Below are positions 1 to 64,000 of a stretch of 64,000 nucleotides of DNA, in pieces (the stretch's first letter is position 1; each line of letters begins with the position of its first letter). Source of the DNA: Caulobacter henricii (lineage in GTDB: Bacteria; Pseudomonadota; Alphaproteobacteria; Caulobacterales; Caulobacteraceae). The position numbers and the translations under genes were made by a program. Location: contig NZ_CP013002.1 of NCBI RefSeq assembly GCF_001414055.1, positions 1,488,001-1,552,000 on the forward strand, read 5' to 3'. The notes below the pieces were generated by a model. The model did not search any database. It had not been told where the DNA came from and saw only the letters and a program-made list of their open reading frames with translations.

Positions 1-2092
1 CGGCCAGCAGGGTGGCCATGACCGGCGGTCCGGGAGGGGCCTCGACCACTTTGATCGACGCGCCGGCCGGCAGGGCCACCCTGGCTAGCCGTTCGCGCAG
101 GTCCAGGGCCACACTGTGGCTGGAGCGCTTGCGCTCGCCCTTTTCGGCCAGCGACACCGACAGGTCGCCCTGGTCGGGGCGGTTGCGCAGATAGTAGTGG
201 CGCACCAGGCCGTTGAAATTGAACGGCGAGGCGGTCCCTGCGTAGGCGTCTATTGCTGTCACCTCGGGCAGGGTGCGGGTGATGACCGCCGCGTCGGACA
301 GCGCCCGGGCGGTGCCCTCCAGCGAGGTTCCCTCCGGCATGTCCAGAACAACCTGCAACTCGGACTTGTTGTCGAAAGGCAGCAGTTTGACGGTCACAGT
401 CTTGGTGGCGAACATGGCACCGGCCAGTAGGGTGGCCAAGCCCACGCCGATCAGGAAGGTCCAGGCGCTTTTGCGGGTGGCGATCACCTGGCTGGCGACG
501 CGGCGATAGAGCGCGCCCAGCTTGCCCTCGCCGTCATGACCATGCCCGCCGGTCGTCAAGGTCTTGCGGGCGAAGCGGACCATCAGCCAGGGGGCGATGA
601 CCACGGCGACGAAGAACGAAAACACCATCGCTGCGGAGGCATTGACCGGGATCGGGGCCATGTAGGGACCCATCAGGCCCGAGACAAACAGCATGGGCAG
701 CAGGGCCGAAACCACGGTCAGTGTGGCGACTACGGTGGGATTGCCCACCTCGGCCACAGCGTCGACCGCCGCGTCGATCCGGCTTCGGCCGTCGCTCATG
801 GCCCAGTGGCGGGCGATGTTCTCGATCATGACGATGGCGTCGTCGACCAGGATGCCGATCGAGAAGATCAGGGCAAACAGGCTGACCCGATTGATCGTGT
901 AGCCCATCAGGTTGGAGGCGAAGAGGGTCAGCAGGATCGTGGTTGGAATGACCACGGCGGTGACCGCCGCCTCGCGCCAGCCGATGGCCAGACCGATCAG
1001 CACTACGATTGACAGGGTGGCCAGGCCCAGATGGAAGAGAAGTTCGTTGGCCTTTTCATTGGCCGTGGCCCCATAGTCGCGGGTCACGGCCACATCCAGG
1101 CCTAGTGGCAGGAGGGAGCCCTTCAGGGCCTCGACACGGGCCAGAACGGCCTGTGAGACGACGACGGCATTGGCCCCCTTGCGCTTGGCGATGGCCAGGC
1201 TGACGGCGGGGGCCTGGCTCCAGACGCCGTCGGCACGGGCATAGCGCCAGGCGCGGGCCTGATCCTCGCGCGGCCCCTGGGCCACATCGGCGACATCGCG
1301 CACATAAACCGCTTGGCCGCTGGCTGAAGGCAGGGCCAGCAGGCCGATATCGACGGCGCTGGTCAGGCTCCGACCGGCCGTGACTTCGACCGCCCGACCG
1401 TCGCCGCGGATCTGCCCGGCGGGAAAGGCGCGGGTGGCCTGGCGGACGGTATCCATCAGGACGGCGAGTGACACGCCATGCTGGGCCAGGCGCGCGGGAT
1501 CCGGGGCGACGCGGATTTCCTCGGGGCGGCCGCCGACAATGAAGGTCAGGCCCACATCATCGACCTTCGCGACCTCGGTGCGCAGCTTGCCTGCCAACTG
1601 ATACAGCGCCTGGTCGGTCCACTGGCCCTGCGCGCCTGGCTTGGGTGCCAGGGTCAGAACCAGGCTGGGCACGTCATTAATACCCCGGGTCTGGATCAGG
1701 GGCTCAGCGATGCCGGCCGGAATGCGGTCGTAATTGGCGCGGATCTTCTCGTGGATGCGCACCGCCGCTGCGTCGGGATCAACCCCGACCTTGAAGCGGG
1801 CCGTGACCATCACCTGATTGTCGTCAGCGAAGGTATAGACGTGCTCGACCTCGGCGACGCTCTTGACGATGGTCTCCAGCGGCTTGCCGACCAGCTCAAT
1901 GGCGTCGGGCGCACGCAGGCCCGGCGCGGCGACCATGATGTCGACCATGGGCACGCTGATCTGCGGTTCCTCCTCGCGGGGGATCGAGACCAGGGCCAGC
2001 AGGCCTACAGCGATGGCCGCCAGCAGGACCAACGGCGTCAGCGGCGACTGGATCGACGCTCTGGTCAGGCGTCCCGACAGCCCCAGATTCAT
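1..2092 (-). CDS. RND-family efflux permease, 3' end outside the window
   Basis: This is the N-terminal 697 residues of an inner-membrane RND proton-antiport pump of the AcrB superfamily (normal length about 1,050). A first membrane helix at residues 15-35 is followed by a long periplasmic porter region. The TM4 signature GILVDDAIVMIEN, near residue 415, carries the paired Asp of the proton relay. The reading frame is open to base 1, so only the C-terminus is missing. The ATG at 2092 overlaps the stop of the membrane-fusion gene as ATGA, so the two are translationally coupled. Substrate cannot be read from sequence; the upstream rhodanese and divergent sulfide oxidase suggest a link to reactive sulfur or thiol stress (inference). 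Confidence 0.93.
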   Translation of the reverse strand, partial: MNLGLSGRLTRASIQSPLTPLVLLAAIAVGLLALVSIPREEEPQISVPMVDIMVAAPGLRAPDAIELVGKPLETIVKSVAEVEHVYTFADDNQVMVTARFKVGVDPDAAAVRIHEKIRANYDRIPAGIAEPLIQTRGINDVPSLVLTLAPKPGAQGQWTDQALYQLAGKLRTEVAKVDDVGLTFIVGGRPEEIRVAPDPARLAQHGVSLAVLMDTVRQATRAFPAGQIRGDGRAVEVTAGRSLTSAVDIGLLALPSASGQAVYVRDVADVAQGPREDQARAWRYARADGVWSQAPAVSLAIAKRKGANAVVVSQAVLARVEALKGSLLPLGLDVAVTRDYGATANEKANELLFHLGLATLSIVVLIGLAIGWREAAVTAVVIPTTILLTLFASNLMGYTINRVSLFALIFSIGILVDDAIVMIENIARHWAMSDGRSRIDAAVDAVAEVGNPTVVATLTVVSALLPMLFVSGLMGPYMAPIPVNASAAMVFSFFVAVVIAPWLMVRFARKTLTTGGHGHDGEGKLGALYRRVASQVIATRKSAWTFLIGVGLATLLAGAMFATKTVTVKLLPFDNKSELQVVLDMPEGTSLEGTARALSDAAVITRTLPEVTAIDAYAGTASPFNFNGLVRHYYLRNRPDQGDLSVSLAEKGERKRSSHSVALDLRERLARVALPAGASIKVVEAPPGPPVMATLLA

Positions 2093-3123
2093 CGGCCGGC
2101 CTCCGCCGGGGTCAGGATGTCGCCTGGACGCAAGCCCGACAGGACCTCAACCGTGTCGGCCGTGGCGCTCGCGCGAGCCTGAATCGGGGCTTCTGAGATC
2201 ACCCCGTTGGCACCGACCAAACGGGCGTAGTCGACGCCGAACCGGGTGACGACATAGCGTCGGGGAATGATAATCGCCTGACGCTCGCCGATCTTTACGG
2301 CGGCACGTACGCGCTGGCCGATCAAATCGCCGGGCAGGTTGGGGGCGGCGACATCGGCGGTGACCTGGCCGCCCGTGATCGACGGATAGATCTGGGTGAG
2401 GGTTCCGCGGGCGGCGACTCCGCGAAGGTCCTCTGCGGCCAGATCGACGATGTCGCCGACCTTGAGGGCTTGGGCCTGGCTTTCCGGCAGTTCGATGCGG
2501 ACCACCAGCGGGCCGGCGGTGATCCTGGCGATCGACTGCCCGGGCATCACCACCGAGCCGACCGGAACATTTGCCAGCAGGACCCGGCCAGAGGCCGGTG
2601 CCAGGATCGCGCCCTGGGTGCCCAACTCGGCGCTGGCTTCGCGTTGGGCGCGGGCCGCCGCCAGATTGGCGGTGGCAGCCTTGGCCTGGGCCTCGATCTG
2701 GTCCAGCCGGGCCTGGGCATAGATCCCTTGCGAGAACAGGTAGCGGGTTCGCGTCAGATCGGCCTGGGCGCGGGTCGACTCGGCCGCGGCCGCGGCCGCC
2801 TGGGCGTCGAGCGCACCAGTCTGCAGGGTCAGCCGATCATCCCTGACCTGGCCGATCCGCTGGCCCTGGCGGACGACATCCCCTTCCTTGACGCTGAGCG
2901 CCACCAAGGTTCCGGAGATCCGTGCCCTTGCCTCGGCCATGTCGCGCGTGGTCAGGGTGGCTGGAACAGGCTTCATGTCGGCCACGACCTGGGCCCTGAC
3001 CGTCAGTCGATCAGCCGCTGGTGCCGTCTTGGCTGGCGGCTCAGTGACGATCTTGGGCTGGTCGCAGGCGCTGAGCAGCAGGGCTGCACCCAAGGCGCTG
3101 AGCAGATATGGCCGCGCCGACAT
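2089..3123 (-). CDS. RND periplasmic adaptor (HlyD/MFP family) lipoprotein
   Basis: A 344-residue membrane-fusion protein that would bridge the RND permease to an outer-membrane channel. The N-terminus is a lipoprotein signal with lipobox LSAC (Cys20). After it come the biotinyl-lipoyl-like domain (VKEGDVVRQGQRIG region), an alpha-hairpin rich in Ala and Gln (about residues 105-150) and beta-barrel segments. It lies 30 bp downstream of the rhodanese gene on the same strand and overlaps the permease by 4 bp, so the three form one operon. The C-terminus GLRPGDILTPAEAGR is typical of adaptors. Confidence 0.93.
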   Translation of the reverse strand: MSARPYLLSALGAALLLSACDQPKIVTEPPAKTAPAADRLTVRAQVVADMKPVPATLTTRDMAEARARISGTLVALSVKEGDVVRQGQRIGQVRDDRLTLQTGALDAQAAAAAAESTRAQADLTRTRYLFSQGIYAQARLDQIEAQAKAATANLAAARAQREASAELGTQGAILAPASGRVLLANVPVGSVVMPGQSIARITAGPLVVRIELPESQAQALKVGDIVDLAAEDLRGVAARGTLTQIYPSITGGQVTADVAAPNLPGDLIGQRVRAAVKIGERQAIIIPRRYVVTRFGVDYARLVGANGVISEAPIQARASATADTVEVLSGLRPGDILTPAEAGR

Positions 3124-3153
3124 GGCGTCCCCTCCAGATGATGTCTGCGACGT

Positions 3154-3480
3154 CTATCGAACGGTGGGCAAACCGGCGGCTTTCCAGGCCATGATGCCGC
3201 CGGTCAGGTGGGTATCCAGCGCGTGGCCGGCCTTCTGGCAGTGGCCGACAGCGGTGGCCGAGCGCTTGCCCGAACCGCAGCTGAATACTACGGCCCTTTC
3301 GCCAGCGTCCGGCAGGGCTTTGGGGTCAAAGGTCGACAGCGGAACATTGACCGCGCCGGGGATGCGTTCGGCCTCGAACTCGGCCAGTTCGCGCACATCG
3401 ACGAGCATGATTTCCTGGGCGTCGAGGGCGGCCTTCACCTGTTGTGCAGTGAGGTCGCGTGTCTTGGGGGATCCAAACAT
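3154..3480 (-). CDS. single-domain rhodanese (sulfurtransferase-like)
   Basis: A 108-residue cytoplasmic rhodanese homology domain expected to carry sulfane sulfur on its active cysteine. Cys68 starts the six-residue loop C-G-S-G-K-R, and the fold landmarks VDVRELAEFEAERIPGAVNVP precede it. I chose the ATG at 3480 because AAGGAG lies 8 bases upstream; an in-frame ATG at 3549 would add 23 residues without homology. It is the first gene of the minus-strand operon with the RND pump and diverges from sulfide:quinone oxidoreductase. It therefore probably handles persulfide made by that enzyme. Confidence 0.9.
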   Translation of the reverse strand: MFGSPKTRDLTAQQVKAALDAQEIMLVDVRELAEFEAERIPGAVNVPLSTFDPKALPDAGERAVVFSCGSGKRSATAVGHCQKAGHALDTHLTGGIMAWKAAGLPTVR

Positions 3481-3702
3481 TATCGGGTCTCCTTGAAGGG
3501 CGCGCCGGCGCCCGCCGAGGGGCACGAAGACGCGGAGCTTAAAATTCATAATTGCTTATATGCTATTTTTCTTATATACAGTCAAGTCTTCGCAGGATGA
3601 CGCTAGCCCGACGGGTCGGGCGCAATGTGATCCTGATCAAAGTCGGTTGCCGGAAAAGCGCCCAGCGTCGGCCTCAGACTGCGGTGTTAAAGGAACGGGA
3701 TC
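3481..3702. promoter_or_regulatory. divergent promoter region between rhodanese-RND and sqr operons
   Basis: This 222-bp intergenic space feeds both divergent operons. It holds the only strongly AT-rich tract of the neighbourhood (3541-3581), with two direct copies of CTTATAT at 3555-3561 and 3571-3577. Sulfide/persulfide operons of this make-up in Proteobacteria are often controlled by ArsR-type sensors (BigR/SqrR), which bind AT-rich sites. No such regulator gene is visible here, so operator identity is inference. Confidence 0.45.
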
Positions 3703-4983
3703 ATGACCAGGCCACGCATCGTCATTCTGGGTGCCGGACTGGGCGGTGCCATCGCCGCCTTTGAGATCAAGCAGGCAGTTGGCGAAAGAGCAGTGGTCGA
3801 GGTGGTCTCCCAGGGCGACACCTTCCACTTTGTGCCCTCAAACCCGTGGGTCGCCGTTCACTGGCGCAAGCGCGAGGCCATCGAGGTCAAACTGCCGCCC
3901 GTGTTCAGGAAGAAGGGCATCGCCTTTCGGGGCGTGGGTGCGGCAAGGGTCATGCCCGAACGCAATCAGCTGGAGCTGACCGACAGCGTGTTGCTGGACT
4001 ACGACTATCTGGTGATCGCCACCGGTCCGGAGCTGGCCTTTGACGAGATCCCGGGCCTTGGCCCGCATGCCGGCTTCACCCAGTCGATCTGCCACGTCGA
4101 TCACGCCGAGACGGCGGCGTCCGCTTTCGATCGCTTCGTCGAAAATCCAGGCCCGATCGTGGTCGGTGCGGTGCAGGGTGCCTCCTGCTTTGGCCCGGCC
4201 TATGAATTTGCCCTGATCCTCGACACCGAATTGCGCCGCCGCAAGGTGCGCGACCGTGTGCCGATGACCTTCGTGACCTCCGAGCCCTATATCGGTCATC
4301 TGGGCCTGGACGGGGTTGGCGACACCAAGGGGCTGCTGGAAAGCGAAATGCGCCAGCGCCACATCAAGTGGATCACCAGCGCCAAGGTCGCCTCGGTCGA
4401 GGCCGGGATGATGCATGTCGAGGAGATCGCCGACGACGGCGCGGTCAAGGCGACCCACGATCTGCCGTTTTCCTATTCGATGATGCTGCCGGCCTTCCGG
4501 GGGGTGGCCGCCGTGCGCGGTGTCGAGGGCCTGACCAATCCACGCGGGTTCATCCTGATCGACAAGCACCAGCGCAATCCGACCTATCCCAATGTCATGG
4601 GCTTGGGAGTGTGCGTTGCCATCGCCCCGACCGGCAAGACGCCGGTGCCTGTGGGTGTGCCCAAGACCGGCTTCATGATCGAGAGCATGGTCACGGCCAT
4701 CGCCCAGAACTTCAAAGAGATCCTCAGTGGCCAGCCCGCCACCCATGAGGCGACCTGGAACGCCATCTGCCTGGCCGATTTCGGCGACGGCGGCGTGGTC
4801 TTCATTGCCCAGCCGCAGATCCCGCCGCGCAACGTCAACTGGTCGGCGAGCGGCAAGTGGGTCCATCTGGCCAAGGTCGGGTTCGAAAAATACTTCCTGG
4901 CCAAGGTCAAGCGCGGCGAGAGCGAACCCTTCTACGAGAAGCTCGCCCTGGACGTCATGGGCATCCACAAGATCAAGCCCTGA
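3703..4983 (+). CDS. sqr: sulfide:quinone oxidoreductase (type I-like)
   Basis: A 426-residue FAD-dependent membrane-associated enzyme that oxidises sulfide and passes electrons to quinone. The N-terminal dinucleotide fold has the glycine motif GAGLGG (residues 10-15). Three cysteines sit at 130, 162 (GASCFGPAYEF) and 356. Their spacing matches the catalytic trio of characterised type I SQRs, for example 127/159/353 in Rhodobacter (from memory). A further Cys lies at 304. RBS AAAGGAAC precedes the ATG. The thioredoxin and DUF2892 genes follow within 20 bp, so the three form an operon. Confidence 0.92.
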   Translation: MTRPRIVILGAGLGGAIAAFEIKQAVGERAVVEVVSQGDTFHFVPSNPWVAVHWRKREAIEVKLPPVFRKKGIAFRGVGAARVMPERNQLELTDSVLLDYDYLVIATGPELAFDEIPGLGPHAGFTQSICHVDHAETAASAFDRFVENPGPIVVGAVQGASCFGPAYEFALILDTELRRRKVRDRVPMTFVTSEPYIGHLGLDGVGDTKGLLESEMRQRHIKWITSAKVASVEAGMMHVEEIADDGAVKATHDLPFSYSMMLPAFRGVAAVRGVEGLTNPRGFILIDKHQRNPTYPNVMGLGVCVAIAPTGKTPVPVGVPKTGFMIESMVTAIAQNFKEILSGQPATHEATWNAICLADFGDGGVVFIAQPQIPPRNVNWSASGKWVHLAKVGFEKYFLAKVKRGESEPFYEKLALDVMGIHKIKP

Positions 4984-4999
4984 AGGGGAAAGTACCGCG

Positions 5000-5461
5000 A
5001 TGCGGCAGCTTGTTTGTCCCGCCTGCGGCGCGACTAATCGCGCGCCCGAAAGCCGGAACGCCCTGGCAGCTAAGTGCGGCCGCTGCGGAGAGCGCCTGTT
5101 CGCGGGTGGTCCGACCGAGGTCAGCGGGGCGCAACTGGCGGCTCATGCGAGCAAGAGCCGGGGCGTCGCCGTGCTCGTCGATGTCTGGGCACCGTGGTGC
5201 GGACCCTGCCGGTCGATGGCCCCTCATTTTGCCGGCGCGGCCGCCCGGCTCGAACCGGATGTGCGGCTGCTGAAGCTCAATTCCGAAGCCGAGCCGCAGG
5301 CCGCTGGGGCGCTGGGTGTCTCGGGTATTCCGGCCCTGCTGCTCTATCGCGACGGTGCCGTCATCGCCCGGTCTACCGGACTGATGAGTACCGCCCAGAT
5401 CGTCGCCTGGACGCACCAGGCCCTGGCCCGGGCCAAGGCCCCGGCCTCTGAAGGAGGTTGA
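5000..5461 (+). CDS. trxC: thioredoxin 2 (TrxC) with N-terminal zinc ribbon
   Basis: A 153-residue cytoplasmic thioredoxin. The N-terminal zinc-binding pair CPACG (Cys6, Cys9) and CGRCG (Cys26, Cys29) distinguishes TrxC from TrxA. The redox centre WCGPC covers residues 66-70. An in-frame start further upstream lies inside sqr and is rejected: the ATG at 5000 begins exactly at the zinc ribbon and sits 16 bp after the sqr stop behind GGGGAAAG. In this operon it is well placed to reduce persulfides made by SQR or carried by the rhodanese. Confidence 0.94.
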   Translation: MRQLVCPACGATNRAPESRNALAAKCGRCGERLFAGGPTEVSGAQLAAHASKSRGVAVLVDVWAPWCGPCRSMAPHFAGAAARLEPDVRLLKLNSEAEPQAAGALGVSGIPALLLYRDGAVIARSTGLMSTAQIVAWTHQALARAKAPASEGG

Positions 5462-5463
5462 TC

Positions 5464-5667
5464 ATGACCATCGACCGTATGGTTCTGGCCTTTGCCGGCC
5501 TTGTCGTTTTGCTGGGCGTCGGCCTGGCCCAGTTTGTTCACCCCTGGTGGATCGGCCTGTCGATCTTTGCGGGCCTAAACATGATCCAGGCGGCCTTCAC
5601 AGGCTTTTGCCCGGCCGCGATGATCTTCAAGAAGCTCGGCGTCAAGCCCGGCATGGCCTTCCAGTGA
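5464..5667 (+). CDS. DUF2892 inner-membrane protein (YgaP-like transmembrane part)
   Basis: A 67-residue protein made of two hydrophobic helices (about residues 5-22 and 27-45) and a short tail with GFCPAAMIFKKLGV. This is the usual DUF2892 form, which in YgaP-type proteins is fused to a rhodanese. A strong AAGGAGG at 5451-5457 selects the ATG at 5464, two bases after the trxC stop. It is the last gene of the sqr operon. A membrane partner for a sulfurtransferase is a reasonable guess, but no function is established. Confidence 0.88.
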   Translation: MTIDRMVLAFAGLVVLLGVGLAQFVHPWWIGLSIFAGLNMIQAAFTGFCPAAMIFKKLGVKPGMAFQ

Positions 5668-6417
5668 GCGCCCACCGGTCCGACTGCCTGAGTCCCATTT
5701 AAGGCGCTCAATCGGTGTAGCGCCGTCTCGTGCGGGTCTGGCTCCCCACAGTGGATCAGGGCGGCTAGTGAACGAACGACCCGTTTAGCCGACCCAAAAG
5801 GCACTTTCTCACCTTTGTGGACGCATCAGCTTAGGGAGCCACCAGGCAAGGCAATCCCGATCGGCTTGAGCTGAGCGATCTTGTCACAGGTAGGGACAGG
5901 CGGAACCGGGTTCCTTCGGGTCCCGATGTCCAGTCCGCCCCAGCGCCGATCGCCTCGGAGACGTGGTCTCCGCCATTGGGCAAGGATCGATCGCTCAACA
6001 GTGTGTCAGAGCGACGGGCTGACGGCGATCGAGCGCGGCAGCCATCCAACCGGCGGTAGCTGGCCCAGAAATCCAAAAGCTCGATCGGGCGTCCTCACAC
6101 GAACCGGCCGGGTTCGATTTTTGGCTTCGAGTGGCACCGACTAGGTTTTGTGCCGATCGGTCGGGAGTCTGGAGCTGCTCCAACGGCCGCTCATGGCGCA
6201 GCGCCGCCGCGAAAGCTGCCCTTGGCCACGACCGGTAAGGGGGGGCGCTCGAACGCCTCCCTCTACGAGAGGGCGATTCTGTCGCCCGTCGGTCATGGGT
6301 CGGGGTCGGAAATCAGGCTCTCGCTCTAGATCGGACCTTCGACCCTTGGCCATGAGGCTCGCATCGCGGACGTCAGCGACAGGCGTGTGTTGCCGCCAAC
6401 GCCAACAGAGCAGGATG
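5668..6417. other. 750-bp stretch without a convincing gene
   Basis: No frame has a credible start, RBS and family match. On the minus strand around 5870-5950 a short frame reads PEGTRFRLSLPVTR, like the last strand of a histidine-kinase ATPase domain. The ATP-binding boxes that should precede it are absent, so at most it is a decayed kinase end. The rest is GC-rich non-coding sequence. Confidence 0.5.
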
Positions 6418-8247
6418 CTAGGGACGTCCTGGAGTCGCGCTCTGCATCGCGATCCAGGCGTCAATCTGAGCTTCCAGCACGTTGAGCGGTACCGAGCCGT
6501 TCTTCAGCACTACGTCGTGAAAGCCGCGCAGATCGAACCTGTTGCCCAGGGTCGTTTCGGCCCGCGTCCGCAGTTCGCGGATTTTCAGTTCACCCACCTT
6601 GTAGGCCAGCGCTTGGCCGGGCCAGGTGATGTAGCGGTCGACCTCGACCTCGATATTGGTGCGCGACAGAGCCGTGTTCTCCAGCATGAAGGCGATCGCC
6701 TGATCGCGCGTCCAGCCCTTGGCGTGGACGCCGGTGTCGACCACCAGCCGGCAGGCGCGCCACATCTCGTAGGACAGTCGACCCATGTCCTTCTCGGGCG
6801 TGTTGTACAGGCCCATCTCGATGCCGAGCCGCTCCGAATAGAGGCCCCAGCCCTCGACGAAGGCCGTGAAGAAGGCCGCGTTCTTGCGGAATTCCGGAAG
6901 GTCCAGTTCCTGCTGCAGCGCGATCTGGTGGTGATGCCCAGGCACGGCCTCGTGCACCGTCAGGGCCGGCATCTCATAAAGGGGGCGCTGGTCCAGGTGT
7001 GTCGTATTGACGAAATAGACCCCGGGCGCCCCAGTGCTGGCGAAACCCGGGTTGTAGTAGGCCGTGGTGTTGCCTTCGGCGATCTCGGCCGGGATCTCTC
7101 GCACGGTATAGGGCAGGCGCGGTAGGGTTCCGAAGAGCTTGGGCATCCAGCCATCGATCGTCTTGGCTAGGAACGACGCCTCGCGCATCAGCTCGGACGG
7201 GGTCTTGGCGTAATACTTCGGGTCGGTGCGGAGCTTTTCGATGAAGGCCTTGCGATCGGAAGCGATCCCGCTCCTGGTCGCCACCGCATCCATCTCGGCG
7301 CGGATGCGTGCCACTTCAGAAAGGCCCAGCTGGTGTATCTCCTCGGGCGTCTTCGTCGTCGTGGTCATGACGCGCACCTGGTAGGCGTACCAGGCCGGTC
7401 CCTGGGGCAGGCCGCTGGCCGCCACGTCCTTGCGGCACCGGGGCGCGTACTCCTTCTCATAGAAGTCGGAAAAGGCCTGGTAGGCGGGATTGACCGTGCC
7501 GGCGATGCTGGCCTTGGCCCGCGCCTGCATGGAGGCCCAGTCGGCTTCTGAAATCGACTGCGGTCGCGTCTTCTTGAACGGCTTGAAGAATGTCGAGGCT
7601 TCGGGGTCCCTCGCGATGGTCGCCGTGATCGTCGCGCCGAACGCCTTCATCGGCGCGCACGGCTGGACGTAGCCCTTGGCCAGCCCGTCCCGCACGGTGG
7701 CGATCGAGGCGGCGTTGTAGGCCGAATAGAGATCCAGCCGCTTCAGATAGCTGTCGTAGTCGCCCTTGGTGAAGAATGGCAGCATGTCGGGCAGTGAGGC
7801 GAAGAGCTGGTGCCAGCTCCCGATGCTGGAGAACAGCATGGTGCGCTGGCCGAACCCGTTGCCCTCGACCTGCTCGCTGAGCATGCGATGCAGGATCGCC
7901 TTGTTCACACGGTCGGCCTGGGACAGGCCGGCGTCGGGAATTGAGGCCAGCCGCTGGAGAATGACGCCAGCCTCGGCGGCCCGGCGATCGGCAAAGGCCA
8001 GCGACGGATCATCCAGCCGGTCATCGTAGTCGCGCACGCCCAGCAGCGTGGCCTGCACCGGCGCGCCCTTCAGCCACCAGGTCCAGTGCTCGTCGATCAG
8101 GGTCTTTAGCGCCTCTGCGGCCTTTTGGTCGGGCAATGCCGGCGCGGCCGCCAGACGCGTCGGCTCCGGCTGCGCCAGGGCCGGGCGCGCGATTGTTCCC
8201 ACGAATAGGGCCACGACGCAGGCTGCACCATTCCAACGCTTGTGCAT
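6418..8247 (-). CDS. secreted DUF885 family metallopeptidase-like protein
   Basis: A 609-residue exported protein. The Sec signal peptide ends near ARPALA (residue 25). The DUF885 signature HEAVPGH is at residues 432-438, inside an M1/M32-like zinc site, with a conserved YYNPG region before it. The ATG at 8247 is chosen because AAGGGGGG lies just upstream and the signal peptide starts there; the frame stays open 69 codons further up without homology. Members are annotated as peptidases on motif evidence; the substrate is unknown. It stands alone, with large intergenic regions on both sides. Confidence 0.88.
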   Translation of the reverse strand: MHKRWNGAACVVALFVGTIARPALAQPEPTRLAAAPALPDQKAAEALKTLIDEHWTWWLKGAPVQATLLGVRDYDDRLDDPSLAFADRRAAEAGVILQRLASIPDAGLSQADRVNKAILHRMLSEQVEGNGFGQRTMLFSSIGSWHQLFASLPDMLPFFTKGDYDSYLKRLDLYSAYNAASIATVRDGLAKGYVQPCAPMKAFGATITATIARDPEASTFFKPFKKTRPQSISEADWASMQARAKASIAGTVNPAYQAFSDFYEKEYAPRCRKDVAASGLPQGPAWYAYQVRVMTTTTKTPEEIHQLGLSEVARIRAEMDAVATRSGIASDRKAFIEKLRTDPKYYAKTPSELMREASFLAKTIDGWMPKLFGTLPRLPYTVREIPAEIAEGNTTAYYNPGFASTGAPGVYFVNTTHLDQRPLYEMPALTVHEAVPGHHHQIALQQELDLPEFRKNAAFFTAFVEGWGLYSERLGIEMGLYNTPEKDMGRLSYEMWRACRLVVDTGVHAKGWTRDQAIAFMLENTALSRTNIEVEVDRYITWPGQALAYKVGELKIRELRTRAETTLGNRFDLRGFHDVVLKNGSVPLNVLEAQIDAWIAMQSATPGRP

Positions 8248-8883
8248 GTTCCCCCCTTGAGATCGCCAAGTCTGTGCAGGAATCCACGCGTTAAGCTGTT
8301 TAGGCAACGGTCTGCGCCGCAACACCGTCCGGGACTGCGGCCCTCCCGATGCTAGGCACCGACCTGATATCGATATGTGGGGCCAACCTAACACCGGCTG
8401 GCTAGGGCGTTGAATTTCCTCAGTATGGCGATTTTGCCAACTTAGCGGTCCCAACTTAAAACCGGCCGCAGAACGACCAAACCAACTTAAGGCTGGCCGC
8501 AGCGCATTTCACTCACGTCCAATTTTCGATAAAAATGTAATGATTACAGAGGCTTGCCGTTTTCGCTTTGCCGTGACGACGGTTGCGCAAGGTCATCATT
8601 GCGAGGGTCCATAGCGTTGGGCGCCCAAGCGCGAATGTCTTGGTCGCTCCTCGCTCCGAGGCCCTACCGAGACCGAAAACAGTCTGGCTCAAGCCGGGAA
8701 ACCTTTTCAGGTGCAGATCATCCTAGCGGCGGCAGCCAGAGTTTGGCACTCGCGGATCCCAAGACCGGGGACTTTTGGCGTACAAAGGTTTGTGAAGCGG
8801 ACACGGGTCCAAGCTTTCGGGAAGGGGTTACGCTGTGTAACTGATCTGCTGGTGTAAGCTAGGCAAGCGCCGCTTTAAGGGTG
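8248..8883. other. 636-bp intergenic region with small palindromes
   Basis: No gene is supported. The peptidase promoter should lie near 8250-8450. A 13-bp palindrome TGTAATGATTACA (8536-8548) sits in an AT-rich patch and could be an operator. GTTAC and GTAAC (8827-8841) form a small inverted repeat just past the end of the DUF3526 operon. Confidence 0.4.
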
Positions 8884-10248
8884 TCAGCCTTCAGGCGGAG
8901 CCCGCCGCAGCGCCCATGCTCCGGCGACGAGGCTGAGCAAGGCCAGGACACCGAGGGCGGCCAAGGGCTGTCGCGGCAGTCGCGCTGGTTCAGTGTCCGT
9001 TGCGAACCTCGGGAGGCGCTCGAAGTCCCTGCTCGTAAACGGCCTCTCGTTGAAAATGTACGGGTAGTAGAAGGCCTGCAGGTGGCGGTGGAACGCGACG
9101 ACCCTAACCTGATAGGCGAGGTGCGCCTCAAGGTCGGTGGAAGCAAGTTGGTGTGCCGCCGATTGCAGCGCAGCGGCCGGCAGAACCCAGCCGAGGCGAT
9201 CGGTCCAGGCGGCACGCGCCTTGAGGCTCGCGCGATAGCTGGCAAAGGCTTCTGCGACGCTGTCGTCGCCCATCTCGTGCATGGCATAGTACCATTTCCA
9301 GTGAAAGCGGCCGACCACGGGCGGAGTGTCGCGCCATTCCGGATGCTTCGCCTTGAAGGGCGTCATCACCGCGTACTTCGGAATATCCCAGGCGCGGTGC
9401 ACGGCCTCGCGCTGGGCCAGGGACAGGTCCATGCCCTGGCCGACAGGGTGACTGCGCGCAATCGCGACCGCGCCGAGCGCCGGTCCCAGAAGCGTCAGCA
9501 CCAGCCAAAGGCCGATCAGGCTGGCCGCATTGGTCGCCGATCGCCGGCCGATCGCAGCGACCAGAAGGGACAGGCCGAGCCAGAAGGTGACGTAGAGCGT
9601 CGCCGCCAGGGTGAGCATCGCGGTGCCCACCGGAGAGGCTCCGGCCAGGACCGCACCGACCCACAGCGGCAGAAGCAGCGCCGCCAGGACCAGACCGCCG
9701 CGCAGGCCGGCACGCCGCCCCCACACCCCGCTGACGCCGCCCGGGGTGGCGGCCAGCAGTCGCAGCCGGCCAGCCTCACGCTCGCTCGACACCAGATCAT
9801 GCAGCAGGGCGATCAGGACCAGCGGCGACAGATAGATCAGTACAAACGTCCAGTCGAAAGGGCCTGGCAGCACGAGCTCGGGGTTGTAGGCCTCGGTCTC
9901 ATGCAGTTGCGCCTGAAGGCCAAGGAGCCGGACGCGCAGTACGAACGGCTGCAGGTCGCGCTGTCCGAGAGCGGCAAAGGCCAGGGGGCGGGGAGGGTCG
10001 GCCGTCAGATGGAAGGTGTAGTAGGCCGCATAGCCCGCGTCTCCGTCCGGCTTTCCGTAGGTCCTGGCCACCCCGACGAGGTCGGCCTGATGGGCAGCGG
10101 CGACACGGGCAATGGTTGCGACCTGGCGATACTGGGCGGCGAGGCCGGCCGCGACCGCCAGCGTCGCTGCGGCCAGCAGGACGAGAAGCGCGGCGCAGGA
10201 GACCCTGGCGCGCAACAGAAGGATCAGTTCGGCGCGAAGGCGATTCAT
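8884..10248 (-). CDS. ABC transporter permease, DUF3526 family (second permease)
   Basis: A 454-residue inner-membrane protein with one N-terminal helix, a long extracytoplasmic loop (about 40-140), a block of five helices (about 140-275), a second large soluble loop and a C-terminal helix near 430-450. This is the DUF3526/ABC-2 layout. Its ATG overlaps the upstream permease stop by ATGA, and it is the last gene of the ATPase-permease-permease operon. It likely forms a heterodimer with the neighbouring permease. Confidence 0.87.
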   Translation of the reverse strand: MNRLRAELILLLRARVSCAALLVLLAAATLAVAAGLAAQYRQVATIARVAAAHQADLVGVARTYGKPDGDAGYAAYYTFHLTADPPRPLAFAALGQRDLQPFVLRVRLLGLQAQLHETEAYNPELVLPGPFDWTFVLIYLSPLVLIALLHDLVSSEREAGRLRLLAATPGGVSGVWGRRAGLRGGLVLAALLLPLWVGAVLAGASPVGTAMLTLAATLYVTFWLGLSLLVAAIGRRSATNAASLIGLWLVLTLLGPALGAVAIARSHPVGQGMDLSLAQREAVHRAWDIPKYAVMTPFKAKHPEWRDTPPVVGRFHWKWYYAMHEMGDDSVAEAFASYRASLKARAAWTDRLGWVLPAAALQSAAHQLASTDLEAHLAYQVRVVAFHRHLQAFYYPYIFNERPFTSRDFERLPRFATDTEPARLPRQPLAALGVLALLSLVAGAWALRRAPPEG

Positions 10249-11675
10249 TGGAAGGACTCCAGCGGGCGGCGCGCGATCTGGCGCAGCGCAAGGCCCAGGG
10301 CCGCCAGCCAGGCCAGCAGGATGGCGAGGGCTGTGCTGATCGCGCCTGCAGAGCGGGCCAGCGGATCGGGCGCGCGATAGACGAGGGTCGGCATGCGCGC
10401 CCAGGTGTCAGCGGACACGCGGGGATCGGGACCGGCATTCTGGTTGGGGATCGCCTCGATCTGGACGCGGTTCAGTGCCTGAACGAAGGCGTAGCGATGC
10501 GCCTCGACTTGATCGAGAAAGTGCTTGTGGCTTTCGACATCGGTCGCGGCGAGCGCCGATGAGCCGGTTCGAACAGCCAGCATCGGACTGACCACGCCGA
10601 AGGCGCGGACCACTCGATTCTGGGCCGATTCCCGGGCGAAGGCCTTGGCGGCGTAGCGGTCGAACAGCGCGCTGGTCAGGCGCTCGCCTTCGTAGGAGAC
10701 CAGACCCGCCCATTGCACGGGCAGGTCCTCGGCGCGCGACACGCCGTACTGGCGCAAGATCCTGGCCTTGTAAGCCGCGAAGTAGGGGTCATCCGGATTG
10801 TGGCTGTCGCCGATCGCCTTGAGATCGCGATGAATTGCCACGTCAGTTTCGATCCGGGTCGGCTGTGGATGCAGCAAGGCGGCGAGTTCGGGTAACCCGC
10901 GCGGCAGGATGATGGTCAGGGCCATCCAGATCGAAACCAGCGCGGCCAGGGCGTCACGCCCGCGACGGAACAGGCTGGACACCAGGACCGCCAGGGTCGC
11001 CCAGAAGGCCAGGTAAAGGGCATAGACCAGCAGCAAGGTACCGGCGGGCCCGGCCGGAGCCTGGCCGGCCGCGACCAGTGCCGCCAGGGCCAGGGCAGCG
11101 GGGACCAGCAGCGTGAGGCTTAGCCCGAGATGGATCGCCAGCTTGCCCATAAGGATTTCGGCGGGGCGCACACCCTGTGCCAGCAGCACGCGCAAGAGGC
11201 CGCTCTCGCGCTCCCGCGCGATGGCGCCGTGGGCCAGGAAGACCATCAGCAGCGGTGCCAGAACCTGCAGTACAAACGCCGGGCTGAGGTCACCGAACCG
11301 CATCAGGAGCGAGGATTGGCGGGCCTCGCTGAAGTTGGCACTGTTCTGGCGATGGCCCTCCAGGAACACCATCGATCCGGTATAGGCGTCGACGCCCGGA
11401 TCAAAGAAGGCCAGTGCAGAGAGCGGACGGAAGACGTACTGTCCATAGTGAACCATCCGGTGCGGATGGCGATCCGGCTGGGCCTTGAAGGCCGCGTCGC
11501 TGGCAGCCTGGTGGTGGGCGCGAAGGTCGTCAATGCGGGCCCGCCGGTCGAGACCCAGGCCGACTGAGGCGACGATCAGCAGGGCCAGGATCGCGCAGGC
11601 GATCGCGGCGACGTGGTTGCGGGTGAGGGCGCGAAGTTCCTCACGGGCAATTCGGGCGATGATGGCACGGCGCAT
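10245..11675 (-). CDS. ABC transporter permease, DUF3526 family (first permease)
   Basis: A 476-residue membrane protein of the ABC-2/DUF3526 type. It has an N-terminal helix at about residues 20-42, an extracytoplasmic domain, a cluster of helices around 150-275 containing ARERESGLLRVLLAQG (the coupling-helix region of ABC-2 permeases), and a last helix near 445-465. It starts 2 bp after the ATPase stop and overlaps the second permease by 4 bp. The substrate is unknown; the divergent TonB receptor suggests the two transport one ligand across the two membranes. Confidence 0.87.
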   Translation of the reverse strand: MRRAIIARIAREELRALTRNHVAAIACAILALLIVASVGLGLDRRARIDDLRAHHQAASDAAFKAQPDRHPHRMVHYGQYVFRPLSALAFFDPGVDAYTGSMVFLEGHRQNSANFSEARQSSLLMRFGDLSPAFVLQVLAPLLMVFLAHGAIARERESGLLRVLLAQGVRPAEILMGKLAIHLGLSLTLLVPAALALAALVAAGQAPAGPAGTLLLVYALYLAFWATLAVLVSSLFRRGRDALAALVSIWMALTIILPRGLPELAALLHPQPTRIETDVAIHRDLKAIGDSHNPDDPYFAAYKARILRQYGVSRAEDLPVQWAGLVSYEGERLTSALFDRYAAKAFARESAQNRVVRAFGVVSPMLAVRTGSSALAATDVESHKHFLDQVEAHRYAFVQALNRVQIEAIPNQNAGPDPRVSADTWARMPTLVYRAPDPLARSAGAISTALAILLAWLAALGLALRQIARRPLESFQ

Positions 11676-11677
11676 GG

Positions 11678-12433
11678 TCAGGCCGCCGCATCCGTCTGGC
11701 CGATGCGCACATAGCGCGCGTGGAGGGCCCGGACGTCGAAACGCGCCTCGCCCTCGGCGGTGAGTTCTGCCTCCAGCCGGCCATCGGCGAGGAAGCCGAT
11801 GCGATCGGCGATCTCGGCCGCGCCCAGCAGATCGTGGGTGACCATCAGGATCCCCATGCCGCGCGAGCGGGCCGCGTCGAGCAGGCGGTTGAAGTCCGCG
11901 GCCGCCCGGGGGTCCAGGCCGGACGTGGGTTCATCCAGCAGTAGAACGGGCGCGTGGCGGGCTATGGCCAGGCCGATGGCGGTCTTCTGGCGCATCCCTT
12001 TCGAGAAGCCACCCACCCGTCGACCGCGTGCGTCAGGCGCAAGTCCCGCCGCTTCGAGGGCGGCTTCGATGCGCGATGCCGAGGCGTCGGCACCGGCGAG
12101 CGCCAGGAAGTAGGACAGATTCTCGCGGGCGGTCAGATGTTCGTAGAGCGCGACGTTTTCCGGCACATAGGCAATCTTGGCGCGCGCCGCATCAGGTGCC
12201 TCGGTCACGTCCTGGTCCATCACCCGGACCGTTCCACCCGTCGGGCGGATCAGCCCCAGAAACGCGGACAGGGTCGTCGACTTGCCGGCCCCGTTGCCGC
12301 CCAGCAGGGCATAGATCTCGCCCGCGGCGACCTTGAAGTTCAGGCCCCGCAGGACGGCCTTGTCCCCGTACTGATGACGAAGGTCGCACGCCTCCAGGAC
12401 CACGTCGCGCTTGTCGCTCAAGGATTGCTCCAT
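11678..12433 (-). CDS. ABC transporter ATP-binding protein
   Basis: A 251-residue ATPase with Walker A GGNGAGKST, signature GGFSKGMRQK, Walker B VLLLDEPTSGLDP and a switch histidine in MVTHD. The ATG at 12433 gives the normal domain length; 23 more in-frame codons upstream would run into the intergenic palindrome. It is the first gene of the operon with two DUF3526 permeases, which have no periplasmic binding protein. The system is therefore an ABC-2-type exporter or a specialised importer. Confidence 0.93.
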   Translation of the reverse strand: MEQSLSDKRDVVLEACDLRHQYGDKAVLRGLNFKVAAGEIYALLGGNGAGKSTTLSAFLGLIRPTGGTVRVMDQDVTEAPDAARAKIAYVPENVALYEHLTARENLSYFLALAGADASASRIEAALEAAGLAPDARGRRVGGFSKGMRQKTAIGLAIARHAPVLLLDEPTSGLDPRAAADFNRLLDAARSRGMGILMVTHDLLGAAEIADRIGFLADGRLEAELTAEGEARFDVRALHARYVRIGQTDAAA

Positions 12434-12485
12434 CCCGTTTCGTACGTCGCCAGCCTCTTGCCAGCCGCGTCGGTTAATGCATATG

Positions 12486-12497
12486 ACGTTATAACGT
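12486..12497. promoter_or_regulatory. perfect 12-bp palindrome, candidate shared operator
   Basis: ACGTTATAACGT is a perfect inverted repeat midway between the divergent ABC operon (start 12433) and the TonB receptor (start 12569). Flanking bases give a longer imperfect dyad (12482-12501). The GTTATAAC core resembles alphaproteobacterial Zur sites, which would make this a zinc- or metallophore-regulated locus. That assignment is inference from motif shape and gene content. Confidence 0.5.
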
Positions 12498-12568
12498 AAC
12501 ACTTACATTGCGTGTCAATCGCGATTGAGCGAGGACGCGCCAGTGCGCTTGGCGCGACGGGGGATGAG

Positions 12569-14665
12569 ATGAAACTTGAGCGTTTGAAGCTGGTTTTCGC
12601 GGCAGGCTGCTCGCTGCTGGCCCTGGGCGGAGGCGCGCGCGCCGCAGAGACCGCCGGGACTCCCGAAGGCACCACGGTCGTTGAGGACGTCAAGGTCACG
12701 GCCCGACGCGCCAGCGCCAGCATCAATGGCCTGGACGTCGATCCCAGGACCCTGCCGCAAAACGTGCGGGTCCTGGACAGGGCCCTGATCGAGACGATCG
12801 GCGTGGCCAATCTCTCGGACCTCTTCGATCTGGCCGGCGGCATGGCCCGCCAGAACAGCTTTGGCGGGGCCTGGGACGCCTACGCCATTCGCGGGTTCTC
12901 CGGCGACATCAACCAGGGCCCGGACCTGCTGGTCAACCGCTTCGTGTCCAACCGCGGCTTCAATCCGCGCCGGGACGTGGCCACGGTCGAGGCCTTCCAG
13001 GTGCTGAAGGGGCCGGCCTCAGCCCTGTCCGGCAAGGGCGAGCCGGGCGGATCGATCAACATCGTGACCAAGGCCCCTGGCCGGGACCCGGTGGCCATCG
13101 TCGAAGCGTCCTACGGAAGCTTCGACACCTGGCGCGGCGTCGCTGACCTCAACGGTCCGCTGACCTCAACGACGGCTGCACGCCTGGTCGCAGCCTATCA
13201 GGAGACGGACGGCTTCCGCGATCATGTCGGATCGGACCGCCTTGTGCTGGCCCCGTCGTTCACCTGGGCACCGACCGACCGGTTGCGGGTACTATACCAA
13301 CTCGAGGCCAACAAGGTTCACTTCGTCCACGATCGCGGCGTCGTCGCCATCGGCGGCAACGGCAAGGCGCTGCCGCGGACGCGGTTCCTGGGCGAACCCA
13401 ATGACGGTAAGATCCGCCAGGAAACCCTGCAGCATCAGGCCTCGTTCTTCCTCGACCTGGCCGAGGGCATTTCGCTGGAAGGCGGCGTTCAGTACCGCGA
13501 CGGCCTGTTCAAGGGCCAGTCGACCCACAACGGCAGCCTGGTTGGCGCACTCCTGCGCCGCCAATTGCGGATCCATTCGTATAGCTGGGAAGACGCTTCA
13601 GGTCGCCTGGAACTGGCCGTCAAGCGCACCCTGGCCGGCGTCGATCATCAGCTGCGCATCGGCGTCGACGCCTTCGACTACAACCAGACCCGGGTCTTCT
13701 ATCGCTTCAGCCCCAGCGCCGCAGTGCCCTACGCCATTGACGTCTACAATCCGGTCTATGGCCAGGCCAAGCCCACCGCGACGCTGAACCAGAACATCCT
13801 TGAGGAACTGAACGGCAAGAGCCTTTACGTCCAGGATCTGGCGACCATCGGTCGCCTGACCGTCATGCTGGGCGTCCGCCATGACTGGTTTGAACAGAAC
13901 AATACAAACTACCGAACCAGCCGCCTGGATCAGCAGAAGCCCTCGCGCACCTCGCCCCGTGCAGCCGTGACCTGGATGGCCAGCGACACCGTGTCGCTCT
14001 ACGCCAGCTGGGGGCAGTCCTTCCGCTACAATCAGGGCGTCGATGCTGTGAGCCGCGCCTTCGCGCCGGAACTGGGCGAGGCCTACGAGGCTGGCCTAAA
14101 GGTTCGCCTTCTGGACGACGCCCTGACCGGGACCGCTTCAGTGTTCCGTATCGAAAAGGAAAACACCCTGGTCAACGACCCGGCCAATAGCGGCTTCTCG
14201 ATCGCCGTCGGCGAGGCGCGCAGTGAGGGAGCCGAGGCCAATGCGACCTGGGCGGTGAGCGACAAGCTCTCAATAACCGCCGTCTACGCCTATACCGACG
14301 CCAAGGTGACCCGCGATACGCGTCCGGGCCTGACCGGGTCGTCTCTGAGCAATGTGCCAAAGCACTCCGGCGCGGTCTATGCGTCGTGGGCTTCGAACAG
14401 GACCCAGCCGGGCTCGATCGGCATCGGCGGCGGCCTGAGCTTCGTGGGTGAACGCGCTGGCGATGACGTCAACAGCGGCTTCAAGTTGCCACGCTATGCG
14501 ACAGCCCGGGTCAATCTGGGCGTCCAGGTCACACCATCAGTTCGGGCCGCCCTGGATGTCGAGAACCTGTTCGACACCGCTTATCTGGAAAGCTCCTACA
14601 GCAACGTTTGGATCACGCCCGGTGCGCCCCGCACGGTTACGGGCAGGCTGAAGGTGGTGTTCTAG
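12569..14665 (+). CDS. TonB-dependent siderophore-type receptor
   Basis: A 698-residue outer-membrane barrel with an N-terminal signal peptide ending at GGGARAA, a TonB box-like segment (TTVVEDVKVTARR), a plug domain (about 45-170, with YAIRGFSGD and LKGPASALSGKGEPGG) and a beta-barrel ending in the C-terminal Phe expected of such proteins (LKVVF). The ATG at 12569 follows GGGGGATGAG and starts the signal peptide; a GTG 57 bases upstream is less likely. It diverges from the DUF3526 ABC operon across a palindromic operator. Ligand unknown; a metal chelate is likely from the subfamily. Confidence 0.93.
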   Translation: MKLERLKLVFAAGCSLLALGGGARAAETAGTPEGTTVVEDVKVTARRASASINGLDVDPRTLPQNVRVLDRALIETIGVANLSDLFDLAGGMARQNSFGGAWDAYAIRGFSGDINQGPDLLVNRFVSNRGFNPRRDVATVEAFQVLKGPASALSGKGEPGGSINIVTKAPGRDPVAIVEASYGSFDTWRGVADLNGPLTSTTAARLVAAYQETDGFRDHVGSDRLVLAPSFTWAPTDRLRVLYQLEANKVHFVHDRGVVAIGGNGKALPRTRFLGEPNDGKIRQETLQHQASFFLDLAEGISLEGGVQYRDGLFKGQSTHNGSLVGALLRRQLRIHSYSWEDASGRLELAVKRTLAGVDHQLRIGVDAFDYNQTRVFYRFSPSAAVPYAIDVYNPVYGQAKPTATLNQNILEELNGKSLYVQDLATIGRLTVMLGVRHDWFEQNNTNYRTSRLDQQKPSRTSPRAAVTWMASDTVSLYASWGQSFRYNQGVDAVSRAFAPELGEAYEAGLKVRLLDDALTGTASVFRIEKENTLVNDPANSGFSIAVGEARSEGAEANATWAVSDKLSITAVYAYTDAKVTRDTRPGLTGSSLSNVPKHSGAVYASWASNRTQPGSIGIGGGLSFVGERAGDDVNSGFKLPRYATARVNLGVQVTPSVRAALDVENLFDTAYLESSYSNVWITPGAPRTVTGRLKVVF

Positions 14666-14675
14666 TGGTTTCGCT

Positions 14676-15259
14676 GGTTTTGTCAGGTCAACCGCCACAA
14701 GTTGAAGCGAGCCGATACTTGGCCGTCTCAAGCGGTGGCCTTCGCCCAAGCGGCATTAGCCTCCGCGCGAAGGCGGCTAAGGTTGCAGCGGCTGATCAAG
14801 TGTGGCTGGACGGCGAAGGCGTTGTAGACGGCGTCGTTAGTGGACAGGAAGTGCTGGCCGGATGACTGGTTCTTGAAGCGCTGCATTCTTCGCTCCTGTC
14901 CCCGGACGGGGAGGTGAGAGTTCTCGGCTCGATTGTTTTCCCGAAGCCGTCCAGGCAGGTGAAGGTGCTCCAAATCTAGCAGCCGCAGGGCTGCTGGTTA
15001 CGAAGCTAGGCCGTCGGTGGTAATGCCTCTTGCTCGATGGGTTGGCGCCGCTGCAGTTGCTCAAGGAACCTTCGGGCCGCCCTGGTGTCGCGGCGGCGCT
15101 GCGCCAGCAGTTCGAGAACCTCGCCTTCATCGTCGACCGCGCGCCAGAGTCACATGTGTCTGCCGTCGATCCGGCAGACCACTTCGTCCAGATGCCAGCG
15201 TGGCGAAGGGGGAGGGCGCAGCTTCTTCAAGAGTCTGGCGATGGCCGGTCCGAACTTCT
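14676..15259 (-). mobile_element. IS6-family element copy A, truncated by copy B
   Basis: The left terminal repeat begins GGTTTTGTCAGGTCAACCG at 14676. It continues into the reverse complement of an IS6 transposase 3' end that closely matches the intact copy at 15260-16074. The match stops at the codons for the KKFGPA motif (about 15258), exactly where the next copy's terminal repeat starts. The right end and the transposase N-terminus are missing. Confidence 0.85.
14728..15259 (-). pseudogene. IS6-family transposase fragment (copy A)
   Basis: Two reading frames together match residues from about 60 to the C-terminus (AAWAKATA) of the intact transposase next door. There is a frameshift near 14980-15020 and changes such as ENSHLPV for ENAHLPI. 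The N-terminal third was lost when copy B inserted or recombined at 15260. The protein cannot be made intact. Confidence 0.85.
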
Positions 15260-16074
15260 GGTGTTGTCATATTGACCGCGCCAAGTTGAATTTGGCTAAT
15301 ACTTGGACGTTTCAGGCCGTGGCCTTCGCCCAAGCAGCATGCGCCTCGGCGCGGAAGCGGCGAAGGTTGGATCGGCTGATCATGTGTCTCTGGACGGAGA
15401 ACGTGTTGTAGACGGCGGCGTGGGTGGACAGGAAACGCTGGGCGGTTGACTGGCTCTTAAAGCCCTGCATCCTTCGCTCTCGTTGCCGGATCGGAAGGTG
15501 GGCGTTCTCGGCGCGATTGTTCTCTCGGAGCCGTCCTGGCCGATGAAGGTGCTCCAATTCCAGCGTCCGTAGGGCCGCCGCGTAGGACGACAGGCCGTCC
15601 GTCGTGATGGTTTCGGGCTCGACCGGCTGACGGCGCAGCAGTCGCTCAAGGAATTTCCGAGCTGCCCTCGTGTCCCGGCGGCGTTCCATGAGCAGCTCCA
15701 GAACCTCGCCTTCGCCGTCGACCGCGCGCCAGAGGTCTATGCGCCAGCCGCCGATCCGGCAGACCACTTCGTCGAGGTGCCAGCGGGGCGAAGGGGAGGG
15801 GCGAAGCTTCTTCAATCGTCTGGCGATCGCCGGTCCGAATTTCTTGGCCCAGCACCGGATCGTCTCGTAGCTCACCTCGATACAGCGCTCGGCGAGGAGA
15901 CATTCGACGTCGCGGAGGCTCAAGCTGAAACGGAAGTAGAGCCAGACCGCGTGTCTGATGACGTCTGGCGGGAAGCGATGGCGCTTGAACGACAGGGGGG
16001 TCAAATTCAGTCTCCGCATGCAAACCCGGCTGTGCCGAGTTGCAGAGACAAGTTAGCGTTAGACTGACAGCACC
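15260..16074 (-). mobile_element. IS6-family insertion sequence copy B, apparently complete
   Basis: The 815-bp element is bounded by inverted repeats: GGTGTTGTCA at 15260 and, on the opposite strand, GGTGCTGTCAG ending at 16074. It contains one full transposase gene. Size and gene content fit the IS6 family (700-900 bp). Its inner ends resemble copies A (14676) and C (51412) and the relic at 18701. No 8-bp target duplication is seen, as expected if it abuts another copy. Confidence 0.85.
15312..16019 (-). CDS. IS6-family DDE transposase
   Basis: A full-length 235-residue transposase. An N-terminal HTH region (LSLRDVECLLAERCIEVSYETI, about 33-54) precedes the catalytic domain with Asp83 (WHLDEVV), Asp141 (TTDGLSSY) and Glu171 (NNRAENAH). 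IS6 enzymes carry out replicative cointegrate formation between copies. Three other related sequences in this window give substrates for such rearrangements. Start ATG at 16019 is the only one giving the HTH intact. Confidence 0.93.
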   Translation of the reverse strand: MRRLNLTPLSFKRHRFPPDVIRHAVWLYFRFSLSLRDVECLLAERCIEVSYETIRCWAKKFGPAIARRLKKLRPSPSPRWHLDEVVCRIGGWRIDLWRAVDGEGEVLELLMERRRDTRAARKFLERLLRRQPVEPETITTDGLSSYAAALRTLELEHLHRPGRLRENNRAENAHLPIRQRERRMQGFKSQSTAQRFLSTHAAVYNTFSVQRHMISRSNLRRFRAEAHAAWAKATA

Positions 16075-16194
16075 CTTTCTCGGGGGAGGTCATGAGGCAA
16101 TCCGCGCCGGTCAAACCTGCTATCGCCCTCGCTAGACGAGATATTGACGGCAGCGATTGAACCGTTTGCGCGATGCGCGCCACCTAACACTTCG

Positions 16195-16764
16195 ATGGCA
16201 CGCTCAAGCTCAGACCAGAACGATGGACCAGACCGGCTCCTTGACGGCTATCTGGTGATCAGCGCCCAAGCCGGGGACCGCCCCGCGGCGGAGGCCTTAG
16301 CGCGTCGCTACCATCGCCGCCTCATTGCCCATGCATGGCGACTAACCGGCGACCTCGAGATGGCAAGGGATGTTGTCCAATCAAGTTGGGTCGACATCGC
16401 GCGAGGGCTGCCTAGCCTGAAGGATGAGGCAGCCTTCACCAGTTGGGCCTACCAAATCGTGTCGCGTCGCTGCGCCCGTAGTATTCGGGGCCTGCAGGCT
16501 GATCGGGTGCTCGCTAGCGTCTTAAAGCAGGCTGGGCAGGACGATGTGATCCAACCGTCCGAAGTCGCTACTCCCCGCTTGAAGGCAGCGATCCTGGCGC
16601 TGCCCCCGGCCCAAAGAGCCGCCTTGGCCCTATTCTATTTCGAAGACTTGAGTGTGGGCGAAATCGCCATCGCGCTCGATGTCCCGGCGGGCACGATAAA
16701 AACCCGCCTCATGCACGCCCGCCGCGCCTTGCGCGCTGTGTTGGAAGGAGAAGACCATGTCTGA
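16195..16764 (+). CDS. ECF-type RNA polymerase sigma factor
   Basis: A 189-residue sigma-70 family protein. Region 2 covers about residues 25-90 (AEALARRYHRRLIAHAWRLTGD then SSWVDIARGL), and region 4 about 125-180 (LPPAQRAALALFYFEDLSVGEIAIALDVPAGTIKTRL). The ATG at 16195 is chosen because region 2 follows directly; the frame opens 17 codons earlier. Its last 8 bases overlap the next gene, a small membrane protein, so the pair is translationally coupled as in sigma/anti-sigma-like pairs of Caulobacterales. Confidence 0.92.
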   Translation: MARSSSDQNDGPDRLLDGYLVISAQAGDRPAAEALARRYHRRLIAHAWRLTGDLEMARDVVQSSWVDIARGLPSLKDEAAFTSWAYQIVSRRCARSIRGLQADRVLASVLKQAGQDDVIQPSEVATPRLKAAILALPPAQRAALALFYFEDLSVGEIAIALDVPAGTIKTRLMHARRALRAVLEGEDHV

Positions 16765-17107
16765 CATCACAAAGGCTCTCAAGGATGAAGAAGAAGCGCT
16801 GCTGCGTCGTATCGCTGAAGATCCAAGTCATATGGATCAGATCGCGGCGTTGATCTCCGCCCGCTCGGGTTGGGTGGCAATGGTTCTCCTCATCACGCAA
16901 ACCCTACTGTTCTTGGCGGGAGCCTGGGCAGCCTGGAAGTTCTTTGAAGCTGCTGACCCACTGACGGCGCTGCGCTGGGGCCTGCCCGCATCGGTTTTGA
17001 TCCTGGCGTCTCTGATGCTCAAGATGTCGCTCTGGCCGGCTATGCACGCGCAGCGCCAGCTTCAGGTTCTAAAGCGGATCGAACTCCAGCTTGCGAGGAA
17101 TAGCTGA
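16757..17107 (+). CDS. DUF6768-like small membrane protein, sigma-factor partner
   Basis: A 116-residue protein with a soluble, charged N-terminus (EEEALLRRIAEDPSH) and two membrane helices (about 43-62 and 72-92). The stretch WAAWKFFEAADPLTALRWGLPA is characteristic of the DUF6768 proteins paired with ECF sigma genes. GAAGGAGAAG precedes the ATG, which overlaps the sigma stop by 8 bp. An anti-sigma-like role is inferred from context, not shown. Confidence 0.85.
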   Translation: MSDITKALKDEEEALLRRIAEDPSHMDQIAALISARSGWVAMVLLITQTLLFLAGAWAAWKFFEAADPLTALRWGLPASVLILASLMLKMSLWPAMHAQRQLQVLKRIELQLARNS

Positions 17108-17373
17108 CTGATGCCGTCGAGGCGTTCGGAGGTGCGGGCATCCTGCCGACCGCCCAGACGCATCGACTCGTCGCGCCCTTGCTTGGCGAGCCTGTGCGCC
17201 GCTTTCGGGCACCAAAAGAGCGGAGTGCCAATCAGGCGAAGGAATTGGCCAACAGCGGCGCCGGCGAGACTTGTTCGCTTCCAGTTCTGATGCCATAGCC
17301 GCCGTGGGTGATTGGCCGTGTTGGCTGGTCAGGTGTCTACGTTGGTCGGGCCGCCAGCGAGGAGACCTGTGCC

Positions 17374-18576
17374 ATGTCGCACCCCGCCCGCAAGCTGTCC
17401 GTGCTCAGAGAATTCCTGGAAAGTGGAGCGGCTGGCGGCCTGCTTCTGATGGGCTCCGCCGCGCTCGCGCTCTTTGTCGCCAACTCCCCTCTGGCGGACG
17501 GCTATTTCAGCGCGCTCCATATATCGTTTGCTGGGCTCGATCTGCTCCATTGGATCAACGATGGGCTGATGGCGATCTTCTTTCTGTTCGTCGGACTGGA
17601 GATCAAGCGCGAGTTCCTGGACGGGCAACTGGCCACCTGGTCAAACCGGGCGCTTCCGTGTCTCGCCGCAGCTGGTGGTGTTATTGTGCCGGGCTTGGTC
17701 TATGCGGCCCTGAACGCGGGTAGTCCCGAAACCCTTCGTGGCTGGGCGATCCCGACGGCTACCGATATCGCTTTTGCGCTTGGCGTCCTGTCGCTTCTGG
17801 GCTCGCGCGTCCCCACAAGCCTGAAGATCTTCCTGGCGACGCTCGCGATCGTCGACGATCTTGTGGCTGTGTTGGTTATCGCCGTTTTTTATACTGCAGA
17901 GTTGAATATCGTCGCGCTTGCAGGGGCGGGGATCGTCACCCTGGTGCTGGTCGGCTTCAATCGATTGAAGGTGAAGAGGCTTGCCGCCTATCTGGTGGTC
18001 GGGGTTGTGCTGTGGTGGCTCGTCCTGCTGTCGGGTATCCACGCCACGATCGCTGGCGTGGTTCTGGCCATGACCATTCCACTCCAGGCCTCCAAGGCCG
18101 CGCCCGATGATGCGACCTCCCCGCTGCACCGCCTGGAGCACGCGCTATCACCCTGGGTGGCCTTCCTGGTCGTTCCCATCTTTGGCTTCGCCAACGCGGG
18201 CGTGTCCTTTGCCGGCATGACGCCGTCTGTCCTCACCGAGCCCGTCACACTGGGCGTGGCCCTGGGTTTGCTGCTGGGAAAACAGCTTGGTGTCTTCGGG
18301 GCGGCCTGGCTGGCCATTCGTCTGGGCATCGCGCGACTGCCAGTCGCGGCCTCGTGGCTACAGCTCTATGGGGTCAGCCTGTTGTGCGGCATCGGTTTCA
18401 CAATGAGCCTCTTCATTGGTCTGCTGGCATTCAAGGACGCCGCACTACAGGATGAGGTGAAGGTGGGTGTACTGGTTGGATCGCTCACCTCCGCCTTGCT
18501 CGGCGCGGCCTTGTTGAGCTTCTCGAAGAGGCGGTCGACGTCGACCAACGAAGAGATCAGTGAAGAGGGCTTGTAG
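17374..18576 (+). CDS. nhaA: Na+/H+ antiporter NhaA
   Basis: A 400-residue inner-membrane antiporter exchanging cytoplasmic Na+ for periplasmic protons. The transport aspartates are visible as TDIAFA (Asp131) and VDDLVA (Asp161, Asp162), equivalent to Asp133/163/164 of the E. coli protein. About 11-12 hydrophobic helices are present. The ATG at 17374 follows GGAGA; the frame opens 22 codons earlier. It appears monocistronic. Confidence 0.95.
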
Positions 18577-18900
18577 GCAGCGAGCGGTGATGTCGGAAAA
18601 AATAAATCGCTTTGGCATGCGGACGGTCAAGCGCCGCTGAATTTAGGACGTCAGTACACTGGACGGCGAGCGCAAACCTAGTGGGCGGGGTGCGCCTCGC
18701 GGGGCTGTCAGGTCAATCGCGCCAAGTATTGGCTCGCTTCAAATTGGCGCGATTAAATTGACAGGCCCCTGCGAAAGCCCCCGAAAGAATCTATCGCTTC
18801 TGCGACGTTCCCAATGTGTTCGGAGGCTTACTATTGTTCTTCGTGATATCGAGGCCTCGATGCATGGGGGAAATGGGCGCTCTCTTCGATTTCGAAGTCG
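18577..18900. other. 324-bp intergenic region carrying an IS relic
   Basis: No gene. The only structure is the 69-bp inverted-repeat element at 18701-18769, described separately. The dehydrogenase on the minus strand ends at 18901, so this is a convergent intergenic space. Confidence 0.6.
18701..18769. repeat. 69-bp IS6 end-to-end relic (mini-element)
   Basis: Starts GGGGCTGTCAGGTCAATCGC and ends, on the other strand, GGGGCCTGTCAATTTAATCG. The two 25-26 bp arms pair almost fully. The bases inside the right arm, read on the minus strand (GAAGCGAGCCAATACTTGG), match the first 50 bp inside IS copies A and C. It is therefore one IS left end joined directly to a right terminal repeat, with the transposase lost. 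Confidence 0.85.
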
Positions 18901-19923
18901 CTACAAGTGGTCCTGAATGGTGATGACCACCTTGCCGAAGTGGTCAGCACGTCTCAGGGCCTCATAGGCCTCGGCCGCTCCGCTCCATGTGAAGGTCTTG
19001 GATACTGCTGGGGTGATCGCGTGGGCATCAACGAAGGCCATTAGCCGTTCGAAGTGTTCGGCCGACCCAACGCAGATGCCGTTGATCCGACCATTTTTGA
19101 ACTGCAGTGGTGTAATGTCCGGCTTGGAGCCGAAGCCCGTGAGGACGCCGATCTGTGAGATCGTTCCCCCGAATGCGAGGCAGTTGATTGAGCGATTATA
19201 GGTGTCCGGGCCGCCTAGCTCGAGGATGTGATCCACGCCGCGTCCATCCGTAAGGTCAAGAACTGCCTGATCCCAATCTGGCACCGTCTTGTAGTTTACG
19301 CCCGCCCGGGCTCCCATGGACTTTGCGACGGCGAGCTTTGTGTCAGATGACGATGTTACGATAACCCTTGCGCCTACGGCCTGTGCCAGTTGGAGCGCAA
19401 TGATGGAAACGCCACCCGTCCCTTGAACAAGGATGGTGTGCTCGGGTCCTACCTGATCGCGCTCAAAAAGCGCGTGCCATGCGGTCACACCTGCGCAGGG
19501 AAGGGTGGCGGCTTCGGCAAATGACAGACGGTCCGGGATCCTTACGAACGCATCTTCATGCGCCACGAACAGGCTTCGCAGCACGCCGTCTGTGCTCGAG
19601 CCGCCGAGTGCCTCCGCCAAATGTTCGGGGCGAAAGGGACCAGAGCGCCATTTCGGGAAGAAGGCCGGGCTAACGCGATCCCCTGGACGCCAACGGGTTA
19701 CGGCTGAGCCAACCTCTATCACCTCACCGGCGCCATCAGAGAGTGGAACGAGGCCTGGTCGGGTGCCCTCCAGATCGCCTCTGCAGAGCAAGTCGCGATA
19801 GTTCAGGCTCGCCGCCATCATGCGCACGACTACGTGCTGATTGCCGAGTGGACCGGATTCCAGCTGTTGGCCGAGAACCAGTGTCAGCTCGTTGGAGCTA
19901 GGTTGGAGAGTGTACTGGTCCAT
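18901..19923 (-). CDS. MDR-superfamily NAD(P)-dependent dehydrogenase/quinone reductase
   Basis: A 340-residue medium-chain dehydrogenase/reductase. The N-terminal GroES-like domain (about 25-130) has SDGAGEV where zinc alcohol dehydrogenases have GHE, so catalytic zinc is probably absent. The Rossmann domain carries VQGTGGVS (about 167-174). Full family length. Start ATG 19923. Substrate unknown; quinone or enal reduction is common in this branch. A short minus-strand frame with a strong Shine-Dalgarno lies directly upstream. Confidence 0.88.
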   Translation of the reverse strand: MDQYTLQPSSNELTLVLGQQLESGPLGNQHVVVRMMAASLNYRDLLCRGDLEGTRPGLVPLSDGAGEVIEVGSAVTRWRPGDRVSPAFFPKWRSGPFRPEHLAEALGGSSTDGVLRSLFVAHEDAFVRIPDRLSFAEAATLPCAGVTAWHALFERDQVGPEHTILVQGTGGVSIIALQLAQAVGARVIVTSSSDTKLAVAKSMGARAGVNYKTVPDWDQAVLDLTDGRGVDHILELGGPDTYNRSINCLAFGGTISQIGVLTGFGSKPDITPLQFKNGRINGICVGSAEHFERLMAFVDAHAITPAVSKTFTWSGAAEAYEALRRADHFGKVVITIQDHL

Positions 19924-20144
19924 CGAGGAACTCCGCTGCTTGCTAGCCGCCCCTTCCCGCAGCTCAGGGCCGGGGCCGGGTGAGGAGAACCTAGTGTGGT
20001 CGGTGGCCGACGACCGTTTCGATTAGTGAAATACACTGTCTCAGGCGGCTGATTGTCGTAGGGTGTCTGCCATCCCCGGCCAGTCGGCAAGGGCTTTGGG
20101 GCTGTGTCGAACACAGTCGCACCAAACGGTTCTGCGATGGGCAT
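19884..20144 (-). CDS. possible small protein or leader, unrecognised
   Basis: An 86-codon frame whose ATG at 20144 is preceded at 9 bases by a textbook AGGAGGTGA (20154-20162), stronger than most genes here. The product (MPIAEPFGATVFDTAPKPLP at the start) has no membrane segment and matches nothing I know. It overlaps the first 40 bases of the downstream dehydrogenase in another frame, so it could couple or precede its translation, or be a decayed gene start. Low confidence as protein. Confidence 0.3.
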   Translation of the reverse strand: MPIAEPFGATVFDTAPKPLPTGRGWQTPYDNQPPETVYFTNRNGRRPPTTLGSPHPAPALSCGKGRLASSGVPRWTSTLSNLAPTS

Positions 20145-20464
20145 GGTCGAAAATCACCTCCTAATCTTGCATATAGGGTGGCTCACTATGTTGAGTTTTC
20201 TCGATTCGTGTTTCTAGATTTTCCCCTATCCTTCTCGTAAAACAACTTCATTACGTCAGTATACCATTTTTCAATGATTATATATCTTGCCGTTGCTGCG
20301 GCATATTTATCATATGGAGTTTGAAAATTTACCTGCGAGGCCTGTGTTAAACTTTGGTAATGCGCATAGTTGCGCAAATTGTAATGCTCCATTCCTTTCG
20401 ATCCACTTGTTCGTGAGGTGCGGACAGTGGAGTAACCCCGCCTCATTTTTGACGAGGCGACTTC
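19924..20464. promoter_or_regulatory. 541-bp divergent intergenic region
   Basis: Separates the minus-strand dehydrogenase from the plus-strand TonB receptor. 20160-20420 is distinctly AT-rich compared with the neighbourhood, consistent with promoters on both strands. Apart from the small frame ending at 19884 nothing coding is supported. Confidence 0.45.
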
Positions 20465-22507
20465 ATGTCGAGAGAACTTTTTCTGGCGGGCCTGGCTGCG
20501 ACGCTGCTGACTTCTGCAGCCCACGCTGCTGATCCTTTGACTGAGCAGCCCAACCCGCCGGAGCAGGCTGCGCAGCGCGGGGTTCTGGTTTTCCAGCCCG
20601 ACTTCTTCGCCGCCCAGCGACCGAACACGGCGCTCGATATGGTGCAGCGGGTGCCAGGTTTTTCGGTCCAGGACGGTAGCGGCGCTCGTGGCTTCGAGGG
20701 CGCGGTCGGAAACATCTTGATCAACGGAGCTCGCCCTGCCTCGAAGAACGACACAGGTAGCAACGTGTTGTCCAGAACGATCGCCGGGCGCGTCGAGCGT
20801 ATCGAACTGATCCGCGGCGGAGCCCCCGGCGTGGATATGCAGGGCTATTCGGTGGTCGTGAACGTGATCCTGAAGAAGGCCACGAGCCGACAATCGATCC
20901 TCACCTGGAACACGACGCAGTTTGACGGGGGGCAGGACCTCTACGGTGGCAGCTATCAATTCACGGCCACCGACGGCGAAAAGAGCTGGGGTGTGACCCT
21001 GAGTGATGGCATCAGCAGTAGCGACGCCAACGGCCCTGGCGTGAACATTCGTCGTGACGGAAGTGGCAAGCCAATCCGCGAGGAGTCCTTCCTAAACGAT
21101 AGCTGGGGTGGCAATCGTGGTATTCGTGGCAATTATTCTGGGCCGCTGGCCGGCGGCAAGATCGAGGCAACGGCCCGCTTTGGGGTCAATGACTGGCAGC
21201 AGTGGCAGGCCCTTGTGTCGTCGGTCGCTGACCGTCGCAGCAACTACGCAGAAGAGGGGCAGTCCGGTGAGTTTGGCCTGACCTATACTCGGCCACTGGC
21301 CCCCAACTGGGCGCTGGAGACGCGGGCGATCCACACTTTCGAGGCCTTCGACAACGCGTCGACCAGCACCGAGACGCTTGGCGGCACTGCGAGCCCGCAG
21401 CAGCGGTTCACCGCAGACGGCGACAGTTCGGAGACGATTTTGCGCGCCCAGGTTCGCCACGACTGGAGCAAGGCCGTCACCTTCGAAGCCGGCGGCGAGG
21501 TCGCCTACAACGTGCTGGACGTGACGCAGGCCTACTCGGTAGGCGGGGCGGCCGTGCCGTTGCCCAGCGCTTCGCTCAAGGTCGAGGAGCTGCGCGGCGA
21601 GGGCTTTTCCAAGGCCACATGGCGGATCAATCCGCGCCTCACAATTGAGGGTGGTTTGCGACTGGAGACCTCGACCATCAAGCAGTCGGGCGACGCGGAC
21701 AATGAGAAGGATTTCTTTTACGCCAAACCCCGGTTCCTTGCGACCTGGACCCCGGCAGCCAATAGCCAGGTGCGTATCCGCTTTGAGCGGGAGCTTGGCC
21801 AATTGGACTTTGGCGACTTCGCAGCGTCGGCAGAGCTGGATGATGACAGCGTCTATGGCGGCAATGTTGACCTCAAGCCCGAGCAACGCTGGATCAGCGA
21901 GATCGGATATGAGCGCCGCTTCTGGGGCGAAGGCATCGTCTCTATCGCCTATCGCCATGATGAGATTATCGGCGTGATCGACCGCCTGCCGCTACCGGGA
22001 AACCTGTCGGCGACGGGAAACATCGGCGACGGCAAGCTGGATCGCCTCAGCGTGAACATTGTCGTGCCGACCGACAGGGCTGGCCCCAAGGGCGGCCGGA
22101 TTACCTTAAAGAACGATTGGGATCAGACCGAGGTGAAGGATCCTACGACGGGCCGGACCCGTCCGATCTCGGGAGTGCGCCCAACCCTTGCATCAGTCGG
22201 GTTTCAGCAGGACCTGACCCGATACAAGGTCCAATGGGGCGTAAACTGGCTGCCTCTTCTCATCGACAGAAACTATAACGTAGATCAGGTCGTGAACGTG
22301 CGAGGCTCCGGATATACGCAGGTATTCGCTGAGTACAAGCCGACTTCGACACTGTCCGTTCGCACCCAGTTGACGCTTTGGGACGATTTCAACGTGGAGA
22401 GAACGGTTTTCTCAAATCGCGCCCCGGATCGCGCAGTCGCCTTCGTAGAGAGCCGAATGATTGATCCACGCACCTTCGCCACTGTGCGAGTGCGCAAGAC
22501 CTTCTAG
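20465..22507 (+). CDS. TonB-dependent outer-membrane receptor
   Basis: A 680-residue protein with a signal peptide (cleavage near TSAAHAA, residue 22), a plug domain (about 45-160; RVPGFSVQDGSGARGFEG, GNILINGARP, ERIELIRGGAPGVDMQGYSVVVNVILKK) and a barrel closing with a C-terminal Phe. It lacks the clear siderophore-receptor features of the receptor at 12569 and belongs to the plug-domain receptors abundant in Caulobacterales, often for glycans or other nutrients. Ligand not determinable. A strong hairpin follows the stop. Confidence 0.9.
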   Translation: MSRELFLAGLAATLLTSAAHAADPLTEQPNPPEQAAQRGVLVFQPDFFAAQRPNTALDMVQRVPGFSVQDGSGARGFEGAVGNILINGARPASKNDTGSNVLSRTIAGRVERIELIRGGAPGVDMQGYSVVVNVILKKATSRQSILTWNTTQFDGGQDLYGGSYQFTATDGEKSWGVTLSDGISSSDANGPGVNIRRDGSGKPIREESFLNDSWGGNRGIRGNYSGPLAGGKIEATARFGVNDWQQWQALVSSVADRRSNYAEEGQSGEFGLTYTRPLAPNWALETRAIHTFEAFDNASTSTETLGGTASPQQRFTADGDSSETILRAQVRHDWSKAVTFEAGGEVAYNVLDVTQAYSVGGAAVPLPSASLKVEELRGEGFSKATWRINPRLTIEGGLRLETSTIKQSGDADNEKDFFYAKPRFLATWTPAANSQVRIRFERELGQLDFGDFAASAELDDDSVYGGNVDLKPEQRWISEIGYERRFWGEGIVSIAYRHDEIIGVIDRLPLPGNLSATGNIGDGKLDRLSVNIVVPTDRAGPKGGRITLKNDWDQTEVKDPTTGRTRPISGVRPTLASVGFQQDLTRYKVQWGVNWLPLLIDRNYNVDQVVNVRGSGYTQVFAEYKPTSTLSVRTQLTLWDDFNVERTVFSNRAPDRAVAFVESRMIDPRTFATVRVRKTF

Positions 22508-22532
22508 TTCGAGCTTTTCTTGCACCCTGACC

Positions 22533-22566
22533 AGGGAGGCTGTTGCCGCGAGGCGACAGCCTCCCT
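22533..22566. terminator. hairpin between convergent genes
   Basis: An 11-bp perfect stem, AGGGAGGCTGT (22533-22543) pairing with 22556-22566. The 12-base loop contains a further GCC/GGC pairing. It begins 26 bases after the TonB receptor stop. There is no T-run, so it is a terminator-like or transcript-end-protecting structure that may serve both convergent genes. Confidence 0.6.
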
Positions 22567-22635
22567 GTAGGCATCTGTTTCCCCAGATTTAGTGATCAGA
22601 TGATGCACGTCATCACTCACCCAGTGTCACGCAGG

Positions 22636-24090
22636 CTAGATGGAATAGCGAACACTGTTCCCGCCGCGCTGTTCTTCCAGAAGCCAGAACAGCAGGTTGT
22701 CCGAAAACAGATCTGTCCGGGTCAGTCCCAGATGGTCCTGCTCGGTGAACAGCACGCTGCGAAAGCGAAGCGGAGACTGAATTCGCGGCGTCCAGCTGGA
22801 CGGCGTCCGGTGGTCAAGCAGGGCACTCGAACGGGTGACCGCACCGTCACCCGGCGCAGTGCTGACCAGGGTCAGCCGCTTGCGTTGTGTGTCATACCGA
22901 TAGCGCTCGGGCGTCGGCACAGTATCGCCGGCGACCAGGAAGGGTTCGAAGCCGATCGGCGCCGACTGGGCACTATCGAGCGCAATGTGGAATTTCCGCG
23001 CTCGTTTTAGGCTGGCATCGAGATGATCAAGTGCCAGTTGTCGGCGACGATCCGGGTCTGAAACCTCGGGCATCAGGCTTTCGAGAACCTGGTTTTGGTT
23101 CGGATTGGCGATGCCCCACTCCCGGTCAATCCAGGTCTTGGTGTCAAAAAGCCGCTCTCCATCGATTCCCTCTATAGCCGGCGACCATGGTCGTGGGAGC
23201 AACTGGTAGACCGAAGGGAATGAACCAAGGATCGAGGGAGGGTATCTGGGCGCAACGGGCCGTCCGAAGTCTTGACCCTCAAGCAGCAGCCGCATGGTTT
23301 CGCCGCTGCCGCCATTGGGAGGGGCGACCATGATCGCGCGATCAACATAGGCCGCGCCGGCCCAGTCCAAAGTTGGGCCGGCTCCGAGTGTATCCAGCGG
23401 TTGGCCACCGTAGCGCATGAAGTAGCGGAACATGACTGCCCCCATCGAGTGGGCGACGACATCAAAGCGGATAGCTTCCGGGGCAACGTCATATCCGAGA
23501 TACTCTCGATATCCGTCCGCAACGACCAATCGCTTTTCGTCCATGAACTGCTTGAGAGCTAACGCCGTTTCAGCGTTGTCGCGTCGCCAGTCGTATGGAA
23601 ACTGGAAGCAACTGATGTGACCCGGTCCATAGTCGAGGCCCTTGGGATGTAGGGTTTCATCGCGGTAGCCCGCCGCACCGAGTGTGGACAGGATCTGGGC
23701 ATACTGCCGAAGTTGGAATGGCACGCCCAAGAGTTTCACACTGACGCGGTCCAGAACGGCATCTGGACGCAAGTCGGCCGCGAAATTCGATCCTGGGGAT
23801 TGCCGGTGAAATGGGAAGGCTAGCTTGCTGACTTTGGCCTTGTCTGACGAGTTGGGGGAGAAGCCATCGAAGGCCCCCCAAACGGTTTGTCCCGACGCAC
23901 CATCAACCAGGCGAGTGCCGAGAATTCCCGGAATGACGATCACCGGGTTCTGATCGGGAAAGTGCTGCTGAGCGGCCCGGTTGTAGAGAATTTTCAGACG
24001 ATCACTGCTGGCCCAGGCCGTCGCGGGCAAGGAGGTAAGTCCGGCACTGGCTGTTGCTGACCAGAGAAACTGCCGACGCGAGTTGAGCAT
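22636..24090 (-). CDS. Tat-exported LCAT-like lipase/acyltransferase
   Basis: A 484-residue alpha/beta hydrolase of the lecithin:cholesterol acyltransferase family. The N-terminus SRRQFLWSATASAG is a twin-arginine signal ending near AWA (residue 27). PVIVIPGILGTRL (49-61) forms the oxyanion region and AHSMG (Ser215) the nucleophile elbow. A His near EQDHLG (C-terminal) probably completes the triad. GAGGAAAAG precedes the ATG at 24090; the open frame upstream lacks homology. Likely acts on lipids or lipid-linked substrates in the periplasm or outside. Confidence 0.86.
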   Translation of the reverse strand: MLNSRRQFLWSATASAGLTSLPATAWASSDRLKILYNRAAQQHFPDQNPVIVIPGILGTRLVDGASGQTVWGAFDGFSPNSSDKAKVSKLAFPFHRQSPGSNFAADLRPDAVLDRVSVKLLGVPFQLRQYAQILSTLGAAGYRDETLHPKGLDYGPGHISCFQFPYDWRRDNAETALALKQFMDEKRLVVADGYREYLGYDVAPEAIRFDVVAHSMGAVMFRYFMRYGGQPLDTLGAGPTLDWAGAAYVDRAIMVAPPNGGSGETMRLLLEGQDFGRPVAPRYPPSILGSFPSVYQLLPRPWSPAIEGIDGERLFDTKTWIDREWGIANPNQNQVLESLMPEVSDPDRRRQLALDHLDASLKRARKFHIALDSAQSAPIGFEPFLVAGDTVPTPERYRYDTQRKRLTLVSTAPGDGAVTRSSALLDHRTPSSWTPRIQSPLRFRSVLFTEQDHLGLTRTDLFSDNLLFWLLEEQRGGNSVRYSI

Positions 24091-24370
24091 AGGGGTCTTT
24101 TCCTCGCGACTTTGAGGTTCCAAAGCTGACTGGGCATCCAGGCGAGCGGGTTTGGCTTCACTCCAGTCAAACCAGAAGTCAGGCCGCGCTGATCGTTGAT
24201 CCGCACATTCATCGTCTGAGCCCGCTGTAGCAAGCCCGCCTACGCGGAAGACTGAATTGCCATGAGTGGTGGTTCTCAATTCAGGGCTGCTGCGCCCAAA
24301 TCCTCCCCCAGAAAGACGTTCCTTTTGGAGCGGTCAGGTCCGGTCGCGGGCTAATTACGGAACAGGTATC

Positions 24371-25633
24371 ATGCGCCGCATTGTTGTTACGGGCCTCGGG
24401 TTGGTGACCCCCTTGGGGGTCGGTGTGGAAACGGTCTGGGAGCGCCTGCTTGCCGGAGAGTCTGGGCTGCTGCGTCTGTCAGCTGAGGTGGCTCCCGATA
24501 TTGCCGCCCAGGTCGTGGCACCTGTGCCTGAGGGACAAGGCTTTGGTGAGTTTGACCTTGAGAAAGTCGTCTCATCCAAGGACCAGAAGAAAATGGATCG
24601 CTTCATCCCGTTCGCACTTGCGGCGGCTGAGGAGGCCCTCGTTCAAGCGGGTTGGGCACCTCAGGACGAGGCAGGCCGTCAGAGCACTGCAACAGTTGTG
24701 GGATCAGGTATTGGCGGCTTCCCCGCCCTGGCCCAGGCCGTTCGGACCACCGACGCCCGTGGGGCGCGCCGACTTTCACCGTTCACTGTACCTTCGTTTC
24801 TGGCCAACCTCGCGGCGGGCTGGGTCAGCATCCGTCATGGATTTACCGGGCCCATTGGCGCGCCGGTAACCGCCTGCGCCGCGGGCGTACAGGCAATCGG
24901 AGATGCCGCTCGTCATATCCGGAATTTCGAAGCTGACATCGCTGTTTGCGGCGGAACCGAAGCGGCGATCCACCATGTCAGTCTGGGTGGGTTTGCCGCT
25001 TCTCGCGCTCTTTCGAGCGCCTATAACGATACGCCTGAACAAGCCTCACGGCCTTTCGATGCCGAGCGCGACGGCTTTGTGATGGGTGAAGGCGCTGGCA
25101 TTCTGGTGATTGAAGCGCTGGACCATGCGCTGGCTCGCGGGGCCCAGCCGCTAGCGGAGCTTGTCGGATATGGCACCAGCGCTGACGCCTATCATCTGAC
25201 CGCAGGACCCGCAGACGGGGCGGGTGCACAGCGAGCGATGATGGCCGCCTTGAAGCAGGCCGGAGTCTCCGCCGGTCAGGTGGGTCACATCAACGCTCAT
25301 GCGACCTCAACGCCGGTCGGCGATGCCGGCGAGATGGCAGCCATTCGGGCCATCTTCGGGGTCGAGGGCGGCCCAGCCATCAGCGCAACAAAAGCTTCGA
25401 CGGGGCACCTGTTGGGCGGTGCCGGTGGAATGGAAGCAGCCTTCACTGTCCTTGCCCTTTCGAGGGGTGTTTTGCCACCGACCCTGAATCTGAAGTCTCG
25501 AGATCCTCTGGCCGAGGGACTTGATATCGTCACCACGGCTCGCGAGGCGCAGGTTGATCTGGCCTTGTCGAACGGGTTCGGTTTTGGCGGTGTCAATGCC
25601 AGTCTGCTCTTTCGTCGCTGGACGGGCGCCTAA
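24371..25633 (+). CDS. fabF: 3-oxoacyl-[ACP] synthase II
   Basis: A 420-residue condensing enzyme for fatty-acid elongation. Catalytic triad: Cys169 (VTACAAG), His310 (HINAHAT) and His346 (KASTGHLLGG). Full length with the standard N-terminus RRIVVTGLGLVTPLG, which fixes the start at 24371. It stands away from acpP/fabG, so it is probably an extra KAS II copy or part of a split fab set; housekeeping and accessory KAS II cannot be separated here. Confidence 0.92.
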   Translation: MRRIVVTGLGLVTPLGVGVETVWERLLAGESGLLRLSAEVAPDIAAQVVAPVPEGQGFGEFDLEKVVSSKDQKKMDRFIPFALAAAEEALVQAGWAPQDEAGRQSTATVVGSGIGGFPALAQAVRTTDARGARRLSPFTVPSFLANLAAGWVSIRHGFTGPIGAPVTACAAGVQAIGDAARHIRNFEADIAVCGGTEAAIHHVSLGGFAASRALSSAYNDTPEQASRPFDAERDGFVMGEGAGILVIEALDHALARGAQPLAELVGYGTSADAYHLTAGPADGAGAQRAMMAALKQAGVSAGQVGHINAHATSTPVGDAGEMAAIRAIFGVEGGPAISATKASTGHLLGGAGGMEAAFTVLALSRGVLPPTLNLKSRDPLAEGLDIVTTAREAQVDLALSNGFGFGGVNASLLFRRWTGA

Positions 25634-25840
25634 GCTCAAAGCATCAGGGTCAACCGGATTGAGCCAAAGAGGCTCGGGTCTGCACGTCATGCGCGCGCTC
25701 GGTCTGGTCCCGACCGAACATGGCGAGTCTGAACTCGCCTCGAGCCTGGCTCGGCACCAGGTCGGCACGTCCGCGCTGCCCAGGAACGGGCTTTCCGCTC
25801 CCTCTGGGGGGACTGGAAAGCCTCTGTGCCAGAGTCCGGC

Positions 25841-27223
25841 CTAGGTCTTGGACCGCGGTTCCCAGTAGGCGCAGTCGGTGAACGCCCGGCTGACATCGCC
25901 CTTCCACTTACCGTGATAGAGGGCAAGCAGGCGGTCGGCCCGGGTCAGGCCGCTGTCGGCGATCTCCTCCAGCTCGCCCAGATAGATGGTCTCGTCGAGG
26001 AAGCCGCCGTTCACGTGGGCGCGGTCCTTCAGGCCCGCCTTGGCAATGGCGACGAAGTCCTTGGCCACGTCCTGGGCGGTGCGGCCGGCGATCGGGGCCT
26101 TGAGCCCCAGGGTCGGCACATCGCGACGCAGGCCTGCCCGCTCCTCGGCCGTCCAGTCCTTGCAGAGATCCCAGGCTGCCGCGAGCGCCGCATCGTCATA
26201 GAAGACGCCAGTCCACAGGGCCGGCAGGGCGCAGAGGCTGCTCCACGGACCGGCATCGGCGCCGCGCATTTCCAGATAGGTCTTCAGGCGCACTTCCGGG
26301 AACAGGGTCGTGGTGTGGTCGGCCCAGTCCTTGATCGAGGCGCGCTCGCCCGGCAGCTCGTCGATCCGGCCGTCGATGAAGTCGCGGAAGCTGCGGCCGG
26401 CCAGGTCGATATAGCGGTCGCCGCGCTTGGCGAAATACATCGGAACGTCCAGCGCATAGCGGGCATAGCGCTCGAAATCGAAACCGTCCTCGAACACGAA
26501 ATCCAGCAGGCCGGTGCGGTCGGCGTCGGTATCGGTCCAGACATTGGCCCGGCTGGAGAGGAAGCCGTTGGGCTTGCCTTCCGTGAACGGAGAATTGGCA
26601 AACAGGGCCGTGACGATCGGCTGCAGGGCCAGGCTCACACGGAACTTGGCGACCATGTCGGCTTCGCTGGAGAAGTCGAGATTGGCCTGCACCGTGCAGG
26701 TGCGCAGCATCATGTCGAGGCCGAGGCCGCCGACCTTGGGCATGTAGTTGCGCATGATGACGTAACGCCCCTTGGGCATCACCGGCACCTGCTCGCGGGT
26801 CCACAGCGGCGAGAACCCCAGGCCCATGAAGCCCAGACCCAGCTCATCGGCGACGGTCTTGACCTCGTCGAGGTGCTGGCCGGTCTCCTGGCAGATGTCG
26901 TGCATGGTCAGCAGCGGCGCGCCGCTGAGCTCGAACTGGCCACCGGGCTCGAGGCTGACATTGGCGCCGTTGCGCTCCAGCCCGATCATGACCTCGCCTT
27001 CCATCACCGGCGTCCAGCCGAAGCGCTGCAGGCCGGTCAGCAGGGCGTGGATGCCCTTGTCGCCGTAATAGGGCACGGGCTCATGCGACCCCAGATAGAA
27101 GCCGAACTTCTCGTGCTCGGCCCCGACCCGGAACTGGTCCTTCGGCTTCGAGCCCTTGGCGAAATAGGCGGTCAGATCGTCGAGCGTCAGCGGACGCTCT
27201 TGCAGGCTAGCGGTGTCGGCCAT
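25841..27223 (-). CDS. gshA: glutamate-cysteine ligase, plant/alphaproteobacterial type
   Basis: A 460-residue enzyme for the first step of glutathione synthesis. Family landmarks include FRVGAEHEKFGF near residue 35, MEGEVMIGLERNGANVSLEPGGQFELSG in pieces around 75-110, and LQANLDFS-type and PYLEMRGAD-type segments. GAGGA before the ATG at 27223 supports this start over an ATG 15 bases upstream. It follows gor (gap 122 bp) on the same strand, giving a glutathione synthesis/recycling pair. Confidence 0.93.
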   Translation of the reverse strand: MADTASLQERPLTLDDLTAYFAKGSKPKDQFRVGAEHEKFGFYLGSHEPVPYYGDKGIHALLTGLQRFGWTPVMEGEVMIGLERNGANVSLEPGGQFELSGAPLLTMHDICQETGQHLDEVKTVADELGLGFMGLGFSPLWTREQVPVMPKGRYVIMRNYMPKVGGLGLDMMLRTCTVQANLDFSSEADMVAKFRVSLALQPIVTALFANSPFTEGKPNGFLSSRANVWTDTDADRTGLLDFVFEDGFDFERYARYALDVPMYFAKRGDRYIDLAGRSFRDFIDGRIDELPGERASIKDWADHTTTLFPEVRLKTYLEMRGADAGPWSSLCALPALWTGVFYDDAALAAAWDLCKDWTAEERAGLRRDVPTLGLKAPIAGRTAQDVAKDFVAIAKAGLKDRAHVNGGFLDETIYLGELEEIADSGLTRADRLLALYHGKWKGDVSRAFTDCAYWEPRSKT

Positions 27224-27345
27224 GCACGGCGTCCTCATAAATCTGTGCGGTACGGATAGGTCGGGCTGTCGGGTGTCGGTGCGCGAGGCTGCGTTTTTCC
27301 AAGGATTTCCAGACCGCGCATCAACCTGCAGGGTCTGGATCAAGG

Positions 27346-28740
27346 CTAAGTTCCCATCTCGGACGGCGCGTACTTCTCGCGCATCGTGACCAGTTCCTCG
27401 GCCAGGGTCGGGTGGACCGCGCAGGTGGAGTCCCACTGAGGTTTGGTGACGCCCATCTTTAGCGCGATCGCTGCCATCTGGATGATCTCAGGGGAGTCAG
27501 GCCCAACTACGTGGACACCCACGATCCGCTCGTCATCTTGCTTGACGACGAGTTTGACGAGGCACCGTTCCTGGCCACCGTAGAAGGTGGCTTTCATGGG
27601 CCGGAAGACGGAGCGATAGATGTCGACCTTGCCATAAGCCTGACGAGCTTGGGCTTCGCTCATGCCGACCGAGCCTACCGGCGGCTGCGAGAAAACGGCG
27701 GAGGCGACCATGTCATGATCAAAGGTGGTGGGGTTGTCGTAGAACTCGGTCTGGGCAAAGGCGGCACCCTCACGGATCGCCACGGGCGTCAGATTGATCC
27801 GGTCTGTGACATCGCCCACAGCCCAGATGCTGTCGATATTCGTTCGGGAGAATGCATCGACGGCGACGGCGCCCTTGTCGTTCAGGCTCACGCCGGCCTG
27901 CTCCAGACCGAGGCCCTGTGTGTAGGGCTCACGGCCTGTAGCGAACATCACCGCGCTGGTTTCGAAGGTCAGGTCGTTGCTCAGAGTGCTCAGCAGGCGG
28001 CCGTCATCCAGCATCTCGATGCTCCTGTGGGAGCAGCCCAGGACAACCTTGATTCCGCGCTTCTCCAGTTCGTCGGCCAGGTGCATTCGCACGTCGTCGT
28101 CGAAGCCGCGGAGGATGTTGGCTCCGCGATAGAGAAGCGTTGTTTCGACGCCCAAGCCGTTGAAGATCCCGGCAAACTCGACAGCGATGTAGCCGCCGCC
28201 TACTACCAGTACGCTCTTGGGCAGGGTTGATAGATGGAAGGCCTCGTCTGACGTGATCCCAAGCTCCGCGCCTGGAAAGTTGGGGCGAACAGGGCGGCCG
28301 CCCGTTGCCACCAGGATCTTGCGAGCGGTGTAGATCCCAGCGTCGTCACTACCCTCCTTGGCCAGGACTTCGACGGTGTGAGCGTCAAGGATCTGAGCGC
28401 GACCGTGCAGGAGACTAGCTCCAGCTTTTTGCAGATTGGTGACATAGACGCCTGACAGCCGGGCGATCTCGACGTCTTTCTCCTGCAGGAACTTTGTCCA
28501 TTCGAAGCCCGCATCGCCAATAGACCAGCCATAGCCGGCGGCGGTTCTGAGCTGGCTCGAGACCTCACTGGCATAGACCATGAACTTTTTGGGAATGCAG
28601 CCACGTACGACGCATGTGCCGCCCACCCGATACTCTTCGGCCACAGCAACTTTGGCACCACTCATCGCCGCCACACGTGCCGCGCGCACACCACCGGAAC
28701 CGGCGCCGATCACAAACAGGTCGAAGTCATAGTCAGTCAT
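27346..28740 (-). CDS. gor: glutathione-disulfide reductase
   Basis: A 464-residue FAD flavoenzyme that reduces GSSG with NADPH. FAD fold GAGSGG (12-17). Redox disulfide Cys43/Cys48 in GGTCVVRGCIPKK. NADPH-binding GGGYIAVEFAGIFNGLG (about 175-191). The C-terminal active-site histidine lies in HPTLAEE. It is upstream of gshA on the same strand. The presence of this CVVRGC form separates it from dihydrolipoamide dehydrogenase (CLNVGC). Confidence 0.94.
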   Translation of the reverse strand: MTDYDFDLFVIGAGSGGVRAARVAAMSGAKVAVAEEYRVGGTCVVRGCIPKKFMVYASEVSSQLRTAAGYGWSIGDAGFEWTKFLQEKDVEIARLSGVYVTNLQKAGASLLHGRAQILDAHTVEVLAKEGSDDAGIYTARKILVATGGRPVRPNFPGAELGITSDEAFHLSTLPKSVLVVGGGYIAVEFAGIFNGLGVETTLLYRGANILRGFDDDVRMHLADELEKRGIKVVLGCSHRSIEMLDDGRLLSTLSNDLTFETSAVMFATGREPYTQGLGLEQAGVSLNDKGAVAVDAFSRTNIDSIWAVGDVTDRINLTPVAIREGAAFAQTEFYDNPTTFDHDMVASAVFSQPPVGSVGMSEAQARQAYGKVDIYRSVFRPMKATFYGGQERCLVKLVVKQDDERIVGVHVVGPDSPEIIQMAAIALKMGVTKPQWDSTCAVHPTLAEELVTMREKYAPSEMGT

Positions 28741-29059
28741 TGAGCACCTGTTTGCCTGCGTTCACACCAAGTCGAGAGTCCACCCTCAAGGGCTGGTCTG
28801 CGCGGTACGCGCCGTATCTCGACGGAGCATCGGCATGCCATGAGGATACGGTCCGTCGTCGATCGCGAGGTCAGCATGGCCAGGCGCGCGAAGGCGGCTT
28901 CGATAACAATTTCCGGCAGGCTGGCCTCCAGCGCCATCCTGCTTTTGCGCAATAGTGCCTTTCGTCAGGCGGAGCACTGGCGGTGCCGGGCTAGCCCACT
29001 GGACGGTGCTGGCCTGTGTAGGGCTTCATTTGACCAAGGCTATCTCTGGCCTGAGCTGA
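28741..29059. other. 319-bp gap between gor and the iron-sulfur reductase gene
   Basis: Should hold the gor promoter on the minus strand near 28750-28850. I see no gene, repeat or clear operator. Confidence 0.4.
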
Positions 29060-31171
29060 CTAGACGTCGAGGACAATCGATACAGAGGCGTCATCGTCAC
29101 TACGGCTCGGTACAGCGCTGCAGATCAGGACTTCATCATCTTCACAGGGCGCAGTCGGGTTGTTCACATAATCGACCGAGCCCTGGATCAGCTTAACCGC
29201 GCACACTCCGCACGTACCCGACCGGCAACTATGAATGGGCTTGAGGCCCTCGCGTTCGGCCAGTTCGAGAAGTGTTCCTTCGCCAGACCGCCATGTCGCG
29301 CGCTTGCCGCTCGCCTGGAACTCCACCTCTGCTGCATGACCGTCAGCCTTAGCCGCCGCGCCAGATGAGGGAGGCGTTGCTTTCGAACCGAGAGATGCCC
29401 CTACAGCAGCAGGCTTGATCGCGGCGGGGCCAAATGCCTCCGAATGGATACGCTCTGGGCGTACACCCATCCCCAGCAGGCCTTTTGACAGGGCATCCAT
29501 AAACGGCGGCGGCCCGCAGAGGTAGAACTCGTAGTCGTCGAAAGGCAGCTTGGCCTTCAGCAGATCGAGGTTCACCCAACCATTGACGTCGTAGTCGCGC
29601 CCCAAGACATCACCTGGCAACGGCTCATTGTAGGCCGTGACTATGGTCAGGTTGCTATGCCTTGAGCTCTTGTCGATCATGTGGTGGCGGAAGGCATGGT
29701 CCAGGCTGTTGCGAGCGCCATGGAAGAACCAAAGGCGCTGTTGCGAGCGGCTGCGGCCATTATTGACGAGTATCCGATTGATCATGGCGATCATCGGCGT
29801 AACCCCAATACCTGCCGAGAGCAGGACGGCCGGCCGCGGCGCGGCCTCGTCAAAAACAAAGTCTCCACGGGGGGGGAGAAGTTCCACCACATCACCGATC
29901 TTCAGCTGGTGGACTGCTTCCGAAAAACGGCCCTGCCGCTTGACGCTTATGCGGTAGCTTGAACCATTGGCTGCGTCAGAAACCGTATATGGGCGCAGGT
30001 CCTGGCTGCCATTTACGTTAAGGCGCACGAATATATGCTGCCCTGCTCTGTGCACGGGTACGCTTCCGCCATCCAGTGGCTTCAGGACAACCGATCTGAC
30101 AGTCTCGGTTTCAGGCTCCGCCCACGCAACGCGGAAGGGCCTGAATTCCTTCTTGCCCCAGCCGCTGGCATCCACAGCTTCCCATGACCCGGTTTTGTCC
30201 AGGTAGGGAGACGGTTCCACCTCTCCGACGGCGCGTATTGAAAGGCTGGCGGCAACTTTCACCGTTTCTACCACGGTGAACTGCAAGAGCCGCTCGGCAC
30301 CGGCAAAGCCGTCAACTTCGGGACCTTCCCAAATGATTTTGGCCGTTGCCGAGAGATGCCAAAGATCGCCGTTCGAAAAGTCGGGGAAGACCAGCCCGAC
30401 TCGCGGTTCGACGAGGATGTTGCCCAGGGTGTTGAACAGGAAGTTCCCCAGAAAATCCGGGATGGTGAGAACATCACCCTGAACGCGAACAAAGCCGGGT
30501 TTGCCGCCGCGATGGGAAACATCCACGCCATGAACGGGATCTTGTGCAGCCTTATCTGTGTGCGCCGAGGCGATGAAGAACGTGTCAGCGCTCGCCACGA
30601 GCGATGCGGCTTCACGGGATAGTCCAGCTGTTCGCTCGGGGGCGGCACGCTGGCTGATCAGTGCCTGGTCCACATGTTCGAAATTGCGACCCTGAATGTA
30701 CTGCGGGCAGTTGCCAAAGCTCTGGTCCACAGCGATCGAAAAGCCCTCGGGCCCTCGCGCCGAGATCCGACCGTTCATTCGGTTACGTCGCCGGGTGTGG
30801 AGCTCGATGCCGAGCAGCCCTACCGGTTGTCCCGTCGCCACGCCCTCTGCGGCAGGGTCGCCATGGGAAAATGTTGCAGCAATGGTTAGCTCGACTGGAG
30901 AGGGTGACTTGATGAAGCCAGGGGTGCCGTCAAGAAGCGTTGCCCAAGGCTGGCCCGAGACATCGCGCGACCCCAGGACGACAATGGGCAGTTGCTCGAA
31001 GAAGGTCCGATGCTGATCGGGCATCTGACCGCGGATGATCTTTCTGCCGGTTGCTTCAATCTTCGCCCTTAAGCCCAGGCGTTCCTGAAGCGCCTGTTCG
31101 CCCTCATGGAATGGAGAGCGGTCGTGGGGCCAACGCGTTGGATCGCCATATGTCACTGAAAGTTGCTCCAA
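29060..31171 (-). CDS. three-module reductase: PNPOx-like, FAD/NAD reductase, 2Fe-2S ferredoxin
   Basis: A 703-residue soluble fusion. Residues about 1-330 form a pyridoxamine-phosphate-oxidase-like flavin domain (PGFVRVQGD, FLGNFLFNTLGNI). Residues 345-575 form a ferredoxin-reductase module: RPYTVS binds FAD, LSAGIGVTPM and YLCGPPPFMDALSKGL bind NAD. After a Ala/Ser-rich linker, the plant-type 2Fe-2S domain (about 610-703) has CRSGTCGVC plus a later Cys. It resembles a self-sufficient electron-transfer enzyme; the substrate is unknown. A GST gene lies just upstream on the same strand. Confidence 0.88.
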   Translation of the reverse strand: MEQLSVTYGDPTRWPHDRSPFHEGEQALQERLGLRAKIEATGRKIIRGQMPDQHRTFFEQLPIVVLGSRDVSGQPWATLLDGTPGFIKSPSPVELTIAATFSHGDPAAEGVATGQPVGLLGIELHTRRRNRMNGRISARGPEGFSIAVDQSFGNCPQYIQGRNFEHVDQALISQRAAPERTAGLSREAASLVASADTFFIASAHTDKAAQDPVHGVDVSHRGGKPGFVRVQGDVLTIPDFLGNFLFNTLGNILVEPRVGLVFPDFSNGDLWHLSATAKIIWEGPEVDGFAGAERLLQFTVVETVKVAASLSIRAVGEVEPSPYLDKTGSWEAVDASGWGKKEFRPFRVAWAEPETETVRSVVLKPLDGGSVPVHRAGQHIFVRLNVNGSQDLRPYTVSDAANGSSYRISVKRQGRFSEAVHQLKIGDVVELLPPRGDFVFDEAAPRPAVLLSAGIGVTPMIAMINRILVNNGRSRSQQRLWFFHGARNSLDHAFRHHMIDKSSRHSNLTIVTAYNEPLPGDVLGRDYDVNGWVNLDLLKAKLPFDDYEFYLCGPPPFMDALSKGLLGMGVRPERIHSEAFGPAAIKPAAVGASLGSKATPPSSGAAAKADGHAAEVEFQASGKRATWRSGEGTLLELAEREGLKPIHSCRSGTCGVCAVKLIQGSVDYVNNPTAPCEDDEVLICSAVPSRSDDDASVSIVLDV

Positions 31172-31335
31172 TGGCGGTACCAGCGCGCCAGCCCCATCTC
31201 CGGGCTAGCAGGGTGTACCAGTTGCCAGACAATCCAGCCGAAGGGCCTGGAACTCTTGTTGGGATAACGGCGCTAGGGTTTCGCGCCGATCAACACGCTG
31301 AAAGAAATTCAACAGTTGCCGGCCCAGACGCGTGA

Positions 31336-31947
31336 TCATTTGACCAGACCGACCGGGGTGCTTTGCATCGGCACGAAGCCCGAAAGCGTCTCGACGCGCG
31401 CCAGCCAGGCTACAACGTTCTTGTAGCTGTCCAGGGCTACGTTGCCCTCCGGTGCGTGGGCCACGTAGGTATAGGCCGCCACGTCAGCGATGGTGGGGCT
31501 GTTGCCGGCCAGGAAGTCCGACTTGGCCAGTTCGGCGTCCATCACCTGGAGAATGGCATGGGCGCGAGCGATGACTTCGGTTGCGTTGAGACCCGCGCCA
31601 AACACGGTGATCAGTCGCGCCGCCGCCGGACCGGAGGCGATCTGGCCTGCAGCGATCGACAGCCAGCGCTGCACCTTGGCGGCAGTCGCAGCGTCTTCAG
31701 GAAGCCAGTCGGTGCGCTCGAACTTCTTGGCCAGGTAGACGAGGATCGCATTGGAGTCCGCGACGACAACATCGCCGTCCTTCAGGACGGGGACTTGGCC
31801 CAGGGAATTGAGCTCAAGGAAGTCGGCTTGCTTGTGAGCGCCCTTGCGCAGGTCAACCTCGACGAACTCAGCCGGGGCTCCGATCAGGGACAGGAAGAGT
31901 TCGACGCGGTGGGAGTGGCCCGACAGCGGGAAGCGGTAGAATTGCAT
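31336..31947 (-). CDS. glutathione S-transferase
   Basis: A 203-residue GST. The N-terminal thioredoxin-like domain ([16 protein letters not shown], with [11 protein letters not shown] and the [11 protein letters not shown] glutathione-binding segment) is followed by an all-helical domain ([13 protein letters not shown]). GGAGAA precedes the ATG at 31947. It is 164 bp upstream of the flavin/iron-sulfur reductase on the same strand and close to gor and gshA. Ser9/Ser12 near the N-terminus may be the activating residue. Confidence 0.9.
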
Positions 31948-32229
31948 GGATGTTCTCCGTGTTGAAAACTTACCCTTGCAACATGACGGCTGGGGTCCCG
32001 ACGCTGAACGGTCGAAATCCGGAAGGGCCGATTCCAATCTGCGCAATAAACGTCGTGGCTCGGCGACGGTCTTAGCCCCGCCCCTTCGCGGCGTGCTTGA
32101 TCGACTTGAAACACTGCTTTGCAGAAACGTTAGCTAATCTTCGATGGGGATTGGTCCCAGGATGATCCTCCCTGACTTCACGCAAGAGTCCGGCTTCCGC
32201 GGGGGCTGGTAGACGGTGGCGTTTTTCCG

Positions 32230-32787
32230 ATGACCAAAGCTCTGCCAGACATAGTCGGGCCTGACCTGAACCTTCTATTCTGCGGCCTGAATCCGGGCCT
32301 GACTGCTGCCGCTACGGGGCGGCACTTTGCCGGACGGGGAAACCGGTTCTGGAAGGTCCTCCACCTTTCGGGTTTCACACCACGGCTTCTGACCCCCGAA
32401 CAGGACCTCGAACTCCTGAAGTATGGCTTAGGGCTGACGTGCGTTGTCGACCGCCCGACTGCTGAGGCGCGTGAGGTTCGGGACGAGGAGTTTGTTCGCG
32501 CAGCTCAAGACGTTGAACTGCGCGTGCGAGCGGCGAACCCGCGATATGTGGCCTTCCTTGGAAAGCAGGCTTACGCAGCTATCCTGGGCAACACGGCTAT
32601 CGAATGGGGTGAGCAGTCCCGGACTTTCGGTGGCTGTAAGGTCTGGTTGCTGCCCAATCCCAGTGGCCGTAATCGTGCGTTCAGCACATCCGAGCTCGTT
32701 TCGGCCTATGCAGCGCTTTGTCGCGCCTGTTTACGGCCAAACCTGCTCGCACCAGAACTTTCGATAGGTTTATCAGGCCCCGATTAG
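32230..32787 (+). CDS. mug: G/U(T) mismatch-specific DNA glycosylase
   Basis: A 185-residue uracil-DNA glycosylase superfamily member that removes uracil or ethenocytosine opposite guanine. The motif CGLNPG (18-23) is the MUG-type active-site loop with the Asn; the second motif NPSGRN (about 139-144) contacts the strand. Its 3' end overlaps the convergent chemoreceptor-like gene by 15 bp. Confidence 0.92.
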   Translation: MTKALPDIVGPDLNLLFCGLNPGLTAAATGRHFAGRGNRFWKVLHLSGFTPRLLTPEQDLELLKYGLGLTCVVDRPTAEAREVRDEEFVRAAQDVELRVRAANPRYVAFLGKQAYAAILGNTAIEWGEQSRTFGGCKVWLLPNPSGRNRAFSTSELVSAYAALCRACLRPNLLAPELSIGLSGPD

Positions 32788-33489
32788 ATTTCGCCTGATG
32801 GTCGAGGTGATGCTTTTGACTTCGCCACTGAGGCCGTTGACCTCGTTGGCGATTAACGCGAACGCGCGGCCGGATTCACCCGAGCGTGCAGCCTGGATCG
32901 TTGCGTTGATTGAGATCATGTAGACGGAGTTGTTGAGGCGATCGAGGTCCGCTAGCCAGCCGGTCAGCCTACTTCTTCCCTCGTCTGAGACGCGCGAAAG
33001 CTCTGCTGTAAATTGCTCGACCAGCGCGTTCATCCGTTCGAGCAAGGTGATCGAGACAAACTCAGACAGTTCGAACAGAGCCTCATTCTTGCCCTCACGA
33101 GCCCGCATGGCGCGGATTAGCTGGTCGCAATCCGTGGAGAAGCGCCCAGCGGTTTCATCGAACACCGCACGGTGGGGAGCTAGGAACTGACTGAGGTAGA
33201 CGAAGAGTTCCTTTTTGACGGCAAAGACGCCTGGATCAGTCGTGAAGCCTCTGACCAAGGTGTCAAATTCGCTCAGGGTTTGTTGCGCGCGGTCGATTAA
33301 ACTCGACCGCGCCGAGCCTTCTCGCGACTGTGCGAGCGCCAGAAACATCACTGCGCGGTGCGGGAAGAACCGTAGTCGAGCGCCCTGGTTGGTGAGATGG
33401 CCAAGCAGGCCCCGCCATTCTGCGCGTCGTTCTTCGGGGAGCTCAATATTGCGCGGCGACGGCGCATCGTTCTTCACGGGCGGAGCCAT
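32773..33489 (-). CDS. soluble protein with a short methyl-accepting-chemotaxis signalling segment
   Basis: A 238-residue cytoplasmic protein with no membrane helix. The C-terminal INATIQAARSGESGRAF and LIANEVNGLSGEVKSI match the conserved tip of chemoreceptor signalling hairpins, but the protein ends about 20 residues later, far short of a full hairpin. The N-terminal 170 residues are helical and unrecognised. It may be a regulator that docks on CheA/CheW-like partners, or a sensor with a minimal output module. It lies 9 bp downstream of cynS, probably co-transcribed. Confidence 0.75.
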   Translation of the reverse strand: MAPPVKNDAPSPRNIELPEERRAEWRGLLGHLTNQGARLRFFPHRAVMFLALAQSREGSARSSLIDRAQQTLSEFDTLVRGFTTDPGVFAVKKELFVYLSQFLAPHRAVFDETAGRFSTDCDQLIRAMRAREGKNEALFELSEFVSITLLERMNALVEQFTAELSRVSDEGRSRLTGWLADLDRLNNSVYMISINATIQAARSGESGRAFALIANEVNGLSGEVKSITSTIRRNLIGA

Positions 33490-33498
33490 GTTCGGTCC

Positions 33499-33978
33499 TC
33501 AATCCAGCATCACGGAGAACGCGGCGTCGTGATCCGTCTCGTAGTATTTGAAGGGTAGAAACTTGCCGCTCATCACCAGCCGCACGCGATCACCTTTGGG
33601 GTCGATCTGGCGACCGAGATCGAGGTTGAAATCGATGGCAGACATTATGCCGTCGCCAAACTCTTCCTCGATCAGCGCTTTCCAAGCCGGCCCATTGACC
33701 ATCAGCAGCTCATAGAAGCGGTAGAGCAAAGGATCGGTGGGCGGCATGGGCATGCCGCGGTTCGGGACCTCGCCCAGCATTTTGATCTCGTCACTAGTGA
33801 GCGCGAGAAAGGTGCCAACCTTGACCGCTGCGTCTGGCCCCAGCCTCATTTGGCCCAACAGGGCACCGACAGTCAGGACGGGGGAAAGTGGCAGGGCGTG
33901 GGCGCAGATGTCGCTCCACTTCAGGTCCCGCTGGCGCTTGATATCCAGTATCTTTTCGGTCAGCCCATCACGCGTCAC
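33499..33978 (-). CDS. cynS: cyanate hydratase (cyanase)
   Basis: A 159-residue enzyme (E. coli 156) that uses bicarbonate to convert cyanate to ammonia and CO2. The N-terminal helical domain is followed by the conserved catalytic region: YRFYELL supplies the Arg and Glu, and FGDGIMSAIDF the active-site Ser. Decameric in known examples. No cynT or cynR neighbour; the next gene in the same direction is the chemoreceptor-like protein. Confidence 0.95.
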   Translation of the reverse strand: MTRDGLTEKILDIKRQRDLKWSDICAHALPLSPVLTVGALLGQMRLGPDAAVKVGTFLALTSDEIKMLGEVPNRGMPMPPTDPLLYRFYELLMVNGPAWKALIEEEFGDGIMSAIDFNLDLGRQIDPKGDRVRLVMSGKFLPFKYYETDHDAAFSVMLD

Positions 33979-34419
33979 GTGTCACCTATTCCTGTCAGAG
34001 CGCCCGTACGGTTGGATCTGCCGGTAGCGGAGCTTTCGGAGCGATGACGGGCCGCCGGCCACGCACCAACTTCGCGCCAGGCCTCTCCGGAGGGCGGGAA
34101 TTTTGAGAGTCGCGGCGTATCGCGAGAAGTCATCGCTTACTGACTTGCAGTCTCGGTGGTTCGCTCAGCGATCGGAATAAGGTTATTCCGGAACACACCA
34201 TTCCAGAATTCGCAGTGGCCCAGTGAGCGCCTGAGCCTTCATTTTGTTGAACCCATCGGATCAGGCCGGTTGGGACGATGTGTGGCGCGAGCGGAGAGGA
34301 TGAGAACGTGACGGGCTTTGCGGTTCGGTCAGAGTTTGGCGCCCAGGTAGGTGCGGTGGCCGAAGGTCAAGCAGCTCGAAGCCATTCTCGAAACCGTCGA
34401 CAGGCGGCGTGATGTCAGG
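33979..34419. promoter_or_regulatory. divergent spacer between cynS and the methyltransferase
   Basis: Holds an 18-bp dyad CGGAATAAGGTTATTCCG at 34173-34190 (8-bp perfect arms around GG), 195 bp upstream of cynS. Part of 34260-34419 may be decayed coding sequence from the methyltransferase N-terminus. Confidence 0.45.
34173..34190. promoter_or_regulatory. 18-bp inverted repeat, possible operator
   Basis: CGGAATAA and TTATTCCG pair perfectly around GG. Dyads of this size bind TetR- or MarR-like dimers. No regulator gene is adjacent, so its partner is unknown. Confidence 0.4.
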
Positions 34420-34959
34420 ATGGTCGATACGCTTGAATACGACATTCCGCAGCAGCTCGTTGCCATGCTGGACGGTTGCGCAGACACCTACATGGAAGCG
34501 CTCGACCTGGGATGTGGCGCGGGCCAAGTGCTCGCCGCCCTTGAGAGGCGGGTGGGGCGCGCTACCGGGGTTGATACCTCCGGAACTTTGTTGGAGCGCG
34601 CGGCGCAATGTGGATACGACGCACTGACCCAGGACGATGTTCTGGAGTTCTGCGAGAAATGTCAGACGCGATTTGACTTGGTGCTTGCCACCAACGTGCT
34701 GAACTACTTCGGCGAATTGAACAGGTTGTTTTCGGAGATACACCGTCTGCTGGTGCCCGGCGGTCATTTCGCCTTTAGCGTTGAACGCGGCGACAGAAGT
34801 TGGGCTCTGCAGGAGTCAGGGCGGTTTAGCCACGGCTTGTCCTATCTCACCCAGTTGGCGCAGGAGCGTTTTGACGTCCTCGACTGTCGGATGGCTCGGA
34901 TCGGCAATGATGGGGGCAGGGCGGTGATTGGCCTGCTTCAGGTTTGGAGGCGTCTCTAA
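34420..34959 (+). CDS. class I SAM-dependent methyltransferase
   Basis: A 179-residue methyltransferase from the ATG at 34420. An in-frame GTG at 34351 would add 23 residues of poor similarity. Motif I is ALDLGCGAGQVLAALERR, with the acidic ribose-binding residue in ATGVDTS and motif III VPGGHFAFSVE. The start MVDTLEYDIPQQLVAML resembles the middle of longer TPR-methyltransferases, so N-terminal truncation is possible. Substrate unknown. It lies 360 bp upstream of the bufferin operon on the same strand. Confidence 0.8.
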   Translation: MVDTLEYDIPQQLVAMLDGCADTYMEALDLGCGAGQVLAALERRVGRATGVDTSGTLLERAAQCGYDALTQDDVLEFCEKCQTRFDLVLATNVLNYFGELNRLFSEIHRLLVPGGHFAFSVERGDRSWALQESGRFSHGLSYLTQLAQERFDVLDCRMARIGNDGGRAVIGLLQVWRRL

Positions 34960-35319
34960 CAGTGTGGGTCGCGCCTATCTCATGGGGCCAACTGTTACGC
35001 TCCCTGAAAGACACACTCTCTTTTTGCACATGTTATCGAGTGAGCGACCGCGGCCTATCTTGCACTTCGGCGCACAAGCCAAGTGAGAAAGGCTCGCGGA
35101 GCAAGGTGGGGGGCTGTTATCAAGTTACGGCCCTGACTTAATATAGAACCGCATTTATTAGCTGTGTTCGCTTAAATATTGGCGTCACGGCGATTTGTGA
35201 TGTGGAGCTAAATTGTTCCGCCTTGTCCAAAAATTGGACCTTTCTCCGTGGTCTTAGCGTCTGCGTGGCGGTCATTATGACTGTCGTTGCAAATCGCAAA
35301 ATTGACGATGGAGATTACA
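34960..35319 (+). promoter_or_regulatory. promoter region of the bufferin operon
   Basis: A 360-bp non-coding, AT-enriched region (especially 35140-35230). A short dyad TTGC/GCAA lies at about 35286-35298, just before the ribosome site. In Caulobacter, bufferin operons respond to metals through an ECF sigma factor or a two-component system; I do not see an unambiguous match to either site. Confidence 0.4.
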
Positions 35320-35613
35320 ATGTCGATAAGCCGTTCGGCCTTCCTGGCGGGTGTGCTCGCCGTTGCCCTGACCCCCGTGGTTGCTTCCGCCGCAGACCGC
35401 CCGGCCCGTGACAAGTGCTACGGAGTATCCCTTGCTGGATACAACGATTGCGCAGCGGGACCCGGGACCTCGTGTGCCGGAACATCCAAGGTCGACTACC
35501 AGGGCAATGCCTGGAAGCTGGTTCCCAAGGGCACTTGCACCACCATGAAGTCACCGACTTCGGCCACTGGCTTTGGCCAGCTCAGCCCCTTTACGGCCAA
35601 GCCGAAGGCTTAG
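35320..35613 (+). CDS. bufA: bufferin precursor peptide (DUF2282, BufA-like)
   Basis: A 97-residue exported precursor of a metal-binding RiPP. The signal peptide (1-24, VVASA) is uncleaved-leader-like and typical of bufferins. The core has Cys33, Cys44, Cys52 and Cys73 in [30 protein letters not shown] and PKGTC. In described bufferins the central pair is converted to 5-thiooxazoles and the outer pair forms a disulfide; the product chelates copper in the periplasm (family knowledge). GGAG six bases upstream selects the ATG at 35320. First of five coupled genes. Confidence 0.9.
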
Positions 35614-35616
35614 GTC

Positions 35617-36528
35617 TTGTCGCTTTTGCCTGAAAATCCAGCGCGTACTGTGCACCCTGGGCACCATGAGCGCACGGCCGGCGGCGGGCTTCCGCCCGCC
35701 GCCGTGGGCCTTGGCCTTCGACGCGAGCATGCCTCGGAATTGCTATCGCGTCGTGCCGAAGTTGGTTTCATTGAGGTACATGCTGAGAACTACATGGCAG
35801 CCGGCGGCGCAGCCCGGGACCTGCTAGAGCGGCTCTCTGCGATCTATCCGATTTCCCTGCATGGGGTGGCTCTCTCGCTCGGGGGGGTGGAACCGCCAGA
35901 CCGTGGACATCTGCTTGCTTTGAAAGAGCTCGTGGACTGGGTCCGTCCCGCCGCAGTCTCGGAACACTTGGCCTGGTCTGCTCATGATGGTGTCTATTTC
36001 AACGACCTGTTGCCGGTTTCCTACAGTTATGCCGCACTCGCGCGCATCAGCGATAACATCAATATAGTTCAAGATTTTATTGGTCGGGCGATCATGCTCG
36101 AGAATCCGGCCCGCTACTATCACCTGGCCGGGGGGGATATTGAGGAAACGGAGTTTCTTCAGAAATTATCCGAACGCACGGGCTGCGGGCTGCTACTGGA
36201 CATCAACAATGTCTTTGTTTCGGCTCAAAATCTTGGGTTTTCGGCGTCCAGGTACCTCGAAAACTTCCCGATTGATCTCATAGGTGAAATTCATCTCGCT
36301 GGACACGATAGCATCATCCTCGAGACAGGGGGACGAAAGCTGCTCGACAGTCATGGCGCGCCGATCTCTGATCCAGTCTGGGAGCTCTATTTCGACCTAC
36401 TGGCACGGATTGGGCCTCGCCCCACTCTAATCGAGCGCGATAACGACGTGCCACCCTTTGAGGAGCTCGTGTCTGAGCTGCGACGCGCTCGGCGGCTGCT
36501 GGGTCAGGTCGGCGGCGATCATGTCTGA
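35617..36528 (+). CDS. bufB: MNIO family enzyme (DUF692), BufB-like
   Basis: A 303-residue multinuclear non-heme iron-dependent oxidase of the MbnB/TglH/ChrH family, expected to modify precursor cysteines. Metal ligands are visible: the His in SLHGVALSLGG, EHLAW, LENPARYY, LLLDINNVFV, EIHLAGHD and ERDNDVPP. No ATG precedes the conserved VGLGLRREHASELL; the TTG at 35617, 3 bases after bufA and 8 bases from AAGG, is the best start, with GTG at 35650 or 35704 as alternatives. Overlaps bufC by 8 bp. Confidence 0.92.
   Translation: MSLLPENPARTVHPGHHERTAGGGLPPAAVGLGLRREHASELLSRRAEVGFIEVHAENYMAAGGAARDLLERLSAIYPISLHGVALSLGGVEPPDRGHLLALKELVDWVRPAAVSEHLAWSAHDGVYFNDLLPVSYSYAALARISDNINIVQDFIGRAIMLENPARYYHLAGGDIEETEFLQKLSERTGCGLLLDINNVFVSAQNLGFSASRYLENFPIDLIGEIHLAGHDSIILETGGRKLLDSHGAPISDPVWELYFDLLARIGPRPTLIERDNDVPPFEELVSELRRARRLLGQVGGDHV
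35679..35704 (+). promoter_or_regulatory. very stable hairpin at the bufA/bufB junction
   Basis: An 11-bp all-GC stem (35679-35689 with 35694-35704) closed by the tetraloop TTCC, 66 bases after the bufA stop. It would slow or partly stop readthrough and favour excess precursor over enzyme. No T-run follows. Confidence 0.55.
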
Positions 36529-37225
36529 GATTACGAGAATTGCCCAGGCCGTGTTGTCACGTGGGCCAGCCTCGCCCGAAATCGGGCCAGCGTTTGAAAT
36601 CTATCGCAACAACTATCGGCAGGGGCTGGCTCGCGCCTTGGCGCAGAGTTTTCCAGTCGTCCAACTGCTCGTGGGTGACGCTTTTTTTGGTGCCATGGCG
36701 CTGGAGTATGTCGAGCTTACGCCGCCGACTTCGCGCCTCCTGCGAGCCTATGGCGAAACCTTTGCCGATTTCATAGGGAGGTTTGCGCCTGCGGCAACGG
36801 TCCCCTACCTGGCGGATGTCGCCAAGCTAGAGTTCGCGCTGGTTCAGAGCTTCTATGCCGACGATCTTGAAGATGAACCCATTCGGGATCTCGCCGCGAT
36901 CGGGGTTGAGAGCCAACTCCAGTGGCGTAGTTCCACTCAATTGATCGGCTCGCAGTACCCGATCGTCTCCATCTGGCGGGCTCACATAGCTGGTGAACAC
37001 CTCGATGGTCTCGATTGGCTGCCTGAAAGTGGTCTGATCGTTCGCGATGGCCATGCCGTTGGCATTCAAACGCTACGGGCTGCTGAAGCCCAACTCGCGG
37101 ACCTTTTTCGCGTCCCAACCTCACTCGTATCGGCCCTCGAAGTTCTCGGTCCGGAAGAAGCGCCGGCTGCGGCCCAGGCCATCCGACGCCTACTCGACCT
37201 CAATGCCCTTCGCCTTTTTCAATGA
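36521..37225 (+). CDS. bufC: DUF2063 partner protein (BufC-like)
   Basis: A 234-residue protein with the N-terminal DNA-binding-domain-like DUF2063 fold (FEIYRNNYRQGLARALAQSFPVV), seen in partners such as MbnC that recognise the precursor leader and bind the MNIO enzyme. The C-terminal half is less conserved. The ATG at 36521 overlaps bufB by 8 bp, and its stop overlaps the DoxX gene as ATGA. It is required together with BufB in studied bufferin systems (family knowledge). Confidence 0.9.
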   Translation: MSEITRIAQAVLSRGPASPEIGPAFEIYRNNYRQGLARALAQSFPVVQLLVGDAFFGAMALEYVELTPPTSRLLRAYGETFADFIGRFAPAATVPYLADVAKLEFALVQSFYADDLEDEPIRDLAAIGVESQLQWRSSTQLIGSQYPIVSIWRAHIAGEHLDGLDWLPESGLIVRDGHAVGIQTLRAAEAQLADLFRVPTSLVSALEVLGPEEAPAAAQAIRRLLDLNALRLFQ

Positions 37226-37710
37226 GAGCAAGATCAATGCACGATCATATTCACCCCAACGGTGGCTTCCTTGTAAGAGCCCATCACCAGATGGAGGCTA
37301 TGCTCAACAGGGTCCCGCCCAGCGTTACGCGGCTGCTGCTGCGCTGGGGCCTGGCAGGCGTCTTCTGCACTTCCGCCCGCACCAAGGTTGATGGGCTGCT
37401 GACGGTCTCCGATAGCGCCAAGTACCTTTTTGCCGAAGAGTATCGCTTGCCGTTGATCGATCCCGATCTGGCGGCCCATCTGGCGACCTACGCGGAGCAT
37501 GCCTTCGCGCTGAGCCTCATTCTAGGCTTGGCAACGCGGCTCTCGGCCTTCGGCATAATCGTGATGACCTTGGTTATTCAGCTGTTCGTCTATCCGGACG
37601 CCTTTCTTGGCGTGCATCTAGGTTGGTTCGCCATGGCCTTCGCCATTGTGACTTCGGGGCCTGGCGCGATCTCTCTGGATCACCTTTTGCGGACGAGGTT
37701 TGTCCGATGA
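37222..37710 (+). CDS. bufD: DoxX-family membrane protein (BufD-like)
   Basis: A 162-residue inner-membrane protein with about four helices (around 42-60, 83-105, 110-128, 132-150) and the DoxX core (RWGLAGVFCTSARTKVDG, PYLADHLA-like ATYAEHAFALSLILGLATRL). It starts inside the bufC stop (ATGA) and ends inside the next gene's start (ATGA). DoxX proteins close many bufferin operons; the role is unknown, with quinone-linked electron transfer proposed for relatives. Confidence 0.88.
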   Translation: MRARSMHDHIHPNGGFLVRAHHQMEAMLNRVPPSVTRLLLRWGLAGVFCTSARTKVDGLLTVSDSAKYLFAEEYRLPLIDPDLAAHLATYAEHAFALSLILGLATRLSAFGIIVMTLVIQLFVYPDAFLGVHLGWFAMAFAIVTSGPGAISLDHLLRTRFVR

Positions 37711-38258
37711 GCGGAATTCAGATCAACCGCCGCACGGTATTTGGCCTTGCCGCCCTGGCAGGTGCCGGCTCGGCGAGGGCCCAGACGGGCCAGGTCGGTC
37801 TCGGCTCTCCGTCACTGGTTTTCGGCTTTTCAGGGCGGGCCGCCGCTGCTGGGCGTTTTGCGGATCGGCATGGGCACGAAAAGCAGCTGGCCGACTTTCG
37901 AGGGCGTGTTGTGCTTCTGAACCTATGGTCGTCCTGGTGTGGGCCGTGTCGCATCGAAATGCCGAGCCTTGATCGCTTGGCCGCTGCTTTCGCCGGCGAG
38001 CTTGCCGTGCTTCCGGTCTCGTTTGATGGGCGCGGGTGGCCTGCCGTCGATGACTTCTGGGGAAATCGCTTTGCAAACCTGACGCCCTATCTGGCCAAGG
38101 ACAATGCGCTCACTGAAAGCTACGGCGCGCTTGGACTTCCATTTTCGGTGTTGATCGATCGGACGGGGCGTGAGGTTGCGCGGCTGCCGCGTGCGGCAGA
38201 GTGGGACCGCGGTGCCTATAGGTCTCTGATCGCCAAGACCGTTCTGACGCAGCGTTGA
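37707..38258 (+). CDS. Tat-exported TlpA-like thioredoxin
   Basis: A 183-residue protein with a twin-arginine leader (NRRTVFGLAALAGAG) and a TlpA/redoxin thioredoxin fold: LWSSWCGPC redox centre near residues 70-78 and a cis-Pro region LPFSVLIDRTG. It is coupled to DoxX by ATGA overlap. A periplasmic thiol oxidoreductase in this operon could control the outer disulfide of the bufferin or deliver reductant. This fifth gene is not part of the minimal bufABCD set I know. Confidence 0.88.
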   Translation: MSGIQINRRTVFGLAALAGAGSARAQTGQVGLGSPSLVFGFSGRAAAAGRFADRHGHEKQLADFRGRVVLLNLWSSWCGPCRIEMPSLDRLAAAFAGELAVLPVSFDGRGWPAVDDFWGNRFANLTPYLAKDNALTESYGALGLPFSVLIDRTGREVARLPRAAEWDRGAYRSLIAKTVLTQR

Positions 38259-38289
38259 CGTCTGGATGACGCCGAGAGGCAGCCGCTTC

Positions 38290-39186
38290 CTAGTTCAGGA
38301 GGCGGTTGGCTCTTAGCCTATCAACGGCGAGATCGACAAAGGCGCGTACCTTGGCAGAAGCGCGTCGCCCTTCTGGATGGACCACATGGATCGGCAACGG
38401 CTCTTCCTCGTAGTCGGCTAGAACAACCTGCAGATCGCCATCGCGAAGGGCCGTGCCGATTTGATAGGAGAGTATTCGGGTTAGTCCCCAGCCGGCTCGC
38501 GCTGCGTCAATGACGGCCTGGTTGCTGTTACAGAACAGGCGCGGTTCGACCACGGTTGAGATTTTGCGTTCGCGACCAAACCGCCATTCGAGATTGCTCC
38601 ACGCGCTCGTCGCCGCGATTATCCGGTGCTCGCCGAGGTCTTGCGGAACGCTTGGGGCTCCGTGCTGCTCGAAGTATGCCGGTGCACCGCAGACCACCCG
38701 TCTCACCTGACCCACTCGGATCGCTGACAGACCGGAGTCGCTGAGGTGGCCGATCCGCACCGCGACATCGATGCCTTCCTCTACAAGGTTTGTGCTTCTG
38801 TCGAGGAACAGGGATTTGCCGACGACCTGAGTGTTTTGGTCCAGGTAGTCCTGCAAGATCGGCATCACATACATCTGTCCGAATAGAACCGGAGCCGTGA
38901 CCGTGAGGCTGCCTTTTGGTTCGCTATAGGCTCCCGACGCCATGGCGTCGGCCTCTTCCACGTATGAAAGTATCTTTTGACAGTCATCAAAGTAGCGCTG
39001 TCCGACTTCAGTCAGACGAACGACCCGCGTCGTACGTGTAAACAGACGAACTCCCAGCCCTTCCTCTAGAAGGGCCACAGCTCTCGTAACGGCCGGAGGG
39101 CTCATATTCAACTGCCGAGCGGCTTCGGCAAATCCACCGCTTTCGGCGACCTTGACAAAGACTTGCATAGCCTGGAGGCGCGCCAC
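38290..39186 (-). CDS. LysR-family transcriptional regulator
   Basis: A 298-residue regulator with an N-terminal winged HTH (residues 3-60: FVKVAESGGFAEAARQLNMSPPAVTRAVALLEEGLG) and a C-terminal substrate-binding-like effector domain. It converges with the bufferin operon, and the nearest gene in its own direction upstream is the AhpD-like protein ending at 39464. It is of the CrgA/AaeR-like group; target and effector unknown. Confidence 0.92.
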   Translation of the reverse strand: MARLQAMQVFVKVAESGGFAEAARQLNMSPPAVTRAVALLEEGLGVRLFTRTTRVVRLTEVGQRYFDDCQKILSYVEEADAMASGAYSEPKGSLTVTAPVLFGQMYVMPILQDYLDQNTQVVGKSLFLDRSTNLVEEGIDVAVRIGHLSDSGLSAIRVGQVRRVVCGAPAYFEQHGAPSVPQDLGEHRIIAATSAWSNLEWRFGRERKISTVVEPRLFCNSNQAVIDAARAGWGLTRILSYQIGTALRDGDLQVVLADYEEEPLPIHVVHPEGRRASAKVRAFVDLAVDRLRANRLLN

Positions 39187-39463
39187 GTCTTAGATCTCCG
39201 TCGAATCTGCTGGTTGAAGGATTACCTGCCATTTTTTCAAAGTCCAACTCGGGAGGCTTGCGGTCTTTGAGCCGCCGTCTGTCTGCGGAGCTGAACTCGA
39301 CCAGATTGGCGGATGGGTCTTGTGCGACGAGCTTGGCGCGACGCCGATTGGAAATCTCCATGCACTGTCGCAGCGGGGTACTCGCCTCGAGCAGTCTGGA
39401 GCGCCTGGCCTTCGCCGACGGCGCGAGCTTATCGCGTGTGCAGACGAACCCGCATCGTTAGCC

Positions 39464-39841
39464 TCAGTGTTTGGCCTTGAACTGTGGAGCGACATGGTCC
39501 GGCCTCGAAGCCACTGTGATCTCGAGCATTGCCAGTTCCAAGGCACGAGTCTCGACGAGATCTAGTTCTTCGCGCGTTAGTCCCATGCGTAGTGCTCGGG
39601 CCCTGCTTGTGGCGATCGCAATCTCGCTAAAGGAGCGAACAGCCAGGGCAAACCGAATGGCTGCGGAGCATTTGACGTCGAAGCTCCGACCGGTCCATGC
39701 GGCATCAATTTCCGCGCCGGTGAGGCCTGCTGAGCGGGCCTCTTGCTCAAGTTTGTCTCTTGTCTCGTAACAGACGCAGCGCGCCAACAAGGCGAGCGCC
39801 AGCTGTGCGTTCAGGCTCGGGGACAGGCTTATCCGCTTCAT
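39464..39841 (-). CDS. small carboxymuconolactone-decarboxylase/AhpD-like protein
   Basis: A 125-residue helical protein. The order of features (DKLEQEARSAGLTGAEIDAAW, then an Ala-rich helix IRFALAVRSF) fits the AhpD-like fold. Cysteines are Cys22 and Cys24 (CVC) with a third at CSAA, not the usual CxxC, so redox activity is doubtful. It is upstream of the LysR gene on the same strand, with 277 bp between. Confidence 0.72.
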   Translation of the reverse strand: MKRISLSPSLNAQLALALLARCVCYETRDKLEQEARSAGLTGAEIDAAWTGRSFDVKCSAAIRFALAVRSFSEIAIATSRARALRMGLTREELDLVETRALELAMLEITVASRPDHVAPQFKAKH

Positions 39842-40054
39842 TCGAAACGCTCACTAGCATCAGGTACAAAACGACAATCCCGGCGCTCCGCAGGGTGCCC
39901 AATGCAGGACAACTTGTAGAGCGCCGGGCGGTCGCCGGTTCGGGTCAGGAGGGGAAGGTGCGGTGGCGTCACCTTCTCCTATCTACCTTCCGTGGGGGGC
40001 AGACGAGGGAGGAAGGCCTAACCGGACTGGCAACACGAGCCGACGGCCAGCCTA

Positions 40055-40549
40055 CTACAGGCTATCGGGTGTCTTGTTCTTGATCTCGGGCCAGTTCTCC
40101 TCGGCCTTGACCAGGTTGCCCGGGATGTCGCGGCTCCAGGCGGTGAAGACGTCCGGGTTGACGTTGAGATAGAGCTTCTTGTCGACGATCTTCCAGACCA
40201 TCGGATCGCCATCGAGCTTCTTCTCGAGCGCCACGCCCATAGCGCAGAAGCCACCATATTGCGGTGCGTATGCCGCCGGGCTGGCCTTGAACATCTTCAG
40301 GTTCGCGGCCGAAGCGAAGTGATAGGTGGCACCGTTGAACTTGGCCGAATAGCGGGCTTCACCCAGGGTCGGCTTGCCGGCGCTGAAATAGGCGACCGGA
40401 TCATAGCCGCGCAGGGCCAGATTGGCGGTGTCGGTGTTCACGGCCGACGTCGAGGTGGGAACGATGGCGTGGGCCTGGGTCGTGAGAACGGGGGCGGCGA
40501 TCATCAGGCTGACAGCGCCGATAATGGCGCGAGCGGCTTTATAGGACAT
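40055..40549 (-). CDS. exported YHS-domain protein
   Basis: A 164-residue protein with a signal peptide (cleavage after TTQAHA, residue 28) and a YHS-type domain (LRGYDPVAYFSAGKPTLGEARY, NLKMFKASPAAYAPQYGGFC). GGAG precedes the ATG at 40549. Such proteins are widespread in Alphaproteobacteria and are thought to bind metal or heme, without firm evidence. Monocistronic. Confidence 0.85.
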   Translation of the reverse strand: MSYKAARAIIGAVSLMIAAPVLTTQAHAIVPTSTSAVNTDTANLALRGYDPVAYFSAGKPTLGEARYSAKFNGATYHFASAANLKMFKASPAAYAPQYGGFCAMGVALEKKLDGDPMVWKIVDKKLYLNVNPDVFTAWSRDIPGNLVKAEENWPEIKNKTPDSL

Positions 40550-41011
40550 TATGGTCTCCGGTTGCTTAGGCCGGCGTTGTGCGCTCAGCCCTTGGTAAAT
40601 CGATGGGCATCGGCGGTTTGCCTCTGAACCCGCCGCCAAGGTATGGCGTGGTGCGAGATTGAATAAGCGTCGTTGCGCGCAATTGATTGTTTCAGCCACA
40701 GAGCAGACAGGGTCACATCGTGGAATTTTTCAGCTCTTACCCGTGTGGGACGCGATGGAAAGTTCTGCGCTGAATTAATATGAGTGCGGTTCGAGTCCCG
40801 TTATGGCCGTTATGAATGGCCTGAGATCTTCAGTTTCACGGTGAAGATAATTCCATTCTTCGAAACTGATTGTTGCCAATTTCGCGGATTATCGTTTCTT
40901 CGATCACGATGTCTGGTGGCCAGAGGGCTGTGGTCACCTCGGTCACGCCCCATCGCCTCCCGTCGGCCCCCCAAGCGCGGCCGTCCACACCGATGCAAAA
41001 GGTAGACATCC
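40550..41011. other. 462-bp gap between YHS and DUF1348 genes
   Basis: Contains divergent promoters presumably. A GGTTCGAGTCCC string at about 40787-40798 looks like a tRNA T-loop but has no matching arms, so it is not annotated. No gene seen. Confidence 0.4.
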
Positions 41012-41476
41012 ATGGCCCGCCCTCCGCTGCCGCCATTTGACCGAGATAGCGCTGCCCAGAAAGTGCGAATGGCCGAAGATGGGTGGAACTCCCGGAACCC
41101 GGAGGCTGTCTCCTTGGCCTATACCGAAGACAGCGTCTGGCGGAACCGTTCCGAGTTCCTGAAGGGGCGGGAGGCGATCGTCCGCTTCCTAACCGGCAAA
41201 TGGCACCGCGAGACTGAATATCGGCTGATCAAGGAGCTCTGGGCGTTCACCGACAACCACATTGCTGTCCGATTTGCCTACGAATGGCAGGATCTCAACG
41301 GTCAGTGGTGGCGTTCGTACGGCAACGAGAACTGGGAGTTCGACGCCGAGGGGCTGATGCGCCTGCGGATCGCCAGCATCAACGATCTGGAGATTCAGGA
41401 GCGGGATCGGCTGTTCCGGTGGCCGCAAGGCCGTCGACCGGATGACCACCCTGGACTGTCTGATCTGGGGCTCTAG
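41012..41476 (+). CDS. DUF1348 (NTF2/SnoaL-like) protein
   Basis: A 154-residue alpha+beta barrel protein. The block [20 protein letters not shown] followed by [24 protein letters not shown] is the DUF1348 hallmark. Function unknown; the fold often binds small ligands. It is followed 27 bp later by a PNPOx-like gene on the same strand. Confidence 0.88.
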
Positions 41477-41503
41477 TTCGAACGTCTGCGGAGGATGTAA
41501 CCC

Positions 41504-42094
41504 ATGGGACATAGATTCATGGAGCTGGCCTTCACGCCCGGCGTCCTGGCTGCGCAGGAAGCTCAGGGGAGCCGTCGAGCCTATGAAGGCTTCGAAGCCG
41601 GTCCGGCCTACGGCGATGAACTTGGTCCTCAGGAAAGCCAGTTCGTACTTGCCCGCGACAGCTTCTACCTCGCCACGGTTGGTGAAACCGGTTGGCCCTA
41701 CGTCCAGCACAGGGGTGGGCCGATCGGGTTCCTGCAGCCTCTGGGAGATCGGCACCTCGTCTTTCCCGACTATCGCGGTAACCGTCAGTACATCAGCCTC
41801 GGCAACATCGATGCGGGGGCGAAGGTCTGTCTCTTTCTGATGGACTACGAGCAGAAGGTACGTCTGAAAATCTTTGGCCTGGCCTCGGTCAGTCCGGAGC
41901 GACCAGAACGCTATGTCGACGCTCCGGACTCTGTGCGCAGGCGCGTCGAACGCTACTGGACCATTGAGGTCCAGGGTTTTGACTGGAATTGCCCTCAGCA
42001 TATTACCCGCCGCTTCCCGGAGCCGCGTGTACTTGAGTTGGTGAAGTCGCTTCGCGACCGCATCGCTGAGCTCGAGGCGGAACGATCGGCTTAG
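41504..42094 (+). CDS. pyridoxamine 5'-phosphate oxidase-like flavin protein
   Basis: A 196-residue protein of the split-barrel FMN-binding family. FYLATVGETGWPYVQHRGGP and DYRGNRQYISLGNI are its FMN-site strands. The C-terminal helix ELVKSLRDRIAELEAERSA is a short coiled coil. It is co-directional with DUF1348. Related N-terminal sequence occurs in the 703-residue fusion at 29060. Substrate unknown. Confidence 0.88.
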   Translation: MGHRFMELAFTPGVLAAQEAQGSRRAYEGFEAGPAYGDELGPQESQFVLARDSFYLATVGETGWPYVQHRGGPIGFLQPLGDRHLVFPDYRGNRQYISLGNIDAGAKVCLFLMDYEQKVRLKIFGLASVSPERPERYVDAPDSVRRRVERYWTIEVQGFDWNCPQHITRRFPEPRVLELVKSLRDRIAELEAERSA

Positions 42095-42228
42095 GGGCTG
42101 CAGGATCAGCCCCGGTCAGTTAGGGCAGGTCTGTTTGGCCAGGAGGCCCTGCGCGGCGGCGCGCCTTCAGCTGGCTTGGAGTCGTCCCCCTGCAACAGGT
42201 CGAGCCAGTTTCGGCGGTGCGAAAAAGC

Positions 42229-43125
42229 CTAGAGTGGATCGAGCGGGGAGGTCTTGAAATGGCTCCGTGCCGCATCGAGGAAGGCATTGAGGTTGGCGGA
42301 GTTCAGTCGGCGGGAGGGGAAGACGGCGTTCACGGCTAGTGCCTGAGCCGTTCCATCGACCAGTACGGGCACCAGTCGTCCGGCAGTTATGCCGTCGCGT
42401 ACCTGATAGGAAAGGGCGCGCGTAATCCCCAGACCATCCTCCGCCGCCGCGATTGCAGCATCGGCGCTATTGATCATCAGGCGTGGATTGACGCGCACGG
42501 ATTTGCGGCCTGCCTCCAGTCGCCACTCATTCGTTGCATCGACGCTCTCGAATGCGATCACGTCGTGATTGACCAGGTCATCGGCGGCTTGCGGGATGCC
42601 ACGAGCCTTCAAGTAACTTGGACTGGCGACCAAGACGCGTGCGACCGCACCAAGCTTCCTGGACATCAAGCTGCTGTCTGCCAGGGGGCCGATCCTTACA
42701 GCGAGATCCACACCTTCATCAGCGAGATGCACGTAACGGTCCGAGAGTGTCAGTCGGATGTTCAGAGCCTTGTGCTGCTTTAGCAGCGCGCTGACGATCG
42801 GAAGGATATGCAGACGTCCAAACAGGATCGGCGCAGTGATGTTGAGCTGGCCTCTTGGCTCGGCGTTAGCCCCACGCACAAGGGCTTCGGAGGCCTCAAG
42901 ATCGGCGAGGATCCGCTGGCAGCTCTCAAGAAAAATCTCGCCCCGTTCCGTCAAGCGAACCGAACGTGTGGTTCTGTGAAGCAAGACAAGGCCAAGGTGG
43001 TTTTCGAGGTCGGCGACTGCACGCGTCACCGCTGAGGGCGACAGGCGCAAGCGCCGCGCCGCTTCCGCGAAGCTCCCGTGCAAGGCCACAAGGACAAAGA
43101 CTCGCAAGCCATCTAACCGATCCAT
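42229..43125 (-). CDS. LysR-family transcriptional regulator
   Basis: A 298-residue regulator with HTH at residues 2-60 (FVLVALHGSFAEAARRLRLSPSAVTRAVADLENHLG). Similar in size and N-terminus to the LysR at 38290. The ATG at 43125 begins the HTH; the frame opens 12 codons earlier. It is divergent from the AhpD-like gene at 43246, so that gene is the likely target. Confidence 0.93.
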   Translation of the reverse strand: MDRLDGLRVFVLVALHGSFAEAARRLRLSPSAVTRAVADLENHLGLVLLHRTTRSVRLTERGEIFLESCQRILADLEASEALVRGANAEPRGQLNITAPILFGRLHILPIVSALLKQHKALNIRLTLSDRYVHLADEGVDLAVRIGPLADSSLMSRKLGAVARVLVASPSYLKARGIPQAADDLVNHDVIAFESVDATNEWRLEAGRKSVRVNPRLMINSADAAIAAAEDGLGITRALSYQVRDGITAGRLVPVLVDGTAQALAVNAVFPSRRLNSANLNAFLDAARSHFKTSPLDPL

Positions 43126-43245
43126 GCTTTCATTGCAGCATAGGCAATAAAGACTTGTCAAATTCCAGAATTATCGCGGATGAAGCGTGGCGCTACATCT
43201 CCTGCCAACGACGGCACACGCCGCGTTTCAACTCAAGGAGAGCCA

Positions 43246-43791
43246 ATGTCTCGTATCGCCATTCCGGCCCGTGAAGCCGCCCCCGCCGCCGCTCAACCGC
43301 TGCTCGACGCCGTTGAAAAGCAACTCGGTGTCGTTCCCAACCTCTATCGTCTACTGGCGCTGAGCCCAGCGACGCTGCAAGGCACGCTGAGCCTTGGTGG
43401 CGCTCTGGCCAAGACCCTGAACGTGAAGACCCGCGAGCGCATCGCCCTGGCCGTCGCTCAGATCAACGGTTGCGACTACTGCCTGTCGGCGCACACCTAT
43501 CTGGGTCTCAACCTGGCCAAGATCGATGCCAGTGAAATCGCCCTGAATCGCAAAGGGGCCTCTTCTGATCCTGTTGCCAACGCCGCTGTCGCGTTTGCCG
43601 CTGCCGTCACGCGTTCGCGGGGTCAAGTTTCGGACGCCGATCTGGTTTCGGTTCGGGCAGCCGGCCTCACGGATGCGCAAATCGTTGAGATCGTGGCTGT
43701 AGTGGCTGAGAACGTTTTCACGAACTTCATCAATAATGTCGCCGCAACCGACATCGACTTCCCGGTGGTCCGCGCGGACGATCTGGCCTGA
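43246..43791 (+). CDS. carboxymuconolactone-decarboxylase family alkylhydroperoxidase-like protein
   Basis: A 181-residue protein with a true AhpD-type centre, Cys76-Asp-Tyr-Cys79 and His83 (GCDYCLSAH). CAAGGAGAG precedes the ATG at 43246. It likely reduces peroxides with a thiol partner, though family members vary. It diverges from a LysR regulator across 120 bp; two strong hairpins follow its stop. Confidence 0.9.
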   Translation: MSRIAIPAREAAPAAAQPLLDAVEKQLGVVPNLYRLLALSPATLQGTLSLGGALAKTLNVKTRERIALAVAQINGCDYCLSAHTYLGLNLAKIDASEIALNRKGASSDPVANAAVAFAAAVTRSRGQVSDADLVSVRAAGLTDAQIVEIVAVVAENVFTNFINNVAATDIDFPVVRADDLA

Positions 43792-44142
43792 ACGGATCAG
43801 GCATCACAAGCCCGCCGGGGTTGGCGGGATGATTTACGAACTTTGAGCCAGGTCCCTTGGTTTTCTAACTCGGCGACAGGCTAAGACGCGGCCGCTAGAC
43901 CATTGGGTCTGGCGGCCGCACTGCCCCCTCGGCATTGCAAGCATTATTGCGCATGACCCCAGCAAATTGGCCGCTCGTCGCCATACTATGTGAGGCCCCG
44001 GCTGCGGTTCCCCTCAGTGAAACAGTGTCTTACACAAGCACTGGCTTCACGCGCCGAAAATCTCAATCGAGTTTGGCTCCAGCCGAGCATTACGGCTGCA
44101 GCTTGGAGCGCCCCCTCTGTCGGGGCGAAGGACATAGTGACA
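43792..44142. other. 351-bp gap downstream of the AhpD-like gene
   Basis: Holds the two hairpins and, after about 43930, the probable promoter of the peptidase gene. An open frame continues upstream of the peptidase start but has no signal peptide or homology. Confidence 0.4.
43811..43919 (+). terminator. two hairpins after the AhpD-like gene
   Basis: First, CCCGCC (43811-43816) pairs with GGCGGG (43823-43828). Second, a 14-bp stem at 43888-43901 with 43906-43919, loop ATTG, one T-G wobble. No T-run follows either, so they resemble transcript-protecting or Rho-assisted ends. Confidence 0.55.
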
Positions 44143-45573
44143 ATGAAGCTCGGACACCTTGCAGCCCTCTTTTTGTTGGGTCTTTCGGCATTCGCCGCCG
44201 GTACGGCAGCAAGCGCGGGTGGTGCCAAGAGACCGGAGGTTGAGGTGGTGCTCACCCGTGACCGAGAGGCCTGGGTCGCACAGTACCATTTCAATCAGCC
44301 TTCGCCGATTTGGTTCTTCCCTCGTACGAGCCCGAGTCTTGACGGGCGCAACTGGCGGCTGGCGACGTATCGCGTGGAGACACCGGGCGTTCGCCTGGTC
44401 AGAGTTGGCGTGTTTGATGCCCTGGTCAGCGAGAAGAAGAGTTCGCTGACCGACGTGAGGATCGCCGTTACTCCGTTCAGTACGCCGCTTGTCGGCGACT
44501 ACCTCCCGGTCGTGGACTTCTCGGACGGTGGGCTGGCTTTTTACACAGGGCACTTCTCGGTATCTCCTGCGCCCTCCGTCAGCGCTGTCTTGGCTCTGAC
44601 GCCAGACGTGACACTCGTTGACCGGAGAGAGACCTTCAAAATCGTGGATCCTCAGGGGCGCGTGCTGATCAATGGCAGAGTGCAGCCTCGCTCAGGCCAC
44701 ACGGCCCTGCATGACGACGGGGTCTATGTCTACGCGGGCAGGGGAGCGCTGGAGGAGACTTCAAGCTTTTCTCAGTCGATCGACCCTGGATTGCCCAGCT
44801 GGGCGCGTGAGGATCTGGTGGCGTTCCTGCCCAAACTGATGACTCTCTACACGGAGGTCTTGGGCCCGCGGAAAGGCAGCAAGCCTGCAGCGCTTGTTGC
44901 GTATGGAGGAAGCGCGAAGCCCGGTTACTCTCAGAACGGCAGTGTGCTCGAAGGCATGGTGGTGTTGAGCCTGTCTGGTGCGGCGATGAGCACACCCAAT
45001 CCCGCTGTCCGTAACTCTCTAATCTGGATCTTCGGCCATGAAACTAGCCACTTCTGGCTTGGGCAGAACGTTCGCTACGAACGTCTGACCGATAACTGGA
45101 TCACCGAGGGCGGTGCGGACTATCTGTCGCTCCGCGCGATCAAGCAACTTGAGCCCAGTTACGACATCCAAAAGCCTTGGCAAGGCCAGATGGATGACTG
45201 TCTGGCCCGTATCGGCCCAAACGAGGCGCTGGCGTCAGCCCATTCGCCAGACAAGCAACATGCCGTCTACAGCTGCGGGGCACTCTTGAGCCTGGCGGCT
45301 ACAAGTGCCGCGCAGCGCCAAACCTCCAGCGGCGACGATTTCATCTTCATTAAGGCGCTACTCCAGCGGTCATCCGGCAATGGTGTGGTCAATGAACGGA
45401 TCTGGTTGGACACCTTTGCGCTGAGTGCAGGATCGGATGCTCGGAAGTCGGTCGCGGCCTATCTCGACCAGGGTGTTGCCAACCCTGTGGATTTTTGGGC
45501 GGACCTTTTTTCAAAGTGTGGGGTTGGGTTTGAGCACACAAATGGGCGGATCGTGCTGGCCCCGGGTATCTGA
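44143..45573 (+). CDS. secreted M1-like gluzincin metallopeptidase
   Basis: A 476-residue exported protein: signal peptide 1-25 (ending TAASAG), then a beta-rich N-domain and a catalytic domain with His299-Glu300-x-x-His303 (HETSH) and Glu322 (TEGGAD). This is the HExxH-18-E spacing of M1 aminopeptidases. The start at 44143 begins the signal peptide. The canonical GxMEN exopeptidase motif is not seen, so peptide specificity is uncertain. It stands alone. Confidence 0.82.
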   Translation: MKLGHLAALFLLGLSAFAAGTAASAGGAKRPEVEVVLTRDREAWVAQYHFNQPSPIWFFPRTSPSLDGRNWRLATYRVETPGVRLVRVGVFDALVSEKKSSLTDVRIAVTPFSTPLVGDYLPVVDFSDGGLAFYTGHFSVSPAPSVSAVLALTPDVTLVDRRETFKIVDPQGRVLINGRVQPRSGHTALHDDGVYVYAGRGALEETSSFSQSIDPGLPSWAREDLVAFLPKLMTLYTEVLGPRKGSKPAALVAYGGSAKPGYSQNGSVLEGMVVLSLSGAAMSTPNPAVRNSLIWIFGHETSHFWLGQNVRYERLTDNWITEGGADYLSLRAIKQLEPSYDIQKPWQGQMDDCLARIGPNEALASAHSPDKQHAVYSCGALLSLAATSAAQRQTSSGDDFIFIKALLQRSSGNGVVNERIWLDTFALSAGSDARKSVAAYLDQGVANPVDFWADLFSKCGVGFEHTNGRIVLAPGI

Positions 45574-45743
45574 ACCCCGGGTTGTTGATGTCCGCTGAGA
45601 ATTGAGCCGGGAATTCCACCGAGATTTGACTTGCCCTGAGGGTGGCTATCGCAAATTTACGGTTGCGCTGTGAGGCTCTCAGTTCGCAGTTTCTGCCTTT
45701 GAAGCTCTGGCCTTGAAATGGAGTTCGCGAGCGCCGCTCAAGA

Positions 45744-46133
45744 CTAGGCTGCGGCCTCCTGAACTGCTCCTGAAAAACTGAACCGGTTTGAGCTAGGATT
45801 TTCTCGTTTTTGGTCTGGCTCCCGACCTAGTCCAAGGTTGGGGGCAAGGTCATTGCCCCGCTTCACATGGGGCTTGACGTAGGCTGGCGGCATCAACCGC
45901 ACTTCGTGGCCGATCGCCATAAGTTGCCGGCCCCAGTGATGGGCCGAAGCACAGGCCTCGATCCCGACTAGACACGGCGACAAGCCCTCGAGGAAGGGAA
46001 GAACATGGTTGCGTCGTAGCTGCTTGCGCACCACCACGGTGCCTGCAGCGTCGATCCCATGTACCTGAAAGACGTTCTTTCCCAGATACAGCCCGACGAC
46101 GGCGACCTCTTGCATGATCAGCTCCCTAGACAT
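45744..46133 (-). pseudogene. IS110-family transposase N-terminal remnant
   Basis: About 100 codons match the N-terminal DEDD domain of IS110 transposases (VAVVGLYLGKNVFQVHG, VGIEACASAHHWGRQL, PPAYVKPHVKRG). After VKRG the frame departs into unrelated residues. The first catalytic Asp of VGIDLGKN-type motifs is Tyr here (GLYLGKN). Around 230 C-terminal residues, including the Ser motif, are missing. Confidence 0.8.
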
Positions 46134-46606
46134 GACGTCCCTATCGGCGACACATCAGAGAACCCGGCTGGGTGGAGGTCGTCCACACCATCCCGTCAGG
46201 CCAAAAGGCGCTGGTGCTGTTCTGTGAAAATGAGCAGTGCGTCGATCTCGGAGCCGAGGGGCTGCCGTGGAAAGCGCCGATGCTGCGATTGGACCACGTC
46301 CCCCACGAGGGTCCCATCTAATCGGAGCCGACTCCAATGAGCCCAGCCGCGCTGGTAGTGTCCAACATACCTTCCGCTGAAGGTCGTGTCCCTGGAGGTG
46401 CGCCAATGTCCGCTCCTGGCGCACGACCGACCAGGCGACTGCGGGCGGCACCCTCTCACGAGCTGACCTTCCGAACGACAGGGAAGGGTGGGAACGAACT
46501 CTGAGCCCAAGAACGCTGAAGGTCGGCTCAGCGCCAGCAGCGGAATTTTGGCTATCGCTGTGAAGCAGATATTGAACGGCCGTTCTTGGTCGACTGGCTT
46601 AATGGC
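46134..46606. other. 473-bp region, probable IS110 flank and unknown DNA
   Basis: No credible gene. The first part may be the non-coding left end of the IS110 relic. The rest lies between it and the end of the ABC exporter operon. Confidence 0.35.
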
Positions 46607-47734
46607 TCAGTCCAGCGTCGTCCGATAGCGCAAGATGGCCAGACTGCCGACTACCACGACGAAGACGATTAGAGCGCTCAAGCTGCCCCAGGCGTTCTCC
46701 AGACCGACACCCTTGAGCAATGAGCCTCTGACAACGCGCAGGAAGTGGGTCACGGGCACGAGCGTGCCTAGCGCCTGCGCCCAGTCGGGCATTCCCCGAA
46801 AAGGGAAGACAAACCCGGATAGGAGGATCGAAGGCAAGACATAGAAGAAGCTCATCTGCATCGCTTGCAGCTGGGTCTTAGCGAGGGTCGAAATCAGAAA
46901 GCCTAGCGCGAGGGAGCCGACGATGAAGAGCAGGAGCCCGACCGCCAAGGCGAGCCAGCCCCCGTTCATCGGAACCTGAAAGAGGGTCCGGGCCAGAAGC
47001 AGGATTACGGCTGCCTGGAGCAGGCCGACGATCACATATGGGGCAAGCTTTCCGACCATAACCTCCAACGGACGCACCGGGGTGGCCAGCAAGCTTTCCA
47101 TCGTCCCCCTTTCCCGCTCTCGGGCCATGGCAAGGGACGTCATCATGACGAGAGTCATAGACAAGATCACGCCGAGCAGTCCGGGAACGACGCTGTAAGC
47201 ACTGATCTGTTCGGGGTTGTAGCGAGCTTGGGTCACGACGCTGAACGGTGGCGCGCCGTTCCCCCGGTTCGCAAGCGGCCCCGTGAGGTCGCGAGCCAGT
47301 GCGCCGTCTGGCAGTCCCTGAAGGGCGGCGAGTGCGCCGCTGGTCGCGGAGGGATCCGAAGCGTCCGCCTCCACAAGGACAACTGCGCTGTCGCCGCGCA
47401 CCACCCGGTCCGAGAAGTCGCCAGGGATGATGACCCCGAACTGGACCTCGCCGCGCTCCATTGCCTGATCGAGCTCGGCCTGACTGCGTGCCATCAGGGT
47501 GACATCGAAATAGGTCGAGTTCTCCATCGCTCGCACGACCGAGCGGGAGAAGGTGCCGTTATCGATTGCCAGGACGGCCGTCGGCAGATGCCGCGGATCG
47601 TCGTTCACCGCATAGCCGAACAGCAAGAGCTGAACGATCGGCAGCATCAGGATCATGGCGTAGGTGAGCCGGTCGCGGGTCAGCTGGACCAACTCCTTGG
47701 CCATAACCGCCCAAGTTCGTGTCAGATCTAGCAT
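46607..47734 (-). CDS. ABC-2 type permease (YbhS/YbhR-like)
   Basis: A 375-residue membrane protein: one N-terminal helix (about 25-43), a large extracytoplasmic domain (45-175), then five helices from about 180 to 370. The coupling region AMARERERGTMESLLATPVRPLEVMVGK is typical of ABC-2 exporters. The ATG at 47734 shares a base with the ATPase stop (TGATG). Last gene of the operon. E. coli ybhGFSR has two permeases; only one is present here. Confidence 0.92.
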   Translation of the reverse strand: MLDLTRTWAVMAKELVQLTRDRLTYAMILMLPIVQLLLFGYAVNDDPRHLPTAVLAIDNGTFSRSVVRAMENSTYFDVTLMARSQAELDQAMERGEVQFGVIIPGDFSDRVVRGDSAVVLVEADASDPSATSGALAALQGLPDGALARDLTGPLANRGNGAPPFSVVTQARYNPEQISAYSVVPGLLGVILSMTLVMMTSLAMARERERGTMESLLATPVRPLEVMVGKLAPYVIVGLLQAAVILLLARTLFQVPMNGGWLALAVGLLLFIVGSLALGFLISTLAKTQLQAMQMSFFYVLPSILLSGFVFPFRGMPDWAQALGTLVPVTHFLRVVRGSLLKGVGLENAWGSLSALIVFVVVVGSLAILRYRTTLD

Positions 47735-48678
47735 CAGGCGGCGTCCCGCTTCTCGGCTTCGAGGTCGGCGATTAGCTGGATGAAAACGTCCTCCAGCGTT
47801 GGTCGCGTCTCGGTCCACGCAATCCCGGGCTTGCGATAGGGAGCGATCGCCAACTCCAGTCCTCGACGGTCGCGCCCAGAGACGTGCAGGGTCGTACCGA
47901 AGGCCGCCGCCATGTCGACGCCGGGCATGCCGCGCAACCGAACGGCCAGCTTGTCAGCTCCGATACCTTCGACCTGCCCCACAGCATGGAAGGTGATGAG
48001 GCCCGACTGGTCGATCACCGCCTCGGCGGTCCCGCGCGCCAAAGTCCGACCGCCGGCTATATAGGCGATCTCGTGGCAGCGCTCCGCCTCGTCCATGTAG
48101 TGAGTAGAAACCAGCACCGTCATGCCGTCAGCGGCAAGGGCGTGGATCTCGTCCCAGAATGTCCGCCGCGCCTCAGGATCAACACCCGCCGTCGGCTCGT
48201 CCAGGAGCAGCAGATCGGGTTCGTGCAGGGTCGAGCCTGCCAGGGCCAACCGCTGCTTCCAGCCGCCGGAGAGGGTGCCGGCCAACTGACGCCGCCGGGC
48301 CTCTAGCCCCAGTTGGGTGATCGCGGCGTCGACCCGCTCGCGACGACGATCCAGCGAGTGGACCCGGGCCGTGAAGATCAGGTTCTGCTCAATCGACAGG
48401 TCTTCGTAGAGCGAGAACTTCTGGGTCATGTAGCCGACCCGCGTTTTGATCTGTCGGGCCTGTCGGATAACGTCGAGGCCCAGCACCGTGCCTTCGCCGG
48501 CGTCGGGCGTCAGCAGGCCGCAGAGCATGCGCAAGGTGGTCGTCTTGCCTGCGCCGTTGGGCCCTAGGAACCCACAGATACTGCCACGCTCGACGGTGAT
48601 CCCGAAATCCCTGACCGCGTGAAGCGCGCCGAAGCTCTTGTTCAGCCCCTGGACATCGATCGCGGGACCGGGGCTCAC
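47734..48678 (-). CDS. ABC exporter ATPase (YbhF-like, single domain)
   Basis: A 314-residue ATPase with Walker A GPNGAGKTTTL, signature LSGGWKQRLALAG, Walker B LLLLDEPTAGVDP and switch His in STHYMDEAERC. The C-terminal 80 residues form the usual regulatory extension of drug-export ATPases. It overlaps the HlyD gene by 4 bp and the permease by 1 bp, so the four genes TetR-HlyD-ATPase-permease are coupled. Confidence 0.94.
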   Translation of the reverse strand: MSPGPAIDVQGLNKSFGALHAVRDFGITVERGSICGFLGPNGAGKTTTLRMLCGLLTPDAGEGTVLGLDVIRQARQIKTRVGYMTQKFSLYEDLSIEQNLIFTARVHSLDRRRERVDAAITQLGLEARRRQLAGTLSGGWKQRLALAGSTLHEPDLLLLDEPTAGVDPEARRTFWDEIHALAADGMTVLVSTHYMDEAERCHEIAYIAGGRTLARGTAEAVIDQSGLITFHAVGQVEGIGADKLAVRLRGMPGVDMAAAFGTTLHVSGRDRRGLELAIAPYRKPGIAWTETRPTLEDVFIQLIADLEAEKRDAA

Positions 48679-49655
48679 GGGACCGCCAGGGGTTCGACGT
48701 CAACCGGCAGGCCCGGGTTCAGGCTTCTGGGGGCGGAAGGCCTAGCCTCGACCTGATAAACCAGCCGATCGCGGCTGCCCCGGCCATACAGGACGGGCGG
48801 TGTGAACTCCGGCCGGGGGCTGACCCAGCTGATCCGCGCCGTCCGGCTCTCGCCGCAGCCGTCACAACTGAATCGGACGATGCCGCCGGGTTGATAGGCG
48901 ACCATCTCGGCCTGGGGCACGTAGAACCTCAGTTTAACGTCCCCGTCGGCCAATAGGGCCAGGATCGGCTGGTTCGCGGCAGCGTATTCTCCCAGCCGGA
49001 AGAAGATTTCCTCGACCCGGGCGTCGACCGGCGCGGGAGGAGACAGGGTCGTTAAACGCACTGAGGCTTCGGCCAGTGCGCCTCGCGCCTGGGCCGCCTG
49101 TTCGTCTGCGGCCCGAATGGCGTCCTCGCGCTGGCCCAGGGTCGCGACCTCGCGCTGTCGGCGGATCGCCGCGACATTGGCCCTCGCGGCGTCGCGTTCG
49201 GCCCGGACTTGGTCCAGCCGGGCGGGGGCGTAGATGCCCCGCCGGACTAGCGGCTCGATCCGCCCATAGTCCGCATCCGCCTGTCTCAACGTCGCCTCGG
49301 CTGCGCCAAGCTGCGCGTCGATGACCGACAGTTCCTGCGCTCTCTGGCCTTTGCGGGCGTCCTCGGCGCGGGCCTCGGCCGCGCTCAAGGACGCTTGCGC
49401 GCCAGACACTTGGGCGCTCCGTTCGCGCGGATCAATCAAGAAGGTCGCCGCGCCCGCCGCCACCCGTGCTCCCTCTTCGACATATAGGGCTGAGACCACA
49501 CCCGCGCTGGGCGCTGCCAGATAGATCCGCTCGCCCTCGATATAACCGGTTAGGACCCGGGGTCCGTCCGCGCTTCGGGCGAACGACCACCAGGCGATGG
49601 AGACTACGCCGAGCGCCAGAGCGACCCCTGCAACCATCTTCATCCGAGGTCTCAT
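48675..49655 (-). CDS. HlyD-type periplasmic adaptor (YbhG-like)
   Basis: A 326-residue membrane-fusion protein with an N-terminal membrane anchor (VAGVALALGVVSIAWWSFA), a lipoyl-like domain (VVSALYVEEGARVAAG), a long coiled-coil hairpin (about 75-200, rich in Ala, Gln, Arg) and a beta-barrel. It belongs to the ABC exporter below it and overlaps the TetR gene by 4 bp. Confidence 0.93.
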   Translation of the reverse strand: MRPRMKMVAGVALALGVVSIAWWSFARSADGPRVLTGYIEGERIYLAAPSAGVVSALYVEEGARVAAGAATFLIDPRERSAQVSGAQASLSAAEARAEDARKGQRAQELSVIDAQLGAAEATLRQADADYGRIEPLVRRGIYAPARLDQVRAERDAARANVAAIRRQREVATLGQREDAIRAADEQAAQARGALAEASVRLTTLSPPAPVDARVEEIFFRLGEYAAANQPILALLADGDVKLRFYVPQAEMVAYQPGGIVRFSCDGCGESRTARISWVSPRPEFTPPVLYGRGSRDRLVYQVEARPSAPRSLNPGLPVDVEPLAVP

Positions 49656-50278
49656 GGACGCATTCCCTTCAGGCAGGTTTCGACGTGCTGGGCGATCAGA
49701 CGATCGATCTGGACAGGCTCGGCACCAATCGGCTCGAAGGTCTCGCGCCAGAGGGTGCTGAGCAGGACCGGGCCCATTAGGCCCATGGCGAAGTAGCGGG
49801 CGTCGCCGTGCCGGACGGCACCCTGCCGCTGGCCTGCCTCGATCAGGCGGGAGGCGAGGCCGAGGGCCGGCGCGATCATGGCCTCATGCCAGATCCGGGC
49901 GAGCTCGGGCTGATTGCGGCTCTCGGCGATCACCAGCTTGATCACCCCGCTCATGCGCCAGTCGGACGCCATGCGTTGCGAGATCATCGTGAACACTGCC
50001 CGAACCGTTGACTCGAATGGGACCTCAACGGCGGTGAGGCCGATGACCTGGTTCAGGTTCGGCGCGATCGACTGGGTGACCACTGCCCGGAACAGGGCCT
50101 CCTTCGTTTCGAAATAGAGATAGACCGCGCCCTTGGAGACGCCGGCGCGGCGCGCCACTTCCTCGACACGCGCCGCCGCGAAGCCGCGTTCGGCGAAGAC
50201 CTCAAGGGCTGCCGCAAGGATTTCTTCTGGCCGATCGGCTGGGCGGCGACGGAACTTGGGTTCACCAGGCGGGAGCAT
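49652..50278 (-). CDS. TetR-family regulator (CecR-like)
   Basis: A 208-residue repressor with HTH at about 20-60 (ILAAALEVFAERGFAAARVEEVARRAGVSKGAVYLYFETKEALF in parts) and an all-helical ligand domain. It is the first gene of the exporter operon, and a perfect 18-bp palindrome lies 14 bp upstream of its ATG, so it most likely represses its own operon. The gene order matches CecR-YbhGFSR of enterobacteria. Confidence 0.93.
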   Translation of the reverse strand: MLPPGEPKFRRRPADRPEEILAAALEVFAERGFAAARVEEVARRAGVSKGAVYLYFETKEALFRAVVTQSIAPNLNQVIGLTAVEVPFESTVRAVFTMISQRMASDWRMSGVIKLVIAESRNQPELARIWHEAMIAPALGLASRLIEAGQRQGAVRHGDARYFAMGLMGPVLLSTLWRETFEPIGAEPVQIDRLIAQHVETCLKGMRP

Positions 50279-50611
50279 GGGTGCCTATTACTAACTGACT
50301 CGTCAGTTATCAATAGTGCGTAGCTAGTTTTTTGATGATGGGCACTCGGACCCACTCGTCTTCGTCGTGGCGCTGCCCCCGGTCAGGAGCGGGCATCCTG
50401 AACCGCACCTTCGAGTCCTGCCCGGGCCACGAGTCTCGGTACCTCTAATGTCCGCAACGGGTCGGGACCGGAAATGAAACACAGGCCAAAGACCGGACCT
50501 TGGACGTCATAGCGATGAACGCAGATCCGGGCGCCGAAGGTCCGGAGTCTGGATGGACGCCAATGTCCGCAAATGGCGCGACCTCGCCTTCGCGGCTCAG
50601 CCGGTCGGATT
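50279..50611. promoter_or_regulatory. upstream region of the exporter operon
   Basis: Contains the TetR operator at 50292-50309 and then sequence without a gene up to the small hypothetical frame ending at 50612. Confidence 0.45.
50292..50309. promoter_or_regulatory. TetR-type operator
   Basis: TAACTGACTCGTCAGTTA: 8-bp perfect arms around TC, 14 bp from the TetR start codon. Size and position fit an autoregulatory TetR operator. Confidence 0.8.
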
Positions 50612-50929
50612 CTATTCGGCGTTCAATCGCAACAGATGGCCCTCGAACTCTGCGCAAACGGCCGCTTTCTCATCGGGAGGTAACCAGTTTGACATCTGCG
50701 GCGTCACAACGCTCCAGAAAGCCAGTTCACGCGCCGATAGTGGCATGACGTCAGCCAAGCGGAGCCTATCGAATAGCGACTCGAAGCGCGCCCGGATTGA
50801 CTCCACGGACGGAACGGTTGGCTCCGCCGATGCGGGCCGGCTTTCCATGGGGAAGAGCTCAAGCTGTGACAAGGCGTATGGCTCCGCTCGAATCGGAATG
50901 GGGTCTAGCCAATGGCGCAGCTCTGACAA
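50612..50929 (-). CDS. conserved-looking hypothetical protein
   Basis: A 105-residue acidic soluble protein. The segment SLFDRLRLADVMPLSARELAFW, then VVTPQMSNWLPPDEKAAVC, gives a helical protein without motifs known to me. The start is TTG at 50929 behind AGTAGGG, with an ATG at 50848 as alternative. It lies between the exporter operon and IS copy C in the accessory region. No function assigned. Confidence 0.5.
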   Translation of the reverse strand: MSELRHWLDPIPIRAEPYALSQLELFPMESRPASAEPTVPSVESIRARFESLFDRLRLADVMPLSARELAFWSVVTPQMSNWLPPDEKAAVCAEFEGHLLRLNAE

Positions 50930-51000
50930 ACCCTACTTGAGTGGCTTCCACGCATGTCGGTCCGACGAGCCGCCCAACCCGGGCTTTGCGCTCACTGCAA

Positions 51001-51258
51001 TCAAATGAGCCGCAACAAGGCGATGAGCCACCTGCGGACCATCCGACGCCACCCGGGGAGGTGCCGGGCAGCCTTAAGGGTCACGATCGGTGCATTGGCC
51101 CGCTCGTAGTATAGGCGGCCGTTTGTCCTTTTCAGGACCGCACCTGGGCCAGCTCGGCGCTTCTCGCGATCAAGGCGGATCAGTTCGCTGTAGCCGCCGG
51201 CCCTGCGAGCCGCCAGCCCTACGCGGACCTGATCTCTGGTAGTCGTTAGAATTACCAT
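51001..51258 (-). CDS. small basic hypothetical protein
   Basis: An 85-residue, Arg-rich frame from ATG 51258 with a hydrophobic C-terminus (WLIALLRLI). Weak ribosome site (GAGC). It could be a nucleic-acid-binding remnant; composition alone does not prove it is a gene. Confidence 0.35.
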   Translation of the reverse strand: MVILTTTRDQVRVGLAARRAGGYSELIRLDREKRRAGPGAVLKRTNGRLYYERANAPIVTLKAARHLPGWRRMVRRWLIALLRLI

Positions 51259-51411
51259 GTCGAGCTCGTTGGCGGTTTTGACCAGAAGCGATCAGCATTC
51301 TCGGGGATGGATCGATTTTGGTCACTATAGGCACGCGATCCGTCTCACGCGACTACGCACCTGAGACCCAATGCTAGGGCATGACATGCCGGGCAGCGAC
51401 GGCGCTTCAAC

Positions 51412-51925
51412 GGGGCTGTCAGGTTAATCGCGCCAAGTTGAATCGAGCCAATATTTGGCCGTCTCAGGCGGTGGCCTTCGCCCAAGCGGCATGAGCCTCC
51501 GCGTGAAGGCGGCGAAGGTTGCAGCGGCTGATCAAGTGTGGGGCTGGACGGCTAAGGTGGTGTAGACGGCGGCGTAAGTAGACAGGAAGCGCCGGGCGGA
51601 TGACGGGCTCCTGAAGCACTGCATTCTTCGCGCCCGTCGGCGGACGGGGAGGGAGAGTTCTCGGCTCGATTGTTTTTCCGAGGCTGTCCAGGCCGGTGAA
51701 GGTGCTCCAAATCCAGCGTCCGCAGTGCTGCTGGGTACGAAGCTAGGCCGTCGGTGGTGATGCGCTCTGTCTCGATCGGCTGGCGACGAAGAAGTCGCTC
51801 AAGGAACCTTCGAGCCGCCGACGTGTCCCTCCGACGTTGCATCAGCAGTTCCAGAACCTCGCCCTCGTCGTCGACCGCACGCCAGAGAAGCATGTGCCCG
51901 CCGCCGATCCAGCAGACCATTTCGT
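51412..51925 (-). mobile_element. IS6-family element copy C, left end only
   Basis: Starts with the clear terminal repeat GGGGCTGTCAGGTTAATCGC at 51412 and runs into transposase sequence on the minus strand. Similarity to copy B stops at about 51925, near the codons for LDEVVC. The right end and the first 85 or so codons are gone. The break lies only about 45 bp from the end of the tniQ gene. Confidence 0.85.
51464..51925 (-). pseudogene. IS6-family transposase fragment (copy C)
   Basis: Matches the transposase from EMVCWIGGGHMLLWRAVDDEG to the C-terminal AAWAKATA, including the second Asp (TTDGLASY) and NNRAEN. A frameshift after NNRAENS and the missing N-terminus with the first catalytic Asp make it inactive. 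Confidence 0.85.
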
Positions 51926-51969
51926 TTGTTTTGTACGCCGGCGCTGAACAGCCAGTGCAGCAGCCGGGT

Positions 51970-53850
51970 CTAGCTTTGGCGCGGCGGTCTTCGCCGACGT
52001 TGCGTTGACAGTAAATGCAGGCGGGACCTTGGCAGATCAAATGCCGCCTCGGCTTGCTGCCGATCCCAGAAGCCTGCATTTCGATAAGCCCGCCTCAAGC
52101 CCCGTTGCTTGGCCACAAGAGCGAAATCAAGCGAGGGCATCTCTGCGCGTGCCGCCAACTCGCCGGTGCTAATCAGGTCACGACAACACGCTTGGACACT
52201 CTGAATGCAGACCCCGCGACCGGACCGGTTCAAGGCTCCCGCCTTGATCAGTTCAGCGATGTCACGTGGGTGGCAATTGAGGTGCTCTTGGGCCTCTGAC
52301 AGCGTGATGTCGCTCGAAATTCGAAACCGGGTGGGTGGGAAGCAAAAAGCCCCTGATTGCAGGAGTTTGGCGCAGTTTCGGGTTACGTTGAGTGCCGCGC
52401 TATCGAGTCCTTGGGGCTCAAATGACCCCAGGCCGTCAGGCAGAAATTTAGGAGCCATGATCGCCTGCAGCCAGGGCTTCGGGCCCGGCCCCATCCGCAT
52501 GAAAACGTCGCGCAAAAGTACCCGTGTTGGGTCTTCAGGATCGGTCCGCACGATCGCGGCTGAGATTCGGTTGAGATATGCCGTCGCTGAGTCCTTGCGA
52601 AGTTGCACCTTCTTGTAGGCGATTGCGATCAATGGAGCGGTGGCTTGTTCGATCAGCCCCAGCGTAGCCATTTCCAAGATCCATGACGATTTCAAGCCAT
52701 ACTGCTCGGCCAGTTGCGCGACAGAGATCCGGGACTGCGCCTCTTGGATCAACTCAGCAAGACTGGCTTCCTCCACGACACTCAGGACGCGCTCTGATCC
52801 GCCGCCGACCGCCTCGCCGCGCAGAATGCCATTTTCCATAAGCGCCTTGGCCGTACTACGCCCTACGCCCAGTCGGCGTGCGGCAATCGTCAGATTGTTG
52901 GCGTGAGTGGCGACCCGCGGCGACTGAAAAAGTCGGCTCTCGTCTACCAACCGAAATAACGTATCCCGCAACTCGTCCGGCGCCTCATTGGCCGTACGCC
53001 TGAGAAACATCCGCGAGTCAGTGACATACGCGGGCGGAGCCTTGGTCACGTCCCAGCCAGGTTCATCCTTGGCTTGATCCAGGACGAAGCGCATTCCTGC
53101 TAGCATCGCCTTCGGGTAGCTTCTCGGTAAGCCTGACATCTTCGCCAGAGGGTGCTTTGCCGCCCGCAAGGCACGCCCGATTGCCATGACGGCTCGAAGA
53201 ATGTCGAAGGGTGACAACGCGACCAGAAAGTCGCTCAACTGGTCAAGTGAGGACGCCCGGACCCTCTGGTCGAAGCTCACCAATCCCGCCGCGATCTGCA
53301 AGTAGGCGCGATGCTCTCGTTGAATTTTCGGTGTTTTTGCTGTCGTCAGGTCTAGGCCGCAGTGAGCGCATGTGTGAAAGGGGCCGTCGCTCCAAGTTAA
53401 AAGCCGACCACAAGTCGGTGAGGGACAGTAGAAAAGCAGGAGGCTAAAATCTTCTGGGCAGAAAGAAAGCAGACGCAATGACCATAAAAATCGGTAGTGC
53501 GGCGATCGCTTGAGGCCTGTTGGCGACACGGGGCAGCTATTTCGCCTTACCTCGCCTGGGGCATAGGAAACGCCGTAAGAAATTAGAGTTTTCTCGTTGG
53601 CGAATTGGCGGGGGACTGCACGCTTAAGCGCTTCCGCCTCGACACCATAGAGTTGGGCCATTGCATGAACGTCTACCTCGCCGGTCCAGAGTTGCTTCAA
53701 ACCAGCATTCACGCCGCTCAGCAGTTGGCTGGGCCTTTTGTAGGTATTGTGCTCAGCGACGCGGCCGACATAGCCGCGGATTGATTCACCGAGCACCAAT
53801 GGTAGGGGGAAGCGAACCGGCCGGATTTTTTTAGTGGAAGAGGGTGGCAT
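51970..53850 (-). CDS. tniQ: TniQ/TnsD-like target-selection protein
   Basis: A 626-residue DNA-binding protein. The N-terminal TniQ domain (PLPLVLGESIRGYVGRVAEHN) leads to zinc-binding cysteines (CPSPTCG and CAHCGLDL, about 148-180), then several HTH-like segments (VAQLAEQYGLKSSWILEMA; LSEAQEHLNCHPRDIAELIKAGALNRSG). In Tn7-like elements such a long TniQ recognises a fixed attachment site. The last residues (STQRRRRPPRQS) are basic and low in complexity, close to the IS6 break, so the C-terminus may be altered. ATG shares a base with the tnsC stop. Confidence 0.88.
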   Translation of the reverse strand: MPPSSTKKIRPVRFPLPLVLGESIRGYVGRVAEHNTYKRPSQLLSGVNAGLKQLWTGEVDVHAMAQLYGVEAEALKRAVPRQFANEKTLISYGVSYAPGEVRRNSCPVSPTGLKRSPHYRFLWSLRLLSFCPEDFSLLLFYCPSPTCGRLLTWSDGPFHTCAHCGLDLTTAKTPKIQREHRAYLQIAAGLVSFDQRVRASSLDQLSDFLVALSPFDILRAVMAIGRALRAAKHPLAKMSGLPRSYPKAMLAGMRFVLDQAKDEPGWDVTKAPPAYVTDSRMFLRRTANEAPDELRDTLFRLVDESRLFQSPRVATHANNLTIAARRLGVGRSTAKALMENGILRGEAVGGGSERVLSVVEEASLAELIQEAQSRISVAQLAEQYGLKSSWILEMATLGLIEQATAPLIAIAYKKVQLRKDSATAYLNRISAAIVRTDPEDPTRVLLRDVFMRMGPGPKPWLQAIMAPKFLPDGLGSFEPQGLDSAALNVTRNCAKLLQSGAFCFPPTRFRISSDITLSEAQEHLNCHPRDIAELIKAGALNRSGRGVCIQSVQACCRDLISTGELAARAEMPSLDFALVAKQRGLRRAYRNAGFWDRQQAEAAFDLPRSRLHLLSTQRRRRPPRQS

Positions 53851-54782
53851 TAGCAGGGCCTCCGGCGAAACGGATTAATGCTGACGAGACCCAGTGGGAT
53901 CGCCCAGCGGTCAACCGCCAGTGCTAGGTCGTAGGTTTCGATCCGGCTTGCCCCACGCCGAGTGGCAATCTCTAAAGCATGCTCGAACAGTGTTGCGACG
54001 CGGCCGATGACGCCGCCGCTAGCTTCGTAAAGGCAGCTCAGCGTAATTGCGTCGTCCAATGAGCCTATGGTGGGCATAAGGCCCACTTTGACGATCTCCC
54101 GGTTTAGGTGAGACACGAACTTCGCCAAGGTTTTGCGATCTGCGGGATCGTTTTTGTCCAGGGGTAGAAGGTCGCAAGGCGGCAGCAATCGGTTGCTGAG
54201 TTGGACATTGCGCCGAAACATGCTCTCGGCCTCCTGCGTTCCAAGGAAGACGATCGGAACCACCCCTGCGTCCAAGAAAACCTTCAAAGCATCGGTGACA
54301 TCGTTCTGAGCATTGATGCGAAAGTTCAGGTGCTGAACTTCGTCGATGATCAGAAGTTCGACGCCAAGCCTTTCGAGGTAGTCGAGAACTCGCTGCCTAA
54401 GCCCTTGCTCTGTTCCAGATTCCGGCCTCGCATCGCCCAGTTCGGCGAGCAGAGACACGTAGAGTTTTCGGGCTGTAGCGGCCTTTTCGAGCTGTATGTA
54501 GAGCACCGGCACAAGTTGCGAGCTGGGATCCATAGACGCCATAGCCATCTTTATGTAGGTGCTAGCGACTTTTGTTTTCCCTGAGCCGGACGGGGCCAAT
54601 ACTCTCAGTCCTTTTTGGGGCGTCCCTCGAAGTGAGCAGCCAAGCTTCTGTAGATAGTCAAACCGGGCATGAAGTGTGATGTGCCTCGGATATGGAATGA
54701 AGATTGCTCGAAATCGCAGAAGGTTTTCGGCGACGAGCGTGTTCATCGCTGGCCCGTGATCCTCATCGAAGTTGTCGGTCAT
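53850..54782 (-). CDS. tnsC: TnsC/TniB-like AAA+ transposition ATPase
   Basis: A 310-residue ATPase with Walker A LAPSGSGKTK (about 66-75), Walker B LLIIDEVQHL and a sensor-1-like FLGTQEAE. It would form a filament on DNA, linking TniQ-bound target to the transposase. I chose ATG 54782 because it overlaps the tnsB stop as ATGA; an ATG at 54800 is possible. Length is close to TniB/short TnsC. Confidence 0.9.
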   Translation of the reverse strand: MTDNFDEDHGPAMNTLVAENLLRFRAIFIPYPRHITLHARFDYLQKLGCSLRGTPQKGLRVLAPSGSGKTKVASTYIKMAMASMDPSSQLVPVLYIQLEKAATARKLYVSLLAELGDARPESGTEQGLRQRVLDYLERLGVELLIIDEVQHLNFRINAQNDVTDALKVFLDAGVVPIVFLGTQEAESMFRRNVQLSNRLLPPCDLLPLDKNDPADRKTLAKFVSHLNREIVKVGLMPTIGSLDDAITLSCLYEASGGVIGRVATLFEHALEIATRRGASRIETYDLALAVDRWAIPLGLVSINPFRRRPC

Positions 54783-57010
54783 TGCGCAAACCCCTTCCAT
54801 TCCCCACCGCCGCCAAGGTCGAAAACGGCTTCATCACCCGTCTCCGGGTAGTCGGCTTGCCAAAGTCGAGCGGGATCGGTCGGTTTGGCTTTGGATCTCG
54901 CCTTGGGCGGACTTGGGGGCTTGGTCTTCCTCTTGGTTGGGCGTGGCGGGCGTGTTGGAGCCAGTCCCCCATCGACCCGAAGGCTCGAGAGCGCGTCATG
55001 TGGAATGACTGCAGCCAGCCCATCGTGGCGTGCCGGTGCGTAGGCGAGGCTGACAGTGTCGCCTTGCAGGCTTTGGATCTTCGGAGAGTTTAGCAAGCGC
55101 GCCGCGCGTTGGCGCCCACGGGTCGTCAAATCCGGTGAAAACTGCTCAACTAAACGAACCATGGCAGCGCGTGCTGCAAGGCGCTCCTCTGGACTGGAAA
55201 AATCCTCGCCCTTGAGTCTCGACCAATCTTCCAGGTGCTTATGCTGGAACACCGATAATCCATCGGCATAAGCGCGTTCTAGGCAAGGCAAGGTTACGTA
55301 AGTATTCCGGCGAGCGTTCCAGACATGGATTTCGCTAAGATTTGCCGGGTTGTACTTGATCTTGGCGGTAAACGACGCCGAGCCTTTGGGCTGATTGCGC
55401 CTTTCCGCCAGGCCAGCCAGATCATCCAGCAGCGCCCCAACCGCATCAGCGTCGAAGTAGCGGAGGTTCTTGAACTGTACCCCCGTTTTGGCGACCCGGC
55501 AGCCGTCACGCATGGCACCGACCAATTTGTCGAGCCTCGTCAATTCAGTGAGGGTAGGTATCCCGTGGGCATTCATCTGCTCTTCCCAGATTTGGGCTGG
55601 CGGAGCATTGAGGGCTCTGTGCTCTTCGAAGTGATAGAGACACACTGCTTCGTTGATCAGTAATTCGAGCTCCTCCAGCGTCAGGATCGCGGTGTTCCGC
55701 GGATCGATGCCCATTTCTCGGAGGAGTTCGGGCTTCAGGGTCGCGCCCGGAAGTTTGTCGAACAACATCGTCTTTAGCGTGAGAAAGAAGCGCTCACCGA
55801 TCGCTTTGAAGGTCGGGGAGGCGATGGGGGCCCAGCGGACCGAGGTGGAAATCTCAATCATGGCGTCTTCGAAAGCGACGCCGCTTAGGTCCTTTCCGTT
55901 GTCAGTGACGATCTCGTCTACGTGGCCGAAAATCGTGACCATCTGCCGGTACCGAGGATGCGCCGCAGACAGGGACAGCTTTGGACAGCTGGCGCGCTTG
56001 ACGCATTCGGTCGCCGAATAAAGCGACGGAGGCTCGAAACTTACGACCCAGCCAAGTACGCAGCGCGTGAACACATCGACTAACACTGTAAGCCAGGGGC
56101 GCCCCATTGGCAGGCGTTGGTCGGCGCTCATAACAACGACGCTGTCGACCATAGTATGGTCGAGGCATCCCAACTCTAGGAAGCGCTGAGCGACAAGGCC
56201 CTCTCCGGACGGCTCAAAACGGGCCTTGGCCTTTTTCTCTCCAAACCTGGCGGCATAGGTTTCGTAGCATTCGAGACGGTTGATCTCTTTGCGGAATGTC
56301 TCCTCGCTCGGTCGCTTCAGTTGGGGAAGATAGGAAGCCCGCGATTTACGGGCACGATTGATCCGCGCGAGGCAGACGCAAAGCAGGGCGTAGGCGTCCT
56401 TCTTGTTTAGAGCGAAGTTGACCCAGAATTTCATGGCAAATCGCCGAAGCAATTCGCAAGTCTCGGGCGGGAAGCGACGGGCGCGCGGCACCCGCCCGCT
56501 CATCGAGACCATCTGCGCCATCTTCCGGTCGAAGAAGGAGCCGCGTTCCTTGAGCCAGCGTCTCACAGTTCGCACGCATGGCTTGCGATCGAAGGCCATA
56601 ACCCTCACGGGGTCCATGTCCCACAGCTTGGCGATGGCGAGATGAAGCTTCCGATCGCTTAACGAACCTACGCCCAGCTTATCAAGACCACGCACGACGA
56701 AGGCCCGAAACTCAGCCTGCCGGTCCATCTTTCGGATCTGGTCGAGGTCATATTCGCGCTTGGCCGCCGCTTGCCTTGCCCGCGTCCCGCTTACTTTGGG
56801 CCGTCGGACCAGCTGGCCGCGCGCGTAGGCTTCCATCGCCCACACTGTGTTCGGAAGATGCAAGATTCCGTCGACGTCAGGTACCTGTAGCGGCCCGCCA
56901 CTGGGCTCGACCATGAAATACAGATTTCCATCGCCAATCTCATTCTGGAAATAGACGGGCTGACCTTTGTAGACCCAGCATTCACCGGTCTGAAAACGGA
57001 TGATGCTCAT
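54779..57010 (-). CDS. tnsB: TnsB-like DDE transposase
   Basis: A 743-residue Mu/retroviral-integrase-type transposase. After N-terminal DNA-binding domains (about 100-260) the catalytic core has Asp289 (HTMVDSVVV), Asp370 (EIVTDNGKDL) and Glu406 (KAIGERFF), with 35 residues between the last two. A C-terminal Pro/Lys-rich tail (about 690-735) is the likely TnsC-contact region. The ATG overlaps the tnsA stop as ATGA. All catalytic residues are intact. Confidence 0.92.
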   Translation of the reverse strand: MSIIRFQTGECWVYKGQPVYFQNEIGDGNLYFMVEPSGGPLQVPDVDGILHLPNTVWAMEAYARGQLVRRPKVSGTRARQAAAKREYDLDQIRKMDRQAEFRAFVVRGLDKLGVGSLSDRKLHLAIAKLWDMDPVRVMAFDRKPCVRTVRRWLKERGSFFDRKMAQMVSMSGRVPRARRFPPETCELLRRFAMKFWVNFALNKKDAYALLCVCLARINRARKSRASYLPQLKRPSEETFRKEINRLECYETYAARFGEKKAKARFEPSGEGLVAQRFLELGCLDHTMVDSVVVMSADQRLPMGRPWLTVLVDVFTRCVLGWVVSFEPPSLYSATECVKRASCPKLSLSAAHPRYRQMVTIFGHVDEIVTDNGKDLSGVAFEDAMIEISTSVRWAPIASPTFKAIGERFFLTLKTMLFDKLPGATLKPELLREMGIDPRNTAILTLEELELLINEAVCLYHFEEHRALNAPPAQIWEEQMNAHGIPTLTELTRLDKLVGAMRDGCRVAKTGVQFKNLRYFDADAVGALLDDLAGLAERRNQPKGSASFTAKIKYNPANLSEIHVWNARRNTYVTLPCLERAYADGLSVFQHKHLEDWSRLKGEDFSSPEERLAARAAMVRLVEQFSPDLTTRGRQRAARLLNSPKIQSLQGDTVSLAYAPARHDGLAAVIPHDALSSLRVDGGLAPTRPPRPTKRKTKPPSPPKARSKAKPTDPARLWQADYPETGDEAVFDLGGGGEWKGFAQ

Positions 57011-57843
57011 GCCAAACCTCCCGCGACCGAGGCTGCCGGGGCGAGGAGGCGGACCGATGCGTCAGCCAAGCGGCGCGCATTCAAGTCAATTTCGAGAAAT
57101 CGGCCGACCATCATCGCGCACGCTTGGGCCAGGCCCAGTCGGCGCTCCCCTAACTCATCCGCCAAACGACCCAATGCGATTGAGCCATTCGTGCGCTCGC
57201 ATAGCTCGGCTGCCGCAAACACTTCGCGAGCACTGTATTTCGCGAAGCGAGATAGCTGAACGGCCTCTACATTCAGGTTCCATGTTGTGCGCTCACGCAA
57301 TGGGGCGCCATGTACAACCCGAAACCGCCAGCCAAGGACTTTACAGATCTGCCGCACTGCCTCCAGCTTTTGGCTGTACTCCGGATCTTGAAGTGCACGA
57401 TGGTCATGCTTGACCTCGACGACCTCCAAGCCCCCATCGGCGCATTGGCGGACACAGTCAGCGATGTAGATCCGCTGAGCCCCGTCGAGCACGAACTCAA
57501 ACCGAAAGGGCTGGGATTTGTAGTCGACCACCGTTGTGTCGACCTCAGAGTGAATGAAGAAAGCCCGCTCATTCATGCTCTCGTGGACCAGGCCGCCCTT
57601 AGCTTTGCGGCTGTTATAGACGCCGGTAACCTCACGCCTACGACCGGTGATGATTGTGCGGATTGGGCGACCATCTGGCGTCAGCACGACCCGTGCAATT
57701 GCGCTCATTGAGGCCCAGCCATTTGGGTCGGCCGGTTTGGCTAAGCCGAACAGGATCATTTCCCGCAGGGTGGGTAGTGTCTTAGTCGTTGGGACGTGTC
57801 TGAGTTTAGTGTCGGCCGTAGCCATTGATGTGCTGTGTTCCAT
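57007..57843 (-). CDS. tnsA: TnsA-like endonuclease
   Basis: A 278-residue protein. The N-terminal restriction-enzyme-like domain has Glu92 (MNERAFF), Asp129 (YIADCVR) and Glu143-x-Lys145 (VVEVKHD), the catalytic set that cuts the 5' ends in Tn7. The C-terminal helical half would bind TnsC. Presence of TnsA predicts cut-and-paste rather than replicative movement. An alternative start, Met7 at 57825, is possible. First of the four coupled transposition genes. Confidence 0.88.
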   Translation of the reverse strand: MEHSTSMATADTKLRHVPTTKTLPTLREMILFGLAKPADPNGWASMSAIARVVLTPDGRPIRTIITGRRREVTGVYNSRKAKGGLVHESMNERAFFIHSEVDTTVVDYKSQPFRFEFVLDGAQRIYIADCVRQCADGGLEVVEVKHDHRALQDPEYSQKLEAVRQICKVLGWRFRVVHGAPLRERTTWNLNVEAVQLSRFAKYSAREVFAAAELCERTNGSIALGRLADELGERRLGLAQACAMMVGRFLEIDLNARRLADASVRLLAPAASVAGGLA

Positions 57844-57910
57844 CTACCTCATTCCGTTTCTGGGGTGAGGCGGAGCACGCCGCGCACGTCATCGGTGCCG
57901 CTCACGCATG

Positions 57911-57973
57911 TGAGCAGTTGACTTTTGGCGTTCGCGGGGGGAATCTGAAGCGTCTGAGCAAGACGACTTCTGG
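57911..57973 (+). repeat. two imperfect direct repeats upstream of tnsA
   Basis: TGAGCA-n3-GACTT-n-TGG at 57911-57928 and TGAGCA-n4-GACTT-n-TGG at 57955-57973, 44 bp apart. Repeats of about 20 bp in this position are expected of TnsB-binding sites in a Tn7-like right end. A distant inverted look-alike (CCAGAAGCGATCAGCA, 51282-51297) lies on the other side of the element. Confidence 0.4.
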
Positions 57974-57990
57974 AAAATTCCCAGCTTAAG

Positions 57991-58019
57991 GCTCGAGCAC
58001 TCCAATGCTCGAGCTTTTT
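57991..58019 (+). terminator. intrinsic terminator (plus strand)
   Basis: A 9-bp perfect stem GCTCGAGCA / TGCTCGAGC with a 6-base loop, followed by TTTTT at 58015-58019. No plus-strand gene upstream is visible. It may insulate the minus-strand regulator from readthrough or end an unannotated short RNA. Confidence 0.7.
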
Positions 58020-58068
58020 GCTTGTGCACCGCTATAGTCTATAGCTCCCTGGGGCTGGATCTCCTTCT

Positions 58069-58278
58069 CTAGATGTAACGATCGGGCCAGATTTCCTCCG
58101 GCGCGAGGTCAAGGGCGGCAGCAATTGCGCTCTCTAAGCGACGCGATCGTCGCCAGCCGGTACTGACAAGCGAAACCGTACTTTGCTTGACCTCATGAGC
58201 ACGGGCGATGTCTGACAAGGACAGTCCGCGAAGCCTTAGGGCCTCTTTGATCCGGCTGTGCTTTTCTTCATCGACCAC
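58069..58278 (-). CDS. Ner/Nlp-like HTH regulator
   Basis: A 69-residue DNA-binding protein: RIKEALRLRGLSLSDIARAHEVKQSTVSLVSTGWRRSRR then AIAAALDLAPEEIWPDRY is the Ner (phage Mu) type HTH. It is the nearest gene upstream of tnsA in the same direction (226 bp). Three 17-bp palindromes lie 96-181 bp upstream of its start, so it probably represses itself and perhaps the tns genes. Confidence 0.85.
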   Translation of the reverse strand: MVDEEKHSRIKEALRLRGLSLSDIARAHEVKQSTVSLVSTGWRRSRRLESAIAAALDLAPEEIWPDRYI

Positions 58279-58373
58279 CAGCGCTCTCCGAGAAATTGGC
58301 GCGAGTCATCAGATAGCACTGATGCGAATTTGGCAATTGATGGATTTCCGTCAACTTGGATCGGTAGAATGTT

Positions 58374-58459
58374 GCCAAGGGACCCTTGGCGCGATTTCCG
58401 ATGATCCATTACTTCTACGGACAAGGAGTCCTTGGCAAAGTGGGCAAGACCCCCTTGCC
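58374..58459. promoter_or_regulatory. three 17-bp palindromic operators
   Basis: Site 1 GCCAAGGGACCCTTGGC (58374-58390) is a perfect dyad. Site 2 GACAAGGAGTCCTTGGC (58420-58436) has one mismatch. Site 3 GGCAAGACCCCCTTGCC (58443-58459) has two. Centres are 46 and 23 bp apart. They share the core CAAG-n9-CTTG and lie just upstream of the Ner-like gene. Confidence 0.8.
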
Positions 58460-59141
58460 ACAATAGAATGCGGATATTTTTGAGTTATAAAATCGATAGA
58501 TATAGAAAAAGATGATATATAAAGTTCAGTAAAATGCAGCTTGCATGCACACATTAGGAAAAACTATAGAATGAATATAGTATATAGTCGAGTGTTGTGG
58601 CGTAATCGTCGTTCTCGACGGATTGAATTTTAGAGGTTTAGAGTCATTATAAATGGGGTGTGTGCGGTGCGGGGTGTTCTGTTTTCTTGGTTATTCACAT
58701 GAGTGGCGGTTTGGCGCATCATGCCGCAGGGGCGGCTTCCCCTCATTGGATTGGGGATCGTGATTGACCCTCTGGAGAATACTATGCTCGCGGTCTGGCG
58801 GACATCGAGATGCCGAACGTTCGCCGAGGCCCCGTTAGGCATCCCATTTTTCCATACCGAACCGAGCGCTTCCGAGGGCTTGGGGTTCGAAGCGGGCAGG
58901 TGCCCTGATTCTCCAGGGCCTATACGTCAGAGGATCGCCGCTCGATCGCTAACTGGACTTCCAAGACACGTCGGGGGCCGTGAGCTTCGAGGCAATCAAG
59001 GCGCCGACTGCCAGCCAAGCAGCGTCGTCGTCACGAACAAGCTTCTGCTCATCATGAGCGCGAAATTGGTTTGTGACGGCGATCCATGCTTTGGCCATTC
59101 CGAGGTTGCCGGCTAGCTGGCAGAACTGCGCTTAGCCGCGG
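58460..59141. other. 680-bp region, AT-rich at left, no gene seen
   Basis: 58470-58640 is the most AT-rich stretch of the window (runs such as GATATATAAAG) and contrasts sharply with its surroundings. It probably contains promoters and possibly a transposon or island boundary. The right half is GC-rich with no convincing frame on either strand. Confidence 0.5.
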
Positions 59142-59585
59142 CTAGGTCTTCTTGGCGCGGGCCTTTGGTGGGGCCTTAGCCTTGCGTCCGCCTTGGCCCA
59201 GGCCAAGGGCTTTCGCCATAGCGCTGCGGGCTTCGCTGTAGCTCGGGGCGGTCGTGGGGTAATCATTCGGCAGGCCCCACTTGGCCTTGTATTCAGCCAC
59301 CGTTAGGCCCTGCGTAGTGAGGTGGCGCTTCAGCGTCTTGTAGGCCTTGCCGTCCTCGAAGCTGATCAATGCATCCGGTGTTATGCTCTTGCGGATCTGT
59401 GCAGGAGTCGCCTTGGCGATCGTCTCTGTCTCCGGCACTTGTGCGGGCGATCCGATGCCTGCGAGCGCTGCGTAGGTCGTTCTGATAAGGCCGGGCAAGT
59501 CGGCAACCGAAACCACATTGTTAGAAACGTAGTTCGCGACGATATCTGCAGTCAGCTCAATTACGTTTGAATTCTGATCTTCCAT
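59142..59585 (-). CDS. MucR/Ros-family protein lacking canonical zinc ligands
   Basis: A 147-residue protein with the MucR layout: N-terminal helical oligomerisation region (ADIVANYVSNNVV, PGLIRTTYAAL), then ITPDALISFEDGKAYKTLKR and HLTTQGLTVAEYKAKWGLP, and a Lys/Ala-rich tail. In classical members the finger has Cys and a second His. Here Ser75 and Gln92 replace them, while Asp78 and His88 remain. Some Mesorhizobium Ros homologues fold without zinc (family knowledge). Probably a silencing or accessory regulator. Confidence 0.88.
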   Translation of the reverse strand: MEDQNSNVIELTADIVANYVSNNVVSVADLPGLIRTTYAALAGIGSPAQVPETETIAKATPAQIRKSITPDALISFEDGKAYKTLKRHLTTQGLTVAEYKAKWGLPNDYPTTAPSYSEARSAMAKALGLGQGGRKAKAPPKARAKKT

Positions 59586-60039
59586 AGCTCGGCCTTTTCT
59601 ATCGTTCCAATAGTCGGGAACCGACGGATACAGGAGTCGGCGTGGCGAGAAATGAGAAATTTCGCCCTGCGCTCAACAGACTCGCCCTGCCATTCTGTAG
59701 TCAGCCGGCGGTCGGTTCGACTGCTCCAACGTCCTGATGTCTACCGCCAGCTGCAGCTTTCAATTGTCGAAAAGGACCTCGCGAGGCCTCGCGGTTCGCC
59801 ATAGCGGTTGCACTCCAAAGGGTTTCGCAAGCTTCGACGGCTCGGCGCCAGGAGCGGAACTTGCCGCACGTTCAGGAACACGACCTTCAGCACGGCTACC
59901 TGCATCAGCCCAACGCAACGTTTCAGGCGCTTCGTGCGCCAAGGTTTATCACGCGAGAAGCCAATCGTGACGGAACCGCTCGAAGCAGACTAAGCTAAAG
60001 CGGCCGTTGTCTGGGGGCGGCACTCGCCGGTGGAGTCGC
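59586..60039. other. 454-bp spacer between mucR-like and GNAT-PIN genes
   Basis: Divergent intergenic DNA that must contain promoters for both genes. Several open frames occur but none has homology or a ribosome site. Confidence 0.4.
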
Positions 60040-62178
60040 ATGGCCTTTCGCATCGAGACGAATGTGGCTGTCATCCAAGGCTTCGTTGCGGATATCCGCG
60101 CGGCGGCGGACACCGACAAAGAGGCGCTGGGTTTTCTTCCTGCCTCGGCTTACGATCAGGCCGCCCGAAAAGGGGAACTGACCGTCGCGCTGCAGGATGG
60201 CCCCCACGGCCCAACCTACGCCGGTCACATCTGGGTTAGCGGCCTTTTCCCGCATGCCCGTGTCGTCCAGCTGTTCGTGGCTCAGGCCTACAGGGGGCAG
60301 AAGCTGTCGACGCGTCTGCTGCGGGCGGCGATCCAGTCGGCGGAAGCTAGCGGCTTCCTGACCATCTTCGCGAGGGTAGCCGCCGATCTGGCGGCGAACC
60401 AGGTCTATGAACATCACGGCTTTGTTGTCGTCCGCACCAAGCCGGGGGGGCAGGCCCGCAACCGCCAAATCCACATTCGGTCCCGTGAACTTTCCACTCC
60501 GACGTTATTTAACTACCGCCCCACGTCCGTGGTGGCAGTGGACGACAGCGCGACACAAAGCAGCCAGCAGCTCTACCTGATCGACTTGAACGTGTTCTTC
60601 GACGCCACCCGGCAGCGTCGCTTTACCCCCGCTGCAGAAAAGATCCTGGCCTCGGCACTGAATAGCGGCGTCCGCCTTGCCGTTACGAACGAGTTCGTGA
60701 AAGAGCTGCAGCGCACCACCGTCGGCAAGAACGATCCTGTGTTGAGCTTTGCGAAACAGCTGCCGACCGTGTCCGGCCCGTCGCGGCCGGAGATCGAAAG
60801 TCTAGCCGCCCGTTTAGCGCCGACCGTTTTCCCAGACCAGTCGCGCGATGGGACCCTATCGACCAATGACCATTCCGACCTTAGGCACCTGGCGGAAGCG
60901 ATCTTGGCGGGTGCAGCAGGCTTCGTGACGGGGGAAAACGGTGTCTTGCGAGCCCACGCTGCCCTTCGGGAGCAGCATGGCCTTAACGTCTGGTCGACCG
61001 ATGACTTTGCGATCTTCCTGACTCCTGTCTTGGCGGAGCTGCCAGTCGCTGGGCACGCTGAACACGATCTGACCTTCACGGATGAGAAGTCGCTTTCCGC
61101 CGAGGCTGTGACTTTCCTAAAGTCCCACGGTGCCGTCGACAGCGTGATCGGGGCGTTCAGCCGCTTGGACGCGGCTGACAAGCGGTTTCGCTACCTGGCG
61201 GCGCGCGAGGCGCAGGCGCTAATCGCCTTTGCCGCCTGCCGTGTAGCTCCCGGACCGGCGGATGCGGTCGGCCTCCTCCTGGTAGCCGATCCCCGCCACC
61301 CGGCCACGCCCACCGCTCTGGACTTCCTGGTCGAGCACGTCGTGCGCGTTTCAAGCTTGTCTCGCCCCTCTCGCCTCGAGATGGCCCACGTCGATAGACA
61401 GTCCGTGGCGCGGATCACCGCGATCGAGAACGGCTTCGTGGCGGCGCGATCCGGCGCCGACGCCCCCTTGCGTAAGATCGCCGTCGGGACGGCGGTCACA
61501 CCGGTCAACTGGACCGCACTGCGCGACCGAATCCAAAAAGGCACCGGCCTGACGCTGCCGGCCGACTGTCCAGATTTCCGAGACGACGAACAGGAGATCG
61601 CCGTCACGTTGGATGGGCGCGCCGCTAGCCTGCCCTTGGCCAGCCTCGAGTCCATGACGGCGCCGGGCCTGTTCCTGCTCAAAGATCGCCCCGTCGCGGT
61701 CGTGCCTATTCGCCGCGCCTGGGCCGAGGACTTGGTCGGCGGGCCCCAGCTCAGCTTCTTGCCGAAACCAGAGGCCGCGTTTCGTTCGCGCCGGGTCTAC
61801 TTTGCGTCCGTGCGCAACCAGCACATCTTGGTGAAAGGGCGCCCCATAATCCTCTACGAGTCAGGCAAGGACGGCGGCCGGGGCGCGGCGATCGCCATCG
61901 CCAGGGTTGCGTCGGCGGAAGCGGTGCCGAAGGCGCGTGCGCCTGACTCGCTCTTACGCGCGGCCGTGGTCCGCGGCGGCGATCTGCAAAACTTGGTAAA
62001 GGGCACGACCGTTCTTGCCGTGTGGTTCGACAATATTATGCGCTTCGAACACCCCGTGTCGTTCCAGCGCATGAAATTGCTCGGCCTCGCTGATCCGACA
62101 AACCTAGTTAAGAGTCACATGCTTAAGTTTGAGACCGCAGTGAAAATTCTCGACGCTGGACGTCCCGATGCGCGATGA
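60040..62178 (+). CDS. GNAT-PIN fusion protein
   Basis: A 712-residue protein. Residues 1-150 form a GNAT acetyltransferase (VVQLFVAQAYRGQKLSTRLLRAAI is the acetyl-CoA loop, then ANQVYEHHGFVVV). Residues about 178-330 form a PIN nuclease: Asp182 (YLIDLNVFFD), Glu218 (NEFVKEL), Asp280 (HSDLRHLAE) and the late acid in TGENG/STDD. The rest (330-712) is unrecognised and may bind the substrate. GGAG precedes the ATG at 60040. Its stop overlaps the ASCH gene by 11 bp. Likely an RNA-targeting toxin-like or defence enzyme (inference). Confidence 0.82.
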   Translation: MAFRIETNVAVIQGFVADIRAAADTDKEALGFLPASAYDQAARKGELTVALQDGPHGPTYAGHIWVSGLFPHARVVQLFVAQAYRGQKLSTRLLRAAIQSAEASGFLTIFARVAADLAANQVYEHHGFVVVRTKPGGQARNRQIHIRSRELSTPTLFNYRPTSVVAVDDSATQSSQQLYLIDLNVFFDATRQRRFTPAAEKILASALNSGVRLAVTNEFVKELQRTTVGKNDPVLSFAKQLPTVSGPSRPEIESLAARLAPTVFPDQSRDGTLSTNDHSDLRHLAEAILAGAAGFVTGENGVLRAHAALREQHGLNVWSTDDFAIFLTPVLAELPVAGHAEHDLTFTDEKSLSAEAVTFLKSHGAVDSVIGAFSRLDAADKRFRYLAAREAQALIAFAACRVAPGPADAVGLLLVADPRHPATPTALDFLVEHVVRVSSLSRPSRLEMAHVDRQSVARITAIENGFVAARSGADAPLRKIAVGTAVTPVNWTALRDRIQKGTGLTLPADCPDFRDDEQEIAVTLDGRAASLPLASLESMTAPGLFLLKDRPVAVVPIRRAWAEDLVGGPQLSFLPKPEAAFRSRRVYFASVRNQHILVKGRPIILYESGKDGGRGAAIAIARVASAEAVPKARAPDSLLRAAVVRGGDLQNLVKGTTVLAVWFDNIMRFEHPVSFQRMKLLGLADPTNLVKSHMLKFETAVKILDAGRPDAR

Positions 62179-62626
62179 AGACCCGATCATGCTGTCGGTC
62201 GCCCCCCAGTACGCGCGGGCAATCCTCGCCGGCATAAAAGGCGTCGAACTGCGGCGGCGAGCGCCCCGCCTTCAGGCCGGGACCCGAGCCTGGCTCTATT
62301 CTACCCTCCCGGTTGGCGAGGTTGTCGCAATGCTAACCATCGACAAGGTGGTCGAAGCGCCGCTAGCCGAGCTGTGGGGGCGATACGGCCCTCACACCGC
62401 CATCGCCCGCCCGGCTTTCGACGCCTATTTCGCCGGACTAGATCGCGGCGCGGCGCTCATTATTCGGGACGTCCAGGCACTCAAGGAGCCCGTCTCTCTC
62501 CAGGCTCTGCGGGAAAAGGGCGCGTTCCAACCCCCGCAATTCTATCGCCGGATGGGTTCGGACGCGCCAAACGCGCTCTTGAATGACAGTGAATTGCATC
62601 CTGCAGTTCAGGTTGCAGTGGGTTAA
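62168..62626 (+). CDS. ASCH/PUA-like domain protein
   Basis: A 152-residue protein. IMLSVAPQYARAILAGIKGVELRRR and TRAWLYSTLPVGEVVAMLTI match the ASCH fold (PUA-like, RNA or nucleotide binding). C-terminal QFYRRMGSD has an aromatic/basic patch. The ATG at 62168 overlaps the GNAT-PIN gene by 11 bp, with ATG 62189 as alternative. Strict coupling suggests that the two proteins act together, for example ASCH as RNA-sensing or antitoxin-like partner (inference). Confidence 0.85.
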   Translation: MRDEDPIMLSVAPQYARAILAGIKGVELRRRAPRLQAGTRAWLYSTLPVGEVVAMLTIDKVVEAPLAELWGRYGPHTAIARPAFDAYFAGLDRGAALIIRDVQALKEPVSLQALREKGAFQPPQFYRRMGSDAPNALLNDSELHPAVQVAVG

Positions 62627-62786
62627 ATCCGAGCATTCGAAACGGCTCCGCTCGAGGCCGAACTTGCCGCGCAAAGACCAAGGGCGCGGCGAAGTCCAAG
62701 TCTCCGACTATGACGGAGCCGGTCAAGAACGGCGATCCGACAAGACCTGAACTTGCCTCGTCAGCGAGGCTGGTTGACATAGGCTC

Positions 62787-63635
62787 ATGGCCAAGGATCG
62801 CACGCCCATACCGCGCTCGGTCGCGACGTAGATTGAGTTTCAGCAGCATAGGACTTGCTGCGTCTGCCGCGTTCCTGGGCTCGCCACACAGATCCATCAT
62901 ATTGACGGGGATCCAATCAACCATTCATCCGACAACCTGGCGGTGCTCTGCCTGGACCATCATAATCAAACAGAACTGAAGGGTGGCTTTGCGCGGAAGC
63001 TGGGTCCCGATCTCGTTCGGAAATATCGCGACGAGTGGGTCGCCACCGTGACCCGCGGCCGAATCGAAATCGAGCGACGCCTGAACGAACAGGCCCAGCG
63101 CCTGCCGCAGTACGAGCGCTCTTTCGTCGACCCTAGCGCGACCCTGGGAGAAAACCCCGCCCTAGCAGACTATCTCGACAGTCTGCCCGACCTGCTCCTC
63201 GCGACCGTGCGCAGCCTTCGCACTGATCTCAACAGCGGCGTCACATTGGACGTCGTCATGTCGAGCGGCGAGGTCGTCTCGATCCTGGAGAGCATGTGGG
63301 TCCGGCTCGCGCGCTTCTATGCCGACGACCATTTCGGAGACGATCCTGGCGGTTTCCTGAGTGCGCATCTCGACGAGCAGCTGAAATGGCACAGCCGGCT
63401 CATCGAAGCGGACGGTGCCGGCTCGGGTGGAACGGTCGTCCGAGTGCCGCTCAGCAACCGCAATGTCGAGGCGGCGGCCAAGGCGGTGGAGGACATCGCC
63501 GATGCGCTGCTGGGGCTGAGCTGCAAGTCCACCGAGCACGTCCACTGGATGGCGCGCTGGCGCAACGCGGTCGATCATCGTGCCGAGGACTGGAATGAGC
63601 ACTCGTGGCCAGCCCCGTCATTTCCGGCGTCATGA
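62787..63635 (+). pseudogene. HNH endonuclease interrupted by an amber codon
   Basis: ATG 62787 opens MAKDRTPIPRSVAT, then TAG at 62829-62831, then in the same frame IEFQQHRTCCVCR and IHHIDGDPINHSSDNLAVLC, LDHHNQTELKGGF. This is a classical HNH nuclease with a zinc CxxC, without any frameshift. Homologues run straight through the stop position. About 220 further residues after the HNH domain (to 63635) stay open. Without suppression no start restores the CxxC, because no ATG/GTG/TTG lies in frame between the stop and the domain. Confidence 0.82.
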
Positions 63636-63819
63636 AATCGACGTGAATTTTCTCACAGCCCAAGAGCAAAAGTGACGCTAGGTGCGTCCTATATTGTCGC
63701 ACAACGTGCCGAGTGTGTCAGAGACGTACCCATAAAGGGAAGCTTGACCATTGACTTCAGTCCGACGTCGCGCAACCTAAGCGCTAACAGATACGTCAAA
63801 GCTCGGAGAGGGGTAGCAA
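63636..63819. promoter_or_regulatory. upstream region of the TIR-like gene
   Basis: A 184-bp spacer ending in GGAGAGGGG (about 63805-63813), the ribosome site of the next gene. No other feature seen. Confidence 0.4.
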
Positions 63820-64000
63820 ATGGCACGGCGAGTTTTCTTCAGCTTCCACTACCAACGCGACATCTGGCGGGTGAACCAGATCCGGAACATCGGGGAAATC
63901 GTCGGTACGTCCGCTGCCGGCTTCCACGATGCGTCTCTGTGGGAAGAGGCCAAGAAGAAGGGTGACACGGCGATCAAAGCGATGATCGACGAGGCGCTTA
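63820..64000 (+). CDS. TIR-like (DUF1863, ThsB-type) protein, 3' end outside the window
   Basis: The first 60 residues are present: RRVFFSFHYQRDIWRVNQIR, then AAGFHDASLWEEAKKKGDTA. This is the MTH538/TIR-like fold used by Thoeris ThsB proteins, which sense phage and make an NAD-derived signal. GGAGAGGGG precedes the ATG. A ThsA-like partner, if any, would lie beyond base 64000. Confidence 0.8.
   Translation, partial: MARRVFFSFHYQRDIWRVNQIRNIGEIVGTSAAGFHDASLWEEAKKKGDTAIKAMIDEAL

Follow-up and report, generated by a model that had tools for sequence, protein, structure and literature searches.

A palindrome in a divergent promoter of Caulobacter henricii as the probable middle of a Zur operator shared by a ZnuK-type receptor gene and an ABC operon of ZnuGHI type

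The 64,000-bp stretch of Caulobacter henricii DNA analyzed in this study (the window) contains, at positions 12482-12501, what is very probably a Zur operator serving two divergent units, a receptor gene of ZnuK type and an ABC operon of ZnuGHI type, both of which zinc-loaded Zur (Zn-Zur) would silence. Motif, genomic context and conservation were observed directly; binding and repression are inferred by analogy with Caulobacter crescentus, whose znuK/znuGHI promoter was, according to the original study, bound by Zur in EMSA and repressed by zinc, with lacZ and array data also published (Mazzon et al., 2014, PMC4176598). Loss of zur raised expression of znuK, znuG, znuH and znuI by factors of 41, 29, 38 and 12, respectively, according to the same source.

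The intergenic region comprises 135 bp between the ATG of the ABC ATPase gene at 12433 (minus strand) and the ATG of the receptor gene at 12569 (plus strand). Within it, the perfect 12-bp palindrome ACGTTATAACGT occupies positions 12486-12497, so that both the gap length and the position of the palindrome, as given in an initial annotation of this DNA, were reproduced. An exact search found a single copy of this 12-mer in the 3,957,288-base genome. However, palindromy by itself is weak evidence and perfect palindromes of 12 bp are not rare; there are 31 in the window and two within the gap, starting at 12486 and 12516. The latter belongs to a second perfect palindrome of the same promoter (TCAATCGCGATTGA, 12515-12528), which likewise occurs once in the genome and, allowing up to two mismatches, was absent from the promoters of 90 relatives.

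The initial annotation had likened the core of the palindrome to Zur sites, and the likeness extends to two independently published motifs. The Zur box of C. crescentus is GTTA-N5-TAAC in the accessible text of Mazzon et al. (PMC4176598), and positions 12488-12500 (GTTATAACGTAAC) match it exactly. For Escherichia coli, the Zur structure paper describes the site of a single dimer as RNNNYxxxRNNNY and that of a dimer pair with a 5-bp offset by the skeleton RNNNYRNNRYNNYRNNNY and the IUPAC box TGWNAYRWTATAWYRTNWCA (PMC4219657). Positions 12482-12501 agree with this IUPAC box at 19 of 20 positions, more than any other place in the 3.96-Mb genome does, and fully satisfy the 18-bp skeleton. A matrix built from four published C. 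crescentus sites of Zur-repressed promoters placed its top hit in the window at 12485-12503 (20.9 bits), followed by an overlapping place with 13.0 bits and a next separate one with 11.4 bits. Chance does not account for the agreement with these independent Zur motifs.

The centre of the 20-bp operator lies between 12491 and 12492 and is at the same time the centre of the palindrome. Since 12482-12501 fits the E. coli box and both centres coincide, the palindrome forms, judged from the sequence, the central part of a two-dimer operator, and the GTTA-N5-TAAC core (12488-12500) is predicted to bind one of two overlapping dimers, the second core being the RNNNYxxxRNNNY match at 12483-12495 with its 5-bp offset. 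The extension of the palindrome as an imperfect dyad, also proposed initially, is recovered in this arrangement, as 12483-12500 consists of four purine-NNN-pyrimidine half-sites in the E. coli two-dimer pattern. We had considered the palindrome to be an accident lying 2.5 bp off the GTTA-N5-TAAC centre; this was dropped because the E. coli rule puts the palindrome centre and the two-dimer centre together.

A genome-wide motif search, as proposed in the initial annotation, was performed with both motifs. Allowing up to three mismatches, the E. coli box was found at eight places in the genome (the window site with one mismatch, two sites with two and five with three), and its reversed control likewise yielded eight. 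Exact GTTA-N5-TAAC occurs only at the window site and the two sites with two mismatches. Because the reversed control of this motif occurs four times, its count alone proves nothing, while the gene company of the sites is informative. The first of the two further sites is located upstream of a TonB receptor gene in the layout of C. crescentus znuL. The second precedes a gene for a 209-aa, membrane-like protein (six transmembrane stretches) followed by a CobW-family gene, which is the zrpW-zrpX layout. The best other sites in the genome thus stand before znuL-like and zrpWX-like genes.

The genome encodes a Zur protein at L060:4486-4977, which matches E. coli Zur (4mtd) with E 1.2e-31. In the alignment Tyr45 and Arg65 are kept, while Ser and Ala take the positions of Asp49 and Arg52, which link the dimers in E. 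coli. This inter-dimer pair is described as highly conserved in Zur; however, it was found in none of 30 family Zur sequences (L150-L179, from among 123 genomes with a Zur match). Asp49/Arg52 is a trait of the E. coli-type cooperative complex and not of Zur boxes in general. The operators of Caulobacter and its relatives nevertheless keep the two-dimer spacing in the presence of a Zur lacking the pair.

For the comparison with relatives, 100 loci were collected: 20 from family genomes, which are all loci with DUF3526 among 149 family genomes besides that of the window, and 80 from named relatives, the best-ranking of 404, by which choice the sample leans to close kin. The ATPase gene adjoins the first permease gene in 98 of them. 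The two exceptions, L056 and L057, carry diverged DUF3526 pairs with a related ATPase after the second permease and none beside the first. Excluding these two, L089 and L124 with unusable promoter limits and six duplicate promoters left 90 promoters. Promoters whose receptor shares at least 55% identity with that of the window were regarded as orthologous (n = 14, window included, same-contig duplicates removed). GTTA-N5-TAAC is present in 13 of these 14, L100 lacking the exact core, and the exact 12-mer palindrome in two, the window and L042 (Root655). Among the ten distinct boxes, which were aligned on GTTA and TAAC and are hence invariant there by selection, all share T at -7, A at +2 and T at +8, and the central base varies. 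The two-dimer skeleton is complete in the register of the window, toward the ABC operon, in 12 of 13 boxes and in the mirrored register, toward the receptor gene, in none of 13; this test scores eight positions, five of which are independent of the way the boxes were selected.

On a broader scale, the matrix gave 104 hits of at least 12 bits in 96 operon promoters, or 3.51 per kb. The remainder of the same loci gave 23 (0.020 per kb) and is a cleaner background than random segments, which included promoters. The E. coli box with at most one mismatch gave ten promoter hits and one elsewhere in the loci. With relaxed half-sites, the spacing N5 was found in 40 of the 90 promoters and N0 in 19, with at most four for each other spacing from 1 to 12. 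N0 is the spacing of the palindrome itself and is expected where dimers overlap. Broken down by class (assigned by us, with family genomes counted as alphaproteobacterial), a site of at least 12 bits is present in 56 of 63 alphaproteobacterial, 3 of 3 gammaproteobacterial and 0 of 24 betaproteobacterial promoters among the 90 distinct ones without the window.

From the result for Betaproteobacteria it follows that the operon is either not always a zinc starvation system or is governed there by another box. Fur control was tried as an explanation with a Fur consensus, and was rejected since the 24 promoters mostly scored no better than background, with Fur-like palindromes above background in L135 and L138 only. 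In L135 (Pseudoduganella umbonata) the Fur-like palindrome AATGATAATGCATTATCATT lies about 107 bases before the ATPase gene and gives a hint toward iron control. Another palindrome, shared by several betaproteobacterial loci, was not treated as an operator, as it falls in or near a small DUF2946 frame. At L117:2522-2905 and in 12 other betaproteobacterial loci, a gene for a small protein lies ahead of the receptor gene of the DUF3526 operon; the L117 copy encodes a DUF2946 protein.

Could the window site serve a regulator other than Zur, or none at all? Zur and Fur boxes are related, and the receptor scores above the cut-off of the TonB siderophore-receptor subfamily TIGR01783, so that Fur or another dyad-binding regulator might be envisioned at this operator. 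However, the site fits two independent Zur motifs, which recur at the znuL-like and zrpWX-like promoters, and binding by Zur as well as repression by zinc are on record for the C. crescentus counterpart (PMC4176598); we therefore regard iron control or control by a further regulator as very improbable. Even less credible is a chance feature without function. The abundance of 12-bp palindromes in the window and the gap, and the restriction of the exact 12-mer to 2 of 14 orthologous promoters, would be in line with it, but the enclosing operator is kept in 13 of these 14, and no other place in the genome fits the Zur box as well. Points that count against the Zur reading itself are the Ser/Ala replacement of Asp49/Arg52, the betaproteobacterial promoters devoid of a Zur-type site, the inexact core of L100 and the negative outcome of a strict promoter scan.

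Under Zur control, Zn-Zur would cover 12482-12501 in zinc-replete cells and overlap the likely -10 element of the ABC operon, keeping both units off. A strict promoter scan found no -35/-10 pair in the gap. By eye, TTGACA at 12513-12518 (minus strand) is a likely -35 element of the ABC operon, with TTGAC at equal distance in L042, and TTATAA at 12489-12494 (minus strand), within the operator, a likely -10 element at a spacing of 17-18 bases. This putative arrangement fits a shutdown of the ABC promoter by Zn-Zur. Upon zinc starvation Zur would leave the operator, and receptor gene and ABC operon would both be expressed. The receptor would then let zinc, free or chelated, pass the outer membrane, as mutant growth shows for znuK in C. 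crescentus; znuK and znuL mutants fail on 850 µM EDTA according to PMC4176598. At the inner membrane the ABC part would do without a binding protein, and the conserved His, Asp and Glu residues in the predicted periplasmic loops of the permease would be the likely metal site. For the case of Zur control, the initial annotation had proposed an uptake or export route for zinc or a metallophore. The Zur control stands, given the motif, the company of the sites in the genome, the conservation, the Zur protein and the EMSA, lacZ and microarray data from C. crescentus, whereas the transport route is one of several readings weighed below.

The receptor (12569-14665, plus strand) is a ZnuK-like TonB-dependent protein with similarity to FhuA, CntO/FoxA and other receptors for chelated metals. 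Just past its gene, a frame on the opposite strand (15312-16019) resembles an IS6-type transposase. The ABC operon on the minus strand consists of a ZnuG-like ATPase (11678-12433; PF00005), a first ABC-2 permease with DUF3526 (10245-11675; ZnuH-like) and a second one (8884-10248; ZnuI-like). These two are the only DUF3526 matches in the genome, and among 14 control genomes only that of Caulobacter vibrioides has any. Searches of the genome for the families of ABC-3 (ZnuB-type) permeases, ZnuA and ZIP gave no match, and C. vibrioides was not among the matching control genomes either. The absence of a periplasmic binding protein, another claim of the initial annotation, thus holds for the operon, which encodes an ATPase and two permeases, as well as for ZnuA-family proteins in the whole genome. 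The DUF885 gene at 6418-8454 was considered as a further part of the system and rejected, as no window protein outside the operon appears in the clusters of at least five loci among the 40 clusters listed. We make no claim of an anticorrelation between DUF3526 and ZnuB-type permeases because genera are confounded; 21 and 68 of the 149 family genomes have matches, many of the 68 being weak. No family genome among the 149 combines DUF3526 with an ABC-3 match of at least 100 bits.

The fold of the first permease was predicted with a pLDDT of 88.7, and its best fold match is NosY (Foldseek E 6.4e-5; Z 24.7, rmsd 2.9 over 242 residues). A sequence search against solved structures gave nothing up to E 1, and the second permease matches NosY weakly (best E 5.1e-3). 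A hydropathy scan puts loops 45-126 and 262-438 of the first permease outside the membrane stretches, and on the usual ABC-2 topology we infer them to be periplasmic. They contain five histidines that are invariant in 41 of 41 aligned sequences (H70, H72, H76, H108 and H292), together with D92, D96, E106, D290, D296, E329, E331 and E391. These conserved His, Asp and Glu residues are a likely, though unproven, metal site.

How the ABC part works might be explained in several ways. We tentatively suggest that ZnuGHI is a zinc machine of a new type, in which two NosY-like ABC-2 permeases with histidine-containing periplasmic DUF3526 domains take zinc directly from the periplasm, either by import without a binding protein or by ATP-driven hand-over. 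It might replace ZnuABC in Caulobacter and be run by Zur in many Alphaproteobacteria, while betaproteobacterial copies, often beside a DUF2946 gene, might answer another signal. This is a possible reading as a whole, not a probable one. Rather unlikely in our view is an exporter of a zinc chelator, with ZnuK retaking the loaded chelator. The ABC-2/ABCG/ABCA-type fold of the first permease, a class that includes many exporters, the likeness of the receptor to metal-chelate receptors and the operon without a binding protein would all suit such a cycle; however, no chelator synthesis genes were found among the conserved neighbours (loci up to 14 kb), and invariant His, Asp and Glu residues in predicted periplasmic loops suggest metal contact. 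Doubtful to a similar degree is that ZnuGHI transports nothing across the membrane and that ATP drives the DUF3526 domains, by which zinc would be handed from a carrier or the receptor to another protein. NosDFY and copper provide a precedent for ATP-driven hand-over in the periplasm, and this idea draws on NosY as best fold match and on the large conserved loops with their invariant histidines. Yet the operon lacks a NosD-like partner, the second permease resembles NosY weakly and we know of no zinc protein client.

The Zur operator at znuK/znuGHI is already known from C. crescentus, and the window locus adds another case. The palindrome is now tied to a named regulon, and its operator type recurs at the same operon across alpha- and gammaproteobacterial classes. 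At the same time a gap becomes visible: the accessible part of a 2018 review counts znuGHI among the ABC systems for zinc uptake (PMC6103462), yet the fold is not that of ZnuABC and a binding protein is missing. We found no test of the ABC genes in that part of the review, nor in the available text of PMC4176598, whose tested C. crescentus mutants affect zur, znuK, znuL and a receptor gene used as control. A literature search on DUF3526 retrieved no paper. The remaining interest is therefore the role of a NosY-like, binding-protein-free DUF3526 ABC machine in zinc starvation.

If compared to known systems, the window operon shares with the ZnuABC importer an ABC system under Zur, but comprises neither an ABC-3 permease nor ZnuA, which are absent from the genome as well. 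It resembles NosFY of NosDFY in the predicted model of its first permease, onto which 242 of the 248 modelled NosY residues could be aligned (Z 24.7, rmsd 2.9). In contrast to NosFY, it encodes two different permeases with large DUF3526 insertions and, in terms of operon content, no NosD, and it is accompanied by Zur control and a TonB receptor. The operator follows that of the E. coli znuABC promoter (4mtd) in form, while the target genes differ and the host Zur lacks Asp49/Arg52. The closest likeness is to C. crescentus znuK/znuGHI (CC1517/CC1518-CC1520): the receptor gene diverges from an ABC-2 operon of the order ATPase-permease-permease, and a single GTTA-N5-TAAC box separates the units, both permeases of the window carrying DUF3526. 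Compared to the C. crescentus box, the TAACG centre of the window box creates the perfect 12-bp palindrome. Receptor identity between the window and same-genus relatives is 64-68%, and two loci of the genus, L039 and L040, contain the exact 19-mer given for znuG in the available part of PMC4176598. Taken together, these likenesses identify the window locus, as far as sequence and layout can tell, as the counterpart of C. crescentus znuK/znuGHI.

Follow-up and report, generated by a model that had tools for sequence, protein, structure and literature searches.

The four adjacent genes tnsA, tnsB, tnsC and tniQ of Caulobacter henricii raise the question of whether they belong to a working transposon and, if so, where this transposon ends and which site it targets. 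They lie in the window, the whole stretch of 64,000 nucleotides that was analysed; positions beyond 64000 continue its numbering along a contig that makes up 3.86 Mb of the 3.96-Mb genome. An earlier note had described them as a complete Tn7-like set without CRISPR, with a fixed attachment site that was not obvious nearby. According to our data, they very probably form an intact, CRISPR-free Tn7-like transposon that was inserted, presumably under the guidance of TniQ, behind the gene for tRNA-Arg(CCT), where later elements push older ones outward.

An intact tnsABC-tniQ operon

All four genes are on the minus strand. Profile searches identified the endonuclease TnsA (57007-57843) through its N-terminal domain PF08722 (1e-9), the AAA+ regulator TnsC (53850-54800) through PF05621 TniB/TnsC (3e-27), and a TniQ/TnsD-like target selector of 626 residues (51970-53850) through PF06527 TniQ (2e-5). 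In the DDE transposase TnsB (54779-57010) the rve and Mu C-terminal domains were both detected, weakly. A PDB search with TnsA gave no match.

The catalytic residues reported in the earlier note are indeed in place. In TnsA, E92, D129 and K145 align with E63, D114 and K132 of the Tn7 protein and are invariant in 16 TnsA proteins. In TnsB, D370 and E406 are invariant across 24 TnsB/TniA proteins, and D289 is kept in all of them except one reference row, where the P in this column is probably due to a local misalignment. The Walker motifs of TnsC (LAPSGSGKT and LLIIDE) are intact, and the zinc fingers ascribed to TniQ correspond to a zinc ribbon whose C142/C147/C161/C164 are invariant in 13 relatives. 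Disabling mutations, the objection that the note itself had raised, did not appear, with every catalytic residue kept in the alignments. As for the overlaps said to join the genes, ATGA between tnsA and tnsB and TAATG between tnsC and tniQ stand as described, while the ATGA between tnsB and tnsC exists only if TnsC starts at Met7 (54782) and not at the first ATG (54800). The order tnsABC-tniQ is repeated in paralogous operons of related genomes; therefore this set is not a product of chance. The four genes occurring together, with intact catalytic motifs, are what is expected of a Tn7-like transposon.

Ends of the element and its attachment site

A first scan of 199 relatives yielded 14 genomes with such a TnsB, 11 of them Caulobacter (including the source genome, G000), and a pattern-based search of genome contigs with the single TnsB as query found no relatives. 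Within Caulobacter, the identity of TnsA, TnsB and TnsC is about 45-60%. Almost all related loci have a tRNA-Arg(CCT) gene near the operon with its 3' end toward the element, and behind this 3' end there is a conserved end with two TCTTAAGTTG-type repeats about 22 bp apart, ending in ...ACA. Reading the flank of this tRNA placed the right end of an element beside it in 14 of 32 Caulobacter genomes. The spacing between this end and CCA is usually 4-7 bp, up to 15 bp in single cases, and the tRNA gene is left whole at the junctions. The same is seen in Brevundimonas: of the six loci with a related TnsB, five show tRNA-Arg(CCT) with its 3' end toward the element and, 5-8 bp past this tRNA, TGTCG ends. 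In G106, a Caulobacterales MAG, the tRNA flanks the operon at its tniQ end and not at its tnsA end.

Left ends were found as mirror images by searching with the right-end repeat motif. In the source genome, this delimits a Tn7-like transposon of 58,430 bp (element 1; 8376-66805, running past the end of the window), with terminal inverted repeats that match perfectly over 12 bp (TGTGGGGCCAAC / GTTGGCCCCACA) and CGATA on both sides. Its left end (8376-8500, plus strand) consists of a terminal TGTGGGG and several TnsB-site-like repeats of the type (C)CAACTTAA, a layout that recurs in the left ends of relatives. CGATA is present at three junctions: directly before TGTGGGGCCAAC (8371-8375, the left copy of the 5-bp target-site duplication), between ...GTTGGCCCCACA and TGTGGGGACCAC (66806-66810), and between ...GGTCCTTACA and tRNA-Arg(CCT), one base from the CCA end (104981-104985). 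The second and third copies enclose element 2 (66811-104980), a Tn7-like element of 38 kb directly to the right of element 1, whose own tnsABC-tniQ set lies 30 kb to the right of the first and encodes a TnsB 45% identical to that of element 1. The simplest reading is that two Tn7-like elements are stacked in tandem at one tRNA, element 2 being the later arrival since each insertion goes beside the tRNA. The note was thus right to link the long TniQ with a fixed site. This site is tRNA-Arg(CCT); it lies at a distance of 47 kb, in the direction of tnsA, because the second element sits in between.

Other genomes show the same arrangement with other 5-mers. Exact 5-bp duplications at the left end and the tRNA junction were found in G020 (GCACT), G034 (GCCGC) and G005 (GTTTC); two further exact ones are TGGCG in G057, around a stretch with no recognised tns gene, and TCTCG in G021, where the ends are on two contigs. 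No matching left-end duplication was found in G048 and G036. G065, G073 and G005 likewise have stacked ends. TGT...ACA ends with arrays of putative TnsB sites and 5-bp target-site duplications (CGATA here, other 5-mers in the five further genomes) are both features of Tn7-like elements.

It could be argued that the locus is an integrase-type genomic island at a tRNA, in which the tns genes are mere passengers. Indeed, G069 has a tyrosine-integrase island at this same tRNA, and several other Caulobacter genomes have different, non-Tn7 sequence behind it. However, the junctions consist of 5-bp duplications, TGT/ACA ends and TnsB-type repeats without any duplication of the tRNA 3' end, the tRNA gene is undamaged, and the pattern recurs in two genera, so that we give the island very little weight. 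Comparison with related genomes revealed no truly empty site with both flanks of the source genome. G069 was considered as one and rejected, as it carries the integrase island, located at a fragment of a tRNA, together with repeat families. In G031 the chromosomal DNA that borders element 1 on the left is found 7.6 kb from the tRNA, and the 7.5-kb remnant there is a decayed element and not a clean empty site.

Extent and cargo of element 1

The left arm of element 1 comprises 43 kb with transporters, NhaA, a drug-exporter operon and second copies of gshA (glutamate-cysteine ligase) and gor (glutathione reductase) (25841-28740, minus strand), which are 91% and 77% identical to the native copies, respectively. 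The drug-exporter operon belongs to the core of Caulobacter and in the source genome is found only in this arm. A 36-kb segment of extra host-type genes is flanked on the left by two IS6-like copies (14681-15187 and 15265-15772) and on the right by an IS6-like fragment beside tniQ (51412-51925). IS6 may have brought this segment (15.8-51.4 kb) into element 1, perhaps when the element was already in place. The unusual size of element 1, like this IS6-flanked block of 36 kb, counts against the preferred explanation. The reading of 8.4-51 kb as plain chromosome was rejected, in view of the perfect match between the ends and of the separate native copies of gshA and gor.

The right arm encodes a GNAT-PIN and an ASCH protein (60007-62626, plus strand), which match the PADLOC candidate pair PDC-M11A/B, followed by a complete Thoeris system, ThsB-ThsA-ThsB, on the plus strand, which starts in the window (63820-64000) and continues to 66323 (L006:11820-14323). 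Element 2 carries a helicase/methylase/HNH cluster with affinities to DISARM, Dpd and Druantia, as well as a complete BilABCD and RtcB. The cargo of the two elements is thus largely anti-phage defence, plus spare glutathione genes.

These data bear on whether element 1 is one 58-kb unit at all, since the end at 8376 could come from a third, older element in the same array, the inner ends having been lost by deletion or IS6-mediated rearrangement. The CGATA copies cannot by themselves pair the ends, because all elements at one site share one duplication; IS6 copies and host-type genes lie inside the element; and the distance from tniQ to the left end is about 260 bp in G020 as opposed to 43 kb here. 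On the other hand, the inverted repeats at 8376 and 66805 match in 12 of 12 bp, those of element 2 differ from them, and gshA and gor have separate native copies, as acquired cargo would. We therefore regard a third element as unlikely and treat element 1 as a single transposon.

Relationship to known transposons

In a tree of the TnsB core, the 13 members of the family form one clade (100/100 support), apart from the TniA proteins of Tn5053/Tn402 (100/99), the I-F3 CASTs, Tn7 and ShCAST, the branching order among these groups not being resolved; nor does TnsB join the I-B2 clade in this weakly resolved tree. The phylogeny that the earlier note had proposed consequently favours its Tn7-like assignment over a Tn5053-like one. 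A res-hunting element of the Tn5053/Tn402 kind would be suggested by the TniB and TniQ domain names, the IS481/rve-type transposase and the homology to the TniA-B-Q core. Yet those elements have no TnsA, use a TniA-type transposase and target res sites, whereas here TnsA is present with its catalytic triad, TnsB is a separate clade, TniQ is long with several HTH modules, and the site is a tRNA. As far as the sequence can tell, such an element is next to impossible.

The closest solved structures by sequence, for TnsB and TnsC, are proteins of I-F3 CASTs, and the element might accordingly be a CRISPR-associated transposon whose CRISPR part has been lost or is supplied from another place in the genome. 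CASTs have a CRISPR array and a nuclease-less effector within the element; in contrast, neither of the two elements contains array-like repeats, and Cas1, the sole Cas protein searched genome-wide, is absent, which agrees with the description of the set as CRISPR-free. Moreover, a long TnsD-like TniQ and the recurrence of the tRNA site among many relatives are consistent with homing guided by a protein, making a CRISPR origin scarcely credible. The nearest TniQ folds, like the nearest solved TnsB and TnsC, are those of the I-F3 CASTs Tn6677 and PseCAST, but no Cascade is present here and TniQ is predicted to have C-terminal DNA-binding modules of its own.

The CRISPR-free Tn7-like element shares with Tn7 the TnsA triad, the DDE residues of TnsB, an AAA+ TnsC, a TnsD-like selector, TGT/ACA ends, a 5-bp duplication and insertion behind an essential gene without harming that gene, and the Tn7 repeat TCTTAAACTG (the R721 copy as reference) is closely similar to TCTTAAGTTG. 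It differs in its target, which is tRNA-Arg(CCT) and not attTn7 behind glmS, in a TnsC of about 310 residues as opposed to 555, in having no recognised TnsE beside tniQ, in carrying cargo on both sides of tns, and in a Ner gene and a hairpin block upstream. Insertion downstream of a tRNA gene is known from tRNA-homing TnsD proteins: in the CASTs I-B2 (PmcCAST) and I-D (CyCAST), a long multi-HTH TniQ/TnsD homes to a tRNA gene (PMC10293859, PMC11406308). Those systems use a different tRNA, while here there is no CRISPR system and one TniQ only; CyCAST inserts 30-33 nt past the tRNA, compared with usually 4-8 bp here. Our literature search, with most subscription journals outside its coverage, found no report of such Tn7-like elements in Caulobacter or at tRNA-Arg in Alphaproteobacteria. 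The family is a Tn7-like clade of Caulobacteraceae/Alphaproteobacteria that homes to tRNA-Arg(CCT) and forms natural tandem arrays.

TniQ and the proposed mechanism of insertion

TniQ is a TnsD-like protein, with a TniQ core, a zinc ribbon and a long C-terminal half, which is the published layout of TnsD (PMC10293859). An AlphaFold model (mean pLDDT 73.5, pTM 0.44, domain placement unreliable) contains about four HTH modules near residues 319-357, 373-411, 516-546 and 558-600. The structural matches of the N-terminal part were TniQ of I-F3 CASTs and TnsD, and two of the modules matched excisionase/MerR-type HTH domains. The TniQ proteins of the family are only 22-38% identical to that of element 1. 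From its predicted modules, we infer that TniQ may recognise the tRNA-Arg(CCT) gene.

What the sequence itself shows is the operon, the two ends with their TnsB-type repeats, the 5-bp duplications, the tRNA junctions in many genomes and the tandem; the following steps are proposed. TniQ, as TnsD, would read the tRNA-Arg(CCT) gene through its C-terminal HTH modules and bring TnsC to the DNA immediately past the 3' end of the tRNA. In a cut-and-paste reaction, TnsA and TnsB would then excise the element and join it to the 5 bp that adjoin the tRNA, which would stay intact. Since every insertion takes place beside the tRNA, older elements would be pushed outward by later ones; element 2 would be the younger, and element 1 would now lie 38 kb from its own target. 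Expression of tns is probably under the control of an upstream module made up of a Ner-type repressor, a divergent promoter and a hairpin block.

A conserved block divergent from tnsA

This module includes a conserved non-coding block (57918-58025, plus strand), divergent from tnsA, with a promoter-like TTGACT-N17-GAATCT (57918-57946), two short hairpins and a third, terminator-like hairpin with a T run (57983-58022). Convergent with it is a small gene (58072-58278, minus strand) for a Ner-family HTH regulator (PF13693) that is absent from some relatives. Across the family, the block has an invariant TTGACT, exactly 17 bp and a -10 box of the GA...T type, followed by three hairpins, the first two small and the third in most cases with a T run, which is missing from the copies of G020 and G036. 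A model built on the first 69 positions, leaving out the Brevundimonas loci, was scanned over 75 genomes and matched tns-bearing loci, plus only G027, at a locus with a scrap of tnsA, and G012, a weak and lone match. In 596 kb of other loci it gave five matches only (E 0.006 to 0.96), which are five Brevundimonas elements, in the same place and orientation upstream of tnsA. The block is thus present in five of the six Brevundimonas elements and throughout the Caulobacter elements.

The hairpins are kept while their sequence varies. Single-sequence folding of 12 copies beat shuffles (Fisher p about 5e-5 and 1e-5, values overstated by the relatedness of the sequences), and RNAalifold on a MAFFT alignment gave no consensus structure, because the hairpin registers slide by 1-2 nt. 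An Rfam search returned nothing credible. A role for a block RNA in guiding insertion through base pairing to the tRNA site was discarded, as the longest matches were no better than in shuffles. Judging from its sequence, the block is probably a small RNA or an attenuator-like control element and, within the literature searched, apparently a previously undescribed, family-specific RNA-like sequence. We tentatively suggest, as a possibility somewhat short of even, that this CRISPR-free family carries a dedicated structured small RNA, divergent from tnsA, that helps control transposition, in the simplest case by regulating tns expression in trans or in cis; in its extreme form, as a component of the TnsC-TniQ complex, the suggestion is highly improbable. 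If the block is indeed an RNA, it would represent a new regulatory component of Tn7-like elements.

Implications

What was an orphan gene set is now a fully delimited transposon whose ends, duplication and target are known, and it defines a Tn7-like clade of Caulobacteraceae that homes to one tRNA at very short spacing. With natural tandem arrays of diverged elements at one site, two questions can be put to the test: how these elements get around target immunity, and how TniQ proteins of only 22-38% identity retain a common target. Moreover, this compact alphaproteobacterial, protein-guided integrase for a tRNA 3' end could serve as an insertion tool.

Cargo of the two Tn7-like elements

Both elements stacked at tRNA-Arg(CCT) carry defence genes. 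Element 1 has a complete Thoeris system (ThsB, ThsA, ThsB) at its right end (locus L006, 11820-14323, corresponding to 63820-66323 in window numbering), and a complete BilABCD operon for ubiquitin-like conjugation lies in element 2 (locus L008, 1457-4278; window numbering 93457-96278). The cluster at 69143-81674 in window numbering (L006/L007), composed of a helicase with a DUF1998-like end, a DpdE/DrmD-like SNF2 helicase, a DrmMI-like methylase and an HNH gene, is apparently a hybrid of the DISARM/Dpd/Druantia type.

Host-type genes are also found as transposon cargo. Second copies of gshA and gor (window 25841-28740) share 91% and 77% DNA identity, respectively, with their native counterparts, and an ABC drug-exporter operon with a TetR gene (window 46607-50278), which is core in the genus, was found nowhere else in the host genome than within the transposon.

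Upstream of the small HTH regulator gene Ner there are element-specific palindrome-like repeats, GCCAAGGGACCCTTGGC and, twice, TGCAATCCCGCTTGCA (window 58373-58456; L007, 16105-16214), which are possible operators.

Other occupants of the tRNA-Arg(CCT) site

In the relative G057 (L095, 9543 to about 18800), a 9.3-kb element with a matching TGGCG duplication lies at the tRNA; no tns genes were recognised in it, and it is possibly a non-autonomous relative. The G106 element has tRNA-Arg(CCT) (L040, 5349-5425) at its tniQ side rather than its tnsA side, and may be inserted in reversed orientation. In G069 (L059, 12640-14058), a tRNA-Arg fragment is adjoined by a tyrosine-integrase island; therefore, integrases and Tn7-like elements compete for the same tRNA.
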